This document shows, in pieces, positions 1 to 64,000 of a stretch of 64,000 bases of DNA. The first letter of the stretch is position 1. Every line of letters starts with the position of its first letter. The notes under the pieces were generated by a model. That model saw only the letters and a list, made by a program, of their open reading frames with translations, was not told where the DNA came from and made no database searches. The position numbers were made by a program, and so were the translations under genes. Source of the stretch: Methylocystis iwaonis (GTDB lineage Bacteria > Pseudomonadota > Alphaproteobacteria > Rhizobiales > Beijerinckiaceae); contig NZ_AP027142.1 of assembly GCF_027925385.1 (NCBI RefSeq), positions 3,248,501 to 3,312,500 of the forward strand. The letters are read 5' to 3'.

Positions 1-1092
1 CGCCAGATTTTCGGTGACCGGGCGATTGGCGATTCGATTGTAGGGCACGCCAAAGTCCGGCAGCCCACGTAGATAGACGTGGTTATATTCCGCCGTCAGC
101 GTCAGCCCCTCGATCGGCTTGAAAACGACAGAACCCGCGACGCCGTTGCGGTCGTCGACGACATAGCTGCGCCCGGCCACATTGGCGCCCTGATACATGG
201 CGTTGAGGCGCACCGCCAGGATCGGGCTGATCGCTTTGTTGACGTCGAGCGTGACGCGCTTGGTATGATCCGAAAAGCCGCCCATGAAATTCAGATCCGT
301 GAAATCACGGTCGGTCGCCTGTTTGGTCACGATATTGACCGCGCCGCCGGCGGTGCCGCGACCGGCGAATGTCGAGCCGGGGCCGCGCAGGATTTCGACC
401 TGCTGGGTGTAGAAATTTTCGCGAATGCTGACGCCCGGATCGCGAACGCCATCGACGAAGATATCGTTACGCGCGTCGAAGCCGCGAATGAAGAAACGGT
501 CGCCAAAGGCGTTGCCGCCTTCACCCGTTCCGAGCGTCACGCCCGCCGTGCTGCGGCCAATCTCGCGCAGGGTCGTGGCGTTCTTGTCCTGGAGCACCTC
601 TTTGGTGAGGACCGTTATGGTGCGCGGCGTATCGAGTATCGGCTGCGTGAATTTATTCGACGAAAGTCGAACAGCACGATACGGCGCGACCGGATCTGCA
701 TAGGGGTCGGCATCGGCCGCGCTAACGAAGAGCGGAACGCTCGGCGCGCCGCCCCGCCCGCCTGCCGAAGCCGCGCTCGCAGACGTCGTACCGGCGTTGC
801 GCTCTCCCGCCGATGCGTGAGACTGGGCCGGGTGTTGGGCTGGTTGCGGCTTCGCGGCGGCGACCGGCGTGGGTTTCGGCTTCACGGGAGTGACGACTGG
901 GCGCGGCTTCTCTCGAGGCGCGTCGACTTTGACAGGCGGCAGGGTCGTCGACGACTCCTGCGCCAAAGCCGAGACGCTGACGCCGGTGGCGACAATCGCA
1001 GCGCCGAGCGCTTTCGCCGAGGCGCGTTCCGAGAGGCCGGGGAGAGACGCGTGCAATGCTCGGAGCGAAACGGGAGATTTGACCTTCTTCAT
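1..1092 (-). CDS. TonB-dependent siderophore receptor, N-terminal part (cut by window edge)
   Basis: Reading from ATG at 1092 leftward gives 364 open codons running off the window. The product starts MKKVKSP, has a long signal-like N-terminus ending near ALAQ, and then a proline/lysine-rich stretch (about residues 45-80). A typical plug domain follows: TPRTITVLTKEVLQD, RFFIRGFDARNDIFVDGVRD, VEILRGPGSTFAGRG, GGAVNIVTKQ. The first beta-barrel strands come after it. This matches outer-membrane ferric-siderophore receptors that take up iron chelates with TonB energy. There is no STN domain, so it is unlikely to signal to a sigma factor. The barrel's C-terminal two thirds lie outside the window. 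Substrate cannot be read from the sequence. Confidence 0.9.
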   Translation of the reverse strand, partial: MKKVKSPVSLRALHASLPGLSERASAKALGAAIVATGVSVSALAQESSTTLPPVKVDAPREKPRPVVTPVKPKPTPVAAAKPQPAQHPAQSHASAGERNAGTTSASAASAGGRGGAPSVPLFVSAADADPYADPVAPYRAVRLSSNKFTQPILDTPRTITVLTKEVLQDKNATTLREIGRSTAGVTLGTGEGGNAFGDRFFIRGFDARNDIFVDGVRDPGVSIRENFYTQQVEILRGPGSTFAGRGTAGGAVNIVTKQATDRDFTDLNFMGGFSDHTKRVTLDVNKAISPILAVRLNAMYQGANVAGRSYVVDDRNGVAGSVVFKPIEGLTLTAEYNHVYLRGLPDFGVPYNRIANRPVTENLA

Positions 1093-1654
1093 TCTAAATC
1101 CATACTGTCTGTGTGCGTCTGCGCCATGTCGAAGCGCAATGTCTGCTGACTAAAGCTAGTGCTGTAGCTTGCCATTGGTCAATTATTCGCGGGCCTAGAA
1201 TGGAACTCTTACAATAAGACGCTTTCCGACAGGCCGCTGTACGGATTGTTTTATTTCAAACAAGGTCGATTCCCAGTTAGGAATCGTTCCAGTTAGCAAA
1301 ATATACTGTCTTCTCGGGGAGGCTTGAGCTCTCGACGAGCCGCGCAAAAGCGGGCGAGCGCGGCCAAGCGTCGAAGCGGCGCGCAAATTTCTCGAAGGCT
1401 AGAAGGGCCGATCAGCGCTCACTGGCGAGATTGTCGCGCGTGGCCATTCAGAAGGAACTGTGGGAAGATATCGGGAAATCTGGCGCCATGAGCGTTGCAC
1501 TGTATATTAACTTGAGCTCGGTAGTCGCGCCGGCTGATTCGCCTCTCGCTCCAGACCTCCACTGAAGGACGTCGATCCTTGGTCAAGGAACGCACCGGGA
1601 GGCCGCGCGTCGCGCGTCAACTGGCCAAAGCATTTTACGAGAAAAATTGGGGCC
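1093..1654. other. Intergenic region between divergent receptor and efflux operon
   Basis: This 562-bp gap separates the receptor (leftward) from the RND efflux operon (rightward), so it should carry both promoters. It is AT-richer than its surroundings around 1140-1310. I see no convincing small gene: the open frames have no ribosome site or family resemblance. The one clear symmetric element is the inverted repeat at 1268-1285. No canonical Fur box was recognised. Confidence 0.5.
1268..1285. promoter_or_regulatory. Inverted repeat, possible operator
   Basis: GATTCC-CAGTTA-GGAATC is a perfect 6-bp inverted repeat with a 6-bp spacer in the AT-rich part of the gap between two divergent genes. 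Position and symmetry suit a regulator binding site. No regulator gene adjoins it and the motif matches no family I know, so the role is inferred. Confidence 0.3.
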
Positions 1655-1657
1655 TTG

Positions 1658-3274
1658 ATGGGAGCTGCTGGTGCGAAGAAGAGGGGCGCGGCGTGTGTCG
1701 CGATCGTCCTTTCGACCCTGTCGGCCGGATGCGCTGTCGGCCCTGACTTCGCAACGCCGCAGGCGCCGATCGCCGACGCCTGGATCGAATGGCGCAACCA
1801 CTCGCTCAAAAGCGGTCCTGCCGAATATCGGGACTGGTGGCGGGTCTTCCACGATCCGGTCCTCGACCGGCTCATCGACGCCGCCTACGCCCAGAACCTG
1901 ACCCTGCTGAGCGCCGGAACGAAAGTGCTCCAGGCGCGCGCAGAGCTGGGCGTCGCGATCGGAGAATTATTCCCTCAGAAACAAGCGCTTTCCATCTCGA
2001 CGTCGTACAATCGCTCGAGCAACGCGACCACGCCGTCCCAAGGCGGAAACTCCTCCAAGCTCGGAAATTTCTGGGCCGACAATTGGTCGGCGGCCGCCGT
2101 CTGGGAACTCGATTTCTGGGGGAAATTCCGGCGCGGCGTCGAATCCGCCGACGCCACTTATCTCGCCTCGATCGCGAGCTATGACGACGTGCTCGTCACC
2201 CTGCTCGCCGACGTCGCGCAGACCTATATCGGCATTCGCACGCTCGAACGCCAAATCGCCATCGCCCGCGAAAATATCACGCGGCAGCGTGAGGCGGTCC
2301 GCATTGCGCGCGACCGCTACAAGGGCGGCGCCGCCACGATGCTCGACGTCCACCAGGCGGAAAATGTGCTGGCAACCACCGAGGCGACCGTCCCGCAACT
2401 GACGCTCCAATTGCGCACGGGGCAAAACGCATTGGCCGTGCTCCTCGGCATGGCGCCGGGCGAGATCGGCGCCATGCTCGCCTCTTCCAGCGGGAAAATC
2501 CCATCCGCCCCGGACAAAGTGGTGGTCGGCGTTCCGGCGGATCTGCTGCGCCGCAGACCGGATATTCGCGCCGCCGAATTGAAGGCCGCGGCGCAAAGCG
2601 CGCAGATCGGCGTGGCGCAGGCGGAGCTCTACCCGGCGATCAGCATCACAGGCGGCTTCGGCGGGCTCGCGTCCACGGCCAGCGGACATAATCTGGCTCA
2701 GGCGTTCCACCCCATCGGCCGAATGTTCACCGTCGGGCCGTCGTTCAAATGGAACGTGCTCAATTACGGCCAGATCACCAATAATGTGCGTCTCCAGGAC
2801 GCGACCCTGCAGCAATATCTGGTCGACTATCAGAACGCTGTGCTCGTGGCGCAGCAGCAAGTCGAAGACGGCATCTCCAAATTCACGCTATCCAAGACGC
2901 AGGCGCGCTATCTGGCGCGCAGCGTCTTGGAGGCGCGCGGCGCAGTCGATATCGCGCTGCTGCAATATCAGCAGGGAACGCAAGACTTCACGACGGTCCT
3001 GACCTCTGAAGAAAATCTTTTGACGGCCCAAAACAATCTCGCGGCGGCAAGCGGCAATGTAGCGACCGGGCTCGTCGCCGTCTTCCGCGGTCTTGGCGGC
3101 GGCTGGCAGATCCGCGAGGGCAAAGGCTTCGTGAACGAGGCCACCGCGCGCGAGATGCGCAGCCGGACCAATTGGGGCGACTTGCTATCGCCCGAGGGAG
3201 AAACGCCGCCGCCGGACCCCGGTCTGCCTGGGCCCGAGGACCGAGGCCCCACAATCCGCCTGCCGGAATGGTGA
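1658..3274 (+). CDS. RND efflux outer-membrane factor, NodT/OprM-family lipoprotein
   Basis: About 538 residues. The N-terminus has a lipoprotein signal with lipobox LSAGC near residue 25, followed by AVGPDF, the usual start of NodT/OprM-type outer-membrane factors. Two TolC-like outer-membrane efflux repeats follow, including VPADLLRRRPDIRAAE, a family hallmark. Role: trimeric outer-membrane exit duct of a tripartite pump. TTG at 1655 precedes ATG at 1658 in frame; I take the ATG. The C-terminus is proline-rich. The adaptor gene follows after 31 bp and the pump after that, in the less common order duct, adaptor, pump. Confidence 0.93.
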   Translation: MGAAGAKKRGAACVAIVLSTLSAGCAVGPDFATPQAPIADAWIEWRNHSLKSGPAEYRDWWRVFHDPVLDRLIDAAYAQNLTLLSAGTKVLQARAELGVAIGELFPQKQALSISTSYNRSSNATTPSQGGNSSKLGNFWADNWSAAAVWELDFWGKFRRGVESADATYLASIASYDDVLVTLLADVAQTYIGIRTLERQIAIARENITRQREAVRIARDRYKGGAATMLDVHQAENVLATTEATVPQLTLQLRTGQNALAVLLGMAPGEIGAMLASSSGKIPSAPDKVVVGVPADLLRRRPDIRAAELKAAAQSAQIGVAQAELYPAISITGGFGGLASTASGHNLAQAFHPIGRMFTVGPSFKWNVLNYGQITNNVRLQDATLQQYLVDYQNAVLVAQQQVEDGISKFTLSKTQARYLARSVLEARGAVDIALLQYQQGTQDFTTVLTSEENLLTAQNNLAAASGNVATGLVAVFRGLGGGWQIREGKGFVNEATAREMRSRTNWGDLLSPEGETPPPDPGLPGPEDRGPTIRLPEW

Positions 3275-3305
3275 GGACGAAGGCAAAAGCAAAGGGCGAT
3301 TCGCG

Positions 3306-4613
3306 ATGATGGTCATTATTCATTTGGCGCGAGGCGCGGGCTGCTCAAGAGCCCGCAACGGGACGTCGCGTCCTGGCGCCGCGCTGGCCGTCGTCGGCGC
3401 GCTCCTTGGCGGATCGACGCAGCCGTGCCTCGCAGAATCGGCGTGGAGCAAGCTTTTCGGCGCAAGCGACAGCTCCCAACCCCCGGCGCAGGAAAAAACC
3501 GCGCAAAGCTCCGCGAGCAAGCCGACGGCCGTGGTCGCCGCTCAATCGGCGGGTCCGTCGGTCCCGGTCGTGCGTCCCAAAGTCCAAAAGGTGACCGAGT
3601 ATATTCAACTCACCGGCAACGCCACGCCGATCAACACGGTCAACCTCATCGCCCGCGTCGAAGGCTATCTCGAGAAGATTCACTTTCTCGACGGCCAGAT
3701 CGTCAAGAAAGGCGACCTTCTGTTCACGATCCAGCAGCAGCAATACAAGGATCAGCTTCAACAGGCGGAAGCCCAGGTCCGCGCGCTGGAAGCGGCGCTC
3801 GTCTATGCGAAGATCGAGACCGCCCGTTACGAAGCGCTGCAAAAGAAGGGCGCGGCGGCGCAGGTCGTCGTCGATCAGTGGAACTTCCAGACCAAAAAAA
3901 CCGAGGCCGATCTCGCCTCGGCCAGAGCGCAAGTCGACATCGCAAAGCTCAATCTCAGTTACACCGAGGTTCGCGCCCCCTTCGACGGCCAGATGAGCAA
4001 GCGTTATGTCGACCCGGGCAATACGGTCGGGGGCTCCGGCCAGCGCACCGTCCTCGCCGACATCCTCCAGCTCGACCCGATCTATGTCGTGGCCAACCTC
4101 AGCGAAACGGAATTTCTGACGGTTCGAAAGAACCTGAATCAACGCATGCCGAGCCACGCCGAACTCATGCAGGTTCCCGTCGAGGTCGGCATGGAGAACC
4201 AGGGCGATTATCCCTTCCGCGGGACAATTCAATATGTCGCGCCCGGCATCGATCCCAAGACCGGGACGCTCTACGTGCGCGGCGTGCTGGATAATCCCAA
4301 CCACAGGCTTCTGCCCGGCTTTTTCGTGCAGATTCGTTTGCCGAAAGCCCGCGTATTGCCGGGAGCGTTGCTCGTGCCGGATCGCGCCGTGCAATCGGAT
4401 CAAGTCGGCCGCTTTCTCTACGTGCTGAACAAGGATGACGCAGTCGAGCAACGCTATGTTCAGCTCGGCGATCTCGACGGCAACCTTCGCGTCATCCTCT
4501 CCGGCATTCAGAGCGACGATCGCATCGTCGTCGGGGATTTCTGGCGAATTTCGGCCGGAGCGAAGGTCACGCCCAGGCTGACGGCAATCGAGGGGAGCGC
4601 CGATCAGCAATGA
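3306..4613 (+). CDS. RND efflux periplasmic adaptor subunit (membrane fusion protein)
   Basis: 435 residues. An N-terminal hydrophobic segment (about 24-42, ending near CLAES) precedes a Ser/Ala/Pro-rich linker. Then comes the adaptor core: a biotinyl-lipoyl half motif (VNLIARVEGYLEKIHFLDGQ), an alpha-helical hairpin rich in Gln/Ala (about 140-200), the second lipoyl half (YTEVRAPFDGQMSKR), and beta-barrel and membrane-proximal domains. It bridges the inner-membrane pump and the outer-membrane duct. Its stop overlaps the pump's start by 4 bp (ATGA), indicating translational coupling. The MMVIIHL start is the first in-frame Met; the leader is long, so a later start is possible. Confidence 0.92.
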   Translation: MMVIIHLARGAGCSRARNGTSRPGAALAVVGALLGGSTQPCLAESAWSKLFGASDSSQPPAQEKTAQSSASKPTAVVAAQSAGPSVPVVRPKVQKVTEYIQLTGNATPINTVNLIARVEGYLEKIHFLDGQIVKKGDLLFTIQQQQYKDQLQQAEAQVRALEAALVYAKIETARYEALQKKGAAAQVVVDQWNFQTKKTEADLASARAQVDIAKLNLSYTEVRAPFDGQMSKRYVDPGNTVGGSGQRTVLADILQLDPIYVVANLSETEFLTVRKNLNQRMPSHAELMQVPVEVGMENQGDYPFRGTIQYVAPGIDPKTGTLYVRGVLDNPNHRLLPGFFVQIRLPKARVLPGALLVPDRAVQSDQVGRFLYVLNKDDAVEQRYVQLGDLDGNLRVILSGIQSDDRIVVGDFWRISAGAKVTPRLTAIEGSADQQ

Positions 4614-7600
4614 TCTCTAAATTCTTTATCGAACATCCCATCCTCGCAAACGTCATTGCGGTCGTGATCGTGGTGATCGGCCTCGTTGCGATGCGGAGCC
4701 TGCCGGTCGCCCAGTATCCGAATATCGTTCCGCCGACCGTGGTGGTCTCGACCAACTATCCGGGCGCCAGCCCGCAGACGGTGATCGACAACGTCGCCCT
4801 GCCCATCGAGTTGCAGGTCAATGGCGTCGACAATATGCTTTACATGTCCTCGACGAGCGCGGCCGACGGCAGCTACCAGCTCATCGTGACCTTCAAGATC
4901 GGGACGGACCCCGACATGGCGCAGGTGCTCGTCCAGAATCGGGTATCCAATGCGCTGTCTTCGCTTCCTGCCGCCGTGCAGTCGCAGGGCGTGACCGTTC
5001 AGAAAAAATCGACCGCGATCCTGCAGATCATTGCGCTGAATTCGCCAAAGGGAACCTTCGACGCCTCCTTCCTCAGCAATTACGCGACAATCAATCTCGT
5101 GAACGAGCTGGCGCGCCTGCATGGCGTCGCCAATGTCACCGTCTTCGGCGCGGCGAAATACGCCATGCGGGTCTGGATGGATCCGCGCAAGCTCTATTCC
5201 TTCGGACTGACGCCCCAGGATGTCAGCACCGCCATCAATCAACAAAGCCAGCTCGTGGCGGCCGGACAGACAGGCATGCCGCCAGCCGCGAAAAATCAGG
5301 ATTTCCAGTACACGGTCGATATTCGCTCACGCTTCAACGATCCCGGGGAGTTCGAGAACATCATCGTGAAGTCCGAAGGGACGGTTCAGGGCGGACGTCT
5401 CGTCAGAGTCAAGGATATCGGCCGGGTCGAGCTTGGCTCGCAGAACTACTCGCAACAATGCAAGATGAACGATCGTCCCGCGGGCTGCATCGCCATTTTC
5501 CAGACGCCGGACGCCAACGCGATTCAGGTTTCGCAGGAGGTGCGCGCCAAGATGGTGGAGCTGGCGCGGCGTTTCCCGCAGGATCTGCAATATACCCTTC
5601 CCCTCGACACCACGGATTTCGTCAAAACCTCCATCAATGAGGTTTACACGACGCTGTACGAGGCTGGCATCCTCGTCCTTGTCGTTATTCTGGTGTTTTT
5701 GCAAAACTTCCGCGCGACGCTCGTCCCTGCGACCACCGTGCCGGTGACGATCATTGGCGCCTTCGCCGGCATGGCGGCGCTGGGTTACAGCATCAACATG
5801 TCGACCCTGTTCGGCGTCGTGCTGGCGATCGGCATTGTCGTCGACGACGCCATCGTTATTGTCGAGGGCGCGTCGAAATATATCGAGCAGGGCATGTCCG
5901 GCCATGACGCCGCGATCCGGGCCATGAAGGAACTGTTCGGGCCGATCATCGGCATCACCCTCGTCCTGATGGCCGTTTTCGTCCCGCCCGCCTTTTTGCC
6001 CGGGCTCTCCGGCAAGATGCTCGCGCAATTCGCTGTCGTCATTGCGACGACAGCGCTCATCAGCGCGATCAATGCGGCGACCTTGAAGCCGACGCAATGC
6101 GCCCAGTGGCTGCGCCCACAACAGGCTGAAAACACCAACGCCTTTTATCGCGCCTTCAACATTGCCTATAATTACCTCGAAGGCATCTACATCCGCTTCG
6201 TCGGCGCGCTGGTGGCGCGTTCGAAAGCGGTTGTGCTGATCGGTCTCGCGATTTCGGCTTTGGCTGTGTGGGGGATCGCGCGTTTGCCGAAAGCCTTCAT
6301 CCCCAACGAGGACCAGGGCTATCTGATCGTGGTGGCGCAACTGCCGGAAGGCGCGTCACTCGAACGCACGGCCAACACTTTGAGCGAAGCGGCGCGCAGC
6401 GGGATGTCGACGCCCGGCGTGAAGAATGTGATCACCATCGCCGGCGTTTCGGTGCTCGACAACAACGCCGTGCTCTCCAACGCCGGAGTCGCCTACCTCT
6501 CCCTCGATGACTGGGACGCGCGCGGAAAGGCCAAGGACCAGGACATAGCGTCGCTTACGAAAATTGTACAGAAGAAGTTGGCGAGCATCTCGGACGGCCT
6601 GGCGGTCGTGGTGGCGCCGCCCGCCATCCAGGGCGTCGGAAACGCCTCTGGCTTCCAGATGCAAGTGAATTTGATGGGCGGCAGCTTCGACTATGCGAAA
6701 CTGGGCGTGGCGGCGCAAAACATGGTGAAAAATGCGCAGGCCGACGCCGCGCTGCAGCAGCCGTCCACCACTTTCCGGGCCAATTCGCCGCATGTCGGGC
6801 TGAACGTCGACCGCGTTCAGGCAGAGACGGTCAAAGTTTCCGTCGGCGACGTCTTCTCGGCGCTGACGTCTTATGTCGGCTCCTCCTATGTCAGCCAATT
6901 CACCAAGTTCGGGCAGGTCCTGCAAGTCTATGTGCAGGCCGACTCGCAGTTTCGTCTTCAACCGGAAGACCTGTTGAACATGTATGTTCGCGGGACGGAC
7001 GGGAACATGGTGGCGATCGGGACGCTCGCGCAACTGACGCAAACCTCGGCGCCTCCCCTGATTACGCTCTTCAATCTCTACCCCTCCGCCACGATCACGG
7101 GAGGGTCTGCGCCGGGCGTCAGCTCGGGCCAGGCGATGGAGCACATGGAGTCCGTGGCCGCCAAGACCTTGCCGAGCGACATGGGCTACGCGTGGAGCGC
7201 CGTCTCCTATCAGGAAGAGATCACGGGAAACCTGCTTTATCTGGGTTTCGCCATGTCCGTGCTTCTCGTCTATCTCGTGCTCGCGGGTCAATATGAGAGC
7301 TGGCTGCTGCCGCTGGCGGTGATCGCGGCCGTTCCTTTGGCGCTGGTCGGGCCGGCCTTGACCCTGACCAGCCTCGGCATCGACAATAATCTCTATGTGC
7401 AGATCGGACTGATGCTGCTGATCGCCCTTTCGGCCAAGAACGGCATCTTGATCGTCGAGGTTGCGCGCGAAGTGCGCCTCAATGACGGCAAGCCGATACT
7501 GGAATCGGCGATCGACGCGGCGCGCTCGCGCTTTCGACCCATCCTGATGACGTCGATCGCCTTTATCCTCGGCGTTCTGCCGCTCGTCTTGGCGACAGGC

Positions 7601-7798
7601 GCCGGCGCCAATTCTCGTCGGTCACTCGGCACTAGCGTCTTCACCGGAATGATTTCATCGACCGTCCTCGCGGTTCTCCTGGTGCCGGCGTTCTTCGTGG
7701 TGCTTCAGACGCTGGACGAGCGCTGGCGCGGAAACTCTCACACCCCGAAGAAGACGGAGCCCAAGACTCTGGAAGAAATCGAGGCGGAAATTGCCTGA
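4610..7798 (+). CDS. RND efflux pump, inner-membrane permease (HAE1 family)
   Basis: 1062 residues, the normal size for AcrB/MexB/MexF-type pumps. It starts MISKFFIEHPILANVIAV, the standard first transmembrane helix. It carries LPVAQYPNIVPPTVVV, the proton-relay motif GIVVDDAIVIVEG in TM4 (paired aspartates), and the second-half helices VYLVLAGQYESW and ALSAKNGILIVEVAREV. It exports hydrophobic or amphiphilic compounds with proton-motive force. With the two preceding genes it forms a complete tripartite pump. No regulator adjoins the operon and substrates cannot be inferred. Confidence 0.95.
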   Translation: MISKFFIEHPILANVIAVVIVVIGLVAMRSLPVAQYPNIVPPTVVVSTNYPGASPQTVIDNVALPIELQVNGVDNMLYMSSTSAADGSYQLIVTFKIGTDPDMAQVLVQNRVSNALSSLPAAVQSQGVTVQKKSTAILQIIALNSPKGTFDASFLSNYATINLVNELARLHGVANVTVFGAAKYAMRVWMDPRKLYSFGLTPQDVSTAINQQSQLVAAGQTGMPPAAKNQDFQYTVDIRSRFNDPGEFENIIVKSEGTVQGGRLVRVKDIGRVELGSQNYSQQCKMNDRPAGCIAIFQTPDANAIQVSQEVRAKMVELARRFPQDLQYTLPLDTTDFVKTSINEVYTTLYEAGILVLVVILVFLQNFRATLVPATTVPVTIIGAFAGMAALGYSINMSTLFGVVLAIGIVVDDAIVIVEGASKYIEQGMSGHDAAIRAMKELFGPIIGITLVLMAVFVPPAFLPGLSGKMLAQFAVVIATTALISAINAATLKPTQCAQWLRPQQAENTNAFYRAFNIAYNYLEGIYIRFVGALVARSKAVVLIGLAISALAVWGIARLPKAFIPNEDQGYLIVVAQLPEGASLERTANTLSEAARSGMSTPGVKNVITIAGVSVLDNNAVLSNAGVAYLSLDDWDARGKAKDQDIASLTKIVQKKLASISDGLAVVVAPPAIQGVGNASGFQMQVNLMGGSFDYAKLGVAAQNMVKNAQADAALQQPSTTFRANSPHVGLNVDRVQAETVKVSVGDVFSALTSYVGSSYVSQFTKFGQVLQVYVQADSQFRLQPEDLLNMYVRGTDGNMVAIGTLAQLTQTSAPPLITLFNLYPSATITGGSAPGVSSGQAMEHMESVAAKTLPSDMGYAWSAVSYQEEITGNLLYLGFAMSVLLVYLVLAGQYESWLLPLAVIAAVPLALVGPALTLTSLGIDNNLYVQIGLMLLIALSAKNGILIVEVAREVRLNDGKPILESAIDAARSRFRPILMTSIAFILGVLPLVLATGAGANSRRSLGTSVFTGMISSTVLAVLLVPAFFVVLQTLDERWRGNSHTPKKTEPKTLEEIEAEIA

Positions 7799-7820
7799 TC
7801 GCCGTCGGTCGGCTTAGGCG

Positions 7821-7979
7821 AGATCCGCTTGGTTGGTTCGGTGTCATCCCCGACGCTCGCGAAGCGAGCGATCGGGAATCCAGAGCAACACTAGCTACTA
7901 TGGCCCTGGATTCCCGGTCGGGCTTTCAGCCCACCGGGAATGACAAGCCCCAATGCGAGCTGCTCAAACGGAAATGGTA
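7821..7979. repeat. Dispersed palindromic repeat, copy A
   Basis: This element contains nested inverted repeats built on CCCGACGCTCGC / GCGAGCGATCGGGAAT and CCTGGATTCCCGG / CCGGGAATGACA. It ends in a tail AATGCGAGCTGCTCAAACGG. The same modules recur at 21926-22157, 30591-30683, 38591-38650 and 38856-38976. The copy at 11401-11540 shares the CATTGCGAGCGAAGCGAAG module found in the 21926 copy. It fills the gap between the pump stop and the sulfatase stop (convergent genes). Confidence 0.75.
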
Positions 7980-7999
7980 AAGGCGACAGCCTCCAGCGA

Positions 8000-9793
8000 T
8001 CAGCGCTCGCTCTTGGGAGGGAAACGCCACTTGCCGTTGCGGATCGGCAGGAAACTGCCGTCATCCACGCCCACTTCGTTCGCAACCAGAGTGTTGAGCT
8101 TGGCGTTGAGGGCCATGATCAGTTCGCCTCGCTCCTTGGGTTTCATGGCGAGATTCTCGACTTCCTCCGGGTCGCTACTGTGGTCGAAGAGCTCGAGGTC
8201 GTTCCTGGCCAGTAGCTCTTCCATTGTCGTGGGCGTGTTGAACTGCAAGGGCGAAAAGTAGCGCGAGAAACGATAGCGCCCGTCGAACACGCTGCGCATC
8301 GACACCCGGTGGTGAAAGTTCGGCTCTTTCTGTTTCAGGACCTTGATCTTTTTCTTATCGGGAACCTTCGCCGACTCCATGAAGTCGTAAAGGTTGGCGA
8401 TCCAGAAGGCGTCCTGGAACAGCAGCATGTCGAAGCAGAACAGCGCGCCGGACCGCAGCGTGTCTTCCTTCGCTGTCGCCGGGCTCTTCAGAAGCGCCGA
8501 AATGTCCCTCCCCTTCAGACCCTCCGAAGCCTGCTTGATCTTTTCCTTATCGAGCCCCGTCAGGCCAAGGATCGTAGGCGCGAGGTCGATTTGCGATGTG
8601 ACGGCGTTGCACTCCACGCCGCCCGGATATGCCGGATGATAGATCATGAGCGGCACGTGGTTTTGCTGACGGTAGGCGGAATTGCCCTTGCCCCGCATCT
8701 GATGGCAGCCGCCATACTCGCCGTGGTCCGAGGTGAAGATAACAATCGTATTCTTGTCGAGCCTGTGCGCCTTCAACGCCTCCAGGACACGCATGATGTG
8801 GCGGTCGCAATCGCGAATGCAGTTGAAGTAATAGTTCTGCAGGAGACGCCAGCGGCGGTCTTCATCGGGCCACTCGCCAGAGAAGAGATATTGAATATCG
8901 CCGTAGATCTTATGGGCTTCGGGACGGCCTGGCGCGTCGAGGGGCTGACTGCGCGTGCTTGGTAGCGGAACGCCGTCCCAGCTCGCCGAATAGATCTCGT
9001 CATACGGCGGCGGCGCAATGCCAAGTGCGTGCTTCTTGCCTTGGACGGGGCGCCCGGGAAGGTCGGTATCGATATACATCACGTCGTGTGGATTGACGAA
9101 GTTTACGGCCATGAACCAAGGCTTGCCCTCGGCCCGCAGTTTCTCGCCCTCGGTTCGCATCCAGGTGATCGCGATCGACGCCGTATCCGCGTCGTACCGG
9201 TAGCCGCCGAGTTCCTTATCGACGATGTCGCCGTAGCCGAAAAAATCCTTGAAGCCATAGCTCTCGAGGATTTTCCGGTACTCCTGCACCGGCGCCTCAA
9301 ACGGGCGCTTCGCCTGATCGAGGTTATACGAGAGGTGCCATTTACCCTGGTAAACCGGATAGTAGCCGAGCTGCTGCAGGCGGTCGCCGACGGTTCTCAC
9401 CTTCGTCGACATGTCCGGCTGCCACAGATAGTTCATCAGATCGAAGACGCCCGTGTGCTGAATATGCTGGCCGGTGTAAATGACCGAGCGTGCCGGCGAG
9501 CAGACCGAGGCGCCAATCTGGTGGTTGTTGAATGTGACGCCGTTCTTCTTGAGCCACTCGCGGGCCGGGACCGGGAATGGCCACTTAGGAAAAAACCGCT
9601 CCTGATCCACCAGGATGAAAAGGATGTTGTAACCTTGCGGCGGCAATTCGGGCGCGGTGGCGGTGTTGTTTTGTGGAAGCTCGCTGTGAGCGTTGGCCTG
9701 CGCCTGAGGAACGACGCTCGCGCCAACAAGGGCGGCGCTGGACGTCAGTATGGCGCGACGAGAAGGATTTGTCAGATCGTCACCGTTCTTCAT
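8000..9793 (-). CDS. Arylsulfatase-type sulfatase with Tat signal
   Basis: 597 residues. The N-terminus has a twin-arginine signal (SRRAILTSSAALVG, cleavage near AQANA), so it is exported folded. The catalytic sulfatase motif C-x-P-x-R is present as VCSPARS with Cys98, the residue converted to formylglycine. Metal-site stretches are LVDQER near residue 62 and FTSDHGEYGG in the C-terminal half. PWFMAVNFVNPHD and YQGKWHLSY are typical of the sulfatase fold. It hydrolyses sulfate esters in the periplasm; substrate unknown. It sits 46 bp downstream of the decarboxylase-like gene on the same strand, so the two probably share a transcript. No dedicated maturase (FGE) is seen nearby. Confidence 0.9.
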   Translation of the reverse strand: MKNGDDLTNPSRRAILTSSAALVGASVVPQAQANAHSELPQNNTATAPELPPQGYNILFILVDQERFFPKWPFPVPAREWLKKNGVTFNNHQIGASVCSPARSVIYTGQHIQHTGVFDLMNYLWQPDMSTKVRTVGDRLQQLGYYPVYQGKWHLSYNLDQAKRPFEAPVQEYRKILESYGFKDFFGYGDIVDKELGGYRYDADTASIAITWMRTEGEKLRAEGKPWFMAVNFVNPHDVMYIDTDLPGRPVQGKKHALGIAPPPYDEIYSASWDGVPLPSTRSQPLDAPGRPEAHKIYGDIQYLFSGEWPDEDRRWRLLQNYYFNCIRDCDRHIMRVLEALKAHRLDKNTIVIFTSDHGEYGGCHQMRGKGNSAYRQQNHVPLMIYHPAYPGGVECNAVTSQIDLAPTILGLTGLDKEKIKQASEGLKGRDISALLKSPATAKEDTLRSGALFCFDMLLFQDAFWIANLYDFMESAKVPDKKKIKVLKQKEPNFHHRVSMRSVFDGRYRFSRYFSPLQFNTPTTMEELLARNDLELFDHSSDPEEVENLAMKPKERGELIMALNAKLNTLVANEVGVDDGSFLPIRNGKWRFPPKSER

Positions 9794-9839
9794 CGCGCTT
9801 CTCTCGTGACTAAACGTGTTGGGCCAATCGACGGCGCGG

Positions 9840-10829
9840 CTAGGCGCCGTCGCCGCCTAATTTGAACAGCTTCTGCGCGTTCGTTCGGCCGATTTTACGG
9901 CGGTCGCCTTCGCTCATATCGACCGCATCGAACCAAAGGGCGGCTTGGTCGATGTTTTCGAAAGGCCAATCCGTCGAGAACAGGACGTGGTCGGCGCCCA
10001 GTTCGGCAATCGCGCACATCAGCGTCGGCGTGTGAAAGTTGCCCGACGTCGTCAGGTAAAAGTTTTCCTGGAAATAGTCGCGAAGGCCCCGTTTCGCTTT
10101 GTGCTTGGGCGGCGCCTTGGCCCATGCGTTGTGATGATCGACGCGCCAGATGCTGTAAGGGAGCCCTTCGCCGAGATGCCCCATTAGGATGGCCAGGCCA
10201 GGATGCTCGTCGAAGAGGCCCGATCCCATCAAGCGCAAGGCATGCACCGCCGTTTCGCTGCCGAAGGCCCAGGTGGGGCCCATGAGCCATTCCTGACCCT
10301 CGTAAACGCCGGCGTTGCGCGGCAGGGGATTCCGCGGATGAAGGTAGAATGGCGCGCCGAGTTGCTCCATGAGCGCCCAGAACGGACGGTACCTCGGCAT
10401 GTCGTAATACAGAGCCTCACGGTCGGCGCCAAGCTCGGTGAAGCCGTTCACAAGGGCGCCGCGAAAGCCGAGGGCGCCGATGCAGCGCTCCAACTCAACA
10501 CAGGCCGCGTCCGGGTCCTGCATCGGCAGCGCCGCAAAGCCTTGAAACCGATCCGGTCGTTTGGCGACCTGTTCCGCAAGATAATCGTTCAAGCGTCGGG
10601 CGGTTTCGATGGCCGTGGGGGCGTCTGGAATCTCTTGTATTCCGGGCGAGGTCAGCGACAGGATCATCATCTCCATGCCGTATTCGTCCATCAGCCGCAG
10701 ACGGCGGTCGTGGATGTCGAGAATCCTGCTTTTCAGCTCGTCCCAACGGTCGGCAGGCACGACGCCTTCGGAATCGTGAAGAAAATCCGCCGTGCCGAAA
10801 TGCTCCTCGAGCCCGATCTTCCCGTCCAT
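9840..10829 (-). CDS. Gamma-resorcylate (2,6-dihydroxybenzoate) decarboxylase-like amidohydrolase
   Basis: 329 residues from ATG at 10829. I chose this over the longer frame because GAGGG lies 5 nt upstream and the product then begins MDGKIGLEEHF, as in the family. As I recall the characterised enzyme, its metal and active-site residues fall at the same numbers here: Glu8 and His10 (LEEH), His164 (YLHPRNP), His218 (GHLGEG) and Asp287 (FSTDWPFEN). The family catalyses non-oxidative, cofactor-free decarboxylation of hydroxybenzoates in the cytoplasm, feeding resorcinol or catechol pathways. No such pathway genes are present here, so the exact substrate is open; a 2,3-dihydroxybenzoate decarboxylase is the main alternative. 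Upstream of the sulfatase gene. Confidence 0.85.
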   Translation of the reverse strand: MDGKIGLEEHFGTADFLHDSEGVVPADRWDELKSRILDIHDRRLRLMDEYGMEMMILSLTSPGIQEIPDAPTAIETARRLNDYLAEQVAKRPDRFQGFAALPMQDPDAACVELERCIGALGFRGALVNGFTELGADREALYYDMPRYRPFWALMEQLGAPFYLHPRNPLPRNAGVYEGQEWLMGPTWAFGSETAVHALRLMGSGLFDEHPGLAILMGHLGEGLPYSIWRVDHHNAWAKAPPKHKAKRGLRDYFQENFYLTTSGNFHTPTLMCAIAELGADHVLFSTDWPFENIDQAALWFDAVDMSEGDRRKIGRTNAQKLFKLGGDGA

Positions 10830-11033
10830 GATGTCCCTCTGCCGCTTCTGCCCAAACATTGCCGGAGGTGACAAGCTTAGCGTGGATCTGTCAACCGACG
10901 CTTACTATTTGCACGGGCATTCGGTAAGTCGGCGTTTGCTAAGGGACTGCTTTCCAGACGCCGGGTTTGAGATACATATTGAGCACGTCCTTTCCTTTCG
11001 CTCGGGCGGGCGAAAGGTGACGACGATGGAGAA

Positions 11034-11396
11034 GTGAACGTGGCGAGCGCAGCTCATCGAATGATCCGCATGCTCGCTTGGGCATGCGTCTTGGCGATCC
11101 TGGCGCTTTCACTGGCGCCCGGCGACGCTCGCCCGCACACTGCTCTGCCGGGAAAGCTCGAACATTTTATCGCCTATGCAGGAACGGGGCTCCTTTTCAG
11201 CATTGCCTATCGACGCCGTAGAACGCGGGCGCTGATTTGGGGCGCGCTCGTTATCGCGAGCGTCGTCTTGGAGGGGATTCAGAGTTTCATCCCCGGGCGG
11301 TCGCCCGACCTTCTCGACGCCTTAGCCAGCTCAACGGGACTGACCGTTGGGCTCGCATGTGGCGCCGCCTTGGCGCGTCTCTGGCCCCGCGCCTGA
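11034..11396 (+). CDS. VanZ-like small membrane protein
   Basis: 120 residues from a GTG start. Hydrophobic helices alternate with short loops: LAWACVLAILALSLAP, the KLEHFIAYAGTGLLF motif, ALIWGALVIASVVLEGIQSFIPGR, and a last helix with TGLTVGLACGAAL. The His-Phe-x-x-Tyr and E-x-x-Q-x-F-x-P-G-R signatures are typical of VanZ-like proteins; their biochemical role is poorly known. It stands alone, convergent with cusA. The stop falls 4 bp before dispersed repeat copy B. A divergent promoter would lie in the 200-bp gap before it. Confidence 0.8.
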   Translation: MNVASAAHRMIRMLAWACVLAILALSLAPGDARPHTALPGKLEHFIAYAGTGLLFSIAYRRRRTRALIWGALVIASVVLEGIQSFIPGRSPDLLDALASSTGLTVGLACGAALARLWPRA

Positions 11397-11400
11397 CCCA

Positions 11401-11540
11401 GAGCCCGTCATTGCGAGCGAAGCGAAGCAATCCAGGGCAGCGATGCGGCGCTGGTTTGCTTCGTCGGCTCCGCCTCCTCGCAACGACGGCGGTATTTCCC
11501 GTCGCTCGTTTTGCGAGCGTCGGGATCAACACCGAACCAC
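11401..11540. repeat. Dispersed palindromic repeat, copy B, coding for the cusA tail
   Basis: The repeat begins CCCGTCATTGCGAGCGAAG and contains the long inverted arms AAGCAATCCAGG / GGTTTGCTTCGTC and TTCCCGTCGCTCG / GCGAGCGTCGGG. A closely related copy is at about 22018-22157. Most of this copy is translated on the minus strand as the last 42 residues of CusA and supplies its stop codon. Confidence 0.8.
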
Positions 11541-14500
11541 AAAGCCCTACACCGGCCCCGCCATCGACTTGTAACCACGCGCAAGCTCGGTTGATCGTCC
11601 GCCGGCAAACCAACTCCCTTGATCAAAGCGTAGATCGCCGGAATGACCAAAAGCGTCAGCAAAGTGGACGAGACCATCCCGCCGATCATCGGGACCGCGA
11701 TGCGCTGCATGACCTCCGATCCGGCGCCGGTGCTCCAAAGGATCGGCACGAGGCCGGCCATGATCGCCACGACCGTCATCATCTTGGGGCGCACGCGCTC
11801 CACGGCGCCGAGCATGATGGCCTTGTGAAGATCCATCTTCGTGAAGGCTTTCCCTTCCTCGGCGCGTTGCGCCGCGATCTCCTGCCGCGCGGCGTCGAGA
11901 TAGATGAGCATGACGACGCCGGTCTCGGCCGCGACGCCTGCAAGCGCAATGAAACCCACGCCCACGGCGACCGACATGTTGAAGTTCATGACCCACATCA
12001 GCCAAACGCCGCCCACGAGCGCGAAGGGTAAGGACAGCATGACGATGAGCGTCTCGGTGATCTTGCGGAAATTCAGATAGAGCAGCAGGAAAATGATCGC
12101 GAGCGTCACCGGCACGACGACGCGCATGCGCGCTTCCGCGCGTTCGAGATATTCATATTGGCCGCTCCAGACAGCATAGGAGCCGGCGGGGAATTGAACC
12201 GCCTCGGAGACGGCCTTTTGCGCCTCGGTCACGAAGCCGCCAATGTCGCGGTCCCGGACATCGACGAAGATATAGACGGCGAGCTGCCCGTTCTCCGTGC
12301 GGATCGACGTCGGGCCGCGAACCAAATCCACCTTCGCGACCTCGCCTAGCGGGATGGTTCCGCCCCCAGCGAGCGGGATCAGAACGTCGCTCGCAATCGC
12401 GCGCGGGCTCGATCGGAAGTCGCGCGGATAGCGCACGTTCACGCCATAGCGCTCGCGCCCCTCCACTGTGGTGGTCACTGTTTCGCCGCCGAGGGCCGTG
12501 GCAATGGTCGCCTGCACGTCGTCCATCATCAGTCCGTAACGCGCGAGCGCTGCGCGATCAGGGATGATGTCGAGATAGTAACCGCCCATGACGCGCTCGG
12601 CATAAGCGGACGCGGCGCCACGAACGCCTTTCACGACCTTCTCGACCTGGCGCGCGAGTCCTTCGAGCTGCGCGAGATCGCGCCCCATGATCTTGACGCC
12701 GACAGGCGTGCGAATGCCGGTGGCGAGCATGTCGATGCGATTGCGGATCGGCATGGTCCAGGCGTTGGAGACGCCAGGAAATTGCAGCGCCGCGTCCATG
12801 TCGGCGACGAGACTTTCGACGGTCACGCCGGGCCGCCACTCCGCTTTCGGCTTGAGATCGATGACCGTCTCGAACATTTCGAGCGGCGCCGGATCGGTCG
12901 CCGTCGCTGCGCGGCCCGCCTTGCCGAAGGTGGATTTCACTTCCGGAAAGGATTTGATGATCCGGTCCTGCGTCTGCAGCAATTGCGCGGCCTTGGTCAC
13001 CGAAAGCCCCGGCAGCGTCGTCGGCATGTAGAGCAGCGCGCCTTCGTTGAGCGCCGGCATGAATTCGGAGCCGAGCTGGCGTGCGGGAATGATCGTGACG
13101 GCGACGGCCGCGAGCGCCAGAACGACAGTTGGAATTTTCGCACGCATCACGAGGCGGATGATCGGCCGGTAGATATAGATGAGCGCCCGATTGATCGGGT
13201 TTTTCTCCTCCGAGACGATCTTGCCGCGCACGAAAATCACCATCAGCGCCGGAACCAGCGTGACCGACAGAAGCGCCGACGACGCCATGGCGAAGGTCTT
13301 CGTATAAGCGAGCGGACTGAAGAGACGCCCTTCCTGCGACTCCAAAGTGAAGATCGGCAGGAAGGACACGGTGATGATCAGCAGGCTGAAGAACAGCGCC
13401 GGGCCGACTTCGGTCGCGGCGTCGATCAATATATCGATGCGCGGCGTATCGGGCGGGGCGCGCTCCAGACGTTTGTGCGCGTTCTCGATCATGACGATCG
13501 CCGCGTCGACCATGGCGCCGATGGCGATGGCGATGCCCCCTAAGCTCATAATGTTGGAGCCGAGCCCCAGCGCCTTCATCGCCGCGAAGGCCATCAGCAC
13601 GCCGACCGGCAGCATGATGATGGCGACCAGCGCGCTGCGGAAATGCAAAAGGAAGACGACGCAGACGAGCGCGACGATGACGCTTTCCTCGACCAGCGCG
13701 CCGCGCAGCGTTTCGATCGCCGCATGGATGAGCTCAGAGCGGTCATAGACCGGGACGATCTCGACGCCCTTGGGCAGGCTCGGCGCGAGCTGCGCCAGAG
13801 CGGCCTTGACATTGTCTATGACAGTGAGGGCGTTGGCGCCGTAGCGTTGCAGTGCAATGCCGCTCGCAACCTCGCCCTCGCCGTTGAGCTCCGTGATGCC
13901 GCGGCGCTCATCGGGCCCGAGCTCTATGCGCGCCACATCCTTGAGGAGCAGCGGCGTCCCGCCGCCGGCGCGCAGCACGATGTTCTCAAGGTCAGTGACT
14001 CCCTTCAGATAGCCGCGGCCGCGAACGATGAACTCGAATTCGGACAGTTCGACCGTGCGGCCGCCGACATCGGCATTATTGGCGCGGATGACCTCGCGAA
14101 TGCGCGAGAGCGGGATGTTGAGCGCGCGCAGGCGATTAGGATCGACGACGACGTTATATTGTCGAACGAAGCCGCCAACGCTTGCGACCTCGGCGACTCC
14201 TTCGGCCTTGGCGAGCCCGTAGCGCAGCGTCCAATCCTGCAGCGATCGCAGTTCGGCGAGCGTCATTTCCTTGGCGACGAGCGCATATTGATAGACCCAG
14301 CCGACGCCCGTGGCGTCCGGGCCGAGCACCGGCGCGGCGCCCGCGGGCAAGCGTTTGGTTGCGGCGCTCAAATATTCGAGCACACGCGAACGCGCCCAAT
14401 AGACGTCGACCCCATCCTCGAAGATGACATAGACGAAAGAGACGCCGAAGAAGGAGAAACCGCGCACCACTTTGGAGCGCGGCACGGTGAGCATGGCGCT

Positions 14501-14710
14501 TGTGAGAGGATAGGTGACCTGATCCTCGACCACCTGCGGCGCCTGACCCGGATATTCCGTATAGACGATCGCCTGCACGTCGGAGAGATCGGGAATGGCG
14601 TCGAGCGGCAGGGTGCGCAGCGCATAGAGACCCGCGGCGACGGCAAAGGCCGTGCCGACGAAGACCAGCACCAGATTGCGCGCCGACCAAGCAATGAGAC
14701 GGCCGATCAT
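11408..14710 (-). CDS. cusA: CusA-type heavy-metal RND efflux pump
   Basis: 1100 residues of HME-RND type. It starts MIGRLIAWSARNLVLV and contains LDAIPDLSDVQ, the TM4 proton-relay region GGIAIAIGAMVDAAIVMIEN, and the Met-bearing stretch TMPIRNRIDMLATGIRTP characteristic of Cu(I)/Ag(I) pumps. It exports monovalent copper or silver from periplasm and cytoplasm. Start overlaps the cusB stop by 4 bp. The normal C-terminus should end near LIKGVGLPADD. Here the frame continues about 60 codons, the last 42 of which (from FGVDPDARK to the stop) are dispersed-repeat DNA. Confidence 0.93.
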   Translation of the reverse strand: MIGRLIAWSARNLVLVFVGTAFAVAAGLYALRTLPLDAIPDLSDVQAIVYTEYPGQAPQVVEDQVTYPLTSAMLTVPRSKVVRGFSFFGVSFVYVIFEDGVDVYWARSRVLEYLSAATKRLPAGAAPVLGPDATGVGWVYQYALVAKEMTLAELRSLQDWTLRYGLAKAEGVAEVASVGGFVRQYNVVVDPNRLRALNIPLSRIREVIRANNADVGGRTVELSEFEFIVRGRGYLKGVTDLENIVLRAGGGTPLLLKDVARIELGPDERRGITELNGEGEVASGIALQRYGANALTVIDNVKAALAQLAPSLPKGVEIVPVYDRSELIHAAIETLRGALVEESVIVALVCVVFLLHFRSALVAIIMLPVGVLMAFAAMKALGLGSNIMSLGGIAIAIGAMVDAAIVMIENAHKRLERAPPDTPRIDILIDAATEVGPALFFSLLIITVSFLPIFTLESQEGRLFSPLAYTKTFAMASSALLSVTLVPALMVIFVRGKIVSEEKNPINRALIYIYRPIIRLVMRAKIPTVVLALAAVAVTIIPARQLGSEFMPALNEGALLYMPTTLPGLSVTKAAQLLQTQDRIIKSFPEVKSTFGKAGRAATATDPAPLEMFETVIDLKPKAEWRPGVTVESLVADMDAALQFPGVSNAWTMPIRNRIDMLATGIRTPVGVKIMGRDLAQLEGLARQVEKVVKGVRGAASAYAERVMGGYYLDIIPDRAALARYGLMMDDVQATIATALGGETVTTTVEGRERYGVNVRYPRDFRSSPRAIASDVLIPLAGGGTIPLGEVAKVDLVRGPTSIRTENGQLAVYIFVDVRDRDIGGFVTEAQKAVSEAVQFPAGSYAVWSGQYEYLERAEARMRVVVPVTLAIIFLLLYLNFRKITETLIVMLSLPFALVGGVWLMWVMNFNMSVAVGVGFIALAGVAAETGVVMLIYLDAARQEIAAQRAEEGKAFTKMDLHKAIMLGAVERVRPKMMTVVAIMAGLVPILWSTGAGSEVMQRIAVPMIGGMVSSTLLTLLVIPAIYALIKGVGLPADDQPSLRVVTSRWRGRCRALWFGVDPDARKTSDGKYRRRCEEAEPTKQTSAASLPWIASLRSQ

Positions 14711-16083
14711 TTGCCCGCCTCTGCGTGGTCGAGCGCCTGCAGTGCGGCTTTGAGATTGCTTTCGGCGTCGATCAGGAAGTTCGCCGACGTCACGATGCGG
14801 TCGCCCTCAGCAAGGCCGCTGGCAATTTCCGCATAGCCGTCGCCGCGCTTCCCGATCTTGATTTCGCGCGGCTCGAAATGACCCTCGCCCTTATCGAGGA
14901 TGACGACTTGTCGCTTGCCGGCGTCGATGATGGCGCTCTCCGGCGCGGCCAGAACCTTCTCCTTGCCGCCCGCTTCGATCTCGACGTCAGCAAACATGTC
15001 GCCGAGCAGGCGCCCCTCGGGATTTGGCAGCTCGATGCGCACGCGGGCCGTGCGGGTCTCCATATTCAAATGCGGATAGATGAGCGCGACGCGCCCTTTG
15101 AAAGGATGATCGGGGTAGGAGCGCGCGCGGATGATCGCCGTCTGCCCCGGCGCCACGGTCTCCACGTCGCGCTCCGGTATATCGGCCAAAATCCAGACAA
15201 GGCTGTGGTCGACGATGCGAAACAGCGTCTCGCCCGGCGCCGCGCGCATCCCGCTCAGCGCCGTGCGCTCGATGACATGGCCGTCCTGCGGCGCGGGCCA
15301 GTCGATGACGCGTGGCACGCGGCGGCTGCGCGCGATCGCGGCGATCGTCACATTGTCGAGTCCGAGATTGACGAGTCGGCGCCGCGCCCCTTCCGTGCGC
15401 GCCGCCGAATGCGCGTTGAGCACGGCCACATATTCCGCGGCGGCGCTCGAGAGGTCGGGCCCATAGACGCGCATGAGCGGCTGGCCCTTATGCACATAAT
15501 CGCCCTCGGCGATCTTCTCGACGGATTCGATGAAGCCCTCGAAGCGCAGCGCAACGACCGCAGTTCGCCGCGGATCGAAATCCACGCGGCCCGCCGCGCG
15601 CACAGGAACGGTCACAGCCCGACGCTCGACAGGCTCCGAGCGCACGCCCGTCTTTTGCAGCTTGCCGGGGCTGATCGTGACGGTCGAAACGTCCTGCGCT
15701 TCGTCCTCATAGACAGGGACGTAGTCCATTCCCATCGGGTCTTTCTTGGGAACGGGCGACGTGTCCGGAAGGCCCATGGGGTTGCGGTAATAGCGAATGC
15801 GCCGGCCGGTCGATTGCGTTTGCGCAACTTCCGGCGGCTTGTCCTCGAAGGAGACATCCTCGCTGGCGCGAACGGCGACATAGTCCTTGCCGGCGGCGTT
15901 CTTCTTCGGCTTTATCGAATAGAAGGGGCCATCCGGATCACGGTAGTAGATGATTGGGCCGATCCCTTGCGCATGCATCTCGCCGGCGTTGCGCGGCGTC
16001 TCTGCGCGCCACAGCCACAGGCCGGCGGCGCCGAGCGCGACAGCGGCGAGGACGGCCGAAAAAATGAGTTTTGCGCGGCTCAT
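14707..16083 (-). CDS. cusB: CusB-type efflux periplasmic adaptor with heavy-metal-binding domains
   Basis: 458 residues. A single N-terminal anchor or signal helix (LIFSAVLAAVALGAAGLWLW) is followed by two copies of a YYR-x-P type heavy-metal-binding domain. The first (IIYYRDPDGP, about residues 44-75) is degenerate and lacks the Met residues. The second (RIRYYRNPMGLPDTSPVPKK then DPMGMDYVPVYE, about 94-128) is intact. Adaptor domains follow (VRAAGRVDFDPRRTAVVALR, GDYVHKGQPLMRVYGPDL). It delivers metal to CusA and links it to CusC. It overlaps both neighbours by 4 bp, so the three subunits are translationally coupled. Confidence 0.92.
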   Translation of the reverse strand: MSRAKLIFSAVLAAVALGAAGLWLWRAETPRNAGEMHAQGIGPIIYYRDPDGPFYSIKPKKNAAGKDYVAVRASEDVSFEDKPPEVAQTQSTGRRIRYYRNPMGLPDTSPVPKKDPMGMDYVPVYEDEAQDVSTVTISPGKLQKTGVRSEPVERRAVTVPVRAAGRVDFDPRRTAVVALRFEGFIESVEKIAEGDYVHKGQPLMRVYGPDLSSAAAEYVAVLNAHSAARTEGARRRLVNLGLDNVTIAAIARSRRVPRVIDWPAPQDGHVIERTALSGMRAAPGETLFRIVDHSLVWILADIPERDVETVAPGQTAIIRARSYPDHPFKGRVALIYPHLNMETRTARVRIELPNPEGRLLGDMFADVEIEAGGKEKVLAAPESAIIDAGKRQVVILDKGEGHFEPREIKIGKRGDGYAEIASGLAEGDRIVTSANFLIDAESNLKAALQALDHAEAGK

Positions 16084-17312
16084 AGCGCGCCTCCTGCCAG
16101 ACGTTCGAGGTCGGCGTATTTGCTCTGCTCCTCGACCTTCAAAGCGAGAAGCTCCAGTTCGACGGCGCGCAGGCGCCGCTCAGATTCGAGAAGCGTCGCG
16201 AGATTGGTCGTTCCGGCGTCGAAACCGCTGCGCGCCGTCTCGACAGACAGCCGCGCCGGGGGAAGCTGGCGCTGCTCGAAGATTTTGATCGCCTTGCGGA
16301 TGGCCTCCAAGCGATACCACGCCTCGGCGACGTCTCCGTCGAGGCGGATACGAAGCGCGTCGTTGCGCGCCTGCGCGGCCCCGAGACTGGCGCTGGCCGC
16401 GCGCTGCTCGGCGTCCTTCGCTTCATATTGCAGCGGCACTTTGAAGCCCAGCAGGAACATGCCGCTGTTTTCGCCGCTCTGGCGCTGCACGAAATTCGCG
16501 CCGGCGGTGATGTCCGGATAGTAGTTGAGGTCGGTCAATTCCTTCGTGGTCGTGGCGGAGCGCACCTGCGCATGCGTCGCCGCGAGCTGGGGATTCGACG
16601 ACCGGGCAAGATCCTGGACGCCGGAGAGCGTCAGCTTTGTCCTCAGCGGCGGAAAGCCCTTGGACGGCGCCAGCGGCGCACGCGCGTCGCGGCCGATGAG
16701 CGCATTCAAGCGCGCGGCCGACGATTTGACGTCCCCCTCCCTGCGGGCGACGTCGGCGGCCGCGGTGGCCGCCTCCAGCTCGGACCTGATGACCTCCTGC
16801 TGATCGACCGAGCTTGCGCCATAACGCAGTCGCAACAACTCCAGGAGCTGATCGACGCGCTGCTGGAGCGACTTCGATAATTCCAGCGCGCGCTGGGCGG
16901 CGCTGTATTGGGCGTAGGCGGTCTTCACACGAGCGACGAGATCGACCTCCATCGCCTGGCTCTGATGCCGCGACGCATCGGCGTCCGCCTGGGCGACGCC
17001 TTTTTCGAGGTCCGTCTTACCCCAGAGTCTGAAGGTCTGCTCGACGCCGATCCAGCGCTGGCCAACGCCCTTGCTGTTCACGTCCCATGCCTGCAGGGTG
17101 ATCGTCGGGTCGGGTTGAACCCCGGCGGCGCCCACGCGCTGCAAGGCCGCGTCGGCGTCGAGAACGGCGGCCGCGAGCTCTGGACTGAGCCGCCGCGCCA
17201 AGGCCACCACGCTCTCCGCCGTCGCGCCGGGCGGACTCCTTTCCGCCCCCGAAACAGGCGAAGCGAAAACGCCTATCGCGACGCAGATCGACAAAAAAAC
17301 GAGTCGCCTCAT
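16080..17312 (-). CDS. cusC: CusC-type TolC-family outer-membrane efflux protein
   Basis: 410 residues with a cleavable signal (LVFLSICVAIGVFASPVSGA) and no lipobox. Two outer-membrane-efflux repeats rich in Ala/Gln/Leu coiled coil follow (about 30-200 and 215-405). Examples are VKTAYAQYSAAQRALELSK and LYYG-type duct helices such as ELTDLNYYPDITAGA. It forms the outer-membrane channel of the Cus-type pump. The metal assignment comes from its 4-bp overlap with cusB and with the upstream FixH-like gene, not from the protein itself. Confidence 0.88.
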   Translation of the reverse strand: MRRLVFLSICVAIGVFASPVSGAERSPPGATAESVVALARRLSPELAAAVLDADAALQRVGAAGVQPDPTITLQAWDVNSKGVGQRWIGVEQTFRLWGKTDLEKGVAQADADASRHQSQAMEVDLVARVKTAYAQYSAAQRALELSKSLQQRVDQLLELLRLRYGASSVDQQEVIRSELEAATAAADVARREGDVKSSAARLNALIGRDARAPLAPSKGFPPLRTKLTLSGVQDLARSSNPQLAATHAQVRSATTTKELTDLNYYPDITAGANFVQRQSGENSGMFLLGFKVPLQYEAKDAEQRAASASLGAAQARNDALRIRLDGDVAEAWYRLEAIRKAIKIFEQRQLPPARLSVETARSGFDAGTTNLATLLESERRLRAVELELLALKVEEQSKYADLERLAGGAL

Positions 17313-17701
17313 GGAGTCGCCTGCAAGATCAGCCGGCCCTGGAGCGTTCCGGTCTCTCCCTGAATCTTCGCCGCGATGGACATGCGCCAGCGTCCCTCAT
17401 CCGTCAGATCGACCTTGAAGCGGTAAAGGCCAGGCTCAGGGCTTTGCGTCAGTTCGATGGCGCTCGTCATCGATTCCATGTCATCCGGCGCCATGTCGAG
17501 TCGCGTGGCGAAAATAATGGCGTCGCCAACAAGTTTGCCGTCCGGTTTATGGACCAGGCGCACATCGGCGAAGCTTTGCCCCTTTTTGATTCGAGTTTGA
17601 ACCAGTTGAAATGCGTAATCGTCGGCCGCCGCGCGGGCATATCCGAGGCCGAGCGCGAAGACAGCCATCGCGCCGACAAGCCGCAAGAAGTTCTGTCGCA
17701 T
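17309..17701 (-). CDS. FixH/YtkA-like periplasmic protein
   Basis: 130 residues with signal peptide (LRLVGAMAVFALGLGYARAAA). A single beta-rich domain (about 27-128) contains GQSFADVRLVHKPDGK, MAPDDMESM and PEPGLYRFKVDLTDEGRWRM, the pattern of YtkA/FixH-like domains often found next to copper or heavy-metal efflux genes. The Met-Asp-rich centre (MAPDDMESM) could contact metal. Its stop overlaps the cusC start by 4 bp, so it belongs to the Cus operon as first coupled gene. Exact function is not established; a periplasmic copper-handling role is inferred. Confidence 0.75.
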   Translation of the reverse strand: MRQNFLRLVGAMAVFALGLGYARAAADDYAFQLVQTRIKKGQSFADVRLVHKPDGKLVGDAIIFATRLDMAPDDMESMTSAIELTQSPEPGLYRFKVDLTDEGRWRMSIAAKIQGETGTLQGRLILQATP

Positions 17702-17887
17702 CTGTGAGTTCTCTCACGCCTCACGCGCAAGCGTCGCTGCGCGCAAGTGGGCTACCGCCCCGCTGGGGGCCTGATATGAGATCGTAAGACGGAGAATCCG
17801 GGCCGCTCGCGCGCGTTGGCCCGATGGCGTCACCCACCGAGGCGCCCATGATGGCGCACGCGCACGGAGCGGGCCCTAGGTGGGCGC

Positions 17888-18211
17888 TCAGAGAATCGGG
17901 GGACGAAGGTCCGGCGGCGCCGTGCGCCCTCGATAGGCCGCGTCGTCGAATATACGACGCGCCGGTGAGAGCGCGGCCGTGATCGTCGGCACAAGGGCGC
18001 TAGGCGGCGTCAACTGAATAGCGCCGCAAATGAGAGAATCGCAGTGCCGCGGCGCCGTCGCATGGTTGGCCGAATGGTCGGGGCAGTCGTCCGCTGCGGT
18101 CATCGCCGCACAGGCATGGGGCGCAGGCGCAGCGTAACCCGGCGCCGCCGCCCACAGAGCGGCGATGACGAGCATCGCAGAGACGATAAGGCGCAGCCAG
18201 TTGAGCTTCAT
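17888..18211 (-). CDS. Small exported Cys/His protein, DUF2946-like
   Basis: 107 residues from ATG at 18211, with GGGAA about 7 nt upstream. A signal-type helix (LIVSAMLVIAALWAAAPGYA) is followed by a short region with several Cys and His (CAAM, DDCPDHSANHA, RHCDSLICG). The C-terminus is Arg/Pro-rich and ends RGRTAPPDLRPPIL. The APP near the C-terminus and the Cys/His centre recall DUF2946-type proteins, which cluster with copper genes and TonB receptors. A similar but distinct protein is encoded at 29886-30326. A copper-binding or copper-sensing role is inferred from context only. Confidence 0.6.
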   Translation of the reverse strand: MKLNWLRLIVSAMLVIAALWAAAPGYAAPAPHACAAMTAADDCPDHSANHATAPRHCDSLICGAIQLTPPSALVPTITAALSPARRIFDDAAYRGRTAPPDLRPPIL

Positions 18212-18307
18212 TGCGTTTCCCGGCCACACAATAACACAGAAGGTCCGGTCGGCAACCATCGGGGGACGGCGAACTCAACCGCGGATCGGACCAGCCACCG
18301 AAGGCGC

Positions 18308-18526
18308 TCATCGGCAAATCCAGACCCAGCCCTCGCCTGCGTCCCAATCCCAGCAGACGCTGTGCACATGGCGCCCCTTCTCGCCGCTCCAGTCGCGGTG
18401 CATATGGCGGTAGTGGCCGCCGAGGTGCTGCATGGCGCTATGTTCCCGGTGCTCCTGGCTTTGCGACGCCGCCGGCAGGGTCGTCGCGAGCAGAAGCGCC
18501 GCCATCATCATCAACCGCTTCGGCAT
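18308..18526 (-). CDS. Small exported His-rich protein
   Basis: 72 residues from ATG at 18526, with GAGGCGG 4 nt upstream; the longer frame lacks such a site. The signal peptide (MPKRLMMMAALLLATTLPAA) gives a mature peptide of about 50 residues. It is rich in His (EHREHS, HLGGHYRHMHRD, GRHVHS) and ends in a Trp/Cys motif (VCWDWDAGEGWVWICR). I do not recognise a family. The composition suggests a small periplasmic copper or zinc binder. It lies between the DUF2946-like gene (96 bp downstream) and the hypothetical gene (71 bp upstream), all on one strand. Confidence 0.65.
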   Translation of the reverse strand: MPKRLMMMAALLLATTLPAASQSQEHREHSAMQHLGGHYRHMHRDWSGEKGRHVHSVCWDWDAGEGWVWICR

Positions 18527-18597
18527 TTGTCCGCCTCTTCGATAAGCGCGCCCGATCGGCCGTTCGCCGCTTTCCGAACGGCCGGCGGGATGCGCGC

Positions 18598-19053
18598 CTA
18601 CTGCCGCCCAAGCCAGGACGTCACGCGATCTCGCAGCTCCGCGAAGCTGTGCTTCGCCGCGAGCGACCGCGCCCGGCGGGCGACCTGTTCGCTGATTGGC
18701 TGCCCGAAATGCAAGACGCCGCCGTAATGGCAGTCGCAAAGGAGTTCATGCGCCTCCGACACGGACAGCTTGAAGAAGGAGACGCCGTCGCCGACAGTGT
18801 CCCCCGACAGGCCTTCTAGCCGGAAGATCGAATCCTTGAAGGCGATGGCCAGGGGCGATCCTTCCTGCCGCAGAGCGAGGCGCCTTTTTTTCGGATAGCA
18901 TTCCATCGTCGAGAAGAGCCGCACCGGCTCACTCTCAGCTTCCATCAAGCTCGCCAGACGTTCCAGTCTCAGTCGCCGGAGCGCCCAATCGGGGCAATCC
19001 GGTCTCGAAACGGGAGCGCATGCCGGCGTGTCTTTAATAGAGCGGCGTTCCAT
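18598..19053 (-). CDS. Conserved-looking hypothetical protein in copper operon
   Basis: 151 residues from ATG at 19053, with AGG about 6 nt upstream; an in-frame extension to 19158 is possible. It is soluble with no signal or membrane helix. Cys residues fall in CAPVSRPDC, MECYPK and LLCDCHYGG. A central beta-rich part (LALRQEGSPLAIAFKD, GVSFFKLSVSEAHELL) precedes a C-terminal helix. I do not recognise the family. It is the first gene of the leftward run ending in cusA and is divergent from the STN-type TonB receptor, which makes a regulatory or metal-responsive role plausible but unproven. Confidence 0.55.
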   Translation of the reverse strand: MERRSIKDTPACAPVSRPDCPDWALRRLRLERLASLMEAESEPVRLFSTMECYPKKRRLALRQEGSPLAIAFKDSIFRLEGLSGDTVGDGVSFFKLSVSEAHELLCDCHYGGVLHFGQPISEQVARRARSLAAKHSFAELRDRVTSWLGRQ

Positions 19054-19304
19054 GTCGCACCTACTATGATCCAAGGGGGCCTTCGCCAGAACCCGGACAT
19101 CGTCCGCGAGGTTCCGAATGGACCAACATTCCTTGCTCGGGCGCTCCGAGACGCTCATGCGCTAGCTTTCGCTGCGATATGCGTGCGTCGCGCTTCGATA
19201 ACGCCAAAAATAGATGTCGAACGACGTTCCAGAAACGACACGCCACGCGTCCCAGAAAAGAAGGGAGGAGATTCGTCCTCGCCGATTTTTCTGTGTGGTG
19301 GAAA

Positions 19305-21890
19305 ATGAACGAGACAACGGCCAAAAGAGAGTGGAAGAAAACAACGGCGATAGCGATCGTCATGGCCGTGAAAGCGATCGACGCCGGCAGCCCCGCAGTC
19401 GCGCATGCCTCGATGACCAACAGGGAAATCGCACAGGCGGTCAAAACCTACCAGATTCCTCAAAGCTCGATGGATGTTGCTCTCAACCGGTTGGCGGATG
19501 CGAATGGCCTTCACGTTCTCTATCATTCGCGTCTAACGGAAAATCTCACGACCCCGGGGCTAAACGGAAATTATACGCTCTCTGGCGCGCTCGACTCGCT
19601 GCTGTCGGGAACGGGGCTCAATTACCGGCTCAGCGAGAACGGCGAAGCGATTTCGATCGTGCTGGCCCAATCGAACAGGACGGTGAGCGACGCGAGCCCA
19701 CGCAATGCGCAAGCATTGCCGCCGATCGAAGTCGGCGCGTCTCCCCAGTCAAATGAACAGGCGCCTCATGGGAGCGGAGCCGGCCGGTCCGCCGCAACCG
19801 CCTCGCGTGACCAAAACGCCGGAAAAGATGGTCTCGGCGGACGATTCACCGGCTACATGTCGGACACGGCCAGCACAACGCTGAAAACCGACGCGCCGCT
19901 GCTGAAGACTCCCTTCTCGGTGCAGGTCATCACGCGCCAGACGATGGACGATCAGCAGGCAATCGATCTCAAAGATGCGGTTGTGGGCAATTCGAGCGGC
20001 GTGCTCGCCGTGCCCAACAGCTCCTTCTACACAGGACTGATGATTCGCGGTTTTTCCACGAACACAAGCGTTTATTTCAACGGTCTGCGCCAGTACCAGC
20101 TTATGAACGTCGATACCGCCAATCTTCAGTCGGTGGACGTTTTGAAAGGTCCGGCAGCGATGCTCTATGGGCGATCCGAGCCCGGCGGCTTGGTTGATCT
20201 CGTGCCGAAACGCCCCTTGGACACACCATATTATTCCGTGCAGCAGCAAGCCGGGTCATATGGCTTTACCCGGACAACGGTGGACGCCACCGCGCCTTTG
20301 AACAAGGAGAAGACGCTCGCCTATCGCTTCAACGGCAGCTATGTGCGCTCCGACTCCTACCAGGATTTTGCAAACAAAGAATATTACTTCCTGGCGCCGA
20401 CATTCTCCATCCGCCCGAACGATCAGTTCAGGGCCAACATCGACCTGCAATTCATGCATGACGTGTTCATGCCCGAGTCCAACACCGTCGCGGTCGGCAA
20501 CAGGCCCGCATCGATTCCAATCACGCGCTATCTTCAAGACCCATCGTACACCGGCAAGCTTCCGCAGCGGTTCGACCTTAGATACTATGGCTATGACTGG
20601 ACGTTCGACATCGACAAGAATTGGAGCCTGACGAACAGGCTCTACTATCGGAGTCAGGGTCAAGACCTATCGTCGGTGTCTTTCATCGGCCTCAACCAAG
20701 CGACAGGCGCCCTGACGCGCGGCTCCTATTACCAGTCCATCACCAACCAAGGCATGGCCACAAATCTGGATTTGAAGGGCAAATTCGTCACCGGGCCCTT
20801 GAGCCATTCCACGCTTGTCGGGTTCGATTATTACAGCAACTATCAGCCGCTCGCGCCCTTCTATCTTGTCGTTCCCGCGTCGAAATATCTGCCCGCGTTC
20901 AACATCTACGCGCCGGTTTACGGAAGCAGATATGCCGGCGTAACGCCCAATCTTTTCACGACAAATTCAGAATCCTGGAAGGGCGTCTACGCTCAGGACA
21001 CGATTTCGTTCTGGGACGATAAAGTCCATCTGCTTCTCGGCGGCCGATATGATTGGGCCGAGGTCAACTGGCAGGTTAAGAATAATGATCTGCGCACCGC
21101 TTGGATCGTGAGCCCGAATTTGAGCAAGGCGTTTAGCCCACGCGTGGGTCTAACCATACAGCCGATGCCTTGGCTTTCCTTATACGCCAATTACACGAAG
21201 TCGCTGAACGCCGACAATGGACTCAACGCCGGCAGCGCGATCCCGTCGCCCTTGCCTCCGGTCCGATCCTATGAATGGGAAGGCGGCGTCAAGGCGGAGT
21301 TTTTGGATAAGCGCCTCTTGCTGACACTGGCCTATTTCGATCTCGTCAAGACGAATGTCCCGGGGCCTGATCCGACCAATCCCGGCAACACGCTGGTGGC
21401 GGGCGAAGCCGAAAGCAAAGGATTCGAGGTCGATCTAAAGGGCCAAATAAACGAAAATTGGAGCGTGATCGCCAATTATACACATGACGACGCACGCGTC
21501 ACCAAAGGCTCGCTCTACAATCCGCTCACCGAAATCAACACTCAGTTATTCATCGCTGGGAACCGGCTTCCGACCGTTCCAAAAAACATGGGCAATCTTT
21601 GGGTCAAATACGACGCTGACGGCTCATTCCAAGGCCTCAGCATCGGCGGCGGCGCGCAAGTCGTGGGAAGCGCTTTTGGCGACAACGCCAACTCCTTCAC
21701 CATTCCGGCCTACGCAATCCTGAATGGAATGATCTCTTATCGCTTCGACGTCGGTCCCGCGCATCTCACCGCGCAGCTCAACGCAAAGAATCTCTTGGAC
21801 ACGACATATTATGCGAGCGCTGCGTCCCGGTTCCAGATCATGGCCGGCCCCCCGAGAACCATACTTGGTTCCTTGCGTCTGGAATTCTGA
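19305..21890 (+). CDS. TonB-dependent receptor with N-terminal STN signalling domain
   Basis: 861 residues from ATG at 19305. A signal segment (TAIAIVMAVKAIDAGSPAVAHA) is followed by an STN domain of about 60 residues (MDVALNRLADANGLHVLYHS, then LSGALDSLLSGTGLNYRL). Next come a linker, the plug (TPFSVQVITRQTMDDQQA, MIRGFSTNTSVYFNGLRQ, VDVLKGPAAMLYGRSEPGG) and a 22-strand barrel ending in Phe (SLRLEF). STN receptors bind a ligand outside and signal through FecR to a FecI-type sigma factor; both kinds of gene lie downstream at 25490 and 29258. Given the copper genes around it, the ligand may be a copper chelate such as a methanobactin-like compound, but a ferric siderophore cannot be excluded. 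Confidence 0.9.
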   Translation: MNETTAKREWKKTTAIAIVMAVKAIDAGSPAVAHASMTNREIAQAVKTYQIPQSSMDVALNRLADANGLHVLYHSRLTENLTTPGLNGNYTLSGALDSLLSGTGLNYRLSENGEAISIVLAQSNRTVSDASPRNAQALPPIEVGASPQSNEQAPHGSGAGRSAATASRDQNAGKDGLGGRFTGYMSDTASTTLKTDAPLLKTPFSVQVITRQTMDDQQAIDLKDAVVGNSSGVLAVPNSSFYTGLMIRGFSTNTSVYFNGLRQYQLMNVDTANLQSVDVLKGPAAMLYGRSEPGGLVDLVPKRPLDTPYYSVQQQAGSYGFTRTTVDATAPLNKEKTLAYRFNGSYVRSDSYQDFANKEYYFLAPTFSIRPNDQFRANIDLQFMHDVFMPESNTVAVGNRPASIPITRYLQDPSYTGKLPQRFDLRYYGYDWTFDIDKNWSLTNRLYYRSQGQDLSSVSFIGLNQATGALTRGSYYQSITNQGMATNLDLKGKFVTGPLSHSTLVGFDYYSNYQPLAPFYLVVPASKYLPAFNIYAPVYGSRYAGVTPNLFTTNSESWKGVYAQDTISFWDDKVHLLLGGRYDWAEVNWQVKNNDLRTAWIVSPNLSKAFSPRVGLTIQPMPWLSLYANYTKSLNADNGLNAGSAIPSPLPPVRSYEWEGGVKAEFLDKRLLLTLAYFDLVKTNVPGPDPTNPGNTLVAGEAESKGFEVDLKGQINENWSVIANYTHDDARVTKGSLYNPLTEINTQLFIAGNRLPTVPKNMGNLWVKYDADGSFQGLSIGGGAQVVGSAFGDNANSFTIPAYAILNGMISYRFDVGPAHLTAQLNAKNLLDTTYYASAASRFQIMAGPPRTILGSLRLEF

Positions 21891-21925
21891 CCATCGAGCG
21901 GATTTCCGGCGGTGTGGTTTGATAC

Positions 21926-22157
21926 GAGATCCGCTTGATCGGTTCCCTGTCATTCCCGACGCTCGCTTGAGCGAGCGTCGGGAATACAGAGCCCAAAAAG
22001 CGCTGGTTTTACTCAGAGCCCGTCATTGCGAGCGAAGCGAAGCAATCCAGGCAGCGGCGCCGCCCTGGATTGCTTCGTCGGCTCCGCCTCCTCGCAATGA
22101 CGGCGGTAATTCCCGATCGCTCGCCTTGCGAGCGTCGGGAACGACAGCGAACCAATC
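21926..22157. repeat. Dispersed palindromic repeat, copy C (composite)
   Basis: Two modules lie side by side. The first is CATTCCCGACGCTCGC / GCGAGCGTCGGGAAT with the linker AAAAAGCGCTGG. The second is CATTGCGAGCGAAGCGAAG / TTCGTCGGCTCCGCC / CTCGCAATGACGG. A closing GCGAGCGTCGGGAACGAC follows. It shows that the modules of copies A and B belong to one composite element. It fills most of the 315-bp gap between the convergent receptor and RND genes. I see no gene there. Confidence 0.8.
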
Positions 22158-22205
22158 GCGCGTTTCCCCATCTCCCCGGGGCGCTTTCGCGACTTCATCG
22201 AATTT

Positions 22206-25200
22206 TCAACTGCGCGGCTGTAGCCCCCCGCTACAACCAACCGCTTCCTCTGAGCCAATCGGCGCTTCGGCGTTTCGGCGCGGCGCTCTTCTTTGCAGCT
22301 TGCTCATGACGAGATAGATAACCGGCGTCGTATAGAGCGTCATGATCTGGCTGAGAAGCAGACCGCCGACGATGGTGACGCCGACCGGGCGGCGCAATTC
22401 GGCGCCGACGCCCGTGGCCAAAGCGAGGGGGAGCGCGCCCAGCATTGCTGTCAGCGTCGTCATCAGGATCGGGCGGAACCGCTCGGCCGCCGCCGCCAGT
22501 ATGGCGTCGTGCGGCGAGAGGCCCTTCTCATGCTCTGCCTGAAGCGCGAAGTCGACGAGCATGATGCCGTTTTTCTTGACGATACCAATCAGCAGCAGAA
22601 CGCCGATCAAAGCCATGGTGGTGAATGGCGTCTGAAACGCTTCGAGCGCGACCAGCGCGCCCAGCCCGGCCGACGGCAGCGTGGAAAGGATCGTCAACGG
22701 ATGGATAAAACTCTCGTAGAGCATGCCAAGGATGATGTAGACGGCGATGAGCGCGCCGAGCACGAAGAGCGGCGTCCCCTTCACGGTCTTGATGAAATCC
22801 GCCGCGTCGCCGGCGAATTCGGCATGTAGCCCATCTGGAATGCTAAGATCGTCGACCGCCTCGCGCACCGCCGCCGCGGCGGCACCGAGCGAATAGCCGG
22901 GAGCCGTGTTGAATGTCAGCGTGATGGCGGGCGAGACGCCCTGATGATTGACGGCAAGCGGCATAGCCCCGCTCTCGATACGCGCGACCGCGGCGAGCGG
23001 CATGATCTGTCCGCCGGTCCCCGTCACATAGACGCTTTCGAGATCGGGCAGGCTGCGCTGACGCGATTCGGGCGCTTCGACGATCACGCGATATTGGTTG
23101 CGCTCTGTGTAGATGATCGACGCCTGCCTTTGGCCGAAAGCGCTGTTCAGCGCGGCGTCGATCGACGAGATCGCGACGCCCATTCGGGACGCAGCGTTGC
23201 GATCGATCATCACATTTGCTCGGAGGCCGCCTCTCTGCACGTCGCTCGATACGTCGGCGAGCTGAGGCAGCGCTTTCAGACGCTGAAGGACTTTAGGGGT
23301 CCATCGTCCCAGCTCCTCAACGGAAGCATCCCAAAGCGTGAATTGAAATTGCGCCTTGCTCTGCCGGCCGCCCGCGCGAAAATCCTGCGCCGGGATCATG
23401 AAGAGTTTCAAGCCGTCGATCTCGGCAAGCTTCGGCCGCAGCCGCGCGACAATCTCGGCGCTCGTCGCTTTGCGCTGGCCCGCCGGCTTCAGCGCGATAA
23501 AAAACCGCCCCTGATTGCCAAGCATGCCCAAGCCGCCGCCCAGGACCGAACCGACCCCCACGACGTCCGGATCGGCGCCGATCACATCGGCGGCTTTCCG
23601 CTGCAGCTCGACCATGCTCGAGAAAGATATCTCGGGCGAGGCCTCAGACGTCCCGTTGATAAGGCCGATGTCGTCCTGCGGCATGACGCCCTGAGGTATG
23701 GTGAGATAGAGCCACACAGTCACGCCTATCGTCGCCAGGATCACGAGGAGCATCACGCGCGGATGATCCACGACGGGCCGCAATGTTCGTGCATAGAGCC
23801 GCAGGATCGCGCCGAGCGCGCCGCCCACGATCCGGTCCATGACCGACGGACTCGCGGGCCGAGCCGAACGAAGATGCGCGCAGATCATCGGCGTGACCGT
23901 CAAGGACACGAGCATCGACGCGACGATTGCGAAGCTCAGCGTGAATGCGAATTCCCGCAGCATCATGCCGACGGTGTCTCTCATGAAGAGCAGAGGGACA
24001 AATACAGCGACGAGAGACAGGCTGATGGAGACGACCGTGAAGCCGATCTGCCGCGCGCCCTCGAGCGCCGCCGCGAGTCGCCCCATCCCGCGCTCGATAT
24101 TCCTTTCGATATTCTCGATCATCACGATGGCGTCGTCGACGACGAAGCCGACAGCGATCGTCAGCGCCATGAGCGAAAAATTGTCCAGCGTGAATCCTGC
24201 CGCCCAGATCGCCACGCAGGCGCTCGCAAGAGAGAGCGGGACGGTGATCCCCGCCGCAAAGGTGGGCGCCGCGCGGCGAAGGAAGAGAAACACCACCAGC
24301 ATGACGAGGATAACCGAGATCAGCAAGGCGCGCCGGATCTCCGAAACGCTGGCGCGGATCGTCTGCGTGCGGTCTGTGAGCACCGAGATGTCGACGCCGC
24401 TCGGAATCCAGTTCTGCAATCTCGGCAGCAACGCCTTTATCTGATCCACCGTCTCGATCACATTGGCGCTCGGCTGCTTGGAGACGACGACGAAAAGCGC
24501 AGGCTTGCCGTTGTACCATCCGGCCGACAGCCGGTTGCGCGGGCCCAGCTCGACAGAGGCGACGTCGCCGAGCTTCGTCACGGCGCCGGCCGAGGAAGCG
24601 ACCACAATCTGACGAAATTCCTCGGGCGTCGACAGGAGGCCGTTTGCGCCGAAGGTCAGGGAACGCGCGTCGCCGTCGAGCGCGCCGAGCGGACCGAGGA
24701 CATTGGCCTTCCGGATCGCCTCGCTCACCCTGTCGATGCTGAGGCCCATGCTCGCGAGCCGCGTCGGGTCCGCCTGGATGCGGATTGCCGGCTGCTCGGC
24801 GCCAGCGATCCTTACGTCGGCGACGCCTGGAATCTGCGCGATTCGCTGGGCGATAACCGTGTCCGCTATGTCATAGATCGCGCTGGTCGGCAGCGTATCC
24901 GACGTCATCGCGAGGGCGAAGACCGGCGGCCCGGCCAGGCTGGCCTTGCGGAAGGAAGGCGGGGACGGCAGGTCGGAGGGAAGATCGGTCATCGCCGCGT
25001 TGATCGCAGCCTGCACGTCGCGCGCCGCCGCATCGATGTTTCGGTCGAGCCCGAATTGGAGAGTGATCGACGTCGAACCGTATGAATTGGCGGAAGTGAG
25101 CTCGGTAACGCCGGATATGCCCGCGAGCCGCCGTTCCAGCGGCGCGGCCACCGAGGCCGCCATGGTGGCCGGATCGGTCCCCGGACGATTGGCGGAGACG

Positions 25201-25337
25201 CTGATGATCGGCCGCTCGACGGACGGAATGCTGGCGACCGGCAGAAAAAAATAGGCGAGCGCGCCGAGCAGGAAGAGGGCGGCGGCAATTAACGTGGTGG
25301 CGACGGGGCGTCGAATGAAAGGCGCGGAGACGTTCAT
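22206..25337 (-). CDS. Orphan RND efflux permease (HAE1, MdtB/MdtC-like)
   Basis: 1043 residues. It starts MNVSAPFIRRPVATTLIAAA, the MdtB/MdtC/MuxB pattern, and has VASIPSVERPIISVSANRPG. The TM4 proton-relay motif is VGFVVDDAIVMIENIERN, and LGALIAVYIILGMLYESFIHP opens the second transmembrane half. It is a proton-driven inner-membrane exporter. No adaptor or outer-membrane gene accompanies it, which is unusual. It follows fecR on the same strand after 152 bp, so it may belong to the FecI/FecR regulon. An export substrate related to a metal ligand is possible but only inferred. RBS GGAGCG lies just ahead of the ATG. Confidence 0.9.
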   Translation of the reverse strand: MNVSAPFIRRPVATTLIAAALFLLGALAYFFLPVASIPSVERPIISVSANRPGTDPATMAASVAAPLERRLAGISGVTELTSANSYGSTSITLQFGLDRNIDAAARDVQAAINAAMTDLPSDLPSPPSFRKASLAGPPVFALAMTSDTLPTSAIYDIADTVIAQRIAQIPGVADVRIAGAEQPAIRIQADPTRLASMGLSIDRVSEAIRKANVLGPLGALDGDARSLTFGANGLLSTPEEFRQIVVASSAGAVTKLGDVASVELGPRNRLSAGWYNGKPALFVVVSKQPSANVIETVDQIKALLPRLQNWIPSGVDISVLTDRTQTIRASVSEIRRALLISVILVMLVVFLFLRRAAPTFAAGITVPLSLASACVAIWAAGFTLDNFSLMALTIAVGFVVDDAIVMIENIERNIERGMGRLAAALEGARQIGFTVVSISLSLVAVFVPLLFMRDTVGMMLREFAFTLSFAIVASMLVSLTVTPMICAHLRSARPASPSVMDRIVGGALGAILRLYARTLRPVVDHPRVMLLVILATIGVTVWLYLTIPQGVMPQDDIGLINGTSEASPEISFSSMVELQRKAADVIGADPDVVGVGSVLGGGLGMLGNQGRFFIALKPAGQRKATSAEIVARLRPKLAEIDGLKLFMIPAQDFRAGGRQSKAQFQFTLWDASVEELGRWTPKVLQRLKALPQLADVSSDVQRGGLRANVMIDRNAASRMGVAISSIDAALNSAFGQRQASIIYTERNQYRVIVEAPESRQRSLPDLESVYVTGTGGQIMPLAAVARIESGAMPLAVNHQGVSPAITLTFNTAPGYSLGAAAAAVREAVDDLSIPDGLHAEFAGDAADFIKTVKGTPLFVLGALIAVYIILGMLYESFIHPLTILSTLPSAGLGALVALEAFQTPFTTMALIGVLLLIGIVKKNGIMLVDFALQAEHEKGLSPHDAILAAAAERFRPILMTTLTAMLGALPLALATGVGAELRRPVGVTIVGGLLLSQIMTLYTTPVIYLVMSKLQRRAPRRNAEAPIGSEEAVGCSGGLQPRS

Positions 25338-25489
25338 CTCGCTCCGCGCCGCAGGGGCAGTTGCTGGGCGCCGCGAAATGGAAAGGACGAGCGCATGAGG
25401 TCATCACAATATCGGAGCCGTTGCGGCGTCTCTTTTCTCATTCTTTCTCCTTCGACGCAGAGAGACCGGAAATCGCAGGCGCTCGAACG

Positions 25490-26434
25490 TCAATACAAGA
25501 AGGTCGCGAACGGCGTCAGACGAATGGCGCGCAGACCGAGCGACATCTCGATTTCGCTAATGATCTGCGCCGCGTCCGCGACGTCGAAAACACCAGAAAC
25601 GCGGCGACTGCAAGCTGAAGGCTCGACGCAATAAATAAACCCGCGATGGTAACGCCCAACCGTCGCCAGAACGTCGCCGAGCGGCAGCTTGGTCACGATC
25701 AGCTTCCCGCGTCGCCAGGCGGTCGCCGCCTCGACGTCCACGGTTTCGGGCGCGCCCGCCGCTGCGTCTCTCTCATAAGCGCTCTGTTGGCCCTCCTCCA
25801 CCACGACCGAGGCTCCCCCGCTCATGACCAGCACGCGATGTTCATTCACTGTGACGCGCGCGCCGGAACCGATCAAGGCGACGTCGAAGGCGGTGCCGAG
25901 CGCTGTCGCCGATCCTTCGCCAGCCTCGACGACAAAGGGACGCGCGGGGTCGCGCGCGACATCGAACCAGGCTTCGCCGGACAGCAGGATCACGCGCCGC
26001 TCCGCGGCGCTGTAGCGGACCGCGATAGAGGATCTCGCGTCGAGTTCCGCCTTTGAGCCGTCTTCCAAGGCGACGACCTTCCTTTCGCCGACGCCGGCAT
26101 AGTGATCTGCGCGGAGTCGCGTAGCGACGTCGCCCAAGGACAGCAGTAGCGCGAGAGCCGCCGCCAGTACGGCAACCGCGGCCGCGGCATGGCGTCTACC
26201 GCTATGGCGTGGCGTTTGGGCCCGACGCGACGGGCTCATCCCGGCGAGATGGCCAAACATCCGCAGGACCTCCTCGAAGGCCGCGGCATTTTCCGCGTCT
26301 TTGGCGCGCCACTGCTCGAAAGCCGCCTTTTCCTCGTCGGACGACAGTCCCGCCCTCAACCTCACGAACCAGTCGATGGCTTCGTCTCCAGCATCGTCGG
26401 AGTCGGAGGGCGGTGTTTCAGTGCCAGGCATCAT
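25490..26434 (-). CDS. FecR-family anti-sigma / signal transducer
   Basis: 314 residues. The cytoplasmic N-terminus (about 1-75) has the FecR_N/DUF4880 pattern AIDWFVRLRAGLSSDEEKAAFEQW and KDAENAAAFEE. One transmembrane helix (about 82-100, VAVLAAALALLLSL) follows, then a periplasmic FecR domain (GERKVVALEDGSKAELDARS, LLSGEAWFDVARDPARPF, GTAFDVAL). The C-terminal STN-interacting part ends LTPFATFLY. It relays receptor occupancy to a FecI-type sigma factor. It is not next to its likely partner (29258): mbnP, mbnH and a terminator lie between. MM start as called; the upstream ribosome site is weak. Confidence 0.9.
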   Translation of the reverse strand: MMPGTETPPSDSDDAGDEAIDWFVRLRAGLSSDEEKAAFEQWRAKDAENAAAFEEVLRMFGHLAGMSPSRRAQTPRHSGRRHAAAAVAVLAAALALLLSLGDVATRLRADHYAGVGERKVVALEDGSKAELDARSSIAVRYSAAERRVILLSGEAWFDVARDPARPFVVEAGEGSATALGTAFDVALIGSGARVTVNEHRVLVMSGGASVVVEEGQQSAYERDAAAGAPETVDVEAATAWRRGKLIVTKLPLGDVLATVGRYHRGFIYCVEPSACSRRVSGVFDVADAAQIISEIEMSLGLRAIRLTPFATFLY

Positions 26435-26751
26435 TGATCGAACCGAAATTGCTGCTCTTCGTCTGCTCGCATGGCGCTCAGCCGAGAGAATACTCCTCGC
26501 GCGCGAAATGCAAGCTGACCCGGAAATCCGATCGGAATCGTGTAACGCATCGGTTGGCGTAAATATTCTCTCCAGGAAGGCGCTGCATTGGCGCCTGTCG
26601 ATGCGGCCGGCAAAAGATCAGCGCCCAAGGAGGGCGTCAACAAAGAACATGCGCCCGGCAAAGAGGAGCCGCGAGACACGGCGAGCGCAGATGCGCCAGC
26701 ATCGGTTTCAGCACAACTGAAGGTGCGGGTTCGAAGATGGCGGCGCCTCTC

Positions 26752-26799
26752 GCGCGCTTTCCGCTCGCATGGGATCATGCGAGCGACGAGAAAGCGCGC
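26752..26799. repeat. Interrupted perfect palindrome
   Basis: Arms GCGCGCTTTC+CGCTCGCATG and CATGCGAGCG+GAAAGCGCGC pair over 20 bp around a GGAT loop, with a 4-nt bulge (ACGA) on one side. No T-run follows on either strand, so it is probably not an intrinsic terminator. It could be a REP-type element or a protein-binding site. Confidence 0.5.
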
Positions 26800-26805
26800 A
26801 GCTTC

Positions 26806-26860
26806 AAAAAGCAGGAGCGCATTCATTTCGCAAAAGCGCACCACTTTGCGGAATGCGCTC
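26806..26860 (-). terminator. Rho-independent terminator after mbnH
   Basis: On the minus strand the arms GAGCGCATTC / GAATGCGCTC (10 bp), plus inner CGCAAA / TTTGCG (6 bp), form a hairpin starting 24 bp after the mbnH stop. CTGCTTTTTG follows it, giving a five-T run. It should end the mbnP-mbnH transcript and separate it from fecR. Confidence 0.65.
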
Positions 26861-26883
26861 TATGACGAGGCGCCGCCTTCTCG

Positions 26884-28034
<1,151 letters not shown>

Positions 28035-28038
<4 letters not shown>

Positions 28039-28991
28039 TGCTTGCCTCCCGCCAATTTCGCGAGGCCGGCCTTGAAGACCGGGGAGGCGCCTGGCTTCGT
28101 TTGCTTGCCTGCCGTCCCGTCGGCGCCCGTGAGATTGAGGCCAAGCGCGGCGAAAATCGCGGGGCATTCCGGATCATCGAGCCCGCTCATGCAACCGACC
28201 GCGCCGCCCTTATCGACAAGAAGGTCGCTGTTCTCGAAGAGCCGGGTGAGGTCGAATTCGACGCGCTGCGTCTTCGGGTCGAAACGGTCGAAGGTCACAG
28301 TGAAACGATTTTCATGGGCGCAGGAAACGATTTCGCCCGTGGCGGGATTACCCTTGCAGCCCGTCGAGCCCAGATGCACCGTCCAGGTCTTGGTCTTGGA
28401 ACCGTCCGCTTTGACGATCGGAGACGGCGGATCGACCTCGAACACCAGGAATCGACGCCCGGCCTGCCAATTCCACGCCATGCCGGCGACATCGAGAGGC
28501 GGCGGCGCCGTCTCGACGTTGGAATGGTTGATGGAGACGGGCTTTCCGTCGATAATCGTCTCCACAGGCGCGCCGACGGAAAATTCCAGACCGACATAGG
28601 CGCGGCGCGGCGCGGTCCCGGAAATCCTCGCATTCTTGGCCGGATTACTCTCCGTGCAGGGAGCGTTGCCGCCGCGCGCGTCTTTGAAATCGACCAAAGC
28701 GACGTCGCCGTACTGCCATTCGTTTTGCGCGAGCGCCACGGGCGTACGTATTCCCTTGGCGTCGATGAGCTTCACGCCATAGATGTAAAAACGCGCCTCA
28801 TGGAGCTTGGCCTGCAGATGGGCGACGCCGAGATTGGCGAGCGGCGCCCCGCAGCCGACATCCTTTCCATCCGCCATCAGTCCGAAGTTGATGGCGACAG
28901 GCAAATCTTTCGCTGCGGCCTCTCCGACGCCGGCGAGCGCCGCGAGCGTCAATAGCAGCCAAAATGCAGTCCTTCCAATCGATCCCAGCAT
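28035..28991 (-). CDS. mbnP: MbnP-family periplasmic copper protein
   Basis: 318 residues from ATG at 28991 (GAGGG 8 nt upstream); in-frame starts at 29006 and 29102 are less likely. Signal peptide ends near GVGEAAA. The body is beta-rich with four Cys pairs candidates (GCGAP, APCTES, STGCKGN/VSCAHEN, GCMSGLDDPECP). It carries the tryptophan motif MAWNWQAG (Trp173, Trp175), the region modified to kynurenine in characterised MbnP. EARFYIYGVKLID and NEWQYGDVALVDF are also family-like. Partner of MbnH, encoded immediately downstream with ATGA overlap. In methanotrophs the pair is linked to methanobactin copper uptake, but it also occurs as a stand-alone pair, as appears to be the case here. Confidence 0.88.
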
Positions 28992-29257
28992 CGCTTCGAC
29001 CCTCATTCGCGGACCAGCAAACACATACGGCGCGGTTAATCTTCTATGCGGAACAGTGAGATACTCGCTGGCGTCCAGCGACGCCATGGCGCTTGGCCGC
29101 ACGAAAGGGCGACTTCGTCTCGACGCGCCCTCATCGAGCCAATTGTCGCACTCCCCGTCAGATCATCAGAGCTATAGGTTGTCCCAACCTCCTTAGACGC
29201 ATCAGATCGAGAATAAGGAACCTCGCCGCGGGAATTTTTTTCTGCAGCGGGCTCGTG

Positions 29258-29809
29258 TCACTCTAAAGAAGATTTGAGCGCGGCGCGGCAGGTCCGGAAA
29301 GCCAGGCTGAGATGCTTACGCACCATCCTGTCGGAGATCTCTAATTTCCGCGCAATCTCGTGGAGGGGAACGTCTTCGTAGATATGAAGCTTGAAAACCT
29401 CCCGGCACCGCGGCGGCAGAGAGCTGACAGCCACGTCGAGGAGGCGGGATTTACGTTCATAATCCAGACGTTCGTCGGCGGGAGCATCTGCGGACGGCGC
29501 TTCGACCAGATAGTCGCCAAACTGGATATAGCCCGCCTCGGTTCTCCGGCGGCGCACAAAATCGCGCGCCAGATTAGTCGCGATCGTTTTTAGGAAGGCC
29601 GGCGGATCATTGATTCTCTCCGGCTTTTCCAGCCGGACGACTCGGACAAAGGTCTCTTGAAGAAGGTCCGGCGCGTCGGTCGAGCCGACCTTTCGCGTGA
29701 GGTAGCGGAGAAGGTCTCCTTGGCTCGAAAGGAAGACCTCACGAAGCGAATAAGCTTCCCCAACGGGAGCACGCGACTGCTCGCCGCTCGATGAAACGGT
29801 TGAAAACAC
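29258..29809 (-). CDS. FecI-type ECF sigma factor
   Basis: 183 residues from a GTG start at 29809 (GGGAG 7-8 nt upstream). Sigma region 2 is seen at about 25-90 (DLLRYLTRKVGSTDAPDLLQ, ETFVRVVR, FLKTIATNLARDFVRRRR). Region 4 is at about 120-175 (SLPPRCREVFKLHIYEDVPL, HEIARKLEISDRMVRKHLS). It directs RNA polymerase to promoters of a cell-surface-signalled regulon. Likely partners are FecR (25490) and the STN receptor (19305), though fecI and fecR are unusually 2.8 kb apart. It lies downstream of the DUF2946-like gene (76 bp) and upstream of mbnP (266 bp). Confidence 0.92.
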   Translation of the reverse strand: MFSTVSSSGEQSRAPVGEAYSLREVFLSSQGDLLRYLTRKVGSTDAPDLLQETFVRVVRLEKPERINDPPAFLKTIATNLARDFVRRRRTEAGYIQFGDYLVEAPSADAPADERLDYERKSRLLDVAVSSLPPRCREVFKLHIYEDVPLHEIARKLEISDRMVRKHLSLAFRTCRAALKSSLE

Positions 29810-29885
29810 GTTGCTTCTCCCTGACGGCGCTGTCGGCCGCGAGAACCGAAATTATCTTGCGCAGACTCTGGCTGCGTTCGGTCGA

Positions 29886-30326
29886 TCAGGAGAAGAAGGG
29901 TGGCGCGCGAGACGACCAGCTATTCAACCGGCCCGGGATGGGCCAGGGTTCGTCCAAGAGGCCATAAGCGGCGATTTGGCGCTCGGGGAATAAGTCCAGG
30001 ATAGCGAAGCAAGTGACCGCGAACGCCAGAGCAGACGCCGCGCGGCCGTTCGCCAAACAATGGTCGCGGCATTTGGAATGATGACTATCGCCATGCGCCG
30101 GAGCGGCGTTATCGCCCTCCAGGCTGCACAAGGCGGCGGCTTCCGAGGATGCGTATAGACCGATGACCCCGGAAAGCTTTATCGCTCCCGCTAATGACGC
30201 GAGCTGAAGCATAAAAATAGATAGCGTGGCGCAAGCGATAAACGCGCGCCGAAAGCTGCTGTATTTTATCTGCCGCCAAGCCATCGCCCCTAAAATGGCC
30301 GAAGTCTGTAGAGTGTCAAGCTCCAT
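29886..30326 (-). CDS. DUF2946-like membrane/exported protein
   Basis: About 146 residues from ATG at 30326; starts at 30497 and 30284 are alternatives. Hydrophobic segments occur at FIACATLSIFMLQLASLAGA and RAASALAFAVTCFAI. Between them lies a Cys/His cluster (ALCSLEGD, AHGDSHHSKCRDHC). The C-terminus is SWSSRAPPFFS. The Cys/His loop and SRAPP tail are typical of the DUF2946 family, which sits beside copper receptors and copper regulons in proteobacteria. Upstream of the FecI-type gene on the same strand, it probably shares its transcript. It is a distant relative of the gene at 17888. Function unknown; copper binding inferred. Confidence 0.7.
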   Translation of the reverse strand: MELDTLQTSAILGAMAWRQIKYSSFRRAFIACATLSIFMLQLASLAGAIKLSGVIGLYASSEAAALCSLEGDNAAPAHGDSHHSKCRDHCLANGRAASALAFAVTCFAILDLFPERQIAAYGLLDEPWPIPGRLNSWSSRAPPFFS

Positions 30327-30846
30327 GGTCGCGCTTGTCCTATCCACCCTTTGCATTTGGATAAGGCTCTGAAAATCACGCCTTTCAGCGACCGTCGGCG
30401 TGAAATCTGGAACGCGGACGAAACCTTGGCGGTTAGGACAATGAAAGATCGTGACGCGGTCGATCGAGCGGCCCGAGAACTCGTCCAACCCGAGCATTAA
30501 GACAATCCGGCAACTTATAGTTTAATCTTTTCATTAGGGGCCATCCCGGCCGTGACCGCGGCTACAGCGCTTCCGCAAAAGAGATACTAGAAGTCCGCTT
30601 GATTGGTTCGGGGTCGTTCCGGACGCTCGCGCAGCGAGCGATCGGGAATGACAAGCGCCAGTGCGAGCTATTCCCGGAAATGGCATGATAGACTTTCGCG
30701 AAAAGAACGCGCTCCAGCTTTTTGACTCTACGCCATTTCTCATCGCTTGTATGAATCCACGCCAGCGGAAAGCCCGCTAGGGCGCCGCCGGAAACAATTT
30801 CGCATGGGCAGGGTTGTTCCCGCGTCTCAACTTGCGGAGAAGCCTC
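30327..30846. other. Divergent intergenic region with repeat copy D
   Basis: This 520-bp gap lies between the leftward DUF2946-like/sigma genes and the rightward csp gene, so it should carry both promoters. It includes repeat copy D (30591-30683). Short inverted arms TATCCA/TGGATA lie just ahead of the DUF2946-like gene (about 30334-30357). No further gene is supported. Confidence 0.5.
30591..30683. repeat. Dispersed palindromic repeat, copy D
   Basis: A short copy: CCGCTTGATTGGTTCGG, the palindrome GGACGCTCGCGCAGCGAGCG, ATCGGGAATGACAAGC and the tail GTGCGAGCTATTCCCGGAAA. It matches the ends of copy A, with the internal module missing. Confidence 0.7.
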
Positions 30847-31257
30847 ATGCACACTCAGGAGATCATCGGGACGCATCCAGACGTAAAGGGGCAGACCAAC
30901 CAAGCCCTGATCCGCGCGATCGAGGAATGCTACGACTGCGGACAGAGCTGCATTTCCTGCGCCGACGCTTGTATCGGGGAGCAAGAGGTCACGCGCCTCA
31001 GGCAGTGCATCCGCCTCAACCTCGATTGCGCGGACATTTGCTTTGCAGCCGGGGCGATTGCAACGCGCCGCACGGGAAGCAATGAGGAGATCATCCGTTC
31101 CACGCTGGAGAACTGCATGCTGGCCTGCCGCCTCTGCGCAGACGAATGCCAGAAGCACGCGCAGTCGCATGAGCATTGCCGTATCTGCGCGGAGGCCTGT
31201 CAGAGCTGCGAGCAAGCGTGCCAGCAAGCGGTTCAGACCCTCGGCGCCACGCACTGA
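30847..31257 (+). CDS. csp3: Csp3-type cytosolic copper-storage protein (four-helix bundle)
   Basis: 136 residues from ATG at 30847 (GGAG 7 nt upstream). It has 17 Cys, at 28, 31, 35, 38, 42, 54, 61, 65, 90, 94, 97, 101, 111, 114, 118, 121 and 125. Most are spaced C-x2-3-C as expected along the inside of a four-helix bundle. His104, His108 and His110 may guard the open end. Csp proteins bind many Cu(I) ions in the bundle core. There is no signal peptide or Tat motif, so it is the cytosolic (Csp3) form, not the exported Csp1. It is a single gene divergent from the sigma-factor cluster and fits the copper theme. The in-frame start at 30814 has no better ribosome site. Confidence 0.9.
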   Translation: MHTQEIIGTHPDVKGQTNQALIRAIEECYDCGQSCISCADACIGEQEVTRLRQCIRLNLDCADICFAAGAIATRRTGSNEEIIRSTLENCMLACRLCADECQKHAQSHEHCRICAEACQSCEQACQQAVQTLGATH

Positions 31258-31290
31258 AGCGAGCGCGCGCGGAGTGAGCGGCGCTACGCG

Positions 31291-32499
31291 TCAGCGTTCG
31301 TGTAGCGCCTCTTGCCCTTTCAATATCGGTTTGAGCAAATAGTCGAGCACGGTTTTCTTGCCGGTCTGAATATTGACGTCGGCGACCATTCCGGGCTTGA
31401 TCGGGAGGGGGCCGTCCGGACCCTGCAACGCAGCCGTGTCGGTGAGCACGCGGACTCTATAATAGGGGTCGGCGTCCTTCCGCGTCTCGTCCTTGAGGGT
31501 GTCGGCGCTGATAAACACAAGCTCTCCGGTGAGCATCCCGTAGATCGTGTAATCATAAGCCGTGATTTTGACATTGGCGCGCTGACCCGTATGCAGGAAG
31601 GCGACGTCCTGGGGCCTGATTTCGGCTTCGACATAGAGCTGATCGTCGAGCGGCACGATTTCCATGATGGTCTCGCCGGGAGAGACGACGCCGCCGCGCG
31701 TCGTCACTTTCAAATTCTTGACGATGCCGCGCACTGGCGATTTCAGCACGGCATGGGTGAGCGCGTCGCGTTTCTGTTCGCGCTGCTGCGTCAGGCTCGC
31801 AAGCTCGGCGCTCTTTTTGGTGATCTGGTCGTTGATTTCCTGAAAGTAGGAATTGCGGGCTTCCGCCAGTTGCCCCTTCAGATCGGCCAGCGTCCGCTCG
31901 AGCTCGATCTGTTTCAACCTGCTCGAAGCGCCCCGCTCCACCATCGGCTTGAGCAGTTCGAGCTGTCGGGAGGTCAGTCCGATGCGTTCGTCGAGCGAAG
32001 AAACTGCTTCCGAAAAATGTTGCCGCCGCGCATTGAAGAGGCTGATTTCGCCTCGGATGATCTCGTCGTTGGCCTTTACGTCCCGGTTGAAGTCGATGTG
32101 ATCGGCGCCGCTCAGCTCCGCGTAAAGCCGGCTCAACGCGGCCTTCAAAGCGATCGTCTGGCCGTCGAGATCCTGATAGGCGGCGCGGAACTGCGTATCT
32201 TCGATGACGGCGAGCTTCTGGCCGACCGCGACCTCCTCGCCTTCCTGAACGGCAAGGGACTCCAGGATTCCTCCTTGCAGACTTTGGATAACCTGGCTGC
32301 GGCTCAATGGCTCGACCTTCCCGGCGCCATTGGTGACCTCGTCGAGCGAGGCATTAGCCGCCCAGACCAAAAAAACCACGAGACCAAGCGCGGTGATCCA
32401 GAGAAGTGGCCGCGACATTCTGTAGCGATCGGAGGCTTCGTCCTCCATCGTAGCGGCGATCAGCGCAGCCGCATTGGCGCCGATGCGTTTCATGTCCAT
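31291..32499 (-). CDS. HlyD-family type I secretion membrane fusion protein
   Basis: 402 residues from ATG at 32499, overlapping the ABC gene stop as TGATG; the longer frame to 32691 is rejected. One N-terminal membrane helix (PLLWITALGLVVFLVWAANA) leads into a lipoyl half (VIQSLQGGILESLAVQEGEE). A long coiled-coil hairpin (about 120-270) follows, then the HlyD signature region (RGIVKNLKVTTRGGVVSPGE, VEAEIRPQDVAFLHTGQ) and the C-terminal PGMVADVNIQTGKKTVLDYL. It connects the ABC exporter to TolC in a type I system. The cognate cargo is very probably the giant adhesin upstream. Confidence 0.93.
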   Translation of the reverse strand: MDMKRIGANAAALIAATMEDEASDRYRMSRPLLWITALGLVVFLVWAANASLDEVTNGAGKVEPLSRSQVIQSLQGGILESLAVQEGEEVAVGQKLAVIEDTQFRAAYQDLDGQTIALKAALSRLYAELSGADHIDFNRDVKANDEIIRGEISLFNARRQHFSEAVSSLDERIGLTSRQLELLKPMVERGASSRLKQIELERTLADLKGQLAEARNSYFQEINDQITKKSAELASLTQQREQKRDALTHAVLKSPVRGIVKNLKVTTRGGVVSPGETIMEIVPLDDQLYVEAEIRPQDVAFLHTGQRANVKITAYDYTIYGMLTGELVFISADTLKDETRKDADPYYRVRVLTDTAALQGPDGPLPIKPGMVADVNIQTGKKTVLDYLLKPILKGQEALHER

Positions 32500-34697
32500 C
32501 ACTCGGCCTCCCTCGAGGGCTGTGGATGACGGGCCGGACCGACCGTGCGATTGGAGGCAAGCGCCGCGAGCACGCCCTCGACCGGCCCATGAGCGGCCGG
32601 GCGGCCCGCGTTGAGCACGATGGCGCGCTGCGTGAGGGCGAGCACCGGTTGGCGATGGGTGGCGACGACGAGCGTGCGGCCAGCGGCCCATTCCCTGATG
32701 CGGCTGATGAGCACGAGCTCCAACGCGTGGTCGATCGCCGCCGTCGGCTCGTCGAGCAGAACGATTCGCGGATCGCGCAGCCAGATGCGAGCGAGGCCGA
32801 CAGACTGCCGCTGCCCCCCGGAGACGCCACCGCCGCCTTCGGTGATCATCCGATCGAGGCCGAGAGGATGTTCCTGGACGAGCCCCTCCGCGCCGACGAA
32901 AGCCAGGGCTTCCAGCAATTCCTCGTCCTGCTTCGTCTCGAGCCCGAGGCGAAGATTGTCGCGTAAGGTTCCATGGAACAGCCGCACATCCTGCGGCAGA
33001 TAGGCCACCGATTTTCGTACATCCGCCGGGTCGATCTGCCTGATCTCCGCGCCGTCGAGCAGCAATTGCCCCTGCTGCACATGGTAAAGCCCAGCCATGA
33101 TCTTCAGCAGCGTGGATTTTCCAGATCCATTGGCGCCGAGCAGCGCGGTGGACGCGCCGGCTTCGAATGACAGCGCGGAAATCTGCAGCGCGGGGTTGCT
33201 GTCCTTATCATAGGTGAAAGCGACGTTCTCGAATCGATAATTGCCGGATAGCCGCGGCCTGTGCACAAATTTCCTGTCGGCTGGCCGATCGACTGGCGAC
33301 TCCATGAGCGCGTCGAGGCTGTCGAGCGCGGCGCGCATGTGCTGCCAGCGAGCAAAGATTCCGGCAAGCTGCGTCAGCGGCGCGATTGTCCGTGACGAGA
33401 GGATCGAGCAGGCCAGCAAGGCGCCGACCGTCATCTCGCCGTCGGCGATCCGATAGACGCCGACGACCATCACCAGCACATAGGCGATCTGCTGAACGGC
33501 GGTCGCGGAGAACATCAGCACGCTGGAGATAGTGCGCATACGCACGCCGTTTTGCGCGAGCAACGCCGTATATTCTTCCCACAACCGCTGGAAACGGCCT
33601 TCCGCTTGTGTCGATTTGACCGTTTCGATGCCGGAGAGCGCCTCCATGAGCAGCCCGTGGCGGACGGCGCCTTCGCGCAAGTGCTGTTGCGATAGCGCGG
33701 AAATCGGCCATTGCGCGATGACGCCGGGGACGACAATCAGCGGGACGGCGCAGGCAAGGACAATAGCGATCGGTCCGCCGATATAGGCGACAATGACGAT
33801 GAACAAGACGAGGAAGGGAATGTCGCTCAGCGCGCCGATCGTCGCCGAGGTAAAAAACTCGCGCACCGCGTCCATTTCGCGGAGCTGACTGGCGAAAGAG
33901 CCAACCGATCGAGGCCGGGCTTCCAGCCGCAGGCCAAGCGCCCTTTCGAAAAGGCGCGCCGATAGAGTGAGGTCCAGCCGGCGGCCGGCGACGTCCATCA
34001 GATGCGCGCGCAAGATCCGCATGACGGTCTCGAGGACGATCGCCAGACCGACGCCCAGAGCGAGCACCCACAGAGTTGCGAAAGACAAATTTGGGACGAC
34101 GCGATCATAGACCTGCTTGGCGAACAGCGAGGTGGCGATGGCGAGGAGATTGGCGATGCCCGCTGCAAAAGCGACTTCCAGGAAATTCGGCCAGTAACGC
34201 TTGATTTCATCCCAGAACCAATGTTTGTCCGGTGCGTCTCCAAACCCGTCGGCGCGCGAGTCGCGCCGCGCCAAAGGCGCGGCAAGGACAACAAGGCCGC
34301 TGTGGCGCGCCATCAGACTCTCGACCGGCGCCGACATTTCGCGCGTGGGCAAATCGGGCAGGACGATCTTTGCTTTGCCCTCCTTGACGCTGAGCAGCGC
34401 GGCCACGGAACCATCCTTCATCAGGAGCAGCACGGGCAGAAACCCCGAGACGATCGCGCTGATGTCCTTGCGGCGAACCTGGACGTCGAGGTCCACGCGG
34501 GCGCCGGCGCGGCGGAGCAGACCGGGGGTGAGGCGCCCGCCGTCGAGCGGCAGACCCGCCGTTAATTCCGAGGCGCTCGCTGGGCGATTGTAGAGTTGGC
34601 AAAGCAGCAGCAGCCCGTCCAGCAAAGGGTCCTGCGCGTCGGAGTCGCGCATGCGGGGGGCGGCCTTGATCGACTGAACCTTTCCCGGCTCGGTCAT
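32499..34697 (-). CDS. Type I secretion ABC transporter/permease
   Basis: 732 residues. The N-terminal part (about 20-130) looks like a C39-like domain without an evident catalytic Cys/His pair; such domains tether cargo and do not cleave it. Transmembrane helices lie at about 165-430 (FLEVAFAAGIANLLAIATSL, FLVLFIVIVAYIGGPIAIVL). The ATPase has Walker A GANGSGKST (about 523), signature VSGGQRQSVGLAR, Walker B RIVLLDEPTAAID and switch ATHRQP. It energises export of the adhesin. Overlaps tolC by 4 bp and hlyD by 1 bp, so the three export genes form one coupled unit. The signature Gln-Ser departure from LSGGQ is minor. Confidence 0.93.
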   Translation of the reverse strand: MTEPGKVQSIKAAPRMRDSDAQDPLLDGLLLLCQLYNRPASASELTAGLPLDGGRLTPGLLRRAGARVDLDVQVRRKDISAIVSGFLPVLLLMKDGSVAALLSVKEGKAKIVLPDLPTREMSAPVESLMARHSGLVVLAAPLARRDSRADGFGDAPDKHWFWDEIKRYWPNFLEVAFAAGIANLLAIATSLFAKQVYDRVVPNLSFATLWVLALGVGLAIVLETVMRILRAHLMDVAGRRLDLTLSARLFERALGLRLEARPRSVGSFASQLREMDAVREFFTSATIGALSDIPFLVLFIVIVAYIGGPIAIVLACAVPLIVVPGVIAQWPISALSQQHLREGAVRHGLLMEALSGIETVKSTQAEGRFQRLWEEYTALLAQNGVRMRTISSVLMFSATAVQQIAYVLVMVVGVYRIADGEMTVGALLACSILSSRTIAPLTQLAGIFARWQHMRAALDSLDALMESPVDRPADRKFVHRPRLSGNYRFENVAFTYDKDSNPALQISALSFEAGASTALLGANGSGKSTLLKIMAGLYHVQQGQLLLDGAEIRQIDPADVRKSVAYLPQDVRLFHGTLRDNLRLGLETKQDEELLEALAFVGAEGLVQEHPLGLDRMITEGGGGVSGGQRQSVGLARIWLRDPRIVLLDEPTAAIDHALELVLISRIREWAAGRTLVVATHRQPVLALTQRAIVLNAGRPAAHGPVEGVLAALASNRTVGPARHPQPSREAE

Positions 34698-36097
34698 TTC
34701 TTCTGCTCCCCGGCGGCGATGTCGAGCAACTGCAGGAGCCTGCCGAGCGCGCTCGCCGCCGAATATTGCAGATCGGAAATCGCATATCGCGCTTCGGCGC
34801 CGTTGCGCTCGATGCGATAAACGTCCCCCTGAACCGATGCGAGATCGGTGAGCGTGCGTTCTCCGAGCAGGAACTGATCTTCATAGATTTTGCGCAGCGC
34901 CTTGGCTTTACGCAGTTGCGCCTCGAGAATACTCACTTGGCTGCGCAGGGTCGGCGCCTTGTCCTGAAAGGCGCGGACATCCTCCACTGCCTTGCGAATA
35001 GTCGTCTCGGCCGCCCATTGCGCGCTGTCGGCCTGCAGGTGAGCGGCCTCGACACGCTTGAAGTTGCTCAGCCCGACGAAGGTCGGCGCAACGAGCCGCA
35101 GACCCACGCCCGCGTCGGTCGTGCGCGTGTAGGGGTACTGCGAGTTGGCGTAGGAATTGTTCGGATATTGTCGCACGAAGCCTTCCGCGGTGAGCTTGGG
35201 AAAGAGCTCCGCTTTCGCAGAAGCCACGGCATGTTCCGCCGCCCTGCCCTTCGCCAGCGAAGCGGAAGCGGCCGGCGCCAGAGAGGCTTCGGCTCTGACA
35301 TCCGTTATGTCGCCAAGCGCGAGATTGAGGTCTGGGATATCTGCGAGCTGCTTCGGCTCATATCCGACTTTCGACAGGAAAACGCTGCGGGCGTTGCGCA
35401 ACTGCCCGTTGACGTTTTCGAGCTCCGACGCCGCCTCCGACTGGTGAACGCCGGCGAGCTCGACCTCGCTGTGGTCGCCGACGCCGCCCTTCGCGCGTTC
35501 CTTCGCGAGTTTGGTGAAGCGCTCATGGGCGGAAAGATTATCCTGAGCGGCGCGAACGATCGCCTCGTTACGCTTGACGGATATGTATGCCTGCGCCGCT
35601 TCGAGCGCGGCCTTCTCGTGCTCCGCCGCGAGCTCCAATCCGGCCGCTTCGCTTTCCGCATGGGCGCGATCGACGTCGGCGTCGGTCTTTCCCCAATCGT
35701 AGAGCGGCTGGCTCACGGTGAACTGGAAATCCGGCAGGCCGGCGACGCCGAGATTGCGGTAGGCCGAATGTTTTATGCCGCCCGCGGAGCCCTGCAGCGT
35801 CGGCTGATAGCCAGCCCGCGCAATATCGATGTTGACGCCCGACAAGGCAAGCTGCGAGCCGGCGCGCCGAACGCTCGAGCTGTAATCGAGCGCAGCCGAA
35901 ACGGCGCCGCGCATCGTATCGAGGCTGAGGGGGCGATCCGCAACGAGGGGCGGGGCCGGAGCCTCCTTTTTGGCGACGACCTTCTCGCTCGCCACGGCGC
36001 GCGTCACAACTGCGGCGGCCATCTCAGGCGGCGTGTCATTGCCGACGCTGGAGCAGCCGTGAAGCGCGACGGCGACAAGAAGACTGTCAATCAGCAT
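34694..36097 (-). CDS. TolC-family outer-membrane protein of type I system, start abutting IS21
   Basis: 467 residues. TolC-like repeats are seen (YQPTLQGSAGGIKHSAYRN, QPLYDWGKTDADVDRAHAES, QFLLGERTLTDLASVQGDVYR), typical of LapE/BapB-type exporters. The apparent ATG (36097) is the first codon outside the IS element. The start MLIDSLLVAVALHGCSS resembles a lipoprotein signal (LHGC) but lacks the usual basic n-region, and no good ribosome site precedes it. I infer that the insertion removed or displaced the natural 5' end and promoter. If so, export may be reduced or IS-driven. The stop overlaps the ABC gene by 4 bp. Confidence 0.85.
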   Translation of the reverse strand: MLIDSLLVAVALHGCSSVGNDTPPEMAAAVVTRAVASEKVVAKKEAPAPPLVADRPLSLDTMRGAVSAALDYSSSVRRAGSQLALSGVNIDIARAGYQPTLQGSAGGIKHSAYRNLGVAGLPDFQFTVSQPLYDWGKTDADVDRAHAESEAAGLELAAEHEKAALEAAQAYISVKRNEAIVRAAQDNLSAHERFTKLAKERAKGGVGDHSEVELAGVHQSEAASELENVNGQLRNARSVFLSKVGYEPKQLADIPDLNLALGDITDVRAEASLAPAASASLAKGRAAEHAVASAKAELFPKLTAEGFVRQYPNNSYANSQYPYTRTTDAGVGLRLVAPTFVGLSNFKRVEAAHLQADSAQWAAETTIRKAVEDVRAFQDKAPTLRSQVSILEAQLRKAKALRKIYEDQFLLGERTLTDLASVQGDVYRIERNGAEARYAISDLQYSAASALGRLLQLLDIAAGEQKK

Positions 36098-36150
36098 TGA
36101 AATGGGACCCCAGCTCGGCGCCGAAAAGGGACCCCTTTTGCGAAGCGGTT

Positions 36151-36213
36151 CTGCGGTTATCGGCGTGACGGAGGGAGGGCGTAGCCCGACCGGAGTTACG
36201 CCGATAACCGCAG
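36151..36213. repeat. Long hairpin inside the IS21 left end
   Basis: Perfect 16-bp arms CTGCGGTTATCGGCGT and ACGCCGATAACCGCAG flank a 31-nt loop between the istB stop and the left terminus. It may block read-through into or out of the element, or be a remnant of a nested palindromic repeat. Confidence 0.6.
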
Positions 36214-36235
36214 CGGCCTGAATGGGGCGACGGCG

Positions 36236-36967
36236 TCAGGCGCGGTTTTTGAAGCGCCAGCTTTCGTTGCCGGTTTCGACGATGTCGCAGTGATGGGTGA
36301 GGCGATCGAGCAGCGCGGTCGTCATCTTGGCGTCGACGAAGACGCTGGGCCATTCGCCGAAGGCGAGATTGGTGGTGACGATCACCGAGGTGCGCTCATA
36401 GAGCCGGCTGACGAGGTGGAACAGGAGCTGGCCGCCCGCCTGCGCGAAGGGCAGATAGCCGAGTTCGTCGAGAACAACGAAGTCCATGCGGGTGAGGTAG
36501 TCGGCGATGCGCCCCTGGCGTCCAGCGCGGGTCTCCGCCTCGAGGCGATTGACGAGATCGACCGTATTGAAGAAGCGCCCGCGCAGGCCGGCGCGAATGC
36601 AGCTTCGGGCAATGGCGATGGCGAGATGCGTCTTGCCAGTTCCTGTGCCGCCGACGAGAACAATGTTTCGCTGCTGACCGACGAAGGCCCCGCTGGCGAG
36701 ATCGCGCACCAGGGTTTCGTTGACTGTCGCCCCGTCGAAGTCGAAGTCGTCGATGTCTTTCGCCAAGGGCAGCTTGGCGATCGTCATCTGATATTTGATC
36801 GAGCGGGCGTGCTTTTCGGCGATTTCGGCTTTGAGAAGGTCGCCCACGATCTGCGGCGGCTCATGCTGCCGCTTGATGCCCGTCGCCATCACCTCGTCGT
36901 AAGCGCTCCTCATGCCATGGAGCTTGAGTTCTCCCATCAAATCGAAGATTTGCGTGCGTTCCATCAT
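36236..36967 (-). CDS. istB: IS21 ATP-binding helper protein IstB
   Basis: 243 residues from the ATG at 36967, overlapping the istA stop as TGATG. AAA+ ATPase with Walker A ([14 protein letters not shown]), Walker B-like [12 protein letters not shown] and sensor region [12 protein letters not shown]. The N-terminus ([18 protein letters not shown]) is the usual IstB helical domain. It assists IstA in target selection and strand transfer. It is intact in length. Confidence 0.95.
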
Positions 36968-38466
36968 CAGCCCGAACTCCTCAGTTGGTCGTATCTTGCG
37001 CAATCGGCGAGAGGGGCGTGCCGGAGCGTCAGGGCGTCCGGCGTGAGGATGGTCAGCGGCGGGCCGGGATCGCGGCGACGCGCCAGAATGTTGAGAATGA
37101 CGTCGGCGGAATGAACGCCCTGATCAGCCGCCTCGGTGCAGGCGGCTTCGACCGCTGGCAGTCCGTCGTCGAGAACGGCGGCGAGGATTTTCACCATCTG
37201 CCGATCGCCGTCGGCGGAGCCCGCGAGCTTGCGGCGGATCTTCTCCATGGCGGACGGCAGCACCCAGTCCTTGAACGGCGCGCCGTTCCTCAGGGCGCCC
37301 GGCTTCCTCGCCAGCACGGGCACGTAATGCCAAGGGTCATAGGCCGTCTCGTCTCGGCCAAAGCGCCTACGGTGTTCGGCGACGACAATCCCGTCCTGCC
37401 GAATGATGATGCGGTCGGCATAGGCCTGGACTTCGACGGGCCGGCCCACGGCGCTGGCCTTCACCGAGTATTTGTTGCTGTCGAAGCGGACCAGGCAGGT
37501 CTTCGACACCGCCGCGCTCACCGCATGGAAGCCGTCGAAGCGGCCCCGCAACGGCACGAGCTTTGGGCGCTCCTCCTCGAAGGCCTCCCAGATTGTTTTA
37601 TCGGCAATCTCGGGATGGCGATGCGCTTTGGCGTAGGCGACGCATTTGTCGAGCAGCCAGGCGTTCAACTCGTCGTAACTCTTAAACCTCAGACGCGGCG
37701 TGAAGAAGCGCTCGCGCACCAAGCCGACCTGGTTTTCGACCTGGCCTTTCTCCCAGCCAGACGCCGGCGTGCAGGCCACGGGCTCGACGAGGTAATGCCC
37801 GCACATCTGGAGGAAGCGGCGGTTGTATTGCCGCTCCTTGCCGACGAAGATCGTCTCCACCGCCGTCTTCATGTTGTCGTAGATGCCGCGCGCGCAAGCG
37901 CCCTTGAAAAAGGCGAAGGCGCGATCGTGCGCGTCGAACACCATCTCTTGCGTCTCGCGCGGATAGGCGCGGACGAACGGCATGCGGCTATGGCAAAGCC
38001 GCATGTGGGCGACCTTCACGGTCACCGTCGCGCCGTTCAGCACGACGACTTCGTGGCTCCAGTCGAACTGATAGGCCTCGCCCGGGGAAAAGGTCAGCGG
38101 CACATAGGCCTGGGCCAGGGCGGCGCCGCGTTCCTTGCGCCAGTTTTTCGCGTAGCGGCGGACAGCGTCGTAGCTTCCGTCATAGCCAATCCCGCGCAGC
38201 TCCTCGTAAAGCCGGACAAGCGTCAGCCGTTCCCGAGGCGCCTTTGCCTCGTTCTCCGATAGGAGCCCTTCCAGTTGCTCCCGCCAGGGGCCAATCTTGG
38301 GAAGCGGCTGCGTCTCGCGTTCGTAGCGGAACTCCGTCGCGTCCGACCGAACGACCTTGCGCACCACCTTCCGCGACACGCGCAGCTCGCGACAGATCTC
38401 CTTGATCGGCTTCTTCTGGGAAAAATAGGCGCGCCGTATCTTCGCAATCGTTTCCACAACCAGCAT
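36967..38466 (-). CDS. istA: IS21 transposase IstA
   Basis: 499 residues. Helix-turn-helix N-terminus ([20 protein letters not shown]) and an integrase core with the DDE residues in place: Asp135 (YQFDWSHE), Asp197 (GIYDNMKTA) and Glu244 (KGQVENQVG). The C-terminal part includes a Mu-type beta domain ([20 protein letters not shown]). No frameshift or stop is seen, so the element may still be active. Translationally coupled to istB. Confidence 0.95.
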
Positions 38467-38566
38467 CCCAACCCCGGCCTCCCTCGAAAAAGGAGGCCAA
38501 TGTGGACCCTCAGCCCCGGGGTCCCGATTGGATGCCGATCACCCCGAAAACGGGGTCCTTATTCCA

Positions 38567-38970
38567 CGCCGATTCACAAAGAAGACAAGACATTCCCGGT
38601 TGGACTTTGCCCCCGCCGGGAATGGCGAACTCTAATGCGAGCTGTTCAAGCAGACCGAGGATAAGGCGCCTCGTGAGGCGCCCGACACGCTTTTTCAAGC
38701 AAAATTCTCCTGGAGTAAAAATCACTCGACAAAAGCAGCTCTCCACTGCGCCGCATGCGTAGAGCGCGTCGACGAAAGCCATTCTCGCTCCAAATCAGGG
38801 ATGCGAGCCCCCGCCTCTGAATCAGACTATTTCCGTTTGGCAACGCGCATCAGCGCCTGTCATTCCCGACGGGCCGGAGGCCCGATCAGGAAGGCAGAGC
38901 CACAAAAGCGCTGCTTTGCAGTGGATTCCCGATCGCTCGCTATGCGAGCGTCAGGAATGACGCCGACCAA
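38567..38970. other. Gap between adhesin stop and IS21 with repeat copies E1/E2
   Basis: This 404-bp region holds two pieces of the dispersed repeat (38591-38650 and 38856-38976) and about 200 bp of sequence with no gene I can support. Before the IS insertion it would have been the spacer between the adhesin and tolC genes. Confidence 0.5.
38591..38650. repeat. Dispersed palindromic repeat, copy E1
   Basis: CATTCCCGGTTGGACTTTGC, CCGCCGGGAATGGCGAAC and the tail AATGCGAGCTGTTCAAGC match the right half of copy A (7905-7975). Confidence 0.6.
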
Positions 38971-38976
38971 TCAGAC
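38856..38976. repeat. Dispersed palindromic repeat, copy E2, at the adhesin stop codon
   Basis: CATTCCCGACGGGCCGGAGG, GCAGAGCCACAAAAGCGCTG and GATTCCCGATCGCTCGC, then GCGAGCGTCAGGAATGACG and CGACCAATCAGAC, match copy C. The element runs into the adhesin's TGA (38971-38973). Confidence 0.65.
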
Positions 38977-41900
38977 AACCACTATCCCTTGCTGAATCCA
39001 GACATCGCCGAACGTATGAGCCGCATCGAGAGCGCTGCTGTGATAAACATCGAAGGTCACGGAACCGACTGTCTGCGTATTCGTAACCGACCACGCGCCG
39101 CCGCCATCGATGAGGTTCACAGTCGACCCTGCGCTGCCCGTGATCTCGATATGCCCGAGCGCCGACGCCGCTTCGGGTTCGTTCAACACATCGGAAAGGC
39201 GGATATCGAGCTCATTGCCGCCGGTCCCCAAATCGAACTTCTCGAAGCCCTGGACCCTGTCGCCATAATCGCCGAGGTTCAGAACCAGACCAGACCCATC
39301 CAGCGCCAGAGTATCGATCCCCTGGCCGCCATCGACGCGCGTGAAGTTGAGGCCGACAAGATGGATCGCGTCGCTTCCCTGCCCGCCATAAGCCACGTCG
39401 TGCAAGGCGCTGGTTGCAGTCGTGCCGGTCGTGTCCGTGCCGATGCCGAGTATCGTATCATTGCCCAGACCGCCGCTGATCCGATCGACGCCGTCAACGA
39501 TCGGAGCGGCCCCGATCGTCGTGCCTGCGGCAACCAGCGTGTCGTTCCCGACAGTGAAGGATTGGGTGAGTTCGCTGGTCGAACCCAGGAAGCTGTAGAA
39601 GCCGCCGGCGCCCGTATTGATCCCCCAGGCACCGATGGCAAAGTCGCTTATGCCGTCGCCGTTCCAATCGCCCACGGCCGTGCTGACGCCCAGGAGAGAC
39701 CCCGCGCCCAAATCGTCGAGCCTTACGGCGGTCCCGCCGGAGACCATTGCCTCAAGGTTGCCGCTTACAAAACCCCCGCCGCCGTCGCCATAGACCACAT
39801 ATACGCTGCCGCTGTCGGTCCCGCCCGCGTCGATCCCTGGCGCGCCGATCAGGAAATCATCGACGCCATCGCCATTGATGTCGCCGGCGCCGCGAATATC
39901 GAAACCCAGCCAGCCGTTTGTTGCGTTGGTCGACAGGCTGCTGGTCAGCGTGAAGCCGTTGGCGCCGCTCGCCGCGGTTGCAATCGACCCGGAGGCCCAT
40001 CCCGATTGACTGCCGTAGAGCACGTAAACGCGCCCGGGCGCGAAACCATCCTCCAACGCATCGCCCCATTCGGGCGAGCCAATCGCAAAATCCCCAAAGC
40101 CGTCGCCATTGATGTCGCCCAATGCGGCGATCGTATTTCCTTCGCCCGAGCGCCACGCGTCAGCCGAACCGTTATTCCCATAGTCCAATTGAGCGCCGCC
40201 GAGGTCTTCTCCGACCTGAGAGCCATAGAGACGAATGGCCTGCCCCGCAGAAAGCAGAGAAGTTATGTTCACGTCAGACGCGAGACCGCCCTGCTGCCCA
40301 AAAACGAGATAGGCAGCGCCCGAGTTGAGCGCAGTTGCGTCGCCGAGCCGCGGATCGGTGACGACAAAATCGAGAATGCCGTCGCCGTTCACATCTCCCA
40401 CATTCTCGACCTTGCCGCCGAAATGCGCCGCGGCAGCGTCATTCGTCCCAATCGTGGTCTGGGCGCCCGCTCCCAATTGGGTGTTGGTCACGGAGTCGTA
40501 TAGACCGTTTGCGTTCCCATATAGATTCGTCCAGACCGCCGGCCCAGTGCCCGAATGACCATAGAGCACGTGCAAGGCGCCGGCGGCTAAAGCGCCGGCG
40601 GGCGACGACTCGGCCGAGTAACCGCTGGGATCGCTCAAAAGCAGATCCGCATAGCCATCGTTGTTCAAGTCCGTGCTGCCGCCCGCGGCCCCAAACAAAA
40701 CGGAGCCCGTAACGCCGTGAATTGCGAACCCGTCGCTCGTCGCGGTTGTATCCATCGAGCCAAGGCTGATCGTCCCCGTGGCCGCCGCGCGTCCCCAGAT
40801 GACAAAGGCGCCGTCGTTCAGCACAGATGTCACGAGAAGGTCGCTAAATCCGTCGCCGTTCAGGTCGCCGACGCCTTGCACTTGCAAGCCCTGAATGTCT
40901 TGGTCCCCGGAAACGCCCTGGCCAGTGATATGCAGCGCCTTCGACGCCGGTAGGCTATCGGCGTCGTTGGTCGACGGCAAACCGTTGGCCGAGCCATAGA
41001 TCAGGTACAGTTCGGACGCCCCTCCGACCGCGTCGCCATAGTGGTCGTGCGGCCCCGAAACCGCATAGTCCATGTATCCGTCGCCGTTGAAGTCCCCCGC
41101 CGCGCTCGCCGCAAAGCCGAGACCGTCGTGAGACTGCACTGAATAACCCGCGTTCGCGGTCGTAAACGTCCCGGTCGAAACTGTGAGCAAGCTTCCGGAA
41201 GTGCTCGAGCTATCGAAATAGCCCACCTTTGCATTTCCGGCGGGGTCGGTCATTTCAACTTTCAAATTATAGACCGCGTCCGGAAGAGACGGCAGCGTGA
41301 GGCTGAGCATCGCCGAGGAGCCGGCAAACGCTGCGCTGAAATTATCGTTGCTGACCAGCACTCGCTCGCCCGCGTCAATCGCATTGTTGTTATTCGCGTC
41401 GTCCCACAAATTGAGGGTTGTATGCCCTGCTTCAATCGAGGCGGCGTCGGCCGCGTTGACGCCGCTGACATATACTGTGACTGTCGGCGTCGAGAGGGCG
41501 GTGATGTTGTCGGTGGTGCTCGGGCCAGTGTCGCTCGCACTGGCAAGGTCGATCAGCAGCGTGCCCGAGGGCGCCGTCGTATCGACCGCCACGGCGAACG
41601 GAGACGACGCCGTCCCCTCATTGCCCGCGGCGTCGGCGACCACCGCCGTATAGCTGTGCGTCCCTTCCGAGAGGCCGGAAAGCGCCAGCGTCCAACTTGT
41701 CCCCGAGACGCTCGCCGTCCCAATGAGCGTCGCGCCTTCGTAGACCCGAAGCTCCTCGCCCGCCGCAAGCGGCGCGGACAGAGTCCCGTTCAGGACCGGC
41801 GACGAATCGTCCGTCGCCGTCCCGCTGAGGTAGTTCCCCTGCTGCGTCCCGACGTTGTCGCTGAAGCTGGCGATGACAGTGGTGGTCGCCGGCGCCGTCG

Positions 41901-44900
41901 TATCCACCCCCACAGCGAAGGGAGACGAGGCCGTCCCTTCATTGCCGGCCGTGTCGGCGACGACCGCCGTGTAGCTGTGCGTCCCTTCCGAGAGCCCGGA
42001 GAGCGCCAGCGTCCAGCCTGTCCCCGAGACGCTCGCCGTCCCGATGAGCGTCGCGCCTTCGTAGACCCGCACTTCCTCGCCCGACGCCAGCGGCGCCGAC
42101 AGCGTTCCGTTCAGAACCGGCGACGAATCGTCCGTCGCCGTCCCGCTGAGGTAGTTCCCTTGGTGCGCGCCGACGTTGTCCGTGAAGCTGGCGATGACAG
42201 TGGTGGTCGCCGGCGCCGTCGCATCGACCGCCACAGCGAAGGCAGACGACGCCGTCCCCTCATTGCCCGCCGCGTCCGCCACGACCGCCGTGTAGCTGTG
42301 CGTCCCTTCCGCAAGCCCGGAGAGCGCCAGACTCCAACTCGTCCCCGAGACGCTCGCCGTCCCGACCAGCGTCGCGCCTTCGTAGACCCGCACTTCCTCG
42401 CCCGCCGCAAGCGGCGCCGAGAGCGTTCCATTCAGAACCGGAGACGCGTCGTCCGTCGCCGTCCCGCTGGCGTAGTTCCCCTGCTGCGTCCCGATGTTGT
42501 CCGTGAAGCTGGCGATGTTGGCGGCGACAGTCGGCGCCGTCGTATCCACCGCCACAGCGAAGGGAGACGAGGCCGTCCCCTCGTTGCCGGCGGCGTCCGC
42601 CACCACCGCCGTGTAGCTGTGCATTCCTTCCGAAAGCCCGGAGAGCGCCAGAGTCCAGCCTGTCCCCGAGACGCTCGCCGTCCCAATGAGCGTCGCGCCT
42701 TCGTAGACACGCAACTCCTCGCCCGCCGCAAGCGGCGTCGACAGCGTTCCATTTAGAACCGGCGACGAATCGTCCGTCGCCGTCCCGCTGAGGTAGTTCC
42801 CCTGCTGCGTCCCGACATTGTCCGTGAAGCTGGCGATGTTGGCGGCGACAGTCGGCGCCGTCGTATCCACCGCCACAGCGAAGGGCGACGACGCCGTCCC
42901 CTCATTGCCGGCTGCGTCCGCCACCACCGCCGTGTAGTTGTGCGTTCCCTCCGAGAGCCCGGAAAGCGCCAGCGTCCAGCCCGTCCCCGAGACGCTCGCC
43001 GTTCCGATCAGCGTCGCGCCTTCGTAAACCCGCAGCTCCTCGCCCGCCGCCAGCGGCGCCGACAGCGTTCCGTTCAGGACCGGCGACGCATCGTCCGTCG
43101 CCGTCCCGCTGAGGTAGTTCCCCTGCTGCGTCCCGACATTGTCGGTGAAGCTGGCGATGTTGGTGGCGACAGTCGGCGCCGTCGTATCCACCGCCACAGC
43201 GAAGGGAGACGAGGCCGTCCCTTCATTGCCGGCGGCGTCCGCCACCACCGCCGTATAGCTGTGCGTCCCCTCCGCAAGCCCGGAGAGCGCCAGAGTCCAA
43301 CTCGTCCCCGAGACGCTCGCCGTCCCGACCAGCGTCGCGCCTTCGTAGACGCGCACTTCCTCGCCCGACGCCAGCGGCGCCGACAGCGTTCCGTTCAGAA
43401 CCGGCGACGAATCGTCCGTCGCCGTCCCGCTGGGGTAGCTCCCCTGATTCGTCCCGACATTGTCCGTGAAACTGGCGATGTTGGTGGCGACAGTCGGCGC
43501 TGTGGTATCGACCGCCACAGCGAAGGCAGACGACGCCGTCCCCTCATTGCCCGCCGCGTCCGCCACGACCGCCGTGTAGCTGTGCGTCCCTTCCGAGAGC
43601 CCGGAGAGCGCCAGAGTCCAGCCCGTCCCCGAGACGCTCGCCGTCCCAATGAGCGTCGCCCCTTCGTAGACCCGCACTTCCTCGCCCGACGCCAGCGGCG
43701 CCGACAGCGTTCCGTTCAGAACCGGCGACGAATCGTCCGTCGCCGTCCCGCTGGGGTAGCTCCCCTGATTCGTCCCGACATTGTCCGTGAAACTGGCGAT
43801 GTTGGTGGCGACAGTCGGCGCTGTGGTATCGACCGCCACAGCGAAGGCAGACGACGCCGTCCCCTCATTGCCCGCCGCGTCCGCCACGACCGCCGTGTAG
43901 CTGTGCGTCCCTTCCGAGAGCCCGGAGAGCGCCAGCGTCCAGCTCGTCCCCGAGACGTTCGCCGTCCCAATGAGCGTCGCGCCTTCGTAGACCCGCACTT
44001 CCTCGCCCGACGCCAGCGGCGCCGAGAGCGTTCCATTCAGCACCGGCGACGCATCGTCCGTCGCCGTTCCGCTGGCGTAGTTCCCCTGCTGTGTCCCGAT
44101 ATTGTCCGTGAAGCTGGCGATGACGGCGGCGACAGTCGGCGCCGTCGTATCCACCGCCACAGCGAAGGGCGACGACGCCGTCCCCTCATTGCCGGCTGCG
44201 TCCGCCACCACCGCCGTGTAGTTGTGCGTTCCCTCCGAGAGCCCGGAAAGCGCCAGCGTCCAGCCCGTCCCCGAGACGCTCGCCGTTCCGATCAGCGTCG
44301 CGCCTTCGTAAACCCGCAGCTCCTCGCCCGCCGCCAGCGGCGCCGACAGCGTTCCGTTCAGGACCGGCGACGCATCGTCCGTCGCCGTCCCGCTGAGGTA
44401 GTTCCCCTGCTGCGTCCCGACATTGTCGGTGAAGCTGGCGATGTTGGTGGCGACAGTCGGCGCCGTCGTATCCACCGCCACAGCGAAGGGAGACGAGGCC
44501 GTCCCTTCATTGCCGGCGGCGTCCGCCACCACCGCCGTATAGCTGTGCGTCCCCTCCGCAAGCCCGGAGAGCGCCAGAGTCCAACTCGTCCCCGAGACGC
44601 TCGCCGTCCCGACCAGCGTCGCGCCTTCGTAGACGCGCACTTCCTCGCCCGACGCCAGCGGCGCCGACAGCGTTCCGTTCAGAACCGGCGACGAATCGTC
44701 CGTCGCCGTCCCGCTGGGGTAGCTCCCCTGATTCGTCCCGACATTGTCCGTGAAACTGGCGATGTTGGTGGCGACAGTCGGCGCTGTGGTATCGACCGCC
44801 ACAGCGAAGGCAGACGACGCCGTCCCCTCATTGCCCGCCGCGTCCGCCACGACCGCCGTGTAGCTGTGCGTCCCTTCCGAGAGCCCGGAGAGCGCCAGCG

Positions 44901-47900
44901 TCCAGCTCGTCCCCGAGACGTTCGCCGTCCCAATGAGCGTCGCGCCTTCGTAGACCCGCACTTCCTCGCCCGACGCCAGCGGCGCCGACAGCGTTCCGTT
45001 CAGAACCGGCGACGAATCGTCCGTCGCCGTCCCGCTGAGGTAGTTCCCTTGGTGCGCGCCGACATTGTCCGTGAAGCTGGCGATGACAGTGGTGGTCGCC
45101 GGCGCCGTCGCATCGACCGCCACAGCGAAGGCAGACGACGCCGTCCCCTCATTGCCGGCGGCGTCCGCCACCACCGCCGTGTAGTTGTGCGTCCCTTCCG
45201 AGAGCCCGGAGAGCGCCAGCGTCCAGCCCGTCCCCGAGACGCTCGCCGTCCCGACCAGCGTCGCGCCTTCGTAGACGCGCACTTCCTCGCCCGCCGCAAG
45301 CGGCGTCGACAGCATTCCATTTAGAACCGGCGACGAATCGTCCGTCGCCGTCCCGCTGAGGTAGTTCCCCTGCTGCGTCCCGACATTGTCCGTGAAGCTG
45401 GCGATGTTGGCGGCGACAGTCGGCGCCGTCGTATCCACCGCCACAGCGAAGGGCGACGACGCCGTCCCCTCATTGCCGGCTGCGTCCGCCACCACCGCCG
45501 TATAGCTGTGCGTCCCTTCCGAGAGCCCGGAGAGCGCCAGCGTCCAGCCCGTCCCCGAGACGCTCGCCGTCCCGACCAGCGTCGCGCCTTCGTAAACCCG
45601 CAGCTCCTCGCCCGCCGCCAGCGGCGCCGACAGCGTTCCGTTCAGGACCGGCGACGCATCGTCCGTCGCCGTCCCGCTGAGGTAGTTCCCCTGCTGCGTC
45701 CCGACATTGTCGGTGAAGCTGGCGATGTTGGTGGCGACAGTCGGCGCCGTCGTATCCACCGCCACAGCGAAGGGAGACGAGGCCGTCCCTTCATTGCCGG
45801 CGGCGTCCGCCACCACCGCCGTATAGCTGTGCGTCCCCTCCGCAAGCCCGGAGAGCGCCAGAGTCCAACTCGTCCCCGAGACGCTCGCCGTCCCGACCAG
45901 CGTCGCGCCTTCGTAGACGCGCACTTCCTCGCCCGACGCCAGCGGCGCCGAGAGCGTTCCATTCAGAACCGGAGACGCGTCGTCCGTCGCCGTCCCGCTG
46001 AGGTAGTTCCCCTGCTGCGTCCCGATGTTGTCCGTGAAGCTGGCGATGTTGGTGGCGACAGTCGGCGCCGTCGTATCCACCGCCACAGCGAAGGCCGCCG
46101 ACGCGGTCCCCTCATTGCCGGCCGCGTCCGCCACCACCGCCGTATAGCTGTGCGTCCCTTCCGCAAGCCCGGAGAGCGCCAGACTCCAACTCGTCCCCGA
46201 GACGCTCGCCGTCCCGACCAGCGTCGCGCCTTCGTAGACCCGCACTTCCTCGCCCGCCGCAAGCGGCGCCGACAGCGTTCCGTTCAGAACAGGCGATGAA
46301 TCGTCCGTGCTCGTCGCGCTGGGGTAATCGCCCTGGTGCGCGCCGACGTTGTCCGTGAAACTGGCGATGACAGTGGTGGCCGCCGGCGCTGTGGTATCGA
46401 CCGCCACAGCGAAGGCAGACGACGCCGTCCCCTCATTGCCCGCCGCGTCCGCCACGACCGCCGTGTAGCTGTGCGTCCCTTCCGAGAGCCCGGAGAGCGC
46501 CAGCGTCCAGCCTGTCCCCGAGACGCTCGCCGTCCCAATGAGCGTCGCGCCTTCGTAGACCCGCAACTCCTCGCCCGCCGCCAGCGGCGCCGACAGCGTT
46601 CCGTTCAGGACCGGCGACGCGTCGTCCGTCGCCGTTCCGCTGGCGTAGTTCCCCTGCTGTGTCCCGATATTGTCCGTGAAGCTGGCGATGACGGCGGTGG
46701 TCGCCGGCGCCGTCGTATCGACCGCCACAGCGAAGGCCGCCGACGCCGTCCCCTCATTGCCCGCGGCGTCCGCCACGACCGCCGTGTAGCTGTGCGTTCC
46801 CTCTGAGAGGCCGGAGAGCGCCAGCGTCCAGCTCGTCCCCGAGACGCTCGCCGTCCCGACCAGCGTCGCGCCTTCGTAGACCCGCACTTCCTCGCCCGGC
46901 GCCAGCGGCGCCGACAGCGTTCCGTTCAGAACAGGCGATGAATCGTCCGTGCTCGTCGCGCTGGGGTAATCGCCCTGGTGCGCGCCGACATTGTCCGTGA
47001 AACTGGCGATGTTGGTGGCGACAGTCGGCGCTGTGGTATCGACCGCCACAGCGAAGGCAGACGACGCCGTCCCCTCAATGCCCGCCGCGTCCGCCACGAC
47101 CGCCGTGTAGCTGTGCGTCCCTTCCGAGAGCCCGGAGAGCGCCAGCGTCCAGCCTGTCCCCGAGACGCTCGCCGTCCCGATGAGCGTCGCGCCTTCGTAG
47201 ACCCGCACTTCCTCGCCCGACGCCAGCGGCGCCGACAGCGTTCCGTTCAGAACCGGCGACGAATCGTCCGTCGCCGTCCCGCTGAGGTAGTTCCCTTGGT
47301 GCGCGCCGACGTTGTCCGTGAAGCTGGCGATGACAGTGGTGGTCGCCGGCGCCGTCGCATCGACCGCCACAGCGAAGGCAGACGACGCCGTCCCCTCATT
47401 GCCCGCCGCGTCCGCCACCACCGCCGTATAGCTGTGCGTCCCTTCCGCAAGCCCGGAGAGCGCCAGACTCCAACTCGTCCCCGAGACGCTCGCCGTCCCG
47501 ACCAGCGTCGCGCCTTCGTAGACCCGCACTTCCTCGCCCGCCGCAAGCGGCGCCGAGAGCGTTCCATTCAGAACCGGAGACGCGTCGTCCGTCGCCGTCC
47601 CGCTGGCGTAGTTCCCCTGCTGCGTCCCGATGTTGTCCGTGAAGCTGGCGATGTTGGCGGCGACAGTCGGCGCCGTCGTATCCACCGCCACAGCGAAGGG
47701 AGACGAGGCCGTCCCCTCGTTGCCGGCGGCGTCCGCCACCACCGCCGTATAGCTGTGCGTCCCTTCCGCAAGCCCGGAGAGCGCCAGACTCCAACTCGTC
47801 CCCGAGACGCTCGCCGTCCCGACCAGCGTCGCGCCTTCGTAGACCCGCACTTCCTCGCCCGCCGCAAGCGGCGCCGACAGCGTTCCGTTCAGAACAGGCG

Positions 47901-50499
47901 ATGAATCGTCCGTGCTCGTCGCGCTGGGGTAATCGCCCTGGTGCGCGCCGACGTTGTCCGTGAAACTGGCGATGACAGTGGTGGCCGCCGGCGCTGTGGT
48001 ATCGACCGCCACAGCGAAGGCAGACGACGCCGTCCCCTCATTGCCCGCCGCGTCCGCCACGACCGCCGTGTAGCTGTGCGTCCCTTCCGAGAGCCCGGAG
48101 AGCGCCAGCGTCCAGCCTGTCCCCGAGACGCTCGCCGTCCCAATGAGCGTCGCGCCTTCGTAGACCCGCACTTCCTCGCCCGCCGCCAGCGGCGCCGACA
48201 GCGTTCCGTTCAGGACCGGCGACGCGTCGTCCGTGCTCGTCGCGCTGGGGTAATCGCCCTGGTGCAACCCGACATTGTCGGTGAAGGTCGCAATCGTCGC
48301 CGTCGTGATCGGCGCCGTCGTATCGACCGCCACAGCGAAGGCCGCCGAGGCCGTCCCTTCATTGCCGGCGGCGTCCGCCACGACCGCCGTGTAGTTGTGC
48401 GTTCCCTCCGAGAGCCCGGAAAGCGCCAGCGTCCAGCCTGTCCCCGAGACGCTCGCCGTCCCGACCAGCGTCGCGCCTTCGTAAACCCGCACTTCCTCGC
48501 CCGACGCCAGCGGCGCCGACAGCGTTCCGTTCAGGACCGGCGATGAATCGTCCGTCGCCGTCCCGCTGAGGTAGTTCCCCTGCTGCGTCCCGACATTGTC
48601 GGTGAAGCTGGCGATGACGCTGGTGGCCGTCGGCGCCGTCGTGTCCACCGTCACCACGAAGGGAGACGAGATCGGACCATCAATGCCGGCCGCGTCCGCC
48701 ACCACCGCCGTGTAGCTGTGCGTTCCTTCCGAGAGGCCGGAAAGCGCCAGCGTCCAGCTCGTCCCCGAGACGCTCGCCGTCCCAATGAGCGTCGCGCCTT
48801 CGTAGACGCGCACTTCCTCGCCCGGCGGCAGCGGCGCGGAAATCGCGCCGTGCAGAACCGGCGAGGCGTCGTCCGTCGCGGTCCCGCTCGCATAATCACC
48901 CCGGTTCGCGCCGACGCTATCGCTGAAACTCGCGATCCTCGTTGCGATGGAGTCGATATAATCGACTGTCGCAGGGGGAGCGGTGTTTCCGTTGATGTCG
49001 GTCGCCGTCGCCGTCACCAGCCCGCTGGTCTGGGCTGTTGGGGCCTCGATAAGGTAATGGCCCGCCAAATCGGCGACCGTCGTCGAGGTCGAACCGTCCG
49101 GCCAGGTGACGGTCACCGTCGCGCCGGGCTCCGCGGAGCCCGAGGCTTCGGGCTGATCGTAACTATTCGCCTCGGCGACGGCGAGCGTCAGCGCCGGCGG
49201 GGTCGTGTCGGTATAGGTCGCCGTCGTGGCTGGGCTTACCTCGCCGGCGAGGTCCGTCGCCGTCGCCGTCACCAGGCCGCTCGGCTGCACTGTCGGCGCC
49301 TCGACCGCATATTGACCGGCGGCGTCCACCACCGTCGTCGAAATCGAGCCGTCCGGCCAGGTCACCGTCACCGTCGAGCCGGGCCCCGCCACGCCCGCCG
49401 CTTCCGGCAGGCCGTCGGCGTCGGCGTCGGACACAGCGAGCGTCGGCGGATCGATAAAGATCGTCGAGGCGGCCGGACCCACATTGCCGTTGATGTCCGT
49501 CGCCGTCGCGGTCACCGGCCCGGTCGGCTGCACTGTCGGCGCCTCGACCGTGTATTGACCCGAGGCGTCGGCCGTCACGGAAGATGTCGTTCCATCCGGC
49601 CAGGTCAGCGTTACGGTGGAGCCGGGCTCGGCCGTCCCCGAGGCCTCGGGCCGGCCGTTGAGGTTGGCGTCTATGGCGGCAAGCGTCGGCGCCGCGGGGG
49701 GCGTCGTGTCCGTATAGGTCGCCGTCGCCGACGGACTGGTTGCGCCAGTGGGGCTAGTCCCCACCGCTGACACTGCGCCATTCGGCTGAACCGTCGGCGA
49801 CTCGGCCGTGTAATGGCCAGACGCGTCCGCCGTCGCTACGGACGTAGAGCCGTCGGGCCAAGTCACCGTCACCGTTGAGCCGGGCGCCGCAGTCCCCGCG
49901 ACTTCCGGTCGGCCGTTGGCGTTGGCGTCGGAGAGCGTCAACGTCGGCGCCGCAGGCGCAACCGGCGCGGCGGGCGGAAACCAGGCGAAAGGATATGCGC
50001 CGCCGCCACTGCCGCCGCCCCCGGCGGCCGCAACGCCAGCCGCGGCGCCTCCGGCGCCGAGCAGCGCCAACGGCAAGAGCGCCATATCGGGCAGGCCGCC
50101 GGCGTGCTCCGGCGCGCTTTGATCATCGATGCGCGCGCATGAATCCTCCGCCAGGATCGGCTGAAGGATTCCCTGGCGGTCGTCCCTGAAGTTTATTTCG
50201 ATGTAGCGACCGTCGACGCCCTCGGCGTCAGCATCCGCGCAGTCGTCTTTTTCCAGAAACAAGACCGGACGGCCGTCCGCGTCGTCTCTGAAGAAATTGT
50301 TCAGGCGGATCCATTCGCCATTCGTCAACACGAGAATAAGATCGTCGCCCTGACGCTCGTAAACAGCAACCCTGTTGGCGTGAAGCGCCAAAGCCACGCG
50401 CTCGGCATGGCCTGCATCCAGAGTGGCCCTCTTCCCGGAAAGAATGACCGTGTGCGCGGAGTGCGATCCAGAATTGACGACTTGCGTGCGAAGCTTCAT
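38971..50499 (-). CDS. Giant type I secreted Ig-repeat adhesin (BapA/LapA-like) with FG-GAP and RTX C-terminus
   Basis: 3842 residues from ATG at 50499 (GGAGGG about 6 nt upstream; the longer frame to 50553 is less likely). Order: BapA-type prefix domain (1 to about 145); Gly/Ala-rich linker (GGGGSGGG); four Ig-like domains of about 85 residues with TVTWPDGSTS (about 178-515); 23 tandem 107-residue Ig-like repeats (522-2982, core VRVYEGATLVGTASVSGT, AVVADAAGNEG). Then follow a degenerate repeat and seven FG-GAP/integrin-type motifs (GDFNGDGYMDYAVSG to GDWNGDGISDFAIGA), and short RTX-like nonapeptides (ISGGLGNDTILG, YGGQGSDAIHL, VDGGQGIDTLAL). The C-terminus is hydrophobic (WIQQGIVVV), as in type I signals. 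It is cell-surface or biofilm adhesin cargo of the exporter genes beyond the IS. Confidence 0.92.
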   Translation of the reverse strand: MKLRTQVVNSGSHSAHTVILSGKRATLDAGHAERVALALHANRVAVYERQGDDLILVLTNGEWIRLNNFFRDDADGRPVLFLEKDDCADADAEGVDGRYIEINFRDDRQGILQPILAEDSCARIDDQSAPEHAGGLPDMALLPLALLGAGGAAAGVAAAGGGGSGGGAYPFAWFPPAAPVAPAAPTLTLSDANANGRPEVAGTAAPGSTVTVTWPDGSTSVATADASGHYTAESPTVQPNGAVSAVGTSPTGATSPSATATYTDTTPPAAPTLAAIDANLNGRPEASGTAEPGSTVTLTWPDGTTSSVTADASGQYTVEAPTVQPTGPVTATATDINGNVGPAASTIFIDPPTLAVSDADADGLPEAAGVAGPGSTVTVTWPDGSISTTVVDAAGQYAVEAPTVQPSGLVTATATDLAGEVSPATTATYTDTTPPALTLAVAEANSYDQPEASGSAEPGATVTVTWPDGSTSTTVADLAGHYLIEAPTAQTSGLVTATATDINGNTAPPATVDYIDSIATRIASFSDSVGANRGDYASGTATDDASPVLHGAISAPLPPGEEVRVYEGATLIGTASVSGTSWTLALSGLSEGTHSYTAVVADAAGIDGPISSPFVVTVDTTAPTATSVIASFTDNVGTQQGNYLSGTATDDSSPVLNGTLSAPLASGEEVRVYEGATLVGTASVSGTGWTLALSGLSEGTHNYTAVVADAAGNEGTASAAFAVAVDTTAPITTATIATFTDNVGLHQGDYPSATSTDDASPVLNGTLSAPLAAGEEVRVYEGATLIGTASVSGTGWTLALSGLSEGTHSYTAVVADAAGNEGTASSAFAVAVDTTAPAATTVIASFTDNVGAHQGDYPSATSTDDSSPVLNGTLSAPLAAGEEVRVYEGATLVGTASVSGTSWSLALSGLAEGTHSYTAVVADAAGNEGTASSPFAVAVDTTAPTVAANIASFTDNIGTQQGNYASGTATDDASPVLNGTLSAPLAAGEEVRVYEGATLVGTASVSGTSWSLALSGLAEGTHSYTAVVADAAGNEGTASSAFAVAVDATAPATTTVIASFTDNVGAHQGNYLSGTATDDSSPVLNGTLSAPLASGEEVRVYEGATLIGTASVSGTGWTLALSGLSEGTHSYTAVVADAAGIEGTASSAFAVAVDTTAPTVATNIASFTDNVGAHQGDYPSATSTDDSSPVLNGTLSAPLAPGEEVRVYEGATLVGTASVSGTSWTLALSGLSEGTHSYTAVVADAAGNEGTASAAFAVAVDTTAPATTAVIASFTDNIGTQQGNYASGTATDDASPVLNGTLSAPLAAGEELRVYEGATLIGTASVSGTGWTLALSGLSEGTHSYTAVVADAAGNEGTASSAFAVAVDTTAPAATTVIASFTDNVGAHQGDYPSATSTDDSSPVLNGTLSAPLAAGEEVRVYEGATLVGTASVSGTSWSLALSGLAEGTHSYTAVVADAAGNEGTASAAFAVAVDTTAPTVATNIASFTDNIGTQQGNYLSGTATDDASPVLNGTLSAPLASGEEVRVYEGATLVGTASVSGTSWTLALSGLAEGTHSYTAVVADAAGNEGTASSPFAVAVDTTAPTVATNIASFTDNVGTQQGNYLSGTATDDASPVLNGTLSAPLAAGEELRVYEGATLVGTASVSGTGWTLALSGLSEGTHSYTAVVADAAGNEGTASSPFAVAVDTTAPTVAANIASFTDNVGTQQGNYLSGTATDDSSPVLNGMLSTPLAAGEEVRVYEGATLVGTASVSGTGWTLALSGLSEGTHNYTAVVADAAGNEGTASSAFAVAVDATAPATTTVIASFTDNVGAHQGNYLSGTATDDSSPVLNGTLSAPLASGEEVRVYEGATLIGTANVSGTSWTLALSGLSEGTHSYTAVVADAAGNEGTASSAFAVAVDTTAPTVATNIASFTDNVGTNQGSYPSGTATDDSSPVLNGTLSAPLASGEEVRVYEGATLVGTASVSGTSWTLALSGLAEGTHSYTAVVADAAGNEGTASSPFAVAVDTTAPTVATNIASFTDNVGTQQGNYLSGTATDDASPVLNGTLSAPLAAGEELRVYEGATLIGTASVSGTGWTLALSGLSEGTHNYTAVVADAAGNEGTASSPFAVAVDTTAPTVAAVIASFTDNIGTQQGNYASGTATDDASPVLNGTLSAPLASGEEVRVYEGATLIGTANVSGTSWTLALSGLSEGTHSYTAVVADAAGNEGTASSAFAVAVDTTAPTVATNIASFTDNVGTNQGSYPSGTATDDSSPVLNGTLSAPLASGEEVRVYEGATLIGTASVSGTGWTLALSGLSEGTHSYTAVVADAAGNEGTASSAFAVAVDTTAPTVATNIASFTDNVGTNQGSYPSGTATDDSSPVLNGTLSAPLASGEEVRVYEGATLVGTASVSGTSWTLALSGLAEGTHSYTAVVADAAGNEGTASSPFAVAVDTTAPTVATNIASFTDNVGTQQGNYLSGTATDDASPVLNGTLSAPLAAGEELRVYEGATLIGTASVSGTGWTLALSGLSEGTHNYTAVVADAAGNEGTASSPFAVAVDTTAPTVAANIASFTDNVGTQQGNYLSGTATDDSSPVLNGTLSTPLAAGEELRVYEGATLIGTASVSGTGWTLALSGLSEGMHSYTAVVADAAGNEGTASSPFAVAVDTTAPTVAANIASFTDNIGTQQGNYASGTATDDASPVLNGTLSAPLAAGEEVRVYEGATLVGTASVSGTSWSLALSGLAEGTHSYTAVVADAAGNEGTASSAFAVAVDATAPATTTVIASFTDNVGAHQGNYLSGTATDDSSPVLNGTLSAPLASGEEVRVYEGATLIGTASVSGTGWTLALSGLSEGTHSYTAVVADTAGNEGTASSPFAVGVDTTAPATTTVIASFSDNVGTQQGNYLSGTATDDSSPVLNGTLSAPLAAGEELRVYEGATLIGTASVSGTSWTLALSGLSEGTHSYTAVVADAAGNEGTASSPFAVAVDTTAPSGTLLIDLASASDTGPSTTDNITALSTPTVTVYVSGVNAADAASIEAGHTTLNLWDDANNNNAIDAGERVLVSNDNFSAAFAGSSAMLSLTLPSLPDAVYNLKVEMTDPAGNAKVGYFDSSSTSGSLLTVSTGTFTTANAGYSVQSHDGLGFAASAAGDFNGDGYMDYAVSGPHDHYGDAVGGASELYLIYGSANGLPSTNDADSLPASKALHITGQGVSGDQDIQGLQVQGVGDLNGDGFSDLLVTSVLNDGAFVIWGRAAATGTISLGSMDTTATSDGFAIHGVTGSVLFGAAGGSTDLNNDGYADLLLSDPSGYSAESSPAGALAAGALHVLYGHSGTGPAVWTNLYGNANGLYDSVTNTQLGAGAQTTIGTNDAAAAHFGGKVENVGDVNGDGILDFVVTDPRLGDATALNSGAAYLVFGQQGGLASDVNITSLLSAGQAIRLYGSQVGEDLGGAQLDYGNNGSADAWRSGEGNTIAALGDINGDGFGDFAIGSPEWGDALEDGFAPGRVYVLYGSQSGWASGSIATAASGANGFTLTSSLSTNATNGWLGFDIRGAGDINGDGVDDFLIGAPGIDAGGTDSGSVYVVYGDGGGGFVSGNLEAMVSGGTAVRLDDLGAGSLLGVSTAVGDWNGDGISDFAIGAWGINTGAGGFYSFLGSTSELTQSFTVGNDTLVAAGTTIGAAPIVDGVDRISGGLGNDTILGIGTDTTGTTATSALHDVAYGGQGSDAIHLVGLNFTRVDGGQGIDTLALDGSGLVLNLGDYGDRVQGFEKFDLGTGGNELDIRLSDVLNEPEAASALGHIEITGSAGSTVNLIDGGGAWSVTNTQTVGSVTFDVYHSSALDAAHTFGDVWIQQGIVVV
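41554..48936 (-). repeat. 23 tandem 321-bp coding repeats in the adhesin
   Basis: Exactly 23 in-frame units of 107 codons (7,383 bp) fill this interval. Units differ mainly in short cassettes (NVGTQQGNYLSG, NVGAHQGDYPSA, NIGTQQGNYASG, NVGTNQGSYPSG; AAGEE/ASGEE). Higher-order duplication is visible: about 42843-43612 recurs at about 44127-44896 (offset 1284 = 4 units) with no difference I could see. The stretch around 46270-46540 recurs at 47875-48145 (offset 1605 = 5 units). Confidence 0.9.
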
Positions 50500-50888
50500 C
50501 CCAGCCCTCCGTGGAAGCCTTGCGCCGCTCTGCGTGCGGGCCTCCATCAACACGATGCAAAAGAAAACACATTGGCTCGACGACGCGGCGCTCGAACCGA
50601 TCGGCGACGCAACGACGACCTCGGCGGCCGCCGTCGTTCACTGGATTCCATATCGGTCGCGAGTGTGCGCGCTTCCGAAGCGGACGTCTTGCGTGTGGAG
50701 GAACTGTTTTTGATCCAGCCTGATCAGGCTTCCAGTTTAGCTTCGAAAAATCGCTTTATCTCGGCAATGGAGCCGGCCAAGGCAATCCCATGAGAAATTT
50801 CACTCGGCCTGCGTCCGCTTGTTTACAAACGACGCAAATGAGTGCGGGAACAAATTAGAATAGCCTCAATAAACCTTGCGCCCTTTTC
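50500..50888. other. Intergenic region upstream of the adhesin
   Basis: 389 bp between the ftsH-like stop and the adhesin start; it should hold the adhesin promoter. The only outstanding element is the 14-bp palindrome at 50717-50730. Short open frames on both strands lack ribosome sites and family resemblance. Confidence 0.5.
50717..50730. promoter_or_regulatory. Perfect 14-bp palindrome upstream of the adhesin
   Basis: AGCCTGATCAGGCT is perfectly self-complementary and lies about 220 bp upstream of the adhesin ATG. It could be a dimeric-regulator site. As an intrinsic terminator for the preceding ftsH-like gene it is short and lacks a strong T-run. Confidence 0.35.
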
Positions 50889-52763
50889 TCATCGAGCGGA
50901 ATCGCTCACGCCGACATGCGTCGCGGCTTGCGCGGAAACGATCGCTTTCACCCGCGCCGACAACGCGCCAAGGTCTTCTTCGCCGAAGGTTTCTGTTTCG
51001 AGCAGACGCTCCGCCGACTCGCGATGCACGGATGCGCAAGCGCGCAGAACCTCGGTCGCCCGCTCGAACGCCTCCTCGACGAGACGGCCGATCGCTTCGT
51101 CGATCCTTGCGCTGGTTTCGTCGCTCATTTCCGATTGCTGCGGACCCAGCCCCTGTAAATCCAGATAACGCGGGCGTTCGACGACGAAAGACGCGCGCCC
51201 GAGCTCTTCCTCCATTCCGTAGCGCGTGACCATGGCGCGCGCCATCTCCGTCGCGCGTTGGAGATCGTCCGCGGCGCCCGTCGTCGCCTCTTGGAAAATG
51301 AGCATTTCAGCCGCTCTACCGCCGAGCAGCACGGTCATGCGGTGGAGCAGCTCCGTCCGCGTCATCAGATAACGATCTTCTGTTGGCATTTGCATCGTAT
51401 AGCCGAGCGCCCCGAGGCCGCGCGGGATGATCGAGACTTTCTTGATCGCATCGACGTCCGGCAGCGCCATTGCGACAATGGCGTGGCCCATCTCGTGATA
51501 AGCCACGATTCGCCGCTCACGCGGATTGAGAATGCGCTTGCGCTTCTCGGGGCAGGCGAGAACGCGCTCGATCGCCGCGGTAAAGTCGGCGGCCGAAACC
51601 GCCGTCGCCTTGCGCCGCGTCGCCAGCATCGCCGCTTCATTGACCAGATTGGCGAGATCGGCGCCGGTGAACCCCGGCGTCATCGCCGCGATCTGCGCCG
51701 CATCCACGTCGCCGTCCAATTTGACCTTTGCCAAATGCACCTGAAGAATGGCGACACGGCCGTTCTTGTCTGGCCGATCGACTGAGATCTGACGGTCGAA
51801 ACGCCCCGCGCGCAAAAGGGCCGGGTCGAGCACCTCCGGGCGATTGGTCGCGGCGAGCAGCACCACGCCGACCGTTGGATCGAAGCCGTCGAGTTCGCTC
51901 AGGAGCTGGTTGAGCGTCTGTTCTTTCTCGTCGTGGCCGCCGCTCAGGCCGGAAATCCCTCTGGCGCGCCCGAGCGCATCCAATTCGTCGATAAAGATAA
52001 TGCAAGGCGCGGTGGCGCGCGCCTGCGCGAAGAGATCGCGAACGCGCGCGGCGCCGACGCCCACGAACATTTCGACGAATTCCGAGCCGTTGATTGAAAA
52101 GAAGGGAACCCCCGCCTCGCCCGCCACCGCGCGCGCCAGCAAGGTCTTGCCTGTTCCGGGCGGGCCGACGAGGAGGATGCCCTTGGGCACATGCGCGCCG
52201 AGCCGGCCATAGGTCGCCGGGTCTTTGAGAAACGCCACGATCTCTTGAAGCTCTTCCTTGGCTTCATCGACGCCGGCGACCTCGCGGAAGCCGATCCGAA
52301 TATCCTTTTCGACGAAGATTTTGGCCTTGCTCTGCCCGACGGACATGATGGAGCCGAGCCCCTGCCCGAGGCGGCGGGAAACAAAGCTCCAAATGAGAAA
52401 GAAAATCGTCGCCGGCAAAATCCAGGAAAGAAGAGTCGACACCCAGGTGCTTTCGGCGGCCCCGGAATATTTCACCTTCGCGGCTTCCAGCTCTTGGGCG
52501 AAATTCGGGTCGACGCGACGGGCGAAAATGTCCTTGCGCCCGTCGCGCATCGGCGTTTTCAATGTGGCGCGCACAGTTTTTTCGCCGACCTCGACATCGG
52601 CGATCTTTCCCTCACGCAGCATGTCATAGAATTCGCTGTAAGAGACGATCTGGACGCGGCTGCTTGTGTCCAGAAGCTGGTGGATGAGGAGGATCGCCGA
52701 GAGGGCAAGCAGGAAATAGCCGATGTCGAAACGTGTCCTCGGCTTGTCGCTGGATTGATCCAT
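50889..52763 (-). CDS. FtsH-like membrane ATP-dependent zinc metalloprotease
   Basis: 624 residues from ATG at 52763; the frame extends further upstream but MDQSSDK with the following helix matches the family. Two membrane helices (about 11-30 [20 protein letters not shown]; about 106-126 [20 protein letters not shown]) enclose a periplasmic domain. AAA ATPase: Walker A GPPGTGKT (about 200), Walker [17 protein letters not shown] region [20 protein letters not shown]. Zinc site HEMGH (about 421-425). It degrades misfolded membrane and regulatory proteins. It lacks the long C-terminal tail of housekeeping FtsH, so it is probably a second paralogue. The CBS-domain gene lies 77 bp upstream on the same strand. 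Confidence 0.92.
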
Positions 52764-52840
52764 AATGGTTTTTCCCCACCGGACGCCGGCCGATCCCGTC
52801 CCGGGAAGCCTGCTCGAGCATAACCTTGCCGCACGCCCGT

Positions 52841-53347
52841 TCAATCGGCGGCGACCACCCTGCCCTGCTCCGTCACCGGCGGCGTTCGGAAAGGGGCCTC
52901 CAGCTCCGCCGCGATAGCGCGTACAATATCCGCTCGCGTTACGATCCCGACCATCCGGCCGTCGTCGCAAACGAGAACCCGCTTGATCTTATGCGCCTCC
53001 ATCAGGCGCGCGATCTCCTCGACCTCCGCTGTTTCGGCGACCGCGATGACCGGATGCGACATCAGCTCTCTGACGCAACGACTGTCGCTCCGGGCGGCGG
53101 CCAGAAATTTCTCATCCAGCGGCTCACCTTCCGCCAATTGGGCGAGCCACCATTGGGCGCGCTCCTTCCGGCGCAGCTCATTGGCGGCGGCGAGGTCGCC
53201 CTCGCTGATCATCCCGACGGGCTTTCCCGCCTCGAGGACCGGCGCGGCGCTGATCGATTTCTCGATCAACAGCCGCGCGACGTCGCGCATGGTCGCATCG
53301 CTCTCAACGAAGGCCACGTCTGTCGTCATAATATCTTTCGCGCGCAT
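52841..53347 (-). CDS. Two-CBS-domain protein
   Basis: 168 residues from ATG at 53347 (GGAG 6 nt upstream). First CBS domain about 1-60 (MRAKDIMTTDVAFVESDATM, SAAPVLEAGKPVGMISEGDL). A helical linker (ERAQWWLAQLAEGE) follows, then the second CBS domain about 92-150 (VRELMSHPVIAVAETAEVEE, KRVLVCDDGRMVGIVTRADI). CBS pairs bind adenosine nucleotides and sense energy state or gate partners. It is cytosolic. Same strand as, and 77 bp upstream of, the FtsH-like gene, so co-transcription is likely; whether it regulates the protease is inference. Confidence 0.88.
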   Translation of the reverse strand: MRAKDIMTTDVAFVESDATMRDVARLLIEKSISAAPVLEAGKPVGMISEGDLAAANELRRKERAQWWLAQLAEGEPLDEKFLAAARSDSRCVRELMSHPVIAVAETAEVEEIARLMEAHKIKRVLVCDDGRMVGIVTRADIVRAIAAELEAPFRTPPVTEQGRVVAAD

Positions 53348-53532
53348 GTTCGGCTCCGGGGCCGCGAGGATGGCTCGATCGGCGCCTGTCATTGTCAAGT
53401 ATGTTCAATGCGGCGTTTCACAACCTGAGCATGCTCGGCTTCGTGCAAGCGGTCGCGACCCTGTCCTGGCGAGCAACCGCGGCGCAACTCGAAAAACGGC
53501 CTTATCGGCAGGGCGTCTGGAGCGGGCGCCGG

Positions 53533-54168
53533 TTATCGCCTGCGACCGGATATTTCGCCCGTCTTTTCCGCCCGATCGCGTTTCAGCATGGCCGCAAGCG
53601 TCTGCTGCAACATGTCCGCGACAGCGCGGCGATCGGCCTCGGGATCACGAAGGGGCAGCGCTTTCAACCCGTCGATCATCGCGATCATGATCGTCGCCGT
53701 CGTCTCGGGATCGAGGGCCGGATCGATCGCTCCCCGCTGCTGCCCCTGCCGTAGCACATTTGCCAGAATGCTGCGCAGCCTGCGGCTGTGCGCCTGCACC
53801 AGCTTCGCCATGCCGGCGTTGCGCGTGCTCTCCGCGAGCATTTCGAAGACGAGCTGCGAACGGGCGTTCGGCCCGCTGGGAACGAGCTGGCTGATTTCCT
53901 CGACGAGTGACGCCACGACGCCGCCCTCCTCGATCGGCAATTGCTCGAAGCGCCGGCTGATGTTGTCGAGCCAGGCCTCGGAGAGCGTGGCGACGATCGC
54001 GTCCTTGCTTTTGAAATAATGATAGAGGTGGCCCGGGCTGATTCCGGCCTCCTTGCAAATGTGCGCGATCGAGGCGCCCTTGAGCCCGCTGCGCTCGAAG
54101 CAGCGTCTGGCGGCCGACAGAATTTCCTGCCGCTTTTGATCGTGCCGGGCGGGATCGAGCTTTCTCAT
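53533..54168 (-). CDS. TetR/AcrR-family transcriptional repressor
   Basis: 211 residues. The N-terminal TetR helix-turn-helix is clear (RQEILSAARRCFERSGLKGA, SIAHICKEAGISPGHLYHYF, KSKDAIVATLSEAW). The C-terminal ligand domain is all-helical (about 60-195). It is divergent from an aldo/keto reductase gene across a 104-bp gap that contains two matching palindromes, so it very probably represses both itself and the reductase. The inducer is unknown. The C-terminus is basic (EISGRRR). Confidence 0.92.
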   Translation of the reverse strand: MRKLDPARHDQKRQEILSAARRCFERSGLKGASIAHICKEAGISPGHLYHYFKSKDAIVATLSEAWLDNISRRFEQLPIEEGGVVASLVEEISQLVPSGPNARSQLVFEMLAESTRNAGMAKLVQAHSRRLRSILANVLRQGQQRGAIDPALDPETTATIMIAMIDGLKALPLRDPEADRRAVADMLQQTLAAMLKRDRAEKTGEISGRRR

Positions 54169-54184
54169 GCTGCCCTTCCAAAAA

Positions 54185-54202
54185 CTAGAGCAGCCGCTCT
54201 AG
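54185..54202. promoter_or_regulatory. TetR operator 1
   Basis: CTAGAGC-AGCC-GCTCTAG: perfect 7-bp arms with a 4-bp spacer, 17 bp upstream of the tetR start codon. Its half-site TAGAG recurs in operator 2. Confidence 0.7.
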
Positions 54203-54239
54203 GAATCTTGACCCGCCGCTCCCGTCGTGGATATAAAGA

Positions 54240-54255
54240 TAGAGCGATCATTCTA
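54240..54255. promoter_or_regulatory. TetR operator 2
   Basis: TAGAGCGATCATTCTA is a related imperfect palindrome (TAGA.....TCTA) ending 17 bp before the reductase start codon. With operator 1 it gives one site near each divergent gene. Confidence 0.55.
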
Positions 54256-54272
54256 GCAAAAGGAACATTCCG

Positions 54273-55271
54273 TTGAAGCTGCGGCGATTAGGGAAGGACG
54301 GACCTGAACTGCCGGCGCTCGGCCTCGGCTGCATGGGGATGTCGCCGTTGCGCCCGCAGCCCGGCCGCCACGATGCGGCGCAAGACGCCGAGAGCGTGGC
54401 GACGATCCAGGCGGCGCTCGACGCGGGGATCCGGCTGATCAACACCGGCGACTTCTACGGCATGGGTCACAATGAATTGCTGCTGCGCGACGCGCTGCGC
54501 GGTCGCCGAGACCGGGCTTTTCTCAGCGTCAAATTCGGCATGATGGTCGCGCCGAGCGGAACGCCGCTTGGCCTCGACGTCAGCGCCCGCGCGGTCAAGA
54601 ACTTCTGCTCCTACTCGCTGGAGCGGCTTAACACCGATGTGATCGACCTCTACCAGCCCGGCCGTATCCCAACCTCGGCCCCCATCGAGGAGACAGTCGG
54701 CGCGATCGCCGACCTCATCAAAGAAGGCAAGGTCCGCTATCTCGGCCTGTCCGAGGTAACCGGCGCGCAGCTCCGCCGCGCCCATGCGGTTTATCCGGTG
54801 ACGGCCGTCGAGGTCGAATATTCGCTCGCCGGCCGCGCCATCGAGGAGGACCTGCTGCCCGTGGCGCGCGAGCTCGGCGTCGGCGTCGTCGCCTACAGCG
54901 TGGCGGCGCAGGGGCTGCTCACCGGCGCGATCAAGGGGCCGCTGCCGCTCGGCGACGCGCGCAACTCGACGCCGCGCTTCCAGGGCGAAGCGCTCGCGAA
55001 AAATCTCGGCGTTGTCGCGGAGTTCGAGAAAATGGCGGCCGCGAAGGGCTGCACGCCCACGCAACTCGCCGCCGCCTGGGTGTTGGCGCAGGGCGCGGAC
55101 ATCGTGGCGCTGATGGGCATGAGCAACCGCAGCCGCATTCGCGAGAATCTCGAGGCGACCGACATCCTTCTCTCGGCCGGCGAACGCGCCGCCCTCGACC
55201 GTCTCTTCGCGCCGGGGGCCATCGAGGGGGATCGCTACGCGCCGCAGATCGTCAAGATGTGGCGCACGTAA
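54273..55271 (+). CDS. Aldo/keto reductase with altered catalytic His position
   Basis: 332 residues from a TTG start with AAGGA 9 nt upstream. TIM-barrel AKR pattern: LGLGCMGMSP near the N-terminus, Asp/Tyr in NTGDFYGMGHNE, Lys in FLSVKFGMM, the NADPH region SNRSRIRENL near the C-terminus. Where most AKRs of this group read LYYQHR, this protein reads LYQPGR, so the usual active-site His is absent. It probably reduces aldehydes or ketones or acts in detoxification. Divergent from the TetR gene and under its likely control. Confidence 0.88.
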   Translation: MKLRRLGKDGPELPALGLGCMGMSPLRPQPGRHDAAQDAESVATIQAALDAGIRLINTGDFYGMGHNELLLRDALRGRRDRAFLSVKFGMMVAPSGTPLGLDVSARAVKNFCSYSLERLNTDVIDLYQPGRIPTSAPIEETVGAIADLIKEGKVRYLGLSEVTGAQLRRAHAVYPVTAVEVEYSLAGRAIEEDLLPVARELGVGVVAYSVAAQGLLTGAIKGPLPLGDARNSTPRFQGEALAKNLGVVAEFEKMAAAKGCTPTQLAAAWVLAQGADIVALMGMSNRSRIRENLEATDILLSAGERAALDRLFAPGAIEGDRYAPQIVKMWRT

Positions 55272-55313
55272 TCGCCCACAGGAACGACGCCACGGCCTAT
55301 TTCCGAGACAGAG

Positions 55314-56219
55314 TCATAATACCTTCCCTCTTTCCGCGAGGAAGTCGAGGAGCGCCCTTACCCGCGAGGGGAGCGGCCCGCCCTGGCCGATGTGGATGGC
55401 ATGGAAGGCTTCCCGGTCGCCGGGGTTTAGATGTTCGAGAACAGGCCGAAGGCGGCCGGCGGCGATGTCGTCGCGCACGGTAAAGCTGGCGAGACGCGCA
55501 AGCCCTGCGCCGCCGAGCGCCAGCCGCCGCAGCGCCTCGCCATCGCTCGCTTGCACGCGCCCCACGGTGGGAACGACGATGATTTCGCCGTCCTTGCGCA
55601 TTGGCCAGCCATCGACGGTGCGGACATAGCCGAAGCCGAGGCGGTTGTGACGGTCGAGTTCATCCACCGTCTTCGGCTCGCCGAAGCGCGCGAGATAAGC
55701 AGGCGCGCCGACGACAAGCATGGCCGTATCGCCCAGCTTTCGGGCGACCAGGCTGGAACTTTTGAGCGGTCCCGCGCGAACCGCCACGTCGGTTCGCTCC
55801 GCCAGCAGATCCATCACCCTGTCGGTCTGGATGAGATCGAGCGTGACGCCGGGATAGCGGTCCAAAAACTCGGGCAGGATCGGCGCCAAGATATGCGTGG
55901 CATAGGAGGCGTTGGCAGTGAGCCGGATTCGACCCACCGGCTGCTCGCCCGAGCCTGCACTACGTTCGGCGTCCTCGATGTCGGCCAGAATGCGCGCCGC
56001 CCGCTCATAGAATGCGCATCCCTCCGGCGTGAGCTGAAAGGCGCGGGTAGAACGGTTGACCAACCTTGCGCCAAGGCGAGCTTCCAGACGGGAGACGAGC
56101 TTGCTGACGGCCGAAGGCGTCATGCGGCGCGCGCGTGCGGCGGCGGAGAACCCTCCGCGCTCCACCACGCAAACGAAGACCTCCATCTCGCCGGAACGGT
56201 TGATCTCTGGCCGCGTCAT
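55314..56219 (-). CDS. LysR-family transcriptional regulator
   Basis: 301 residues. Winged helix-turn-helix at about 8-65 (EVFVCVVERGGFSAAARARR, MTPSAVSKLVSRLEARLGAR). A LysR substrate-binding domain of the CrgA-like subgroup follows (VGRIRLTANASYATHILAPI, YPGVTLDLIQTD, ERTDVAVRAGPL). It is convergent with the first AKR gene and divergent from the second AKR gene (56363) with a 143-bp gap, the usual arrangement for a LysR activator and its target. Ligand unknown. Confidence 0.92.
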   Translation of the reverse strand: MTRPEINRSGEMEVFVCVVERGGFSAAARARRMTPSAVSKLVSRLEARLGARLVNRSTRAFQLTPEGCAFYERAARILADIEDAERSAGSGEQPVGRIRLTANASYATHILAPILPEFLDRYPGVTLDLIQTDRVMDLLAERTDVAVRAGPLKSSSLVARKLGDTAMLVVGAPAYLARFGEPKTVDELDRHNRLGFGYVRTVDGWPMRKDGEIIVVPTVGRVQASDGEALRRLALGGAGLARLASFTVRDDIAAGRLRPVLEHLNPGDREAFHAIHIGQGGPLPSRVRALLDFLAERGKVL

Positions 56220-56362
56220 TGGTCATTCAATTCATAAGTGATGTTCCTATCGGCATTCTATGTCGCCTTCAGCGCGGCGTCTATCTTGGGAACGTCTTCC
56301 GGGTTGGTCTCGCGCCGGCTTCGTTCCGGCGATCGCCCACTCGCATTTGAAAGGATCATTCA

Positions 56363-57400
56363 ATGGAATATCGCTCGCTCGGTCGATCCGGCCTCAAGGT
56401 TCCCGTCTTGAGCTTCGGCGCCGCCACATTCGGCGGCGTCGGACAGTTGTTCCGCGCCTGGGGCACTACCGACGCCAACGAAGCGCGCCGTCTCGTCGAC
56501 ATTTGCCTGGACGCAGGCGTCAATTTTTTCGACACGGCCGATGTATATTCCAGCGGCGCCTCCGAGGAGGCGCTTGGCGCCGCGCTGAAGGGGCGGCGCA
56601 ATCACGCGCTTATCTCGACAAAGACCAGCCTGCCGATGGGCGACGGCCCGAATGACGCGGGCTCGTCGCGTTTCCGCCTGATCCGCGCGGTCGAGGGCGC
56701 GCTGAGGCGGCTCGACACCGACTATATCGACCTCTTGCAATTGCACGCCTTCGACGCGGCGACGCCCGTGGAGGAAGTGTTATCCACGCTCGATACGCTC
56801 GTGCGCGACGGCAAGGTTCGCTACGTCGGCGTGTCGAACTTCTCTGGCTGGCAGATCATGAAGGCGCTGGCGGTCGCCGACCGCTACGGCTGGCCGCGCT
56901 ATGTGGCCAACCAAGTCTATTACTCGCTGATCGGCCGCGATTACGAATGGGATCTCATGCCGTTCGGGGCCGATCAGGGTCTCGGCGCTCTGGTGTGGAG
57001 TCCGCTTGGTTGGGGACGGCTCACGGGCAAGATCAGGCGCGGCGCGCCATTGCCGGAAGGAAGCCGCTTGCATGAGACCGCTCAGTACGGCCCGCCGGTC
57101 GAGGACGATTATCTTTACCGCGTCGTCGATCCGCTGGAGGCCGTGGCGGCGGAAACCGGGAAGACCGTGCCGCAAGTGGCGATCAACTGGCTCATCCAGC
57201 GCCCGACGGTCTCCTCCGTGATCATCGGCGCACGCAACGAGGATCAGCTTCGCCAGAACCTCGGCGCAATCGGCTGGACGCTTTCCGCCAAACAGATCGC
57301 CACGCTCGACGAAGCGAGCGCCGTTGCGGCGCCCTATCCGCATTTCCCTTACCGGCGGCAGGAAGGGTTCACCCGTCTCAATCCGGGTATGGTGGGTTGA
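56363..57400 (+). CDS. Aldo/keto reductase (Tas/AKR-type)
   Basis: 345 residues with AAGGA 8 nt upstream of the ATG. Starts MEYRSLGRSGLKVPVLSFG. The full catalytic tetrad pattern is present: Asp and Tyr in FFDTADVYSSGASEE, Lys in ISTKTSL, His in DLLQLHAFD. Cofactor region SSVIIGARNEDQLRQNL fits NADPH. Cytosolic oxidoreductase; substrate unknown. Divergent from the LysR gene, its likely regulator. The 112-bp gap to the antitoxin gene downstream includes no clear terminator. Confidence 0.92.
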   Translation: MEYRSLGRSGLKVPVLSFGAATFGGVGQLFRAWGTTDANEARRLVDICLDAGVNFFDTADVYSSGASEEALGAALKGRRNHALISTKTSLPMGDGPNDAGSSRFRLIRAVEGALRRLDTDYIDLLQLHAFDAATPVEEVLSTLDTLVRDGKVRYVGVSNFSGWQIMKALAVADRYGWPRYVANQVYYSLIGRDYEWDLMPFGADQGLGALVWSPLGWGRLTGKIRRGAPLPEGSRLHETAQYGPPVEDDYLYRVVDPLEAVAAETGKTVPQVAINWLIQRPTVSSVIIGARNEDQLRQNLGAIGWTLSAKQIATLDEASAVAAPYPHFPYRRQEGFTRLNPGMVG

Positions 57401-57512
57401 GGGCCCGTCGGGGTTTTGCGCGAGATCGGCATCCCGGACTGCCAAACCGATCTGTTCCCCTTGCCCGGCGCCTCCCGATGGGTTACATGTAACTTTATCA
57501 GAGGATCGGATC

Positions 57513-57737
57513 ATGGTGCAGGCGAGAGGCACGAAGCCCATCAAGGTGAAGGTGCGGGAGCACCGAGACCGGCTGCGCGCCCAAGGCCTGCGGCCGATCC
57601 AGATTTGGGTGCCGGATGTGCGGGCGTCGTCCTTCCGATCTGAGGCGCACCGGCAATCTCTGGCCGTGGCGGCGAGCGCCCATGCTGCCGAAGATCAGGC
57701 GTTCATCGACGCCGTGTCCGACTGGGACGAAGAATGA
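57513..57737 (+). CDS. MazE-type antitoxin (DUF3018-like)
   Basis: 74 residues from ATG at 57513 with GAGGA 7 nt upstream. Basic N-terminus (KPIKVKVREHRDRLRAQGLR), then PIQIWVPDVRASSFRSEAHR, the core pattern of DUF3018 antitoxins, and an acidic C-terminus (DWDEE). It should bind and neutralise the adjacent toxin and repress the operon. Its stop overlaps the toxin start by 4 bp (ATGA), the classic arrangement. The in-frame extension to 57324 overlaps the AKR and is rejected. Confidence 0.88.
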   Translation: MVQARGTKPIKVKVREHRDRLRAQGLRPIQIWVPDVRASSFRSEAHRQSLAVAASAHAAEDQAFIDAVSDWDEE

Positions 57738-58093
57738 GGCGGGGAGACATCTGGACCGTTTCCGGCGGCAAGCACTACGCAGGCAAGCCTCGCCCCGTCG
57801 TCATCGTGCAGGACGACAGCTTCGATGCGACGGATTCGATCACGATCTGCGCCTTCACCACGGACCCGACCGAAGCGCCTCTGTTCCGGCTTCTGGTGGA
57901 GCCAAACGAGCGCAACGGGCTAAATTCCTCCTCTCGGCTGATGGTGGACAAGATTACCACCGTCCCGAAATCCAAGGCCGGAGAGCGGATCGGCCGGCTG
58001 GACGACGAGGACGTGGTCCGGCTCAACCAGGCTGTGATGGTGTTCCTCGGCTTGGCGGCGTCGTCGAGAACGGGCCGGAAAGGGGAACGATGA
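57734..58093 (+). CDS. mazF: MazF/PemK-type mRNA interferase toxin
   Basis: 119 residues. MRRGDIWTVSGG opens the PemK fold. GKPRPVVIVQDDSFDATDSI carries the conserved RPVVIVQ strand, and SRLMVDKITTVPKSKAGERI the conserved D-K-I-T-T-V element of the active site. It cleaves RNA at short motifs when the antitoxin is lost. Second gene of the TA pair. Its 3' end is 48 bp from the 3' end of a tRNA-Ser gene on the other strand. Confidence 0.92.
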   Translation: MRRGDIWTVSGGKHYAGKPRPVVIVQDDSFDATDSITICAFTTDPTEAPLFRLLVEPNERNGLNSSSRLMVDKITTVPKSKAGERIGRLDDEDVVRLNQAVMVFLGLAASSRTGRKGER

Positions 58094-58140
58094 GAAGCGC
58101 CGCGAGGCGCGGCATGCGAGCCAATCAAGCGGAAATGGAA

Positions 58141-58230
58141 TGGCGGAGGGGGCGGGATTCGAACCCGCGATACGGTTTCCCGTATACACACTTTCCAGGC
58201 GTGCGCCTTCAACCACTCGGCCACCCCTCC
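58141..58230 (-). tRNA. tRNA-Ser (anticodon GGA)
   Basis: 90 nt on the minus strand. Acceptor GGAGGGG / CCCCTCC, D-arm GGCCGAGTGGTTGAAGG, anticodon loop CTGGAAA (GGA), long variable arm (TATACGGGAAACCGTATC) as in class II tRNAs, GGTTCGAATCC T-arm, and encoded CCA. Confidence 0.95.
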
Positions 58231-58436
58231 GTTGGCGCGCAATATATTCATGGCGGCTCGGAACGCAATTGCCGAGATCGAAATTATCCCACTTGCGCCC
58301 AAATTTCCGTCTTTTAGGTCCAAACGGCGTTTCGGTTGCGCCAATGGCGCGACTCCCGCTTGATCACGCGTCGATTTGCGTGTTAAGGGGCCCCTCACCA
58401 CAAAGCTGTGGCCCCTCGGGGCCGAATCGGCGCGCC
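58231..58436. other. Gap between two divergent tRNA-Ser genes
   Basis: About 200 bp with no supported gene. It should contain both tRNA promoters. GGGGCCCCTC / GAGGGGCC-like complementary tracts lie around 58387-58422. Confidence 0.4.
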
Positions 58437-58526
58437 GGAGAGGTGGCTGAGTGGTTGAAAGCACCGCACTCGAAATGCGGCATACGGGCAACTGTATCGG
58501 GGGTTCGAATCCCTCCCTCTCCGCCA
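58437..58526 (+). tRNA. tRNA-Ser (anticodon CGA)
   Basis: 90 nt. Acceptor GGAGAGG / CCTCTCC, D-arm GGCTGAGTGGTTGAAAG, anticodon loop CTCGAAA (CGA), long variable arm with TACGGGCAACTGTA, GGTTCGAATCC T-arm, encoded CCA. Divergent from the GGA isoacceptor. Confidence 0.95.
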
Positions 58527-58581
58527 CAAATTCAATCACTCGGCGTCGTCTGCGCTCCCCGCTGCGGGGACTGCTTGCGCC

Positions 58582-59457
58582 TCAACGCCGGCGCATCGCC
58601 TGAATCACCCCGGAGAAGTCGTCTTCCCCGCCCCCTTCGCTCTCGAACTCAGAATAGAGCCGAGCCGCGGCTGAAGCCATGGGCGTCTCGAGCCCGGAGC
58701 CCGCAGCCGCCATTTCGGCGAGCCTCAAATCCTTGAGCATGAGCTTCGTCTGGAAGCCGGCCTTGTAGCCCCGGTTGGCGGGCGAATCCGGCGTCAATCC
58801 CGCCACGGGGCAATAGCTCGTCAGCGACCAGGATTGCCCCGACGAGACCGACGCCACGTCGAAGAGCGCCTGGCTGGAAAGGCCGAGCTGCTCGGCGAGG
58901 GTAAAAGCCTCGGCCGTGGCGGCCATGGCGACGCCGAGCATCAGATTGTTGCAAATCTTCGCTGCTTGCCCGAGCCCCGGGCCGCCGCAATGCACGATGC
59001 GCGCGCCCATGCTTTGCAGGATTGGCTCGGCCTTCTCGAAAGCGTCACGCTCAGCCCCGCACATAAAAGTGAGCTTGCCCGCCTGTGCGCCGGCGACTCC
59101 GCCCGAAACTGGCGCGTCCACCGATAGCGCGCCCCGCGCGCGCGCCAGGCCATGGGCGCGTCGGGCGCTCGCCAGATCGATGGTGGAGCAATCGATGAAG
59201 AGCGCATCGGCTGCAAGTCCGAGCATTCCCTCCCAGACAGATAGAACCTGGTCGCCGTTTTGCAGCATCGTCACAACTGCGTCGGCGTCCTCGGCCGCCT
59301 GCTCCATCGAGTCGCTGAGCCGGAGGCCCTGGCTCGCCGCCTTGTCGCGGGCGGAGGCCGAGCAATCGAAGCCCGCGATTTCATAGCCCGACGCCGAGAG
59401 ATTGGCGGCCATCGGAAGCCCCATGGCGCCCAATCCGATGAAGGCGATTCGAGACAA
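58582..59457 (-). CDS. mmsB: 3-hydroxyisobutyrate dehydrogenase
   Basis: 291 residues. N-terminal Rossmann motif GLGAMGLPMAANL, substrate motif VDAPVSGGVAGAQAGKL, catalytic Lys in GGPGLGQAAKICNNLML, and the C-terminal helical domain with KDLRLAEM. Oxidises 3-hydroxyisobutyrate to methylmalonate semialdehyde with NAD in valine degradation. Last gene of a leftward run; mmsA, whose enzyme uses its product, is 14 bp upstream. Confidence 0.93.
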   Translation of the reverse strand: MSRIAFIGLGAMGLPMAANLSASGYEIAGFDCSASARDKAASQGLRLSDSMEQAAEDADAVVTMLQNGDQVLSVWEGMLGLAADALFIDCSTIDLASARRAHGLARARGALSVDAPVSGGVAGAQAGKLTFMCGAERDAFEKAEPILQSMGARIVHCGGPGLGQAAKICNNLMLGVAMAATAEAFTLAEQLGLSSQALFDVASVSSGQSWSLTSYCPVAGLTPDSPANRGYKAGFQTKLMLKDLRLAEMAAAGSGLETPMASAAARLYSEFESEGGGEDDFSGVIQAMRRR

Positions 59458-59471
59458 TTGGCTCTCCTTGC

Positions 59472-60974
59472 TCAGGACATCGTCGGAAAGGCGAAATTCG
59501 CCCCTTCCCTGTCGCCGCCAGCCCAGCGCGAGGTGACGGTTTTCGTTCTCGTAAAGAAGCGAAACGCATCCGGGCCATGCTGGTTGAGATCGCCGAAGAA
59601 TGAGCGTTTCCAGCCGCCGAATGTGTAATAGGCAAGCGGCGTCGGCGTCGCGACATTGACGCCGATCATCCCTGCTTTGGCGCGCGAGGCGAAATCCCGC
59701 GCAACATCGCCCGACCTAGTGAATATGGCGGCGCCATTGCCATATTCGTGCTGATCGACAAGGGCGAGCGCCTGCTCGTAACTCTCCGCGCGCACGACCG
59801 AGACCACAGGGCCGAAAATCTCTTCTCGATAGATTCGCATGCTTGGCTCGACCTCGTCGAAAAGACAGCCGCCGATGAAGAAGCCGCTTTCATAACCCTG
59901 CATCTTGAAACCGCGCCCATCGACGAGGAGCTTGGCGCCTTCGGAAACACCGAGCGAAATGTAGTTTTGCACTCTGTCGAGATGGGCCTTCGAGATCAGC
60001 GGCCCAAAGTCCGCCGTTTCATCCGTCGACAGACCGACCTTCAAGGACTCGACTCGCGGCGTCAGCCGACGCAGCAGCTCCTTCGCCGTCGATTGTCCAA
60101 CCGGCACGGCGACGGAAACCGCCATGCAGCGCTCGCCAGCCGAGCCGTAACCCGCGCCAACCAGCGCATCGACGGCTTGATCCATGTCGGCGTCCGGCAT
60201 GACGACCATGTGGTTTTTTCCAGCGCCGAAACATTGCGCCCTTTTGCCGTTCCCCGTCGCGCGCGCATAGACATATTCTGCGATCGGCGTGGAACCGACA
60301 AAGGCGATCGCTTCGACGTCGGCATGATCGAGGAGCGCGTCGACCGCCTCTTTGTCGCCGTTGATCACGTTGAGGACGCCCGGCGGCAGGCCGGCTTCCA
60401 GCATCAGCTCCGCGAGACGCAACGGCACGCTGGGATTGCGCTCCGACGGTTTGAGAATGAAGGCGTCGCCGCAGGCAATCGCTGGCGCGAACATCCACAT
60501 CGGGATCATCGCCGGGAAGTTGAACGGCGTGATCCCGGCCGCGACGCCAATGGGCTGGCGCATGGAGGCGATGTCGATGCCGGCGCCGGCTGAATTCGTG
60601 TAATCGCCTTTGAGGAGGTGCGGCGCGCCCACGCAAAATTCGACGACCTCCAGGCCGCGTTGAATATCGCCGCGCGCATCGGCAATCGTCTTGCCATGCT
60701 CGCAAGCAAGGAGCTTGGCGAGGGCGTCCTGCTCTCGCGCCATGATCTCCAGAAAGCGGATCATGACGCGCGCGCGCCGCTGTGGATTGACCGCCGCCCA
60801 CTCGGCTTGCGTGGCCCGCGCATTGGCGACGGCGGCGTGAACCTCTTCGGATGAAGCCAGCGGCGCCCGTGCCCTGACCGCGCCAGTCATCGGCTCGTAA
60901 ACGTCGACGAAGCGGCCAGAGCGTCCGGGGACGCGACGCCCTCCGATAAAATGCGTCAGCTCCTGCATCTTCAT
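59472..60974 (-). CDS. mmsA: CoA-acylating methylmalonate-semialdehyde dehydrogenase
   Basis: 500 residues, the normal length. ALDH superfamily with MQELTHFIGGRRVPG start, ITPFNFPAMIPMWMFAPAIA, FVGSTPIAEYVYARA nucleotide loop, AGKNHMVVMPDADMDQA, and catalytic Cys in GYGSAGERCMAVSVAV. EIFGPVVSVVRA and MIGVNVATPTPLAYYTFGGW are MmsA hallmarks. Converts methylmalonate or malonate semialdehyde to propionyl- or acetyl-CoA in valine catabolism. 14 bp upstream of mmsB. Confidence 0.95.
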   Translation of the reverse strand: MKMQELTHFIGGRRVPGRSGRFVDVYEPMTGAVRARAPLASSEEVHAAVANARATQAEWAAVNPQRRARVMIRFLEIMAREQDALAKLLACEHGKTIADARGDIQRGLEVVEFCVGAPHLLKGDYTNSAGAGIDIASMRQPIGVAAGITPFNFPAMIPMWMFAPAIACGDAFILKPSERNPSVPLRLAELMLEAGLPPGVLNVINGDKEAVDALLDHADVEAIAFVGSTPIAEYVYARATGNGKRAQCFGAGKNHMVVMPDADMDQAVDALVGAGYGSAGERCMAVSVAVPVGQSTAKELLRRLTPRVESLKVGLSTDETADFGPLISKAHLDRVQNYISLGVSEGAKLLVDGRGFKMQGYESGFFIGGCLFDEVEPSMRIYREEIFGPVVSVVRAESYEQALALVDQHEYGNGAAIFTRSGDVARDFASRAKAGMIGVNVATPTPLAYYTFGGWKRSFFGDLNQHGPDAFRFFTRTKTVTSRWAGGDREGANFAFPTMS

Positions 60975-60994
60975 CTTCCTCGATGATGTCGCCG

Positions 60995-62002
60995 CTATCT
61001 CGCCTCCACATGCTGCTCGATCGCTCCGAAGATCGAGTGGCGTTCATCGTCCAGCATTTCGATGCGCACGACGTCGCCGGCTTTGAGAAAAGGCGTGCGC
61101 GCCGCGCCTTCCGTCAGCGTCTCGACGGTGCGCTGCTCGATAAGGCAGGAATAGCCGAGGCCGCCCTTCGCGATGGGAAGCCCCGGCCCGCCATCCGCGC
61201 CGCGGTTCGACACCGTGCCCGAACCGATGATCGTTCCAGCCGACAGCGGACGCGTGCGCGCCGCATGGGCGATCAGTTGTCCGAAATCGAAGATCATATC
61301 GGCGCCGGCGTTTGGTCGACCGAGCGGCGCGCCATCGATAGACGAGAGCAGCGGCCGCGAAAGCCTGCCGCCGTCCCAGGCCGAGCCGAGCTCATCGGGC
61401 GTTACCGCGACGGGAGAAAAAGCAGAATTGGGCTTGGACTGGAAAAAGCCGAAGCCTTTGGCGATCTCGTCGGGCACGAGCCCGCGAAGCGTGATGTCGT
61501 TGACGAGCATGACGAGCAGGATGCTCTCCCGCGCCGCAACGGGCCCGACGCCCATCGGCACGTCGTCGGTGACGACAGCGATCTCCGCTTCCAGATCGAG
61601 GCCGTGTTGCGCGTTGTGCAGAAAGATCGGATCGCGTGGCCCCAGAAAAGCATCGGAGCCGCCCTGATAGATGAGCGGTTCGCTCAAGAAGCTCGCGGGC
61701 ATCTCCGCGCCGCGCGCTTTCCTGACAAGCTCGACGTGGTTGAGATAGGCGGAGCCGTCCGCCCATTGGAAGGCGCGCGGCAAAGGAGACGCGCAATCGC
61801 GCTCGCGAAAGCGGAACGTCGCCGTGGAGTCGGCTTCAACCTGTTCGTAAAGCGCCTGAAGCAGCGGGGCGATGCGCGCCCAATCGTCGAGCGCCGCCTG
61901 CAACGTCGGCGTGATGTCACCGGCAAGCGCCGCACGCGTCAGATCGCGCGAGACGACGACGAGCCTGCCGTCGCGACCGCCTTTCAAGGATGCGAGCTTC
62001 AT
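60995..62002 (-). CDS. Fumarylacetoacetate hydrolase-family protein
   Basis: 335 residues from ATG at 62002, overlapping the hmgA stop by 4 bp; the longer frame lies inside hmgA and is rejected. FAH-fold motifs: [16 protein letters not shown] with acidic metal ligands, [40 protein letters not shown] and [13 protein letters not shown]. It is the short bacterial FAH form. By position it cleaves fumarylacetoacetate to fumarate and acetoacetate, the last step of tyrosine breakdown. No maleylacetoacetate isomerase gene is seen in the window. Confidence 0.9.
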
Positions 62003-63297
62003 GGCCGCTGCCTCTCGAACCGGTCGGGCAGGCCATCCCAGCACGCGGCGTAATCCGCCTGACGGCTTTCGTGCGTCAGGGCAAAGTCTGTCGGATGCTG
62101 CGACAAGCGCGACTCGAACATGAAAGCAAGCGTGTTTTCGAGCTTGGCGGGCGCAAGCTCCGCATGTATCGCAATCTCGAACGCCGCCGCATCTGGCCCA
62201 TGCGGCAGCATGGCGTTGTGCAAAGAGACGCCGCCTGGAACGAAGCCGCTCGGCTTCGCGTCGTAAGCGCCAAAGATAAGCCCCATGAATTCGCTCATGA
62301 CATTCATATGGAACCATGGCGGCCGGAACGTATGCTCAGCGACCTGCCAGCGCGGCGGAAAAATGACGAAGTCGACGTCGCCCACGCCCGCTTGAGCGGA
62401 CGGCGAGGTCAGCACGCAGAAGATCGAAGGATCGGGGTGATCGAACAGCAAGGCGCCGACAGGACAGAAGAGACTAAGATCGTATTTGTACGGCGCGTAG
62501 TTTCCGTGCCAGGCGACGACATCGAGTGGCGAACTCGGAGTATCGCACACATAAAAGCGCCCGCCCCATTTGACCATCATGACGGAGGGGCGCTGGCTAT
62601 CCTCGAAAGCGGCGACAGGCGTGAGAAAATCGCGGGCGTTGGCAAGGCCATTGGCGCCGATGACGCCACGGCTCGGCAGAACGAAAGGCGCGCCATAATT
62701 CTCGCACAAATAGCCTCGCGCGGGACCATCTTTCAGACTGACGCGGAATTTCACGCCGCGCGGCAAGACACATATTTCGCCCGGCCCCGCGTCGATGCGT
62801 CCGAACTCCGTGTCGAAAATCAGCGCGCCCTGTTCTGGCGCGATCAAAATCTCGCCATCGGCGTTATAGAAATAAGTGTCGGCCATAGACCGCGTCGCAA
62901 CATAGACGCCCGCCGCCATTCCAATGCGCGCGTCTGCGTCGCCCGCCGTCGTCATGATCCGCACGCCCTCGATAAAGGTGACGGCGCCGTCGGGCAGCGG
63001 CGTGGGTCCCCATCTCATCTGGTCGATTGGATGCGCCGTCGTCGTTCGGCAGGGCGCCGTCTCCCATAGCGGCAGCTCGGCCGCCCGGAAATTCCGCGCG
63101 TGCAGAACGGAAGGACGAATGCGGTAAAGCCACGAGCGCCGGTTGGACCCTTGCGGCGCAGTGAAGGCCGAGCCGGAGAGCTGCTCTGCATAGAGCCCGA
63201 AAGGGCAACGCTGGGGTGAGTTCTGGCCTCTTGGCAAAGCCCCCGGCAAGGCTTCCGATTCGAACTCATTGCCGAAGCCGCTCATATAGGCCGACAT
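61999..63297 (-). CDS. hmgA: Homogentisate 1,2-dioxygenase
   Basis: 432 residues, the expected size. [18 protein letters not shown] at the N-terminus is nearly invariant in the family. The iron-binding region is in the C-terminal half: [20 protein letters not shown] (His, Glu) and [16 protein letters not shown] (His). Opens the aromatic ring of homogentisate to maleylacetoacetate using O2. Lies 6 bp after hpd and overlaps the FAH-like gene by 4 bp, so the three form a tyrosine-catabolic operon. Confidence 0.96.
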
Positions 63298-63303
63298 CGC
63301 GCG

Positions 63304-64000
63304 TCACTCCGCAGGTTTCAGCGCGCCGCGGCGCAATTGATCCTCTTCGATCGACTCGAAGAGCGCGCGGAAATTGCCTTCGCCGAATCCCTCGTCGCCC
63401 TTTCGCTGGATGAACTCGAAAAAGATCGGGCCGACGACGGTCTTCGAGAAGATCTGCAAAAGCAGACGCGGCGGCGAACCCGCAGCTCCCTCGACGCCAT
63501 CGATCAATATGCCGAGCCGCTTCAATCTCTCGACCGGCTCCCCGTGGCCCGGGAGACGTCTTTCGATCGCTTCATAATAGGCATCCGGCGGCGCTGGCAT
63601 GAAGTCGAGCCCACGTTCGCGCAGGCGTTCCACAGTCGCGTAGATGTCCCGGCACAAGCAGGCGACATGCTGTACGCCCTCGCCCTTATAGGCGTGGATA
63701 AATTCCTCGATCTGGCTGGTCTCGTCGGCGCTTTCGTTGATCGGAATGCGAATCTTGCCGCAAGGGCTCGTCATCGCGCGCGAGTGAAGCCCGGTGAACC
63801 GCCCCTCTATGTCGAAATAGCGAATTTGCCGAAAGTTGAAGAGGCGCGCATACCAATCGGCAAGCTCGTTCATGCGTCCGCGCCGGACATTATGAGTGAG
63901 ATGGTCGATCACGAGGAGACCGACGCCCTCGGGCCTCGGCTCGGCTGCGCCGGTCCAGCGAAAATCGACGTCCCAGATCGACCCGCGCGCGCCATAGCGG
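63304..64000 (-). CDS. hpd: 4-hydroxyphenylpyruvate dioxygenase, C-terminal part (cut by window edge)
   Basis: 232 codons run in from the right edge (…SIWDVDFRW…[14 protein letters not shown]). This is the C-terminal catalytic domain. Iron ligands are His in VIDHLTHNV, His in [10 protein letters not shown] and Glu in [20 protein letters not shown]. The last stretch is the conserved C-terminal gating helix region. Converts 4-hydroxyphenylpyruvate to homogentisate, the substrate of HmgA next door. An internal GTG at 63912 is not the start, since the frame continues upstream with family sequence. Confidence 0.94.

Follow-up and report, generated by a model that had tools for sequence, protein, structure and literature searches.

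A candidate import-and-signalling locus for a foreign methanobactin in Methylocystis iwaonis

Gene content of the locus

The window, a stretch of 64,000 nucleotides from Methylocystis iwaonis (contig NZ_AP027142.1, positions 3,248,501 to 3,312,500), contains a gene group in the order FecI–MbnP–MbnH–FecR–RND with a TonB-dependent receptor on the opposite strand (Table 1). The STN, Plug and barrel domains of the receptor exceed the Pfam cut-offs, as do those of the ECF sigma factor and the DUF4880-bearing FecR. The receptor reading frame opens at 19179; its start at 19305, like that of MbnP, was placed by inference from the signal peptide. MbnP and MbnH both exceed their family cut-offs and are encoded by adjacent genes that share an ATGA overlap at 28035–28038; MbnP carries a WNW (WxW) motif and MbnH two CxxCH motifs. 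These assignments, together with a Csp copper store and a CusCBA pump, uphold the first-pass annotation. Its label of DUF2946 for two small proteins was dropped, as Pfam gave no family at E ≤ 1; one of them, the protein with the His/Cys-rich stretch, has relatives adjoining FecI at three sites in a related genome (G241) and at one in another (G298). The Csp3-like protein is a neighbour with no demonstrated role in the module, and no CusCBA-type genes were seen in the two G241 stretches that were compared.

Table 1. Features of the locus and its surroundings, with the matches on which each assignment is based
Feature	Position	Strand	Evidence
CusCBA-type metal efflux genes (neighbour)	11408..17312	-	CusA TIGR00914 1185 bits, above cut-off; CusB-/CusC-like by Pfam
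YtkA-like protein (neighbour)	17309..17701	-	PF13115
TonB-dependent receptor, putative MbnT1 type	19305..21890	+	Pfam STN, Plug, barrel; receptor tree
RND permease, MdtBC/HAE1-like	22206..25337	-	ACR_tran; NCBIfam MdtC 1156 bits, under its 1774 cut-off
FecR/MbnR-type anti-sigma sensor	25490..26434	-	Pfam DUF4880 + FecR
FecR–MbnH gap	26435..26883		Comparison with G241
MbnH di-haem enzyme	26884..28038	-	TIGR04039 491 bits (cut-off 363); PDB 6e1c, E 3.2e-205
MbnP copper-binding partner protein	28035..28991	-	TIGR04052 281 bits (cut-off 140); PDB 7l6g, E 2.5e-145
FecI/MbnI-type ECF sigma factor	29258..29809	-	Pfam Sigma70_r2, r4_2
Small protein with His/Cys-rich stretch	29886..30497	-	No Pfam family
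Csp3-like copper storage protein	30850..31257	+	PDB 5arm, E 1.4e-44; DUF326

Receptor and regulators

A quick tree, built from 40 receptors and showing several long branches, places the window receptor inside a 19-member clade (SH-aLRT 99) that contains all seven non-group-II receptors found adjoining mbnBC, and apart from the other receptors of its own genome that were included. Its plug and barrel are 94% identical to those of the G241 receptor, 40–53% identical to those of the rest of the clade and at most 33% identical to those of the other receptors of its own genome. They do not resemble the plug and barrel of receptors of group-II operons; group-II-type MbnT aligns over only about 135–160 residues, with 23–26% identity. 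The STN domain is about as similar to T1-type as to T2-type receptors. Judged by plug and barrel, the receptor appears to fall among the MbnT1-type receptors, and the locus brings together an ECF sigma factor, a FecR and an STN receptor of a clade linked to mbn operons.

We regard it as very improbable that this is an ordinary ferric-siderophore receptor with FecIR, placed beside MbnPH by chance. The receptor does score 330.4 bits against the TonB siderophore receptor subfamily TIGR01783 (cut-off 223.5), and the solved structures that it matches best belong to siderophore receptors, FoxA and FhuA among them. However, TIGR01783 itself served as the mbnT model in PMC12997803, the receptor clusters with mbn-linked receptors in the tree, and the NCBIfam equivalog cut-offs for the FecIRA system are not reached (FecA 68.5 against 1100, FecI 65.5 against 260 and FecR 138.3 against 385 bits).

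The window FecI lies in a six-member clade (support 100/99, tree of 18) with MbnI2-like sigma factors that stand beside group-II-type signalling receptors, and FecR in a five-member clade with MbnR2-like proteins (support 100/98, tree of 17). Both trees comprise sequences with more than 70% coverage and more than 100 bits; a FecR fragment from the operon of G146 and a cut FecI from G200 were left out. Close kin of the window proteins aside, the nearest sampled regulators are MbnI2 and MbnR2 of Methylosinus trichosporium OB3b, which we infer to be genome G146.

Close relatives and the strain's own methanobactin operon

A receptor at least 85% identical to that of the window occurs in four of the 39 genomes of the genus: its own, G151 of the same species and, as the only two outside the species, G241 (90%) and G298 (87%). 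An mbnABCMF core adjoins the receptor in G241 and G298, and no such core is present in the own genome or in G151. The predicted MbnA peptides of G241 and G298 have their last 19 residues, VQAFCSSCSGGGQCGCGPA, in common. Counterparts of the RND permease also adjoin the module in G241 (88%) and G298 (81%), in synteny comparisons restricted to matches covering more than 30% of the reference.

The core of G241 lies between FecR and MbnH, and in the window 371 unrelated bases (26522–26892) occupy the place of the 6.8 kb that hold mbnABCMF and a transposase; it may have been lost from the one lineage or gained by the other. The segment 26739–26876 is a dispersed repeat with 43 matches in its own genome, so its position at the gap means little, and the notion that a particular repeat marks the border of the absent cassette was dropped. 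Leftover mbn DNA in the gap was likewise discarded, since only homology to G241 upstream of FecR and the repeat were detected, as was an exact-core repeat pattern as a signal (one match in the window, about chance).

Decay of a former mbn operon into a relic with no present function would explain why the core is missing where G241 carries one, and the linked MbnP and MbnH copies of G241 are each broken into two frames (in the motif alignment its MbnH is represented by the shorter piece, 22% filled, which says little). The frames of the window module, however, are intact, and its six main genes are 96–99% identical in G151. Moreover, the receptor, permease, FecR, MbnH, MbnP and FecI genes are under purifying selection, with dN/dS values against G241 of 0.08–0.25, pairwise figures that do not tell which branch was selected. 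We find decay scarcely credible.

The absence of methanobactin biosynthesis genes noted in the first-pass annotation holds for the window, where the locus lacks mbnA, mbnB, mbnC, mbnM and mbnF and where none of the MbnB-family and MbnC matches of the genome falls, but not for the genome. Contig C2 holds MbnA, MbnB (451 bits, cut-off 325), MbnC (294 bits, cut-off 185), MbnM (441 bits, cut-off 285) and MbnF (900 bits, cut-off 800), as well as a separate MbnP/MbnH; MbnS was assigned by position and by 70–77% identity to its counterpart in other group-II operons, NCBIfam giving no match. The idea of an organism without methanobactin biosynthesis was thus abandoned. An mbnABC operon elsewhere in the genome, regulating this locus, had been named beforehand as evidence against the earlier interpretation and, as far as presence goes, it is there. 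On our best reading, the strain makes a group-II methanobactin from C2, the MbnA of which ends RCASTCAMTNG, and which would differ from the foreign ligand proposed below.

No TonB receptor was found within C2:22000–58000, so the window receptor could serve this operon, and the regulators are of the kind that in OB3b answers group-II methanobactin (PMC9601215), so that they might respond to the methanobactin that the strain itself makes. A split native system, in which the group-II methanobactin of C2 would be taken up and sensed through the receptor and regulators of the window, nevertheless seems unlikely: the window plug and barrel resemble those of MbnT1-type receptors only, and a group-II-type MbnT, 57% identical to the receptor beside the operon of G177, exists at C1:117107. 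Because of this second receptor, through which the strain probably takes its own methanobactin back, the window receptor is probably not the partner of the C2 operon.

Proposed function and comparison with known systems

The reading that we favour, with moderate confidence, is that the window carries a conserved orphan import-and-signalling module (MbnI, MbnR, MbnT, MbnP, MbnH and the RND permease, with the biosynthetic core missing) for a group-I methanobactin that the strain does not make. The ligand would probably be a foreign group-I methanobactin of the CSSCSGGGQCGCGPA type, as opposed to the strain's own. Copper-loaded group-I methanobactin from another strain would bind the MbnT1-type receptor; the STN domain would signal via MbnR (FecR), MbnI (FecI) would be freed and expression of the module would rise. 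The methanobactin would enter the periplasm, and MbnP, once MbnH has matured it through tryptophan oxidation, would there take or hold the copper. The earlier suggestion that a copper ligand from outside is taken up under signalling from the cell surface is sharpened to a foreign group-I methanobactin by the receptor clade and the mbn cores of the relatives, and its second option, direct copper handling without a chalkophore, becomes less likely.

In an MbnP/MbnH pair, MbnP would be expected to undergo MbnH-dependent kynurenine formation and to bind copper. Kenney and Rosenzweig (2013; PMC3621798) tell of both for MopE only and place MbnPH pairs far outside mbn producers. The latter would suit a role of MbnP/MbnH in copper handling that needs no methanobactin, much as CorA/CorB or MopE/SACCP act, the receptor then taking up a different copper complex. 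So would a survey of 298 family genomes, scoring at most six candidates in each, where five of the 26 with MbnH above the cut-off lack MbnC above the cut-off (one, G292, has a below-cut-off MbnC fragment). Conversely, 21 of the 22 genomes with MbnC above the cut-off also have MbnH above its own (Fisher p = 1.6e-26, ignoring kinship), and the nearest receptors adjoin mbn cores; we consider methanobactin-free handling improbable.

Within the favoured import of a foreign methanobactin, we put forward only tentatively, as something short of our expectation, that a producer turned thief. A Methylocystis lineage that itself makes group-II methanobactin may have kept or taken over a group-I shell without its core (receptor, permease, sensor and MbnPH under MbnI2/R2-type regulators), pirating makers of the VQAFCSSCSGGGQCGCGPA type.

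Which methane monooxygenase a methanotroph uses is set by copper. Methanobactin piracy would turn competition for the metal among methanotrophs into a matching of receptors and peptides and, if the thief reading is true, piracy between the two methanobactin groups would be mutual, the reverse of the OB3b MbnT2 system. The locus links a receptor to a specified foreign ligand that can be put to the test (the G241/G298-type methanobactin), in a producer of the other group. Shells with and without the synthesis core in close relatives offer a natural comparison of how producers become users, which also bears on what MbnP and MbnH do where a locus makes no methanobactin.

For Methylosinus, Kenney and Rosenzweig (2013; PMC3621798) described isolated MbnPH pairs that stand next to MbnT-like receptors and are accompanied by MbnI and MbnR. 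Such orphan sets have been known since then, so the window locus is a further example, with a sharp ligand prediction. As in those cases, the host is a methanobactin producer and the pair lies off the mbn operon, its neighbours being a FecR, an ECF sigma factor and an MbnT-like receptor. Unlike them, the window locus belongs to Methylocystis and has its own gene order, with the receptor read from the opposite strand; orthologues of that receptor adjoin a biosynthetic core in two relatives.

The MbnI2R2T2 system of OB3b was tested genetically and answers a group-II methanobactin that its host does not make (PMC9601215); the window likewise holds MbnI/MbnR and a signalling receptor, apparently for a methanobactin that the host does not produce. 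OB3b is a group-I maker importing group-II methanobactin via a group-II-type receptor, whereas the window strain would be a group-II maker with a group-I-type receptor, and its module, unlike MbnI2R2T2 as described there, includes MbnPH. The window module is best read as a mirror image of that system. With group-I mbn operons that carry MbnT1 it shares the receptor clade, MbnP, MbnH, ECF sigma factor and FecR, but not the mbnABCMF core. It has the sigma, anti-sigma and STN receptor architecture of the ferric citrate system FecIRA, but stays below the equivalog cut-offs and differs in receptor clade and in MbnPH. Overall, the locus is consistent with a type of copper piracy that is known but has been little studied.

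Composition and intactness of the module

The window lies on contig C1 (3248501–3312500) of a 4.48 Mb source genome in seven contigs, and the genes of the module are listed in the table. The mbnP–mbnH pair with overlapping frames that was proposed in the first-pass annotation is borne out: both families exceed their curated cut-offs and the frames share an ATGA overlap. The CusCBA pump and copper store placed near it are likewise present as flanking genes, the latter as a Csp3-like protein.

Genes of the MbnP/MbnH module in the window
Gene	Position	Strand	Remarks
STN-bearing receptor	19305–21890	+	
RND permease	22206–25337	-	
FecR	25490–26434	-	
MbnH	26884–28038	-	curated cut-off passed; structure match 6e1c; two CxxCH motifs
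MbnP	28035–28991	-	curated cut-off passed; structure match 7l6g; WNW motif
FecI-type sigma	29258–29809	-	
Small protein	29886–30497	-	no Pfam family

Every module frame is open. The six main genes are 96–99% identical in G151 (listed as the same species), and the MbnP of Methylocystis sp. Sn-Cys (L017) shares 99% identity with the window protein. Against the relative G241, dN/dS is 0.08 for the receptor, 0.14 for the permease, 0.25 for FecR, 0.08 for MbnH, 0.13 for MbnP and 0.09 for FecI, with a weaker 0.35 for the small protein.

Elsewhere in the window, an ORF of 3860 residues with many near-identical repeats (38971–50553), likely a large adhesin, adjoins type I secretion-like genes (ABC transporter, HlyD-like and outer membrane proteins; 31291–36097), with an IS21-type istA/istB-like pair between them (36236–38466); these labels were assigned by eye.

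The strain's own methanobactin and the window receptor

The premise that methanobactin biosynthesis genes are missing fails for the genome as a whole. A profile search located MbnB (C2:39927–40706, 451 bits against a cut-off of 325) and MbnC (C2:40756–41295, 294 bits against 185) on contig C2, in an operon whose MbnM and MbnF also exceed their cut-offs; the genome holds a second MbnP/MbnH pair besides that of the window. The own MbnA is MKIRIAKRVELNVIGRASARCASTCAMTNG. Because these four proteins pass and MbnA carries RCASTCAMT, the core predicted for Methylocystis strain M (PMC3621798), the organism is concluded to encode a group-II methanobactin. The mbnA gene continues the reading frame in which a sigma-factor ORF ends (L007:16976–17842, from C2; NF040705 above its cut-off) and has a separate ATG with AGGAG a few bases upstream. 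Such an apparent fusion was already noted for group II (PMC3621798); in G247 (L112) the sigma part holds stops or a frame change and mbnA is intact. A small protein containing paired Cys and His adjoins the sigma gene in both the C2 operon (L005:10–378) and the window module; the two show only weak similarity when aligned and match no Pfam family. Four further MbnB_TglH_ChrH proteins (C1:81611, C1:83675, C1:881918 and C1:1845016; two of them ∼2 kb apart) lie above the Pfam cut-off and far under that for MbnB, and may belong to other peptide-modifying systems.

The window receptor is probably not the importer of this product. Searches with it and with the group-II-type receptor adjoining the G177 mbn operon found no receptor within C2:22000–58000; relatives of the G177 receptor in the source genome are at C1:117107 (57%) and C1:184278 (44%). 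A quick tree built from 40 receptors places the window receptor inside a 19-row clade (SH-aLRT 99) whose members adjoin either orphan MbnPH pairs or mbn cores of group-I type, and the group-II receptors form a separate clade with C1:117107. Since the other receptors of the source genome sit on long branches in this tree, plug and barrel were also compared directly: identity is 94% to G241, 40–53% to the rest of the clade and no more than 33% to the genome's remaining receptors, with only partial matches of 23–26% to group-II MbnT.

Relatives carrying the mbn core

A receptor of at least 85% identity occurs in four of 39 genus genomes (own, G151, G241 and G298). In G241 (receptor 90%, permease 88%, FecR 78% identical to the window) the order is receptor, permease, FecR, mbnA, mbnB, mbnC, mbnM, mbnF, transposase, MbnH, MbnP, FecI; in the DNA alignment 371 bp of the window occupy the exact place of its 6.8 kb core-plus-transposase stretch. 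G298 (receptor 87%, permease 81%) has, on a 205 kb contig, a small protein, FecI, FecR, receptor, MbnP, MbnH, mbnA, mbnB, mbnC, mbnM, mbnF and permease. The core, present in these two and absent from the window, may have been lost or gained. In G241 (L118:14675–16891 and L091), MbnP and MbnH at the core are each split over two frames, and an intact second MbnPH–FecI set lies elsewhere in that genome, beside Csp at a place matching the window flank. A dispersed repeat of ∼120 bp in the window (26739–26876) has 43 matches in the source genome, three of them within C2:46000–55000 and another at C2:27738, close to the own mbn operon.

The last 19 residues of MbnA are identical in G241 and G298 (VQAFCSSCSGGGQCGCGPA) and quite unlike the own MbnA. 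Because the nearest receptors adjoin cores sharing this end, the predicted ligand is a methanobactin of this type.

Distribution, regulators and known systems

Among 298 family genomes, 22 have MbnC and 26 have MbnH above the cut-off: both in 21, MbnC only in one and MbnH only in five (G042, G072, G089, G126 and G292, of which G292 also has an MbnC fragment). The co-occurrence p value of 1.6e-26 overstates the association because the genomes are related. G042, G089 and G126 lack any MbnC match and carry MbnPH next to a T1-type receptor, which makes them candidate users of methanobactin without synthesis of their own.

In regulator trees, FecI and FecR of the window, G151 and G241 cluster with the pair that G146 and G042 carry beside their group-II-type signalling receptors (FecI 100/99, FecR 100/98), and apart from those of G298. 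G146 is treated as M. trichosporium OB3b because its MbnA equals the printed OB3b precursor letter for letter and three MbnH exceed the cut-off, the number given for OB3b in 2013 (PMC3621798); its 975-residue receptor (C1:445135), which has FecI and FecR encoded upstream, agrees with MbnT2 as published. In OB3b, MbnT2 takes up heterologous group-II methanobactin, and induction by it needs MbnI2R2 and the MbnT2 signalling domain (PMC9601215). This casts real doubt on a foreign signal, as window regulators of such a type might respond to the strain's own product; the STN domain, about equally close to T1- and T2-type receptors, favours neither reading.

For the receptor, the earlier suggestion of ligand 'theft' loses its premise of absent biosynthesis genes and is supported in a sharper form, with a foreign G241/G298-type methanobactin as predicted ligand. 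The general idea of use without synthesis is already in print, since PMC12997803 discusses strains with mbnT but without biosynthesis genes. The module belongs to the kind reported in 2013, an isolated MbnPH pair beside an MbnT-like receptor with MbnI and MbnR (PMC3621798); it is seen here in Methylocystis, in a group-II producer, and with relatives from which the missing core and its peptide can be read. Its regulators are of the kind found in the OB3b MbnI2R2T2 system.
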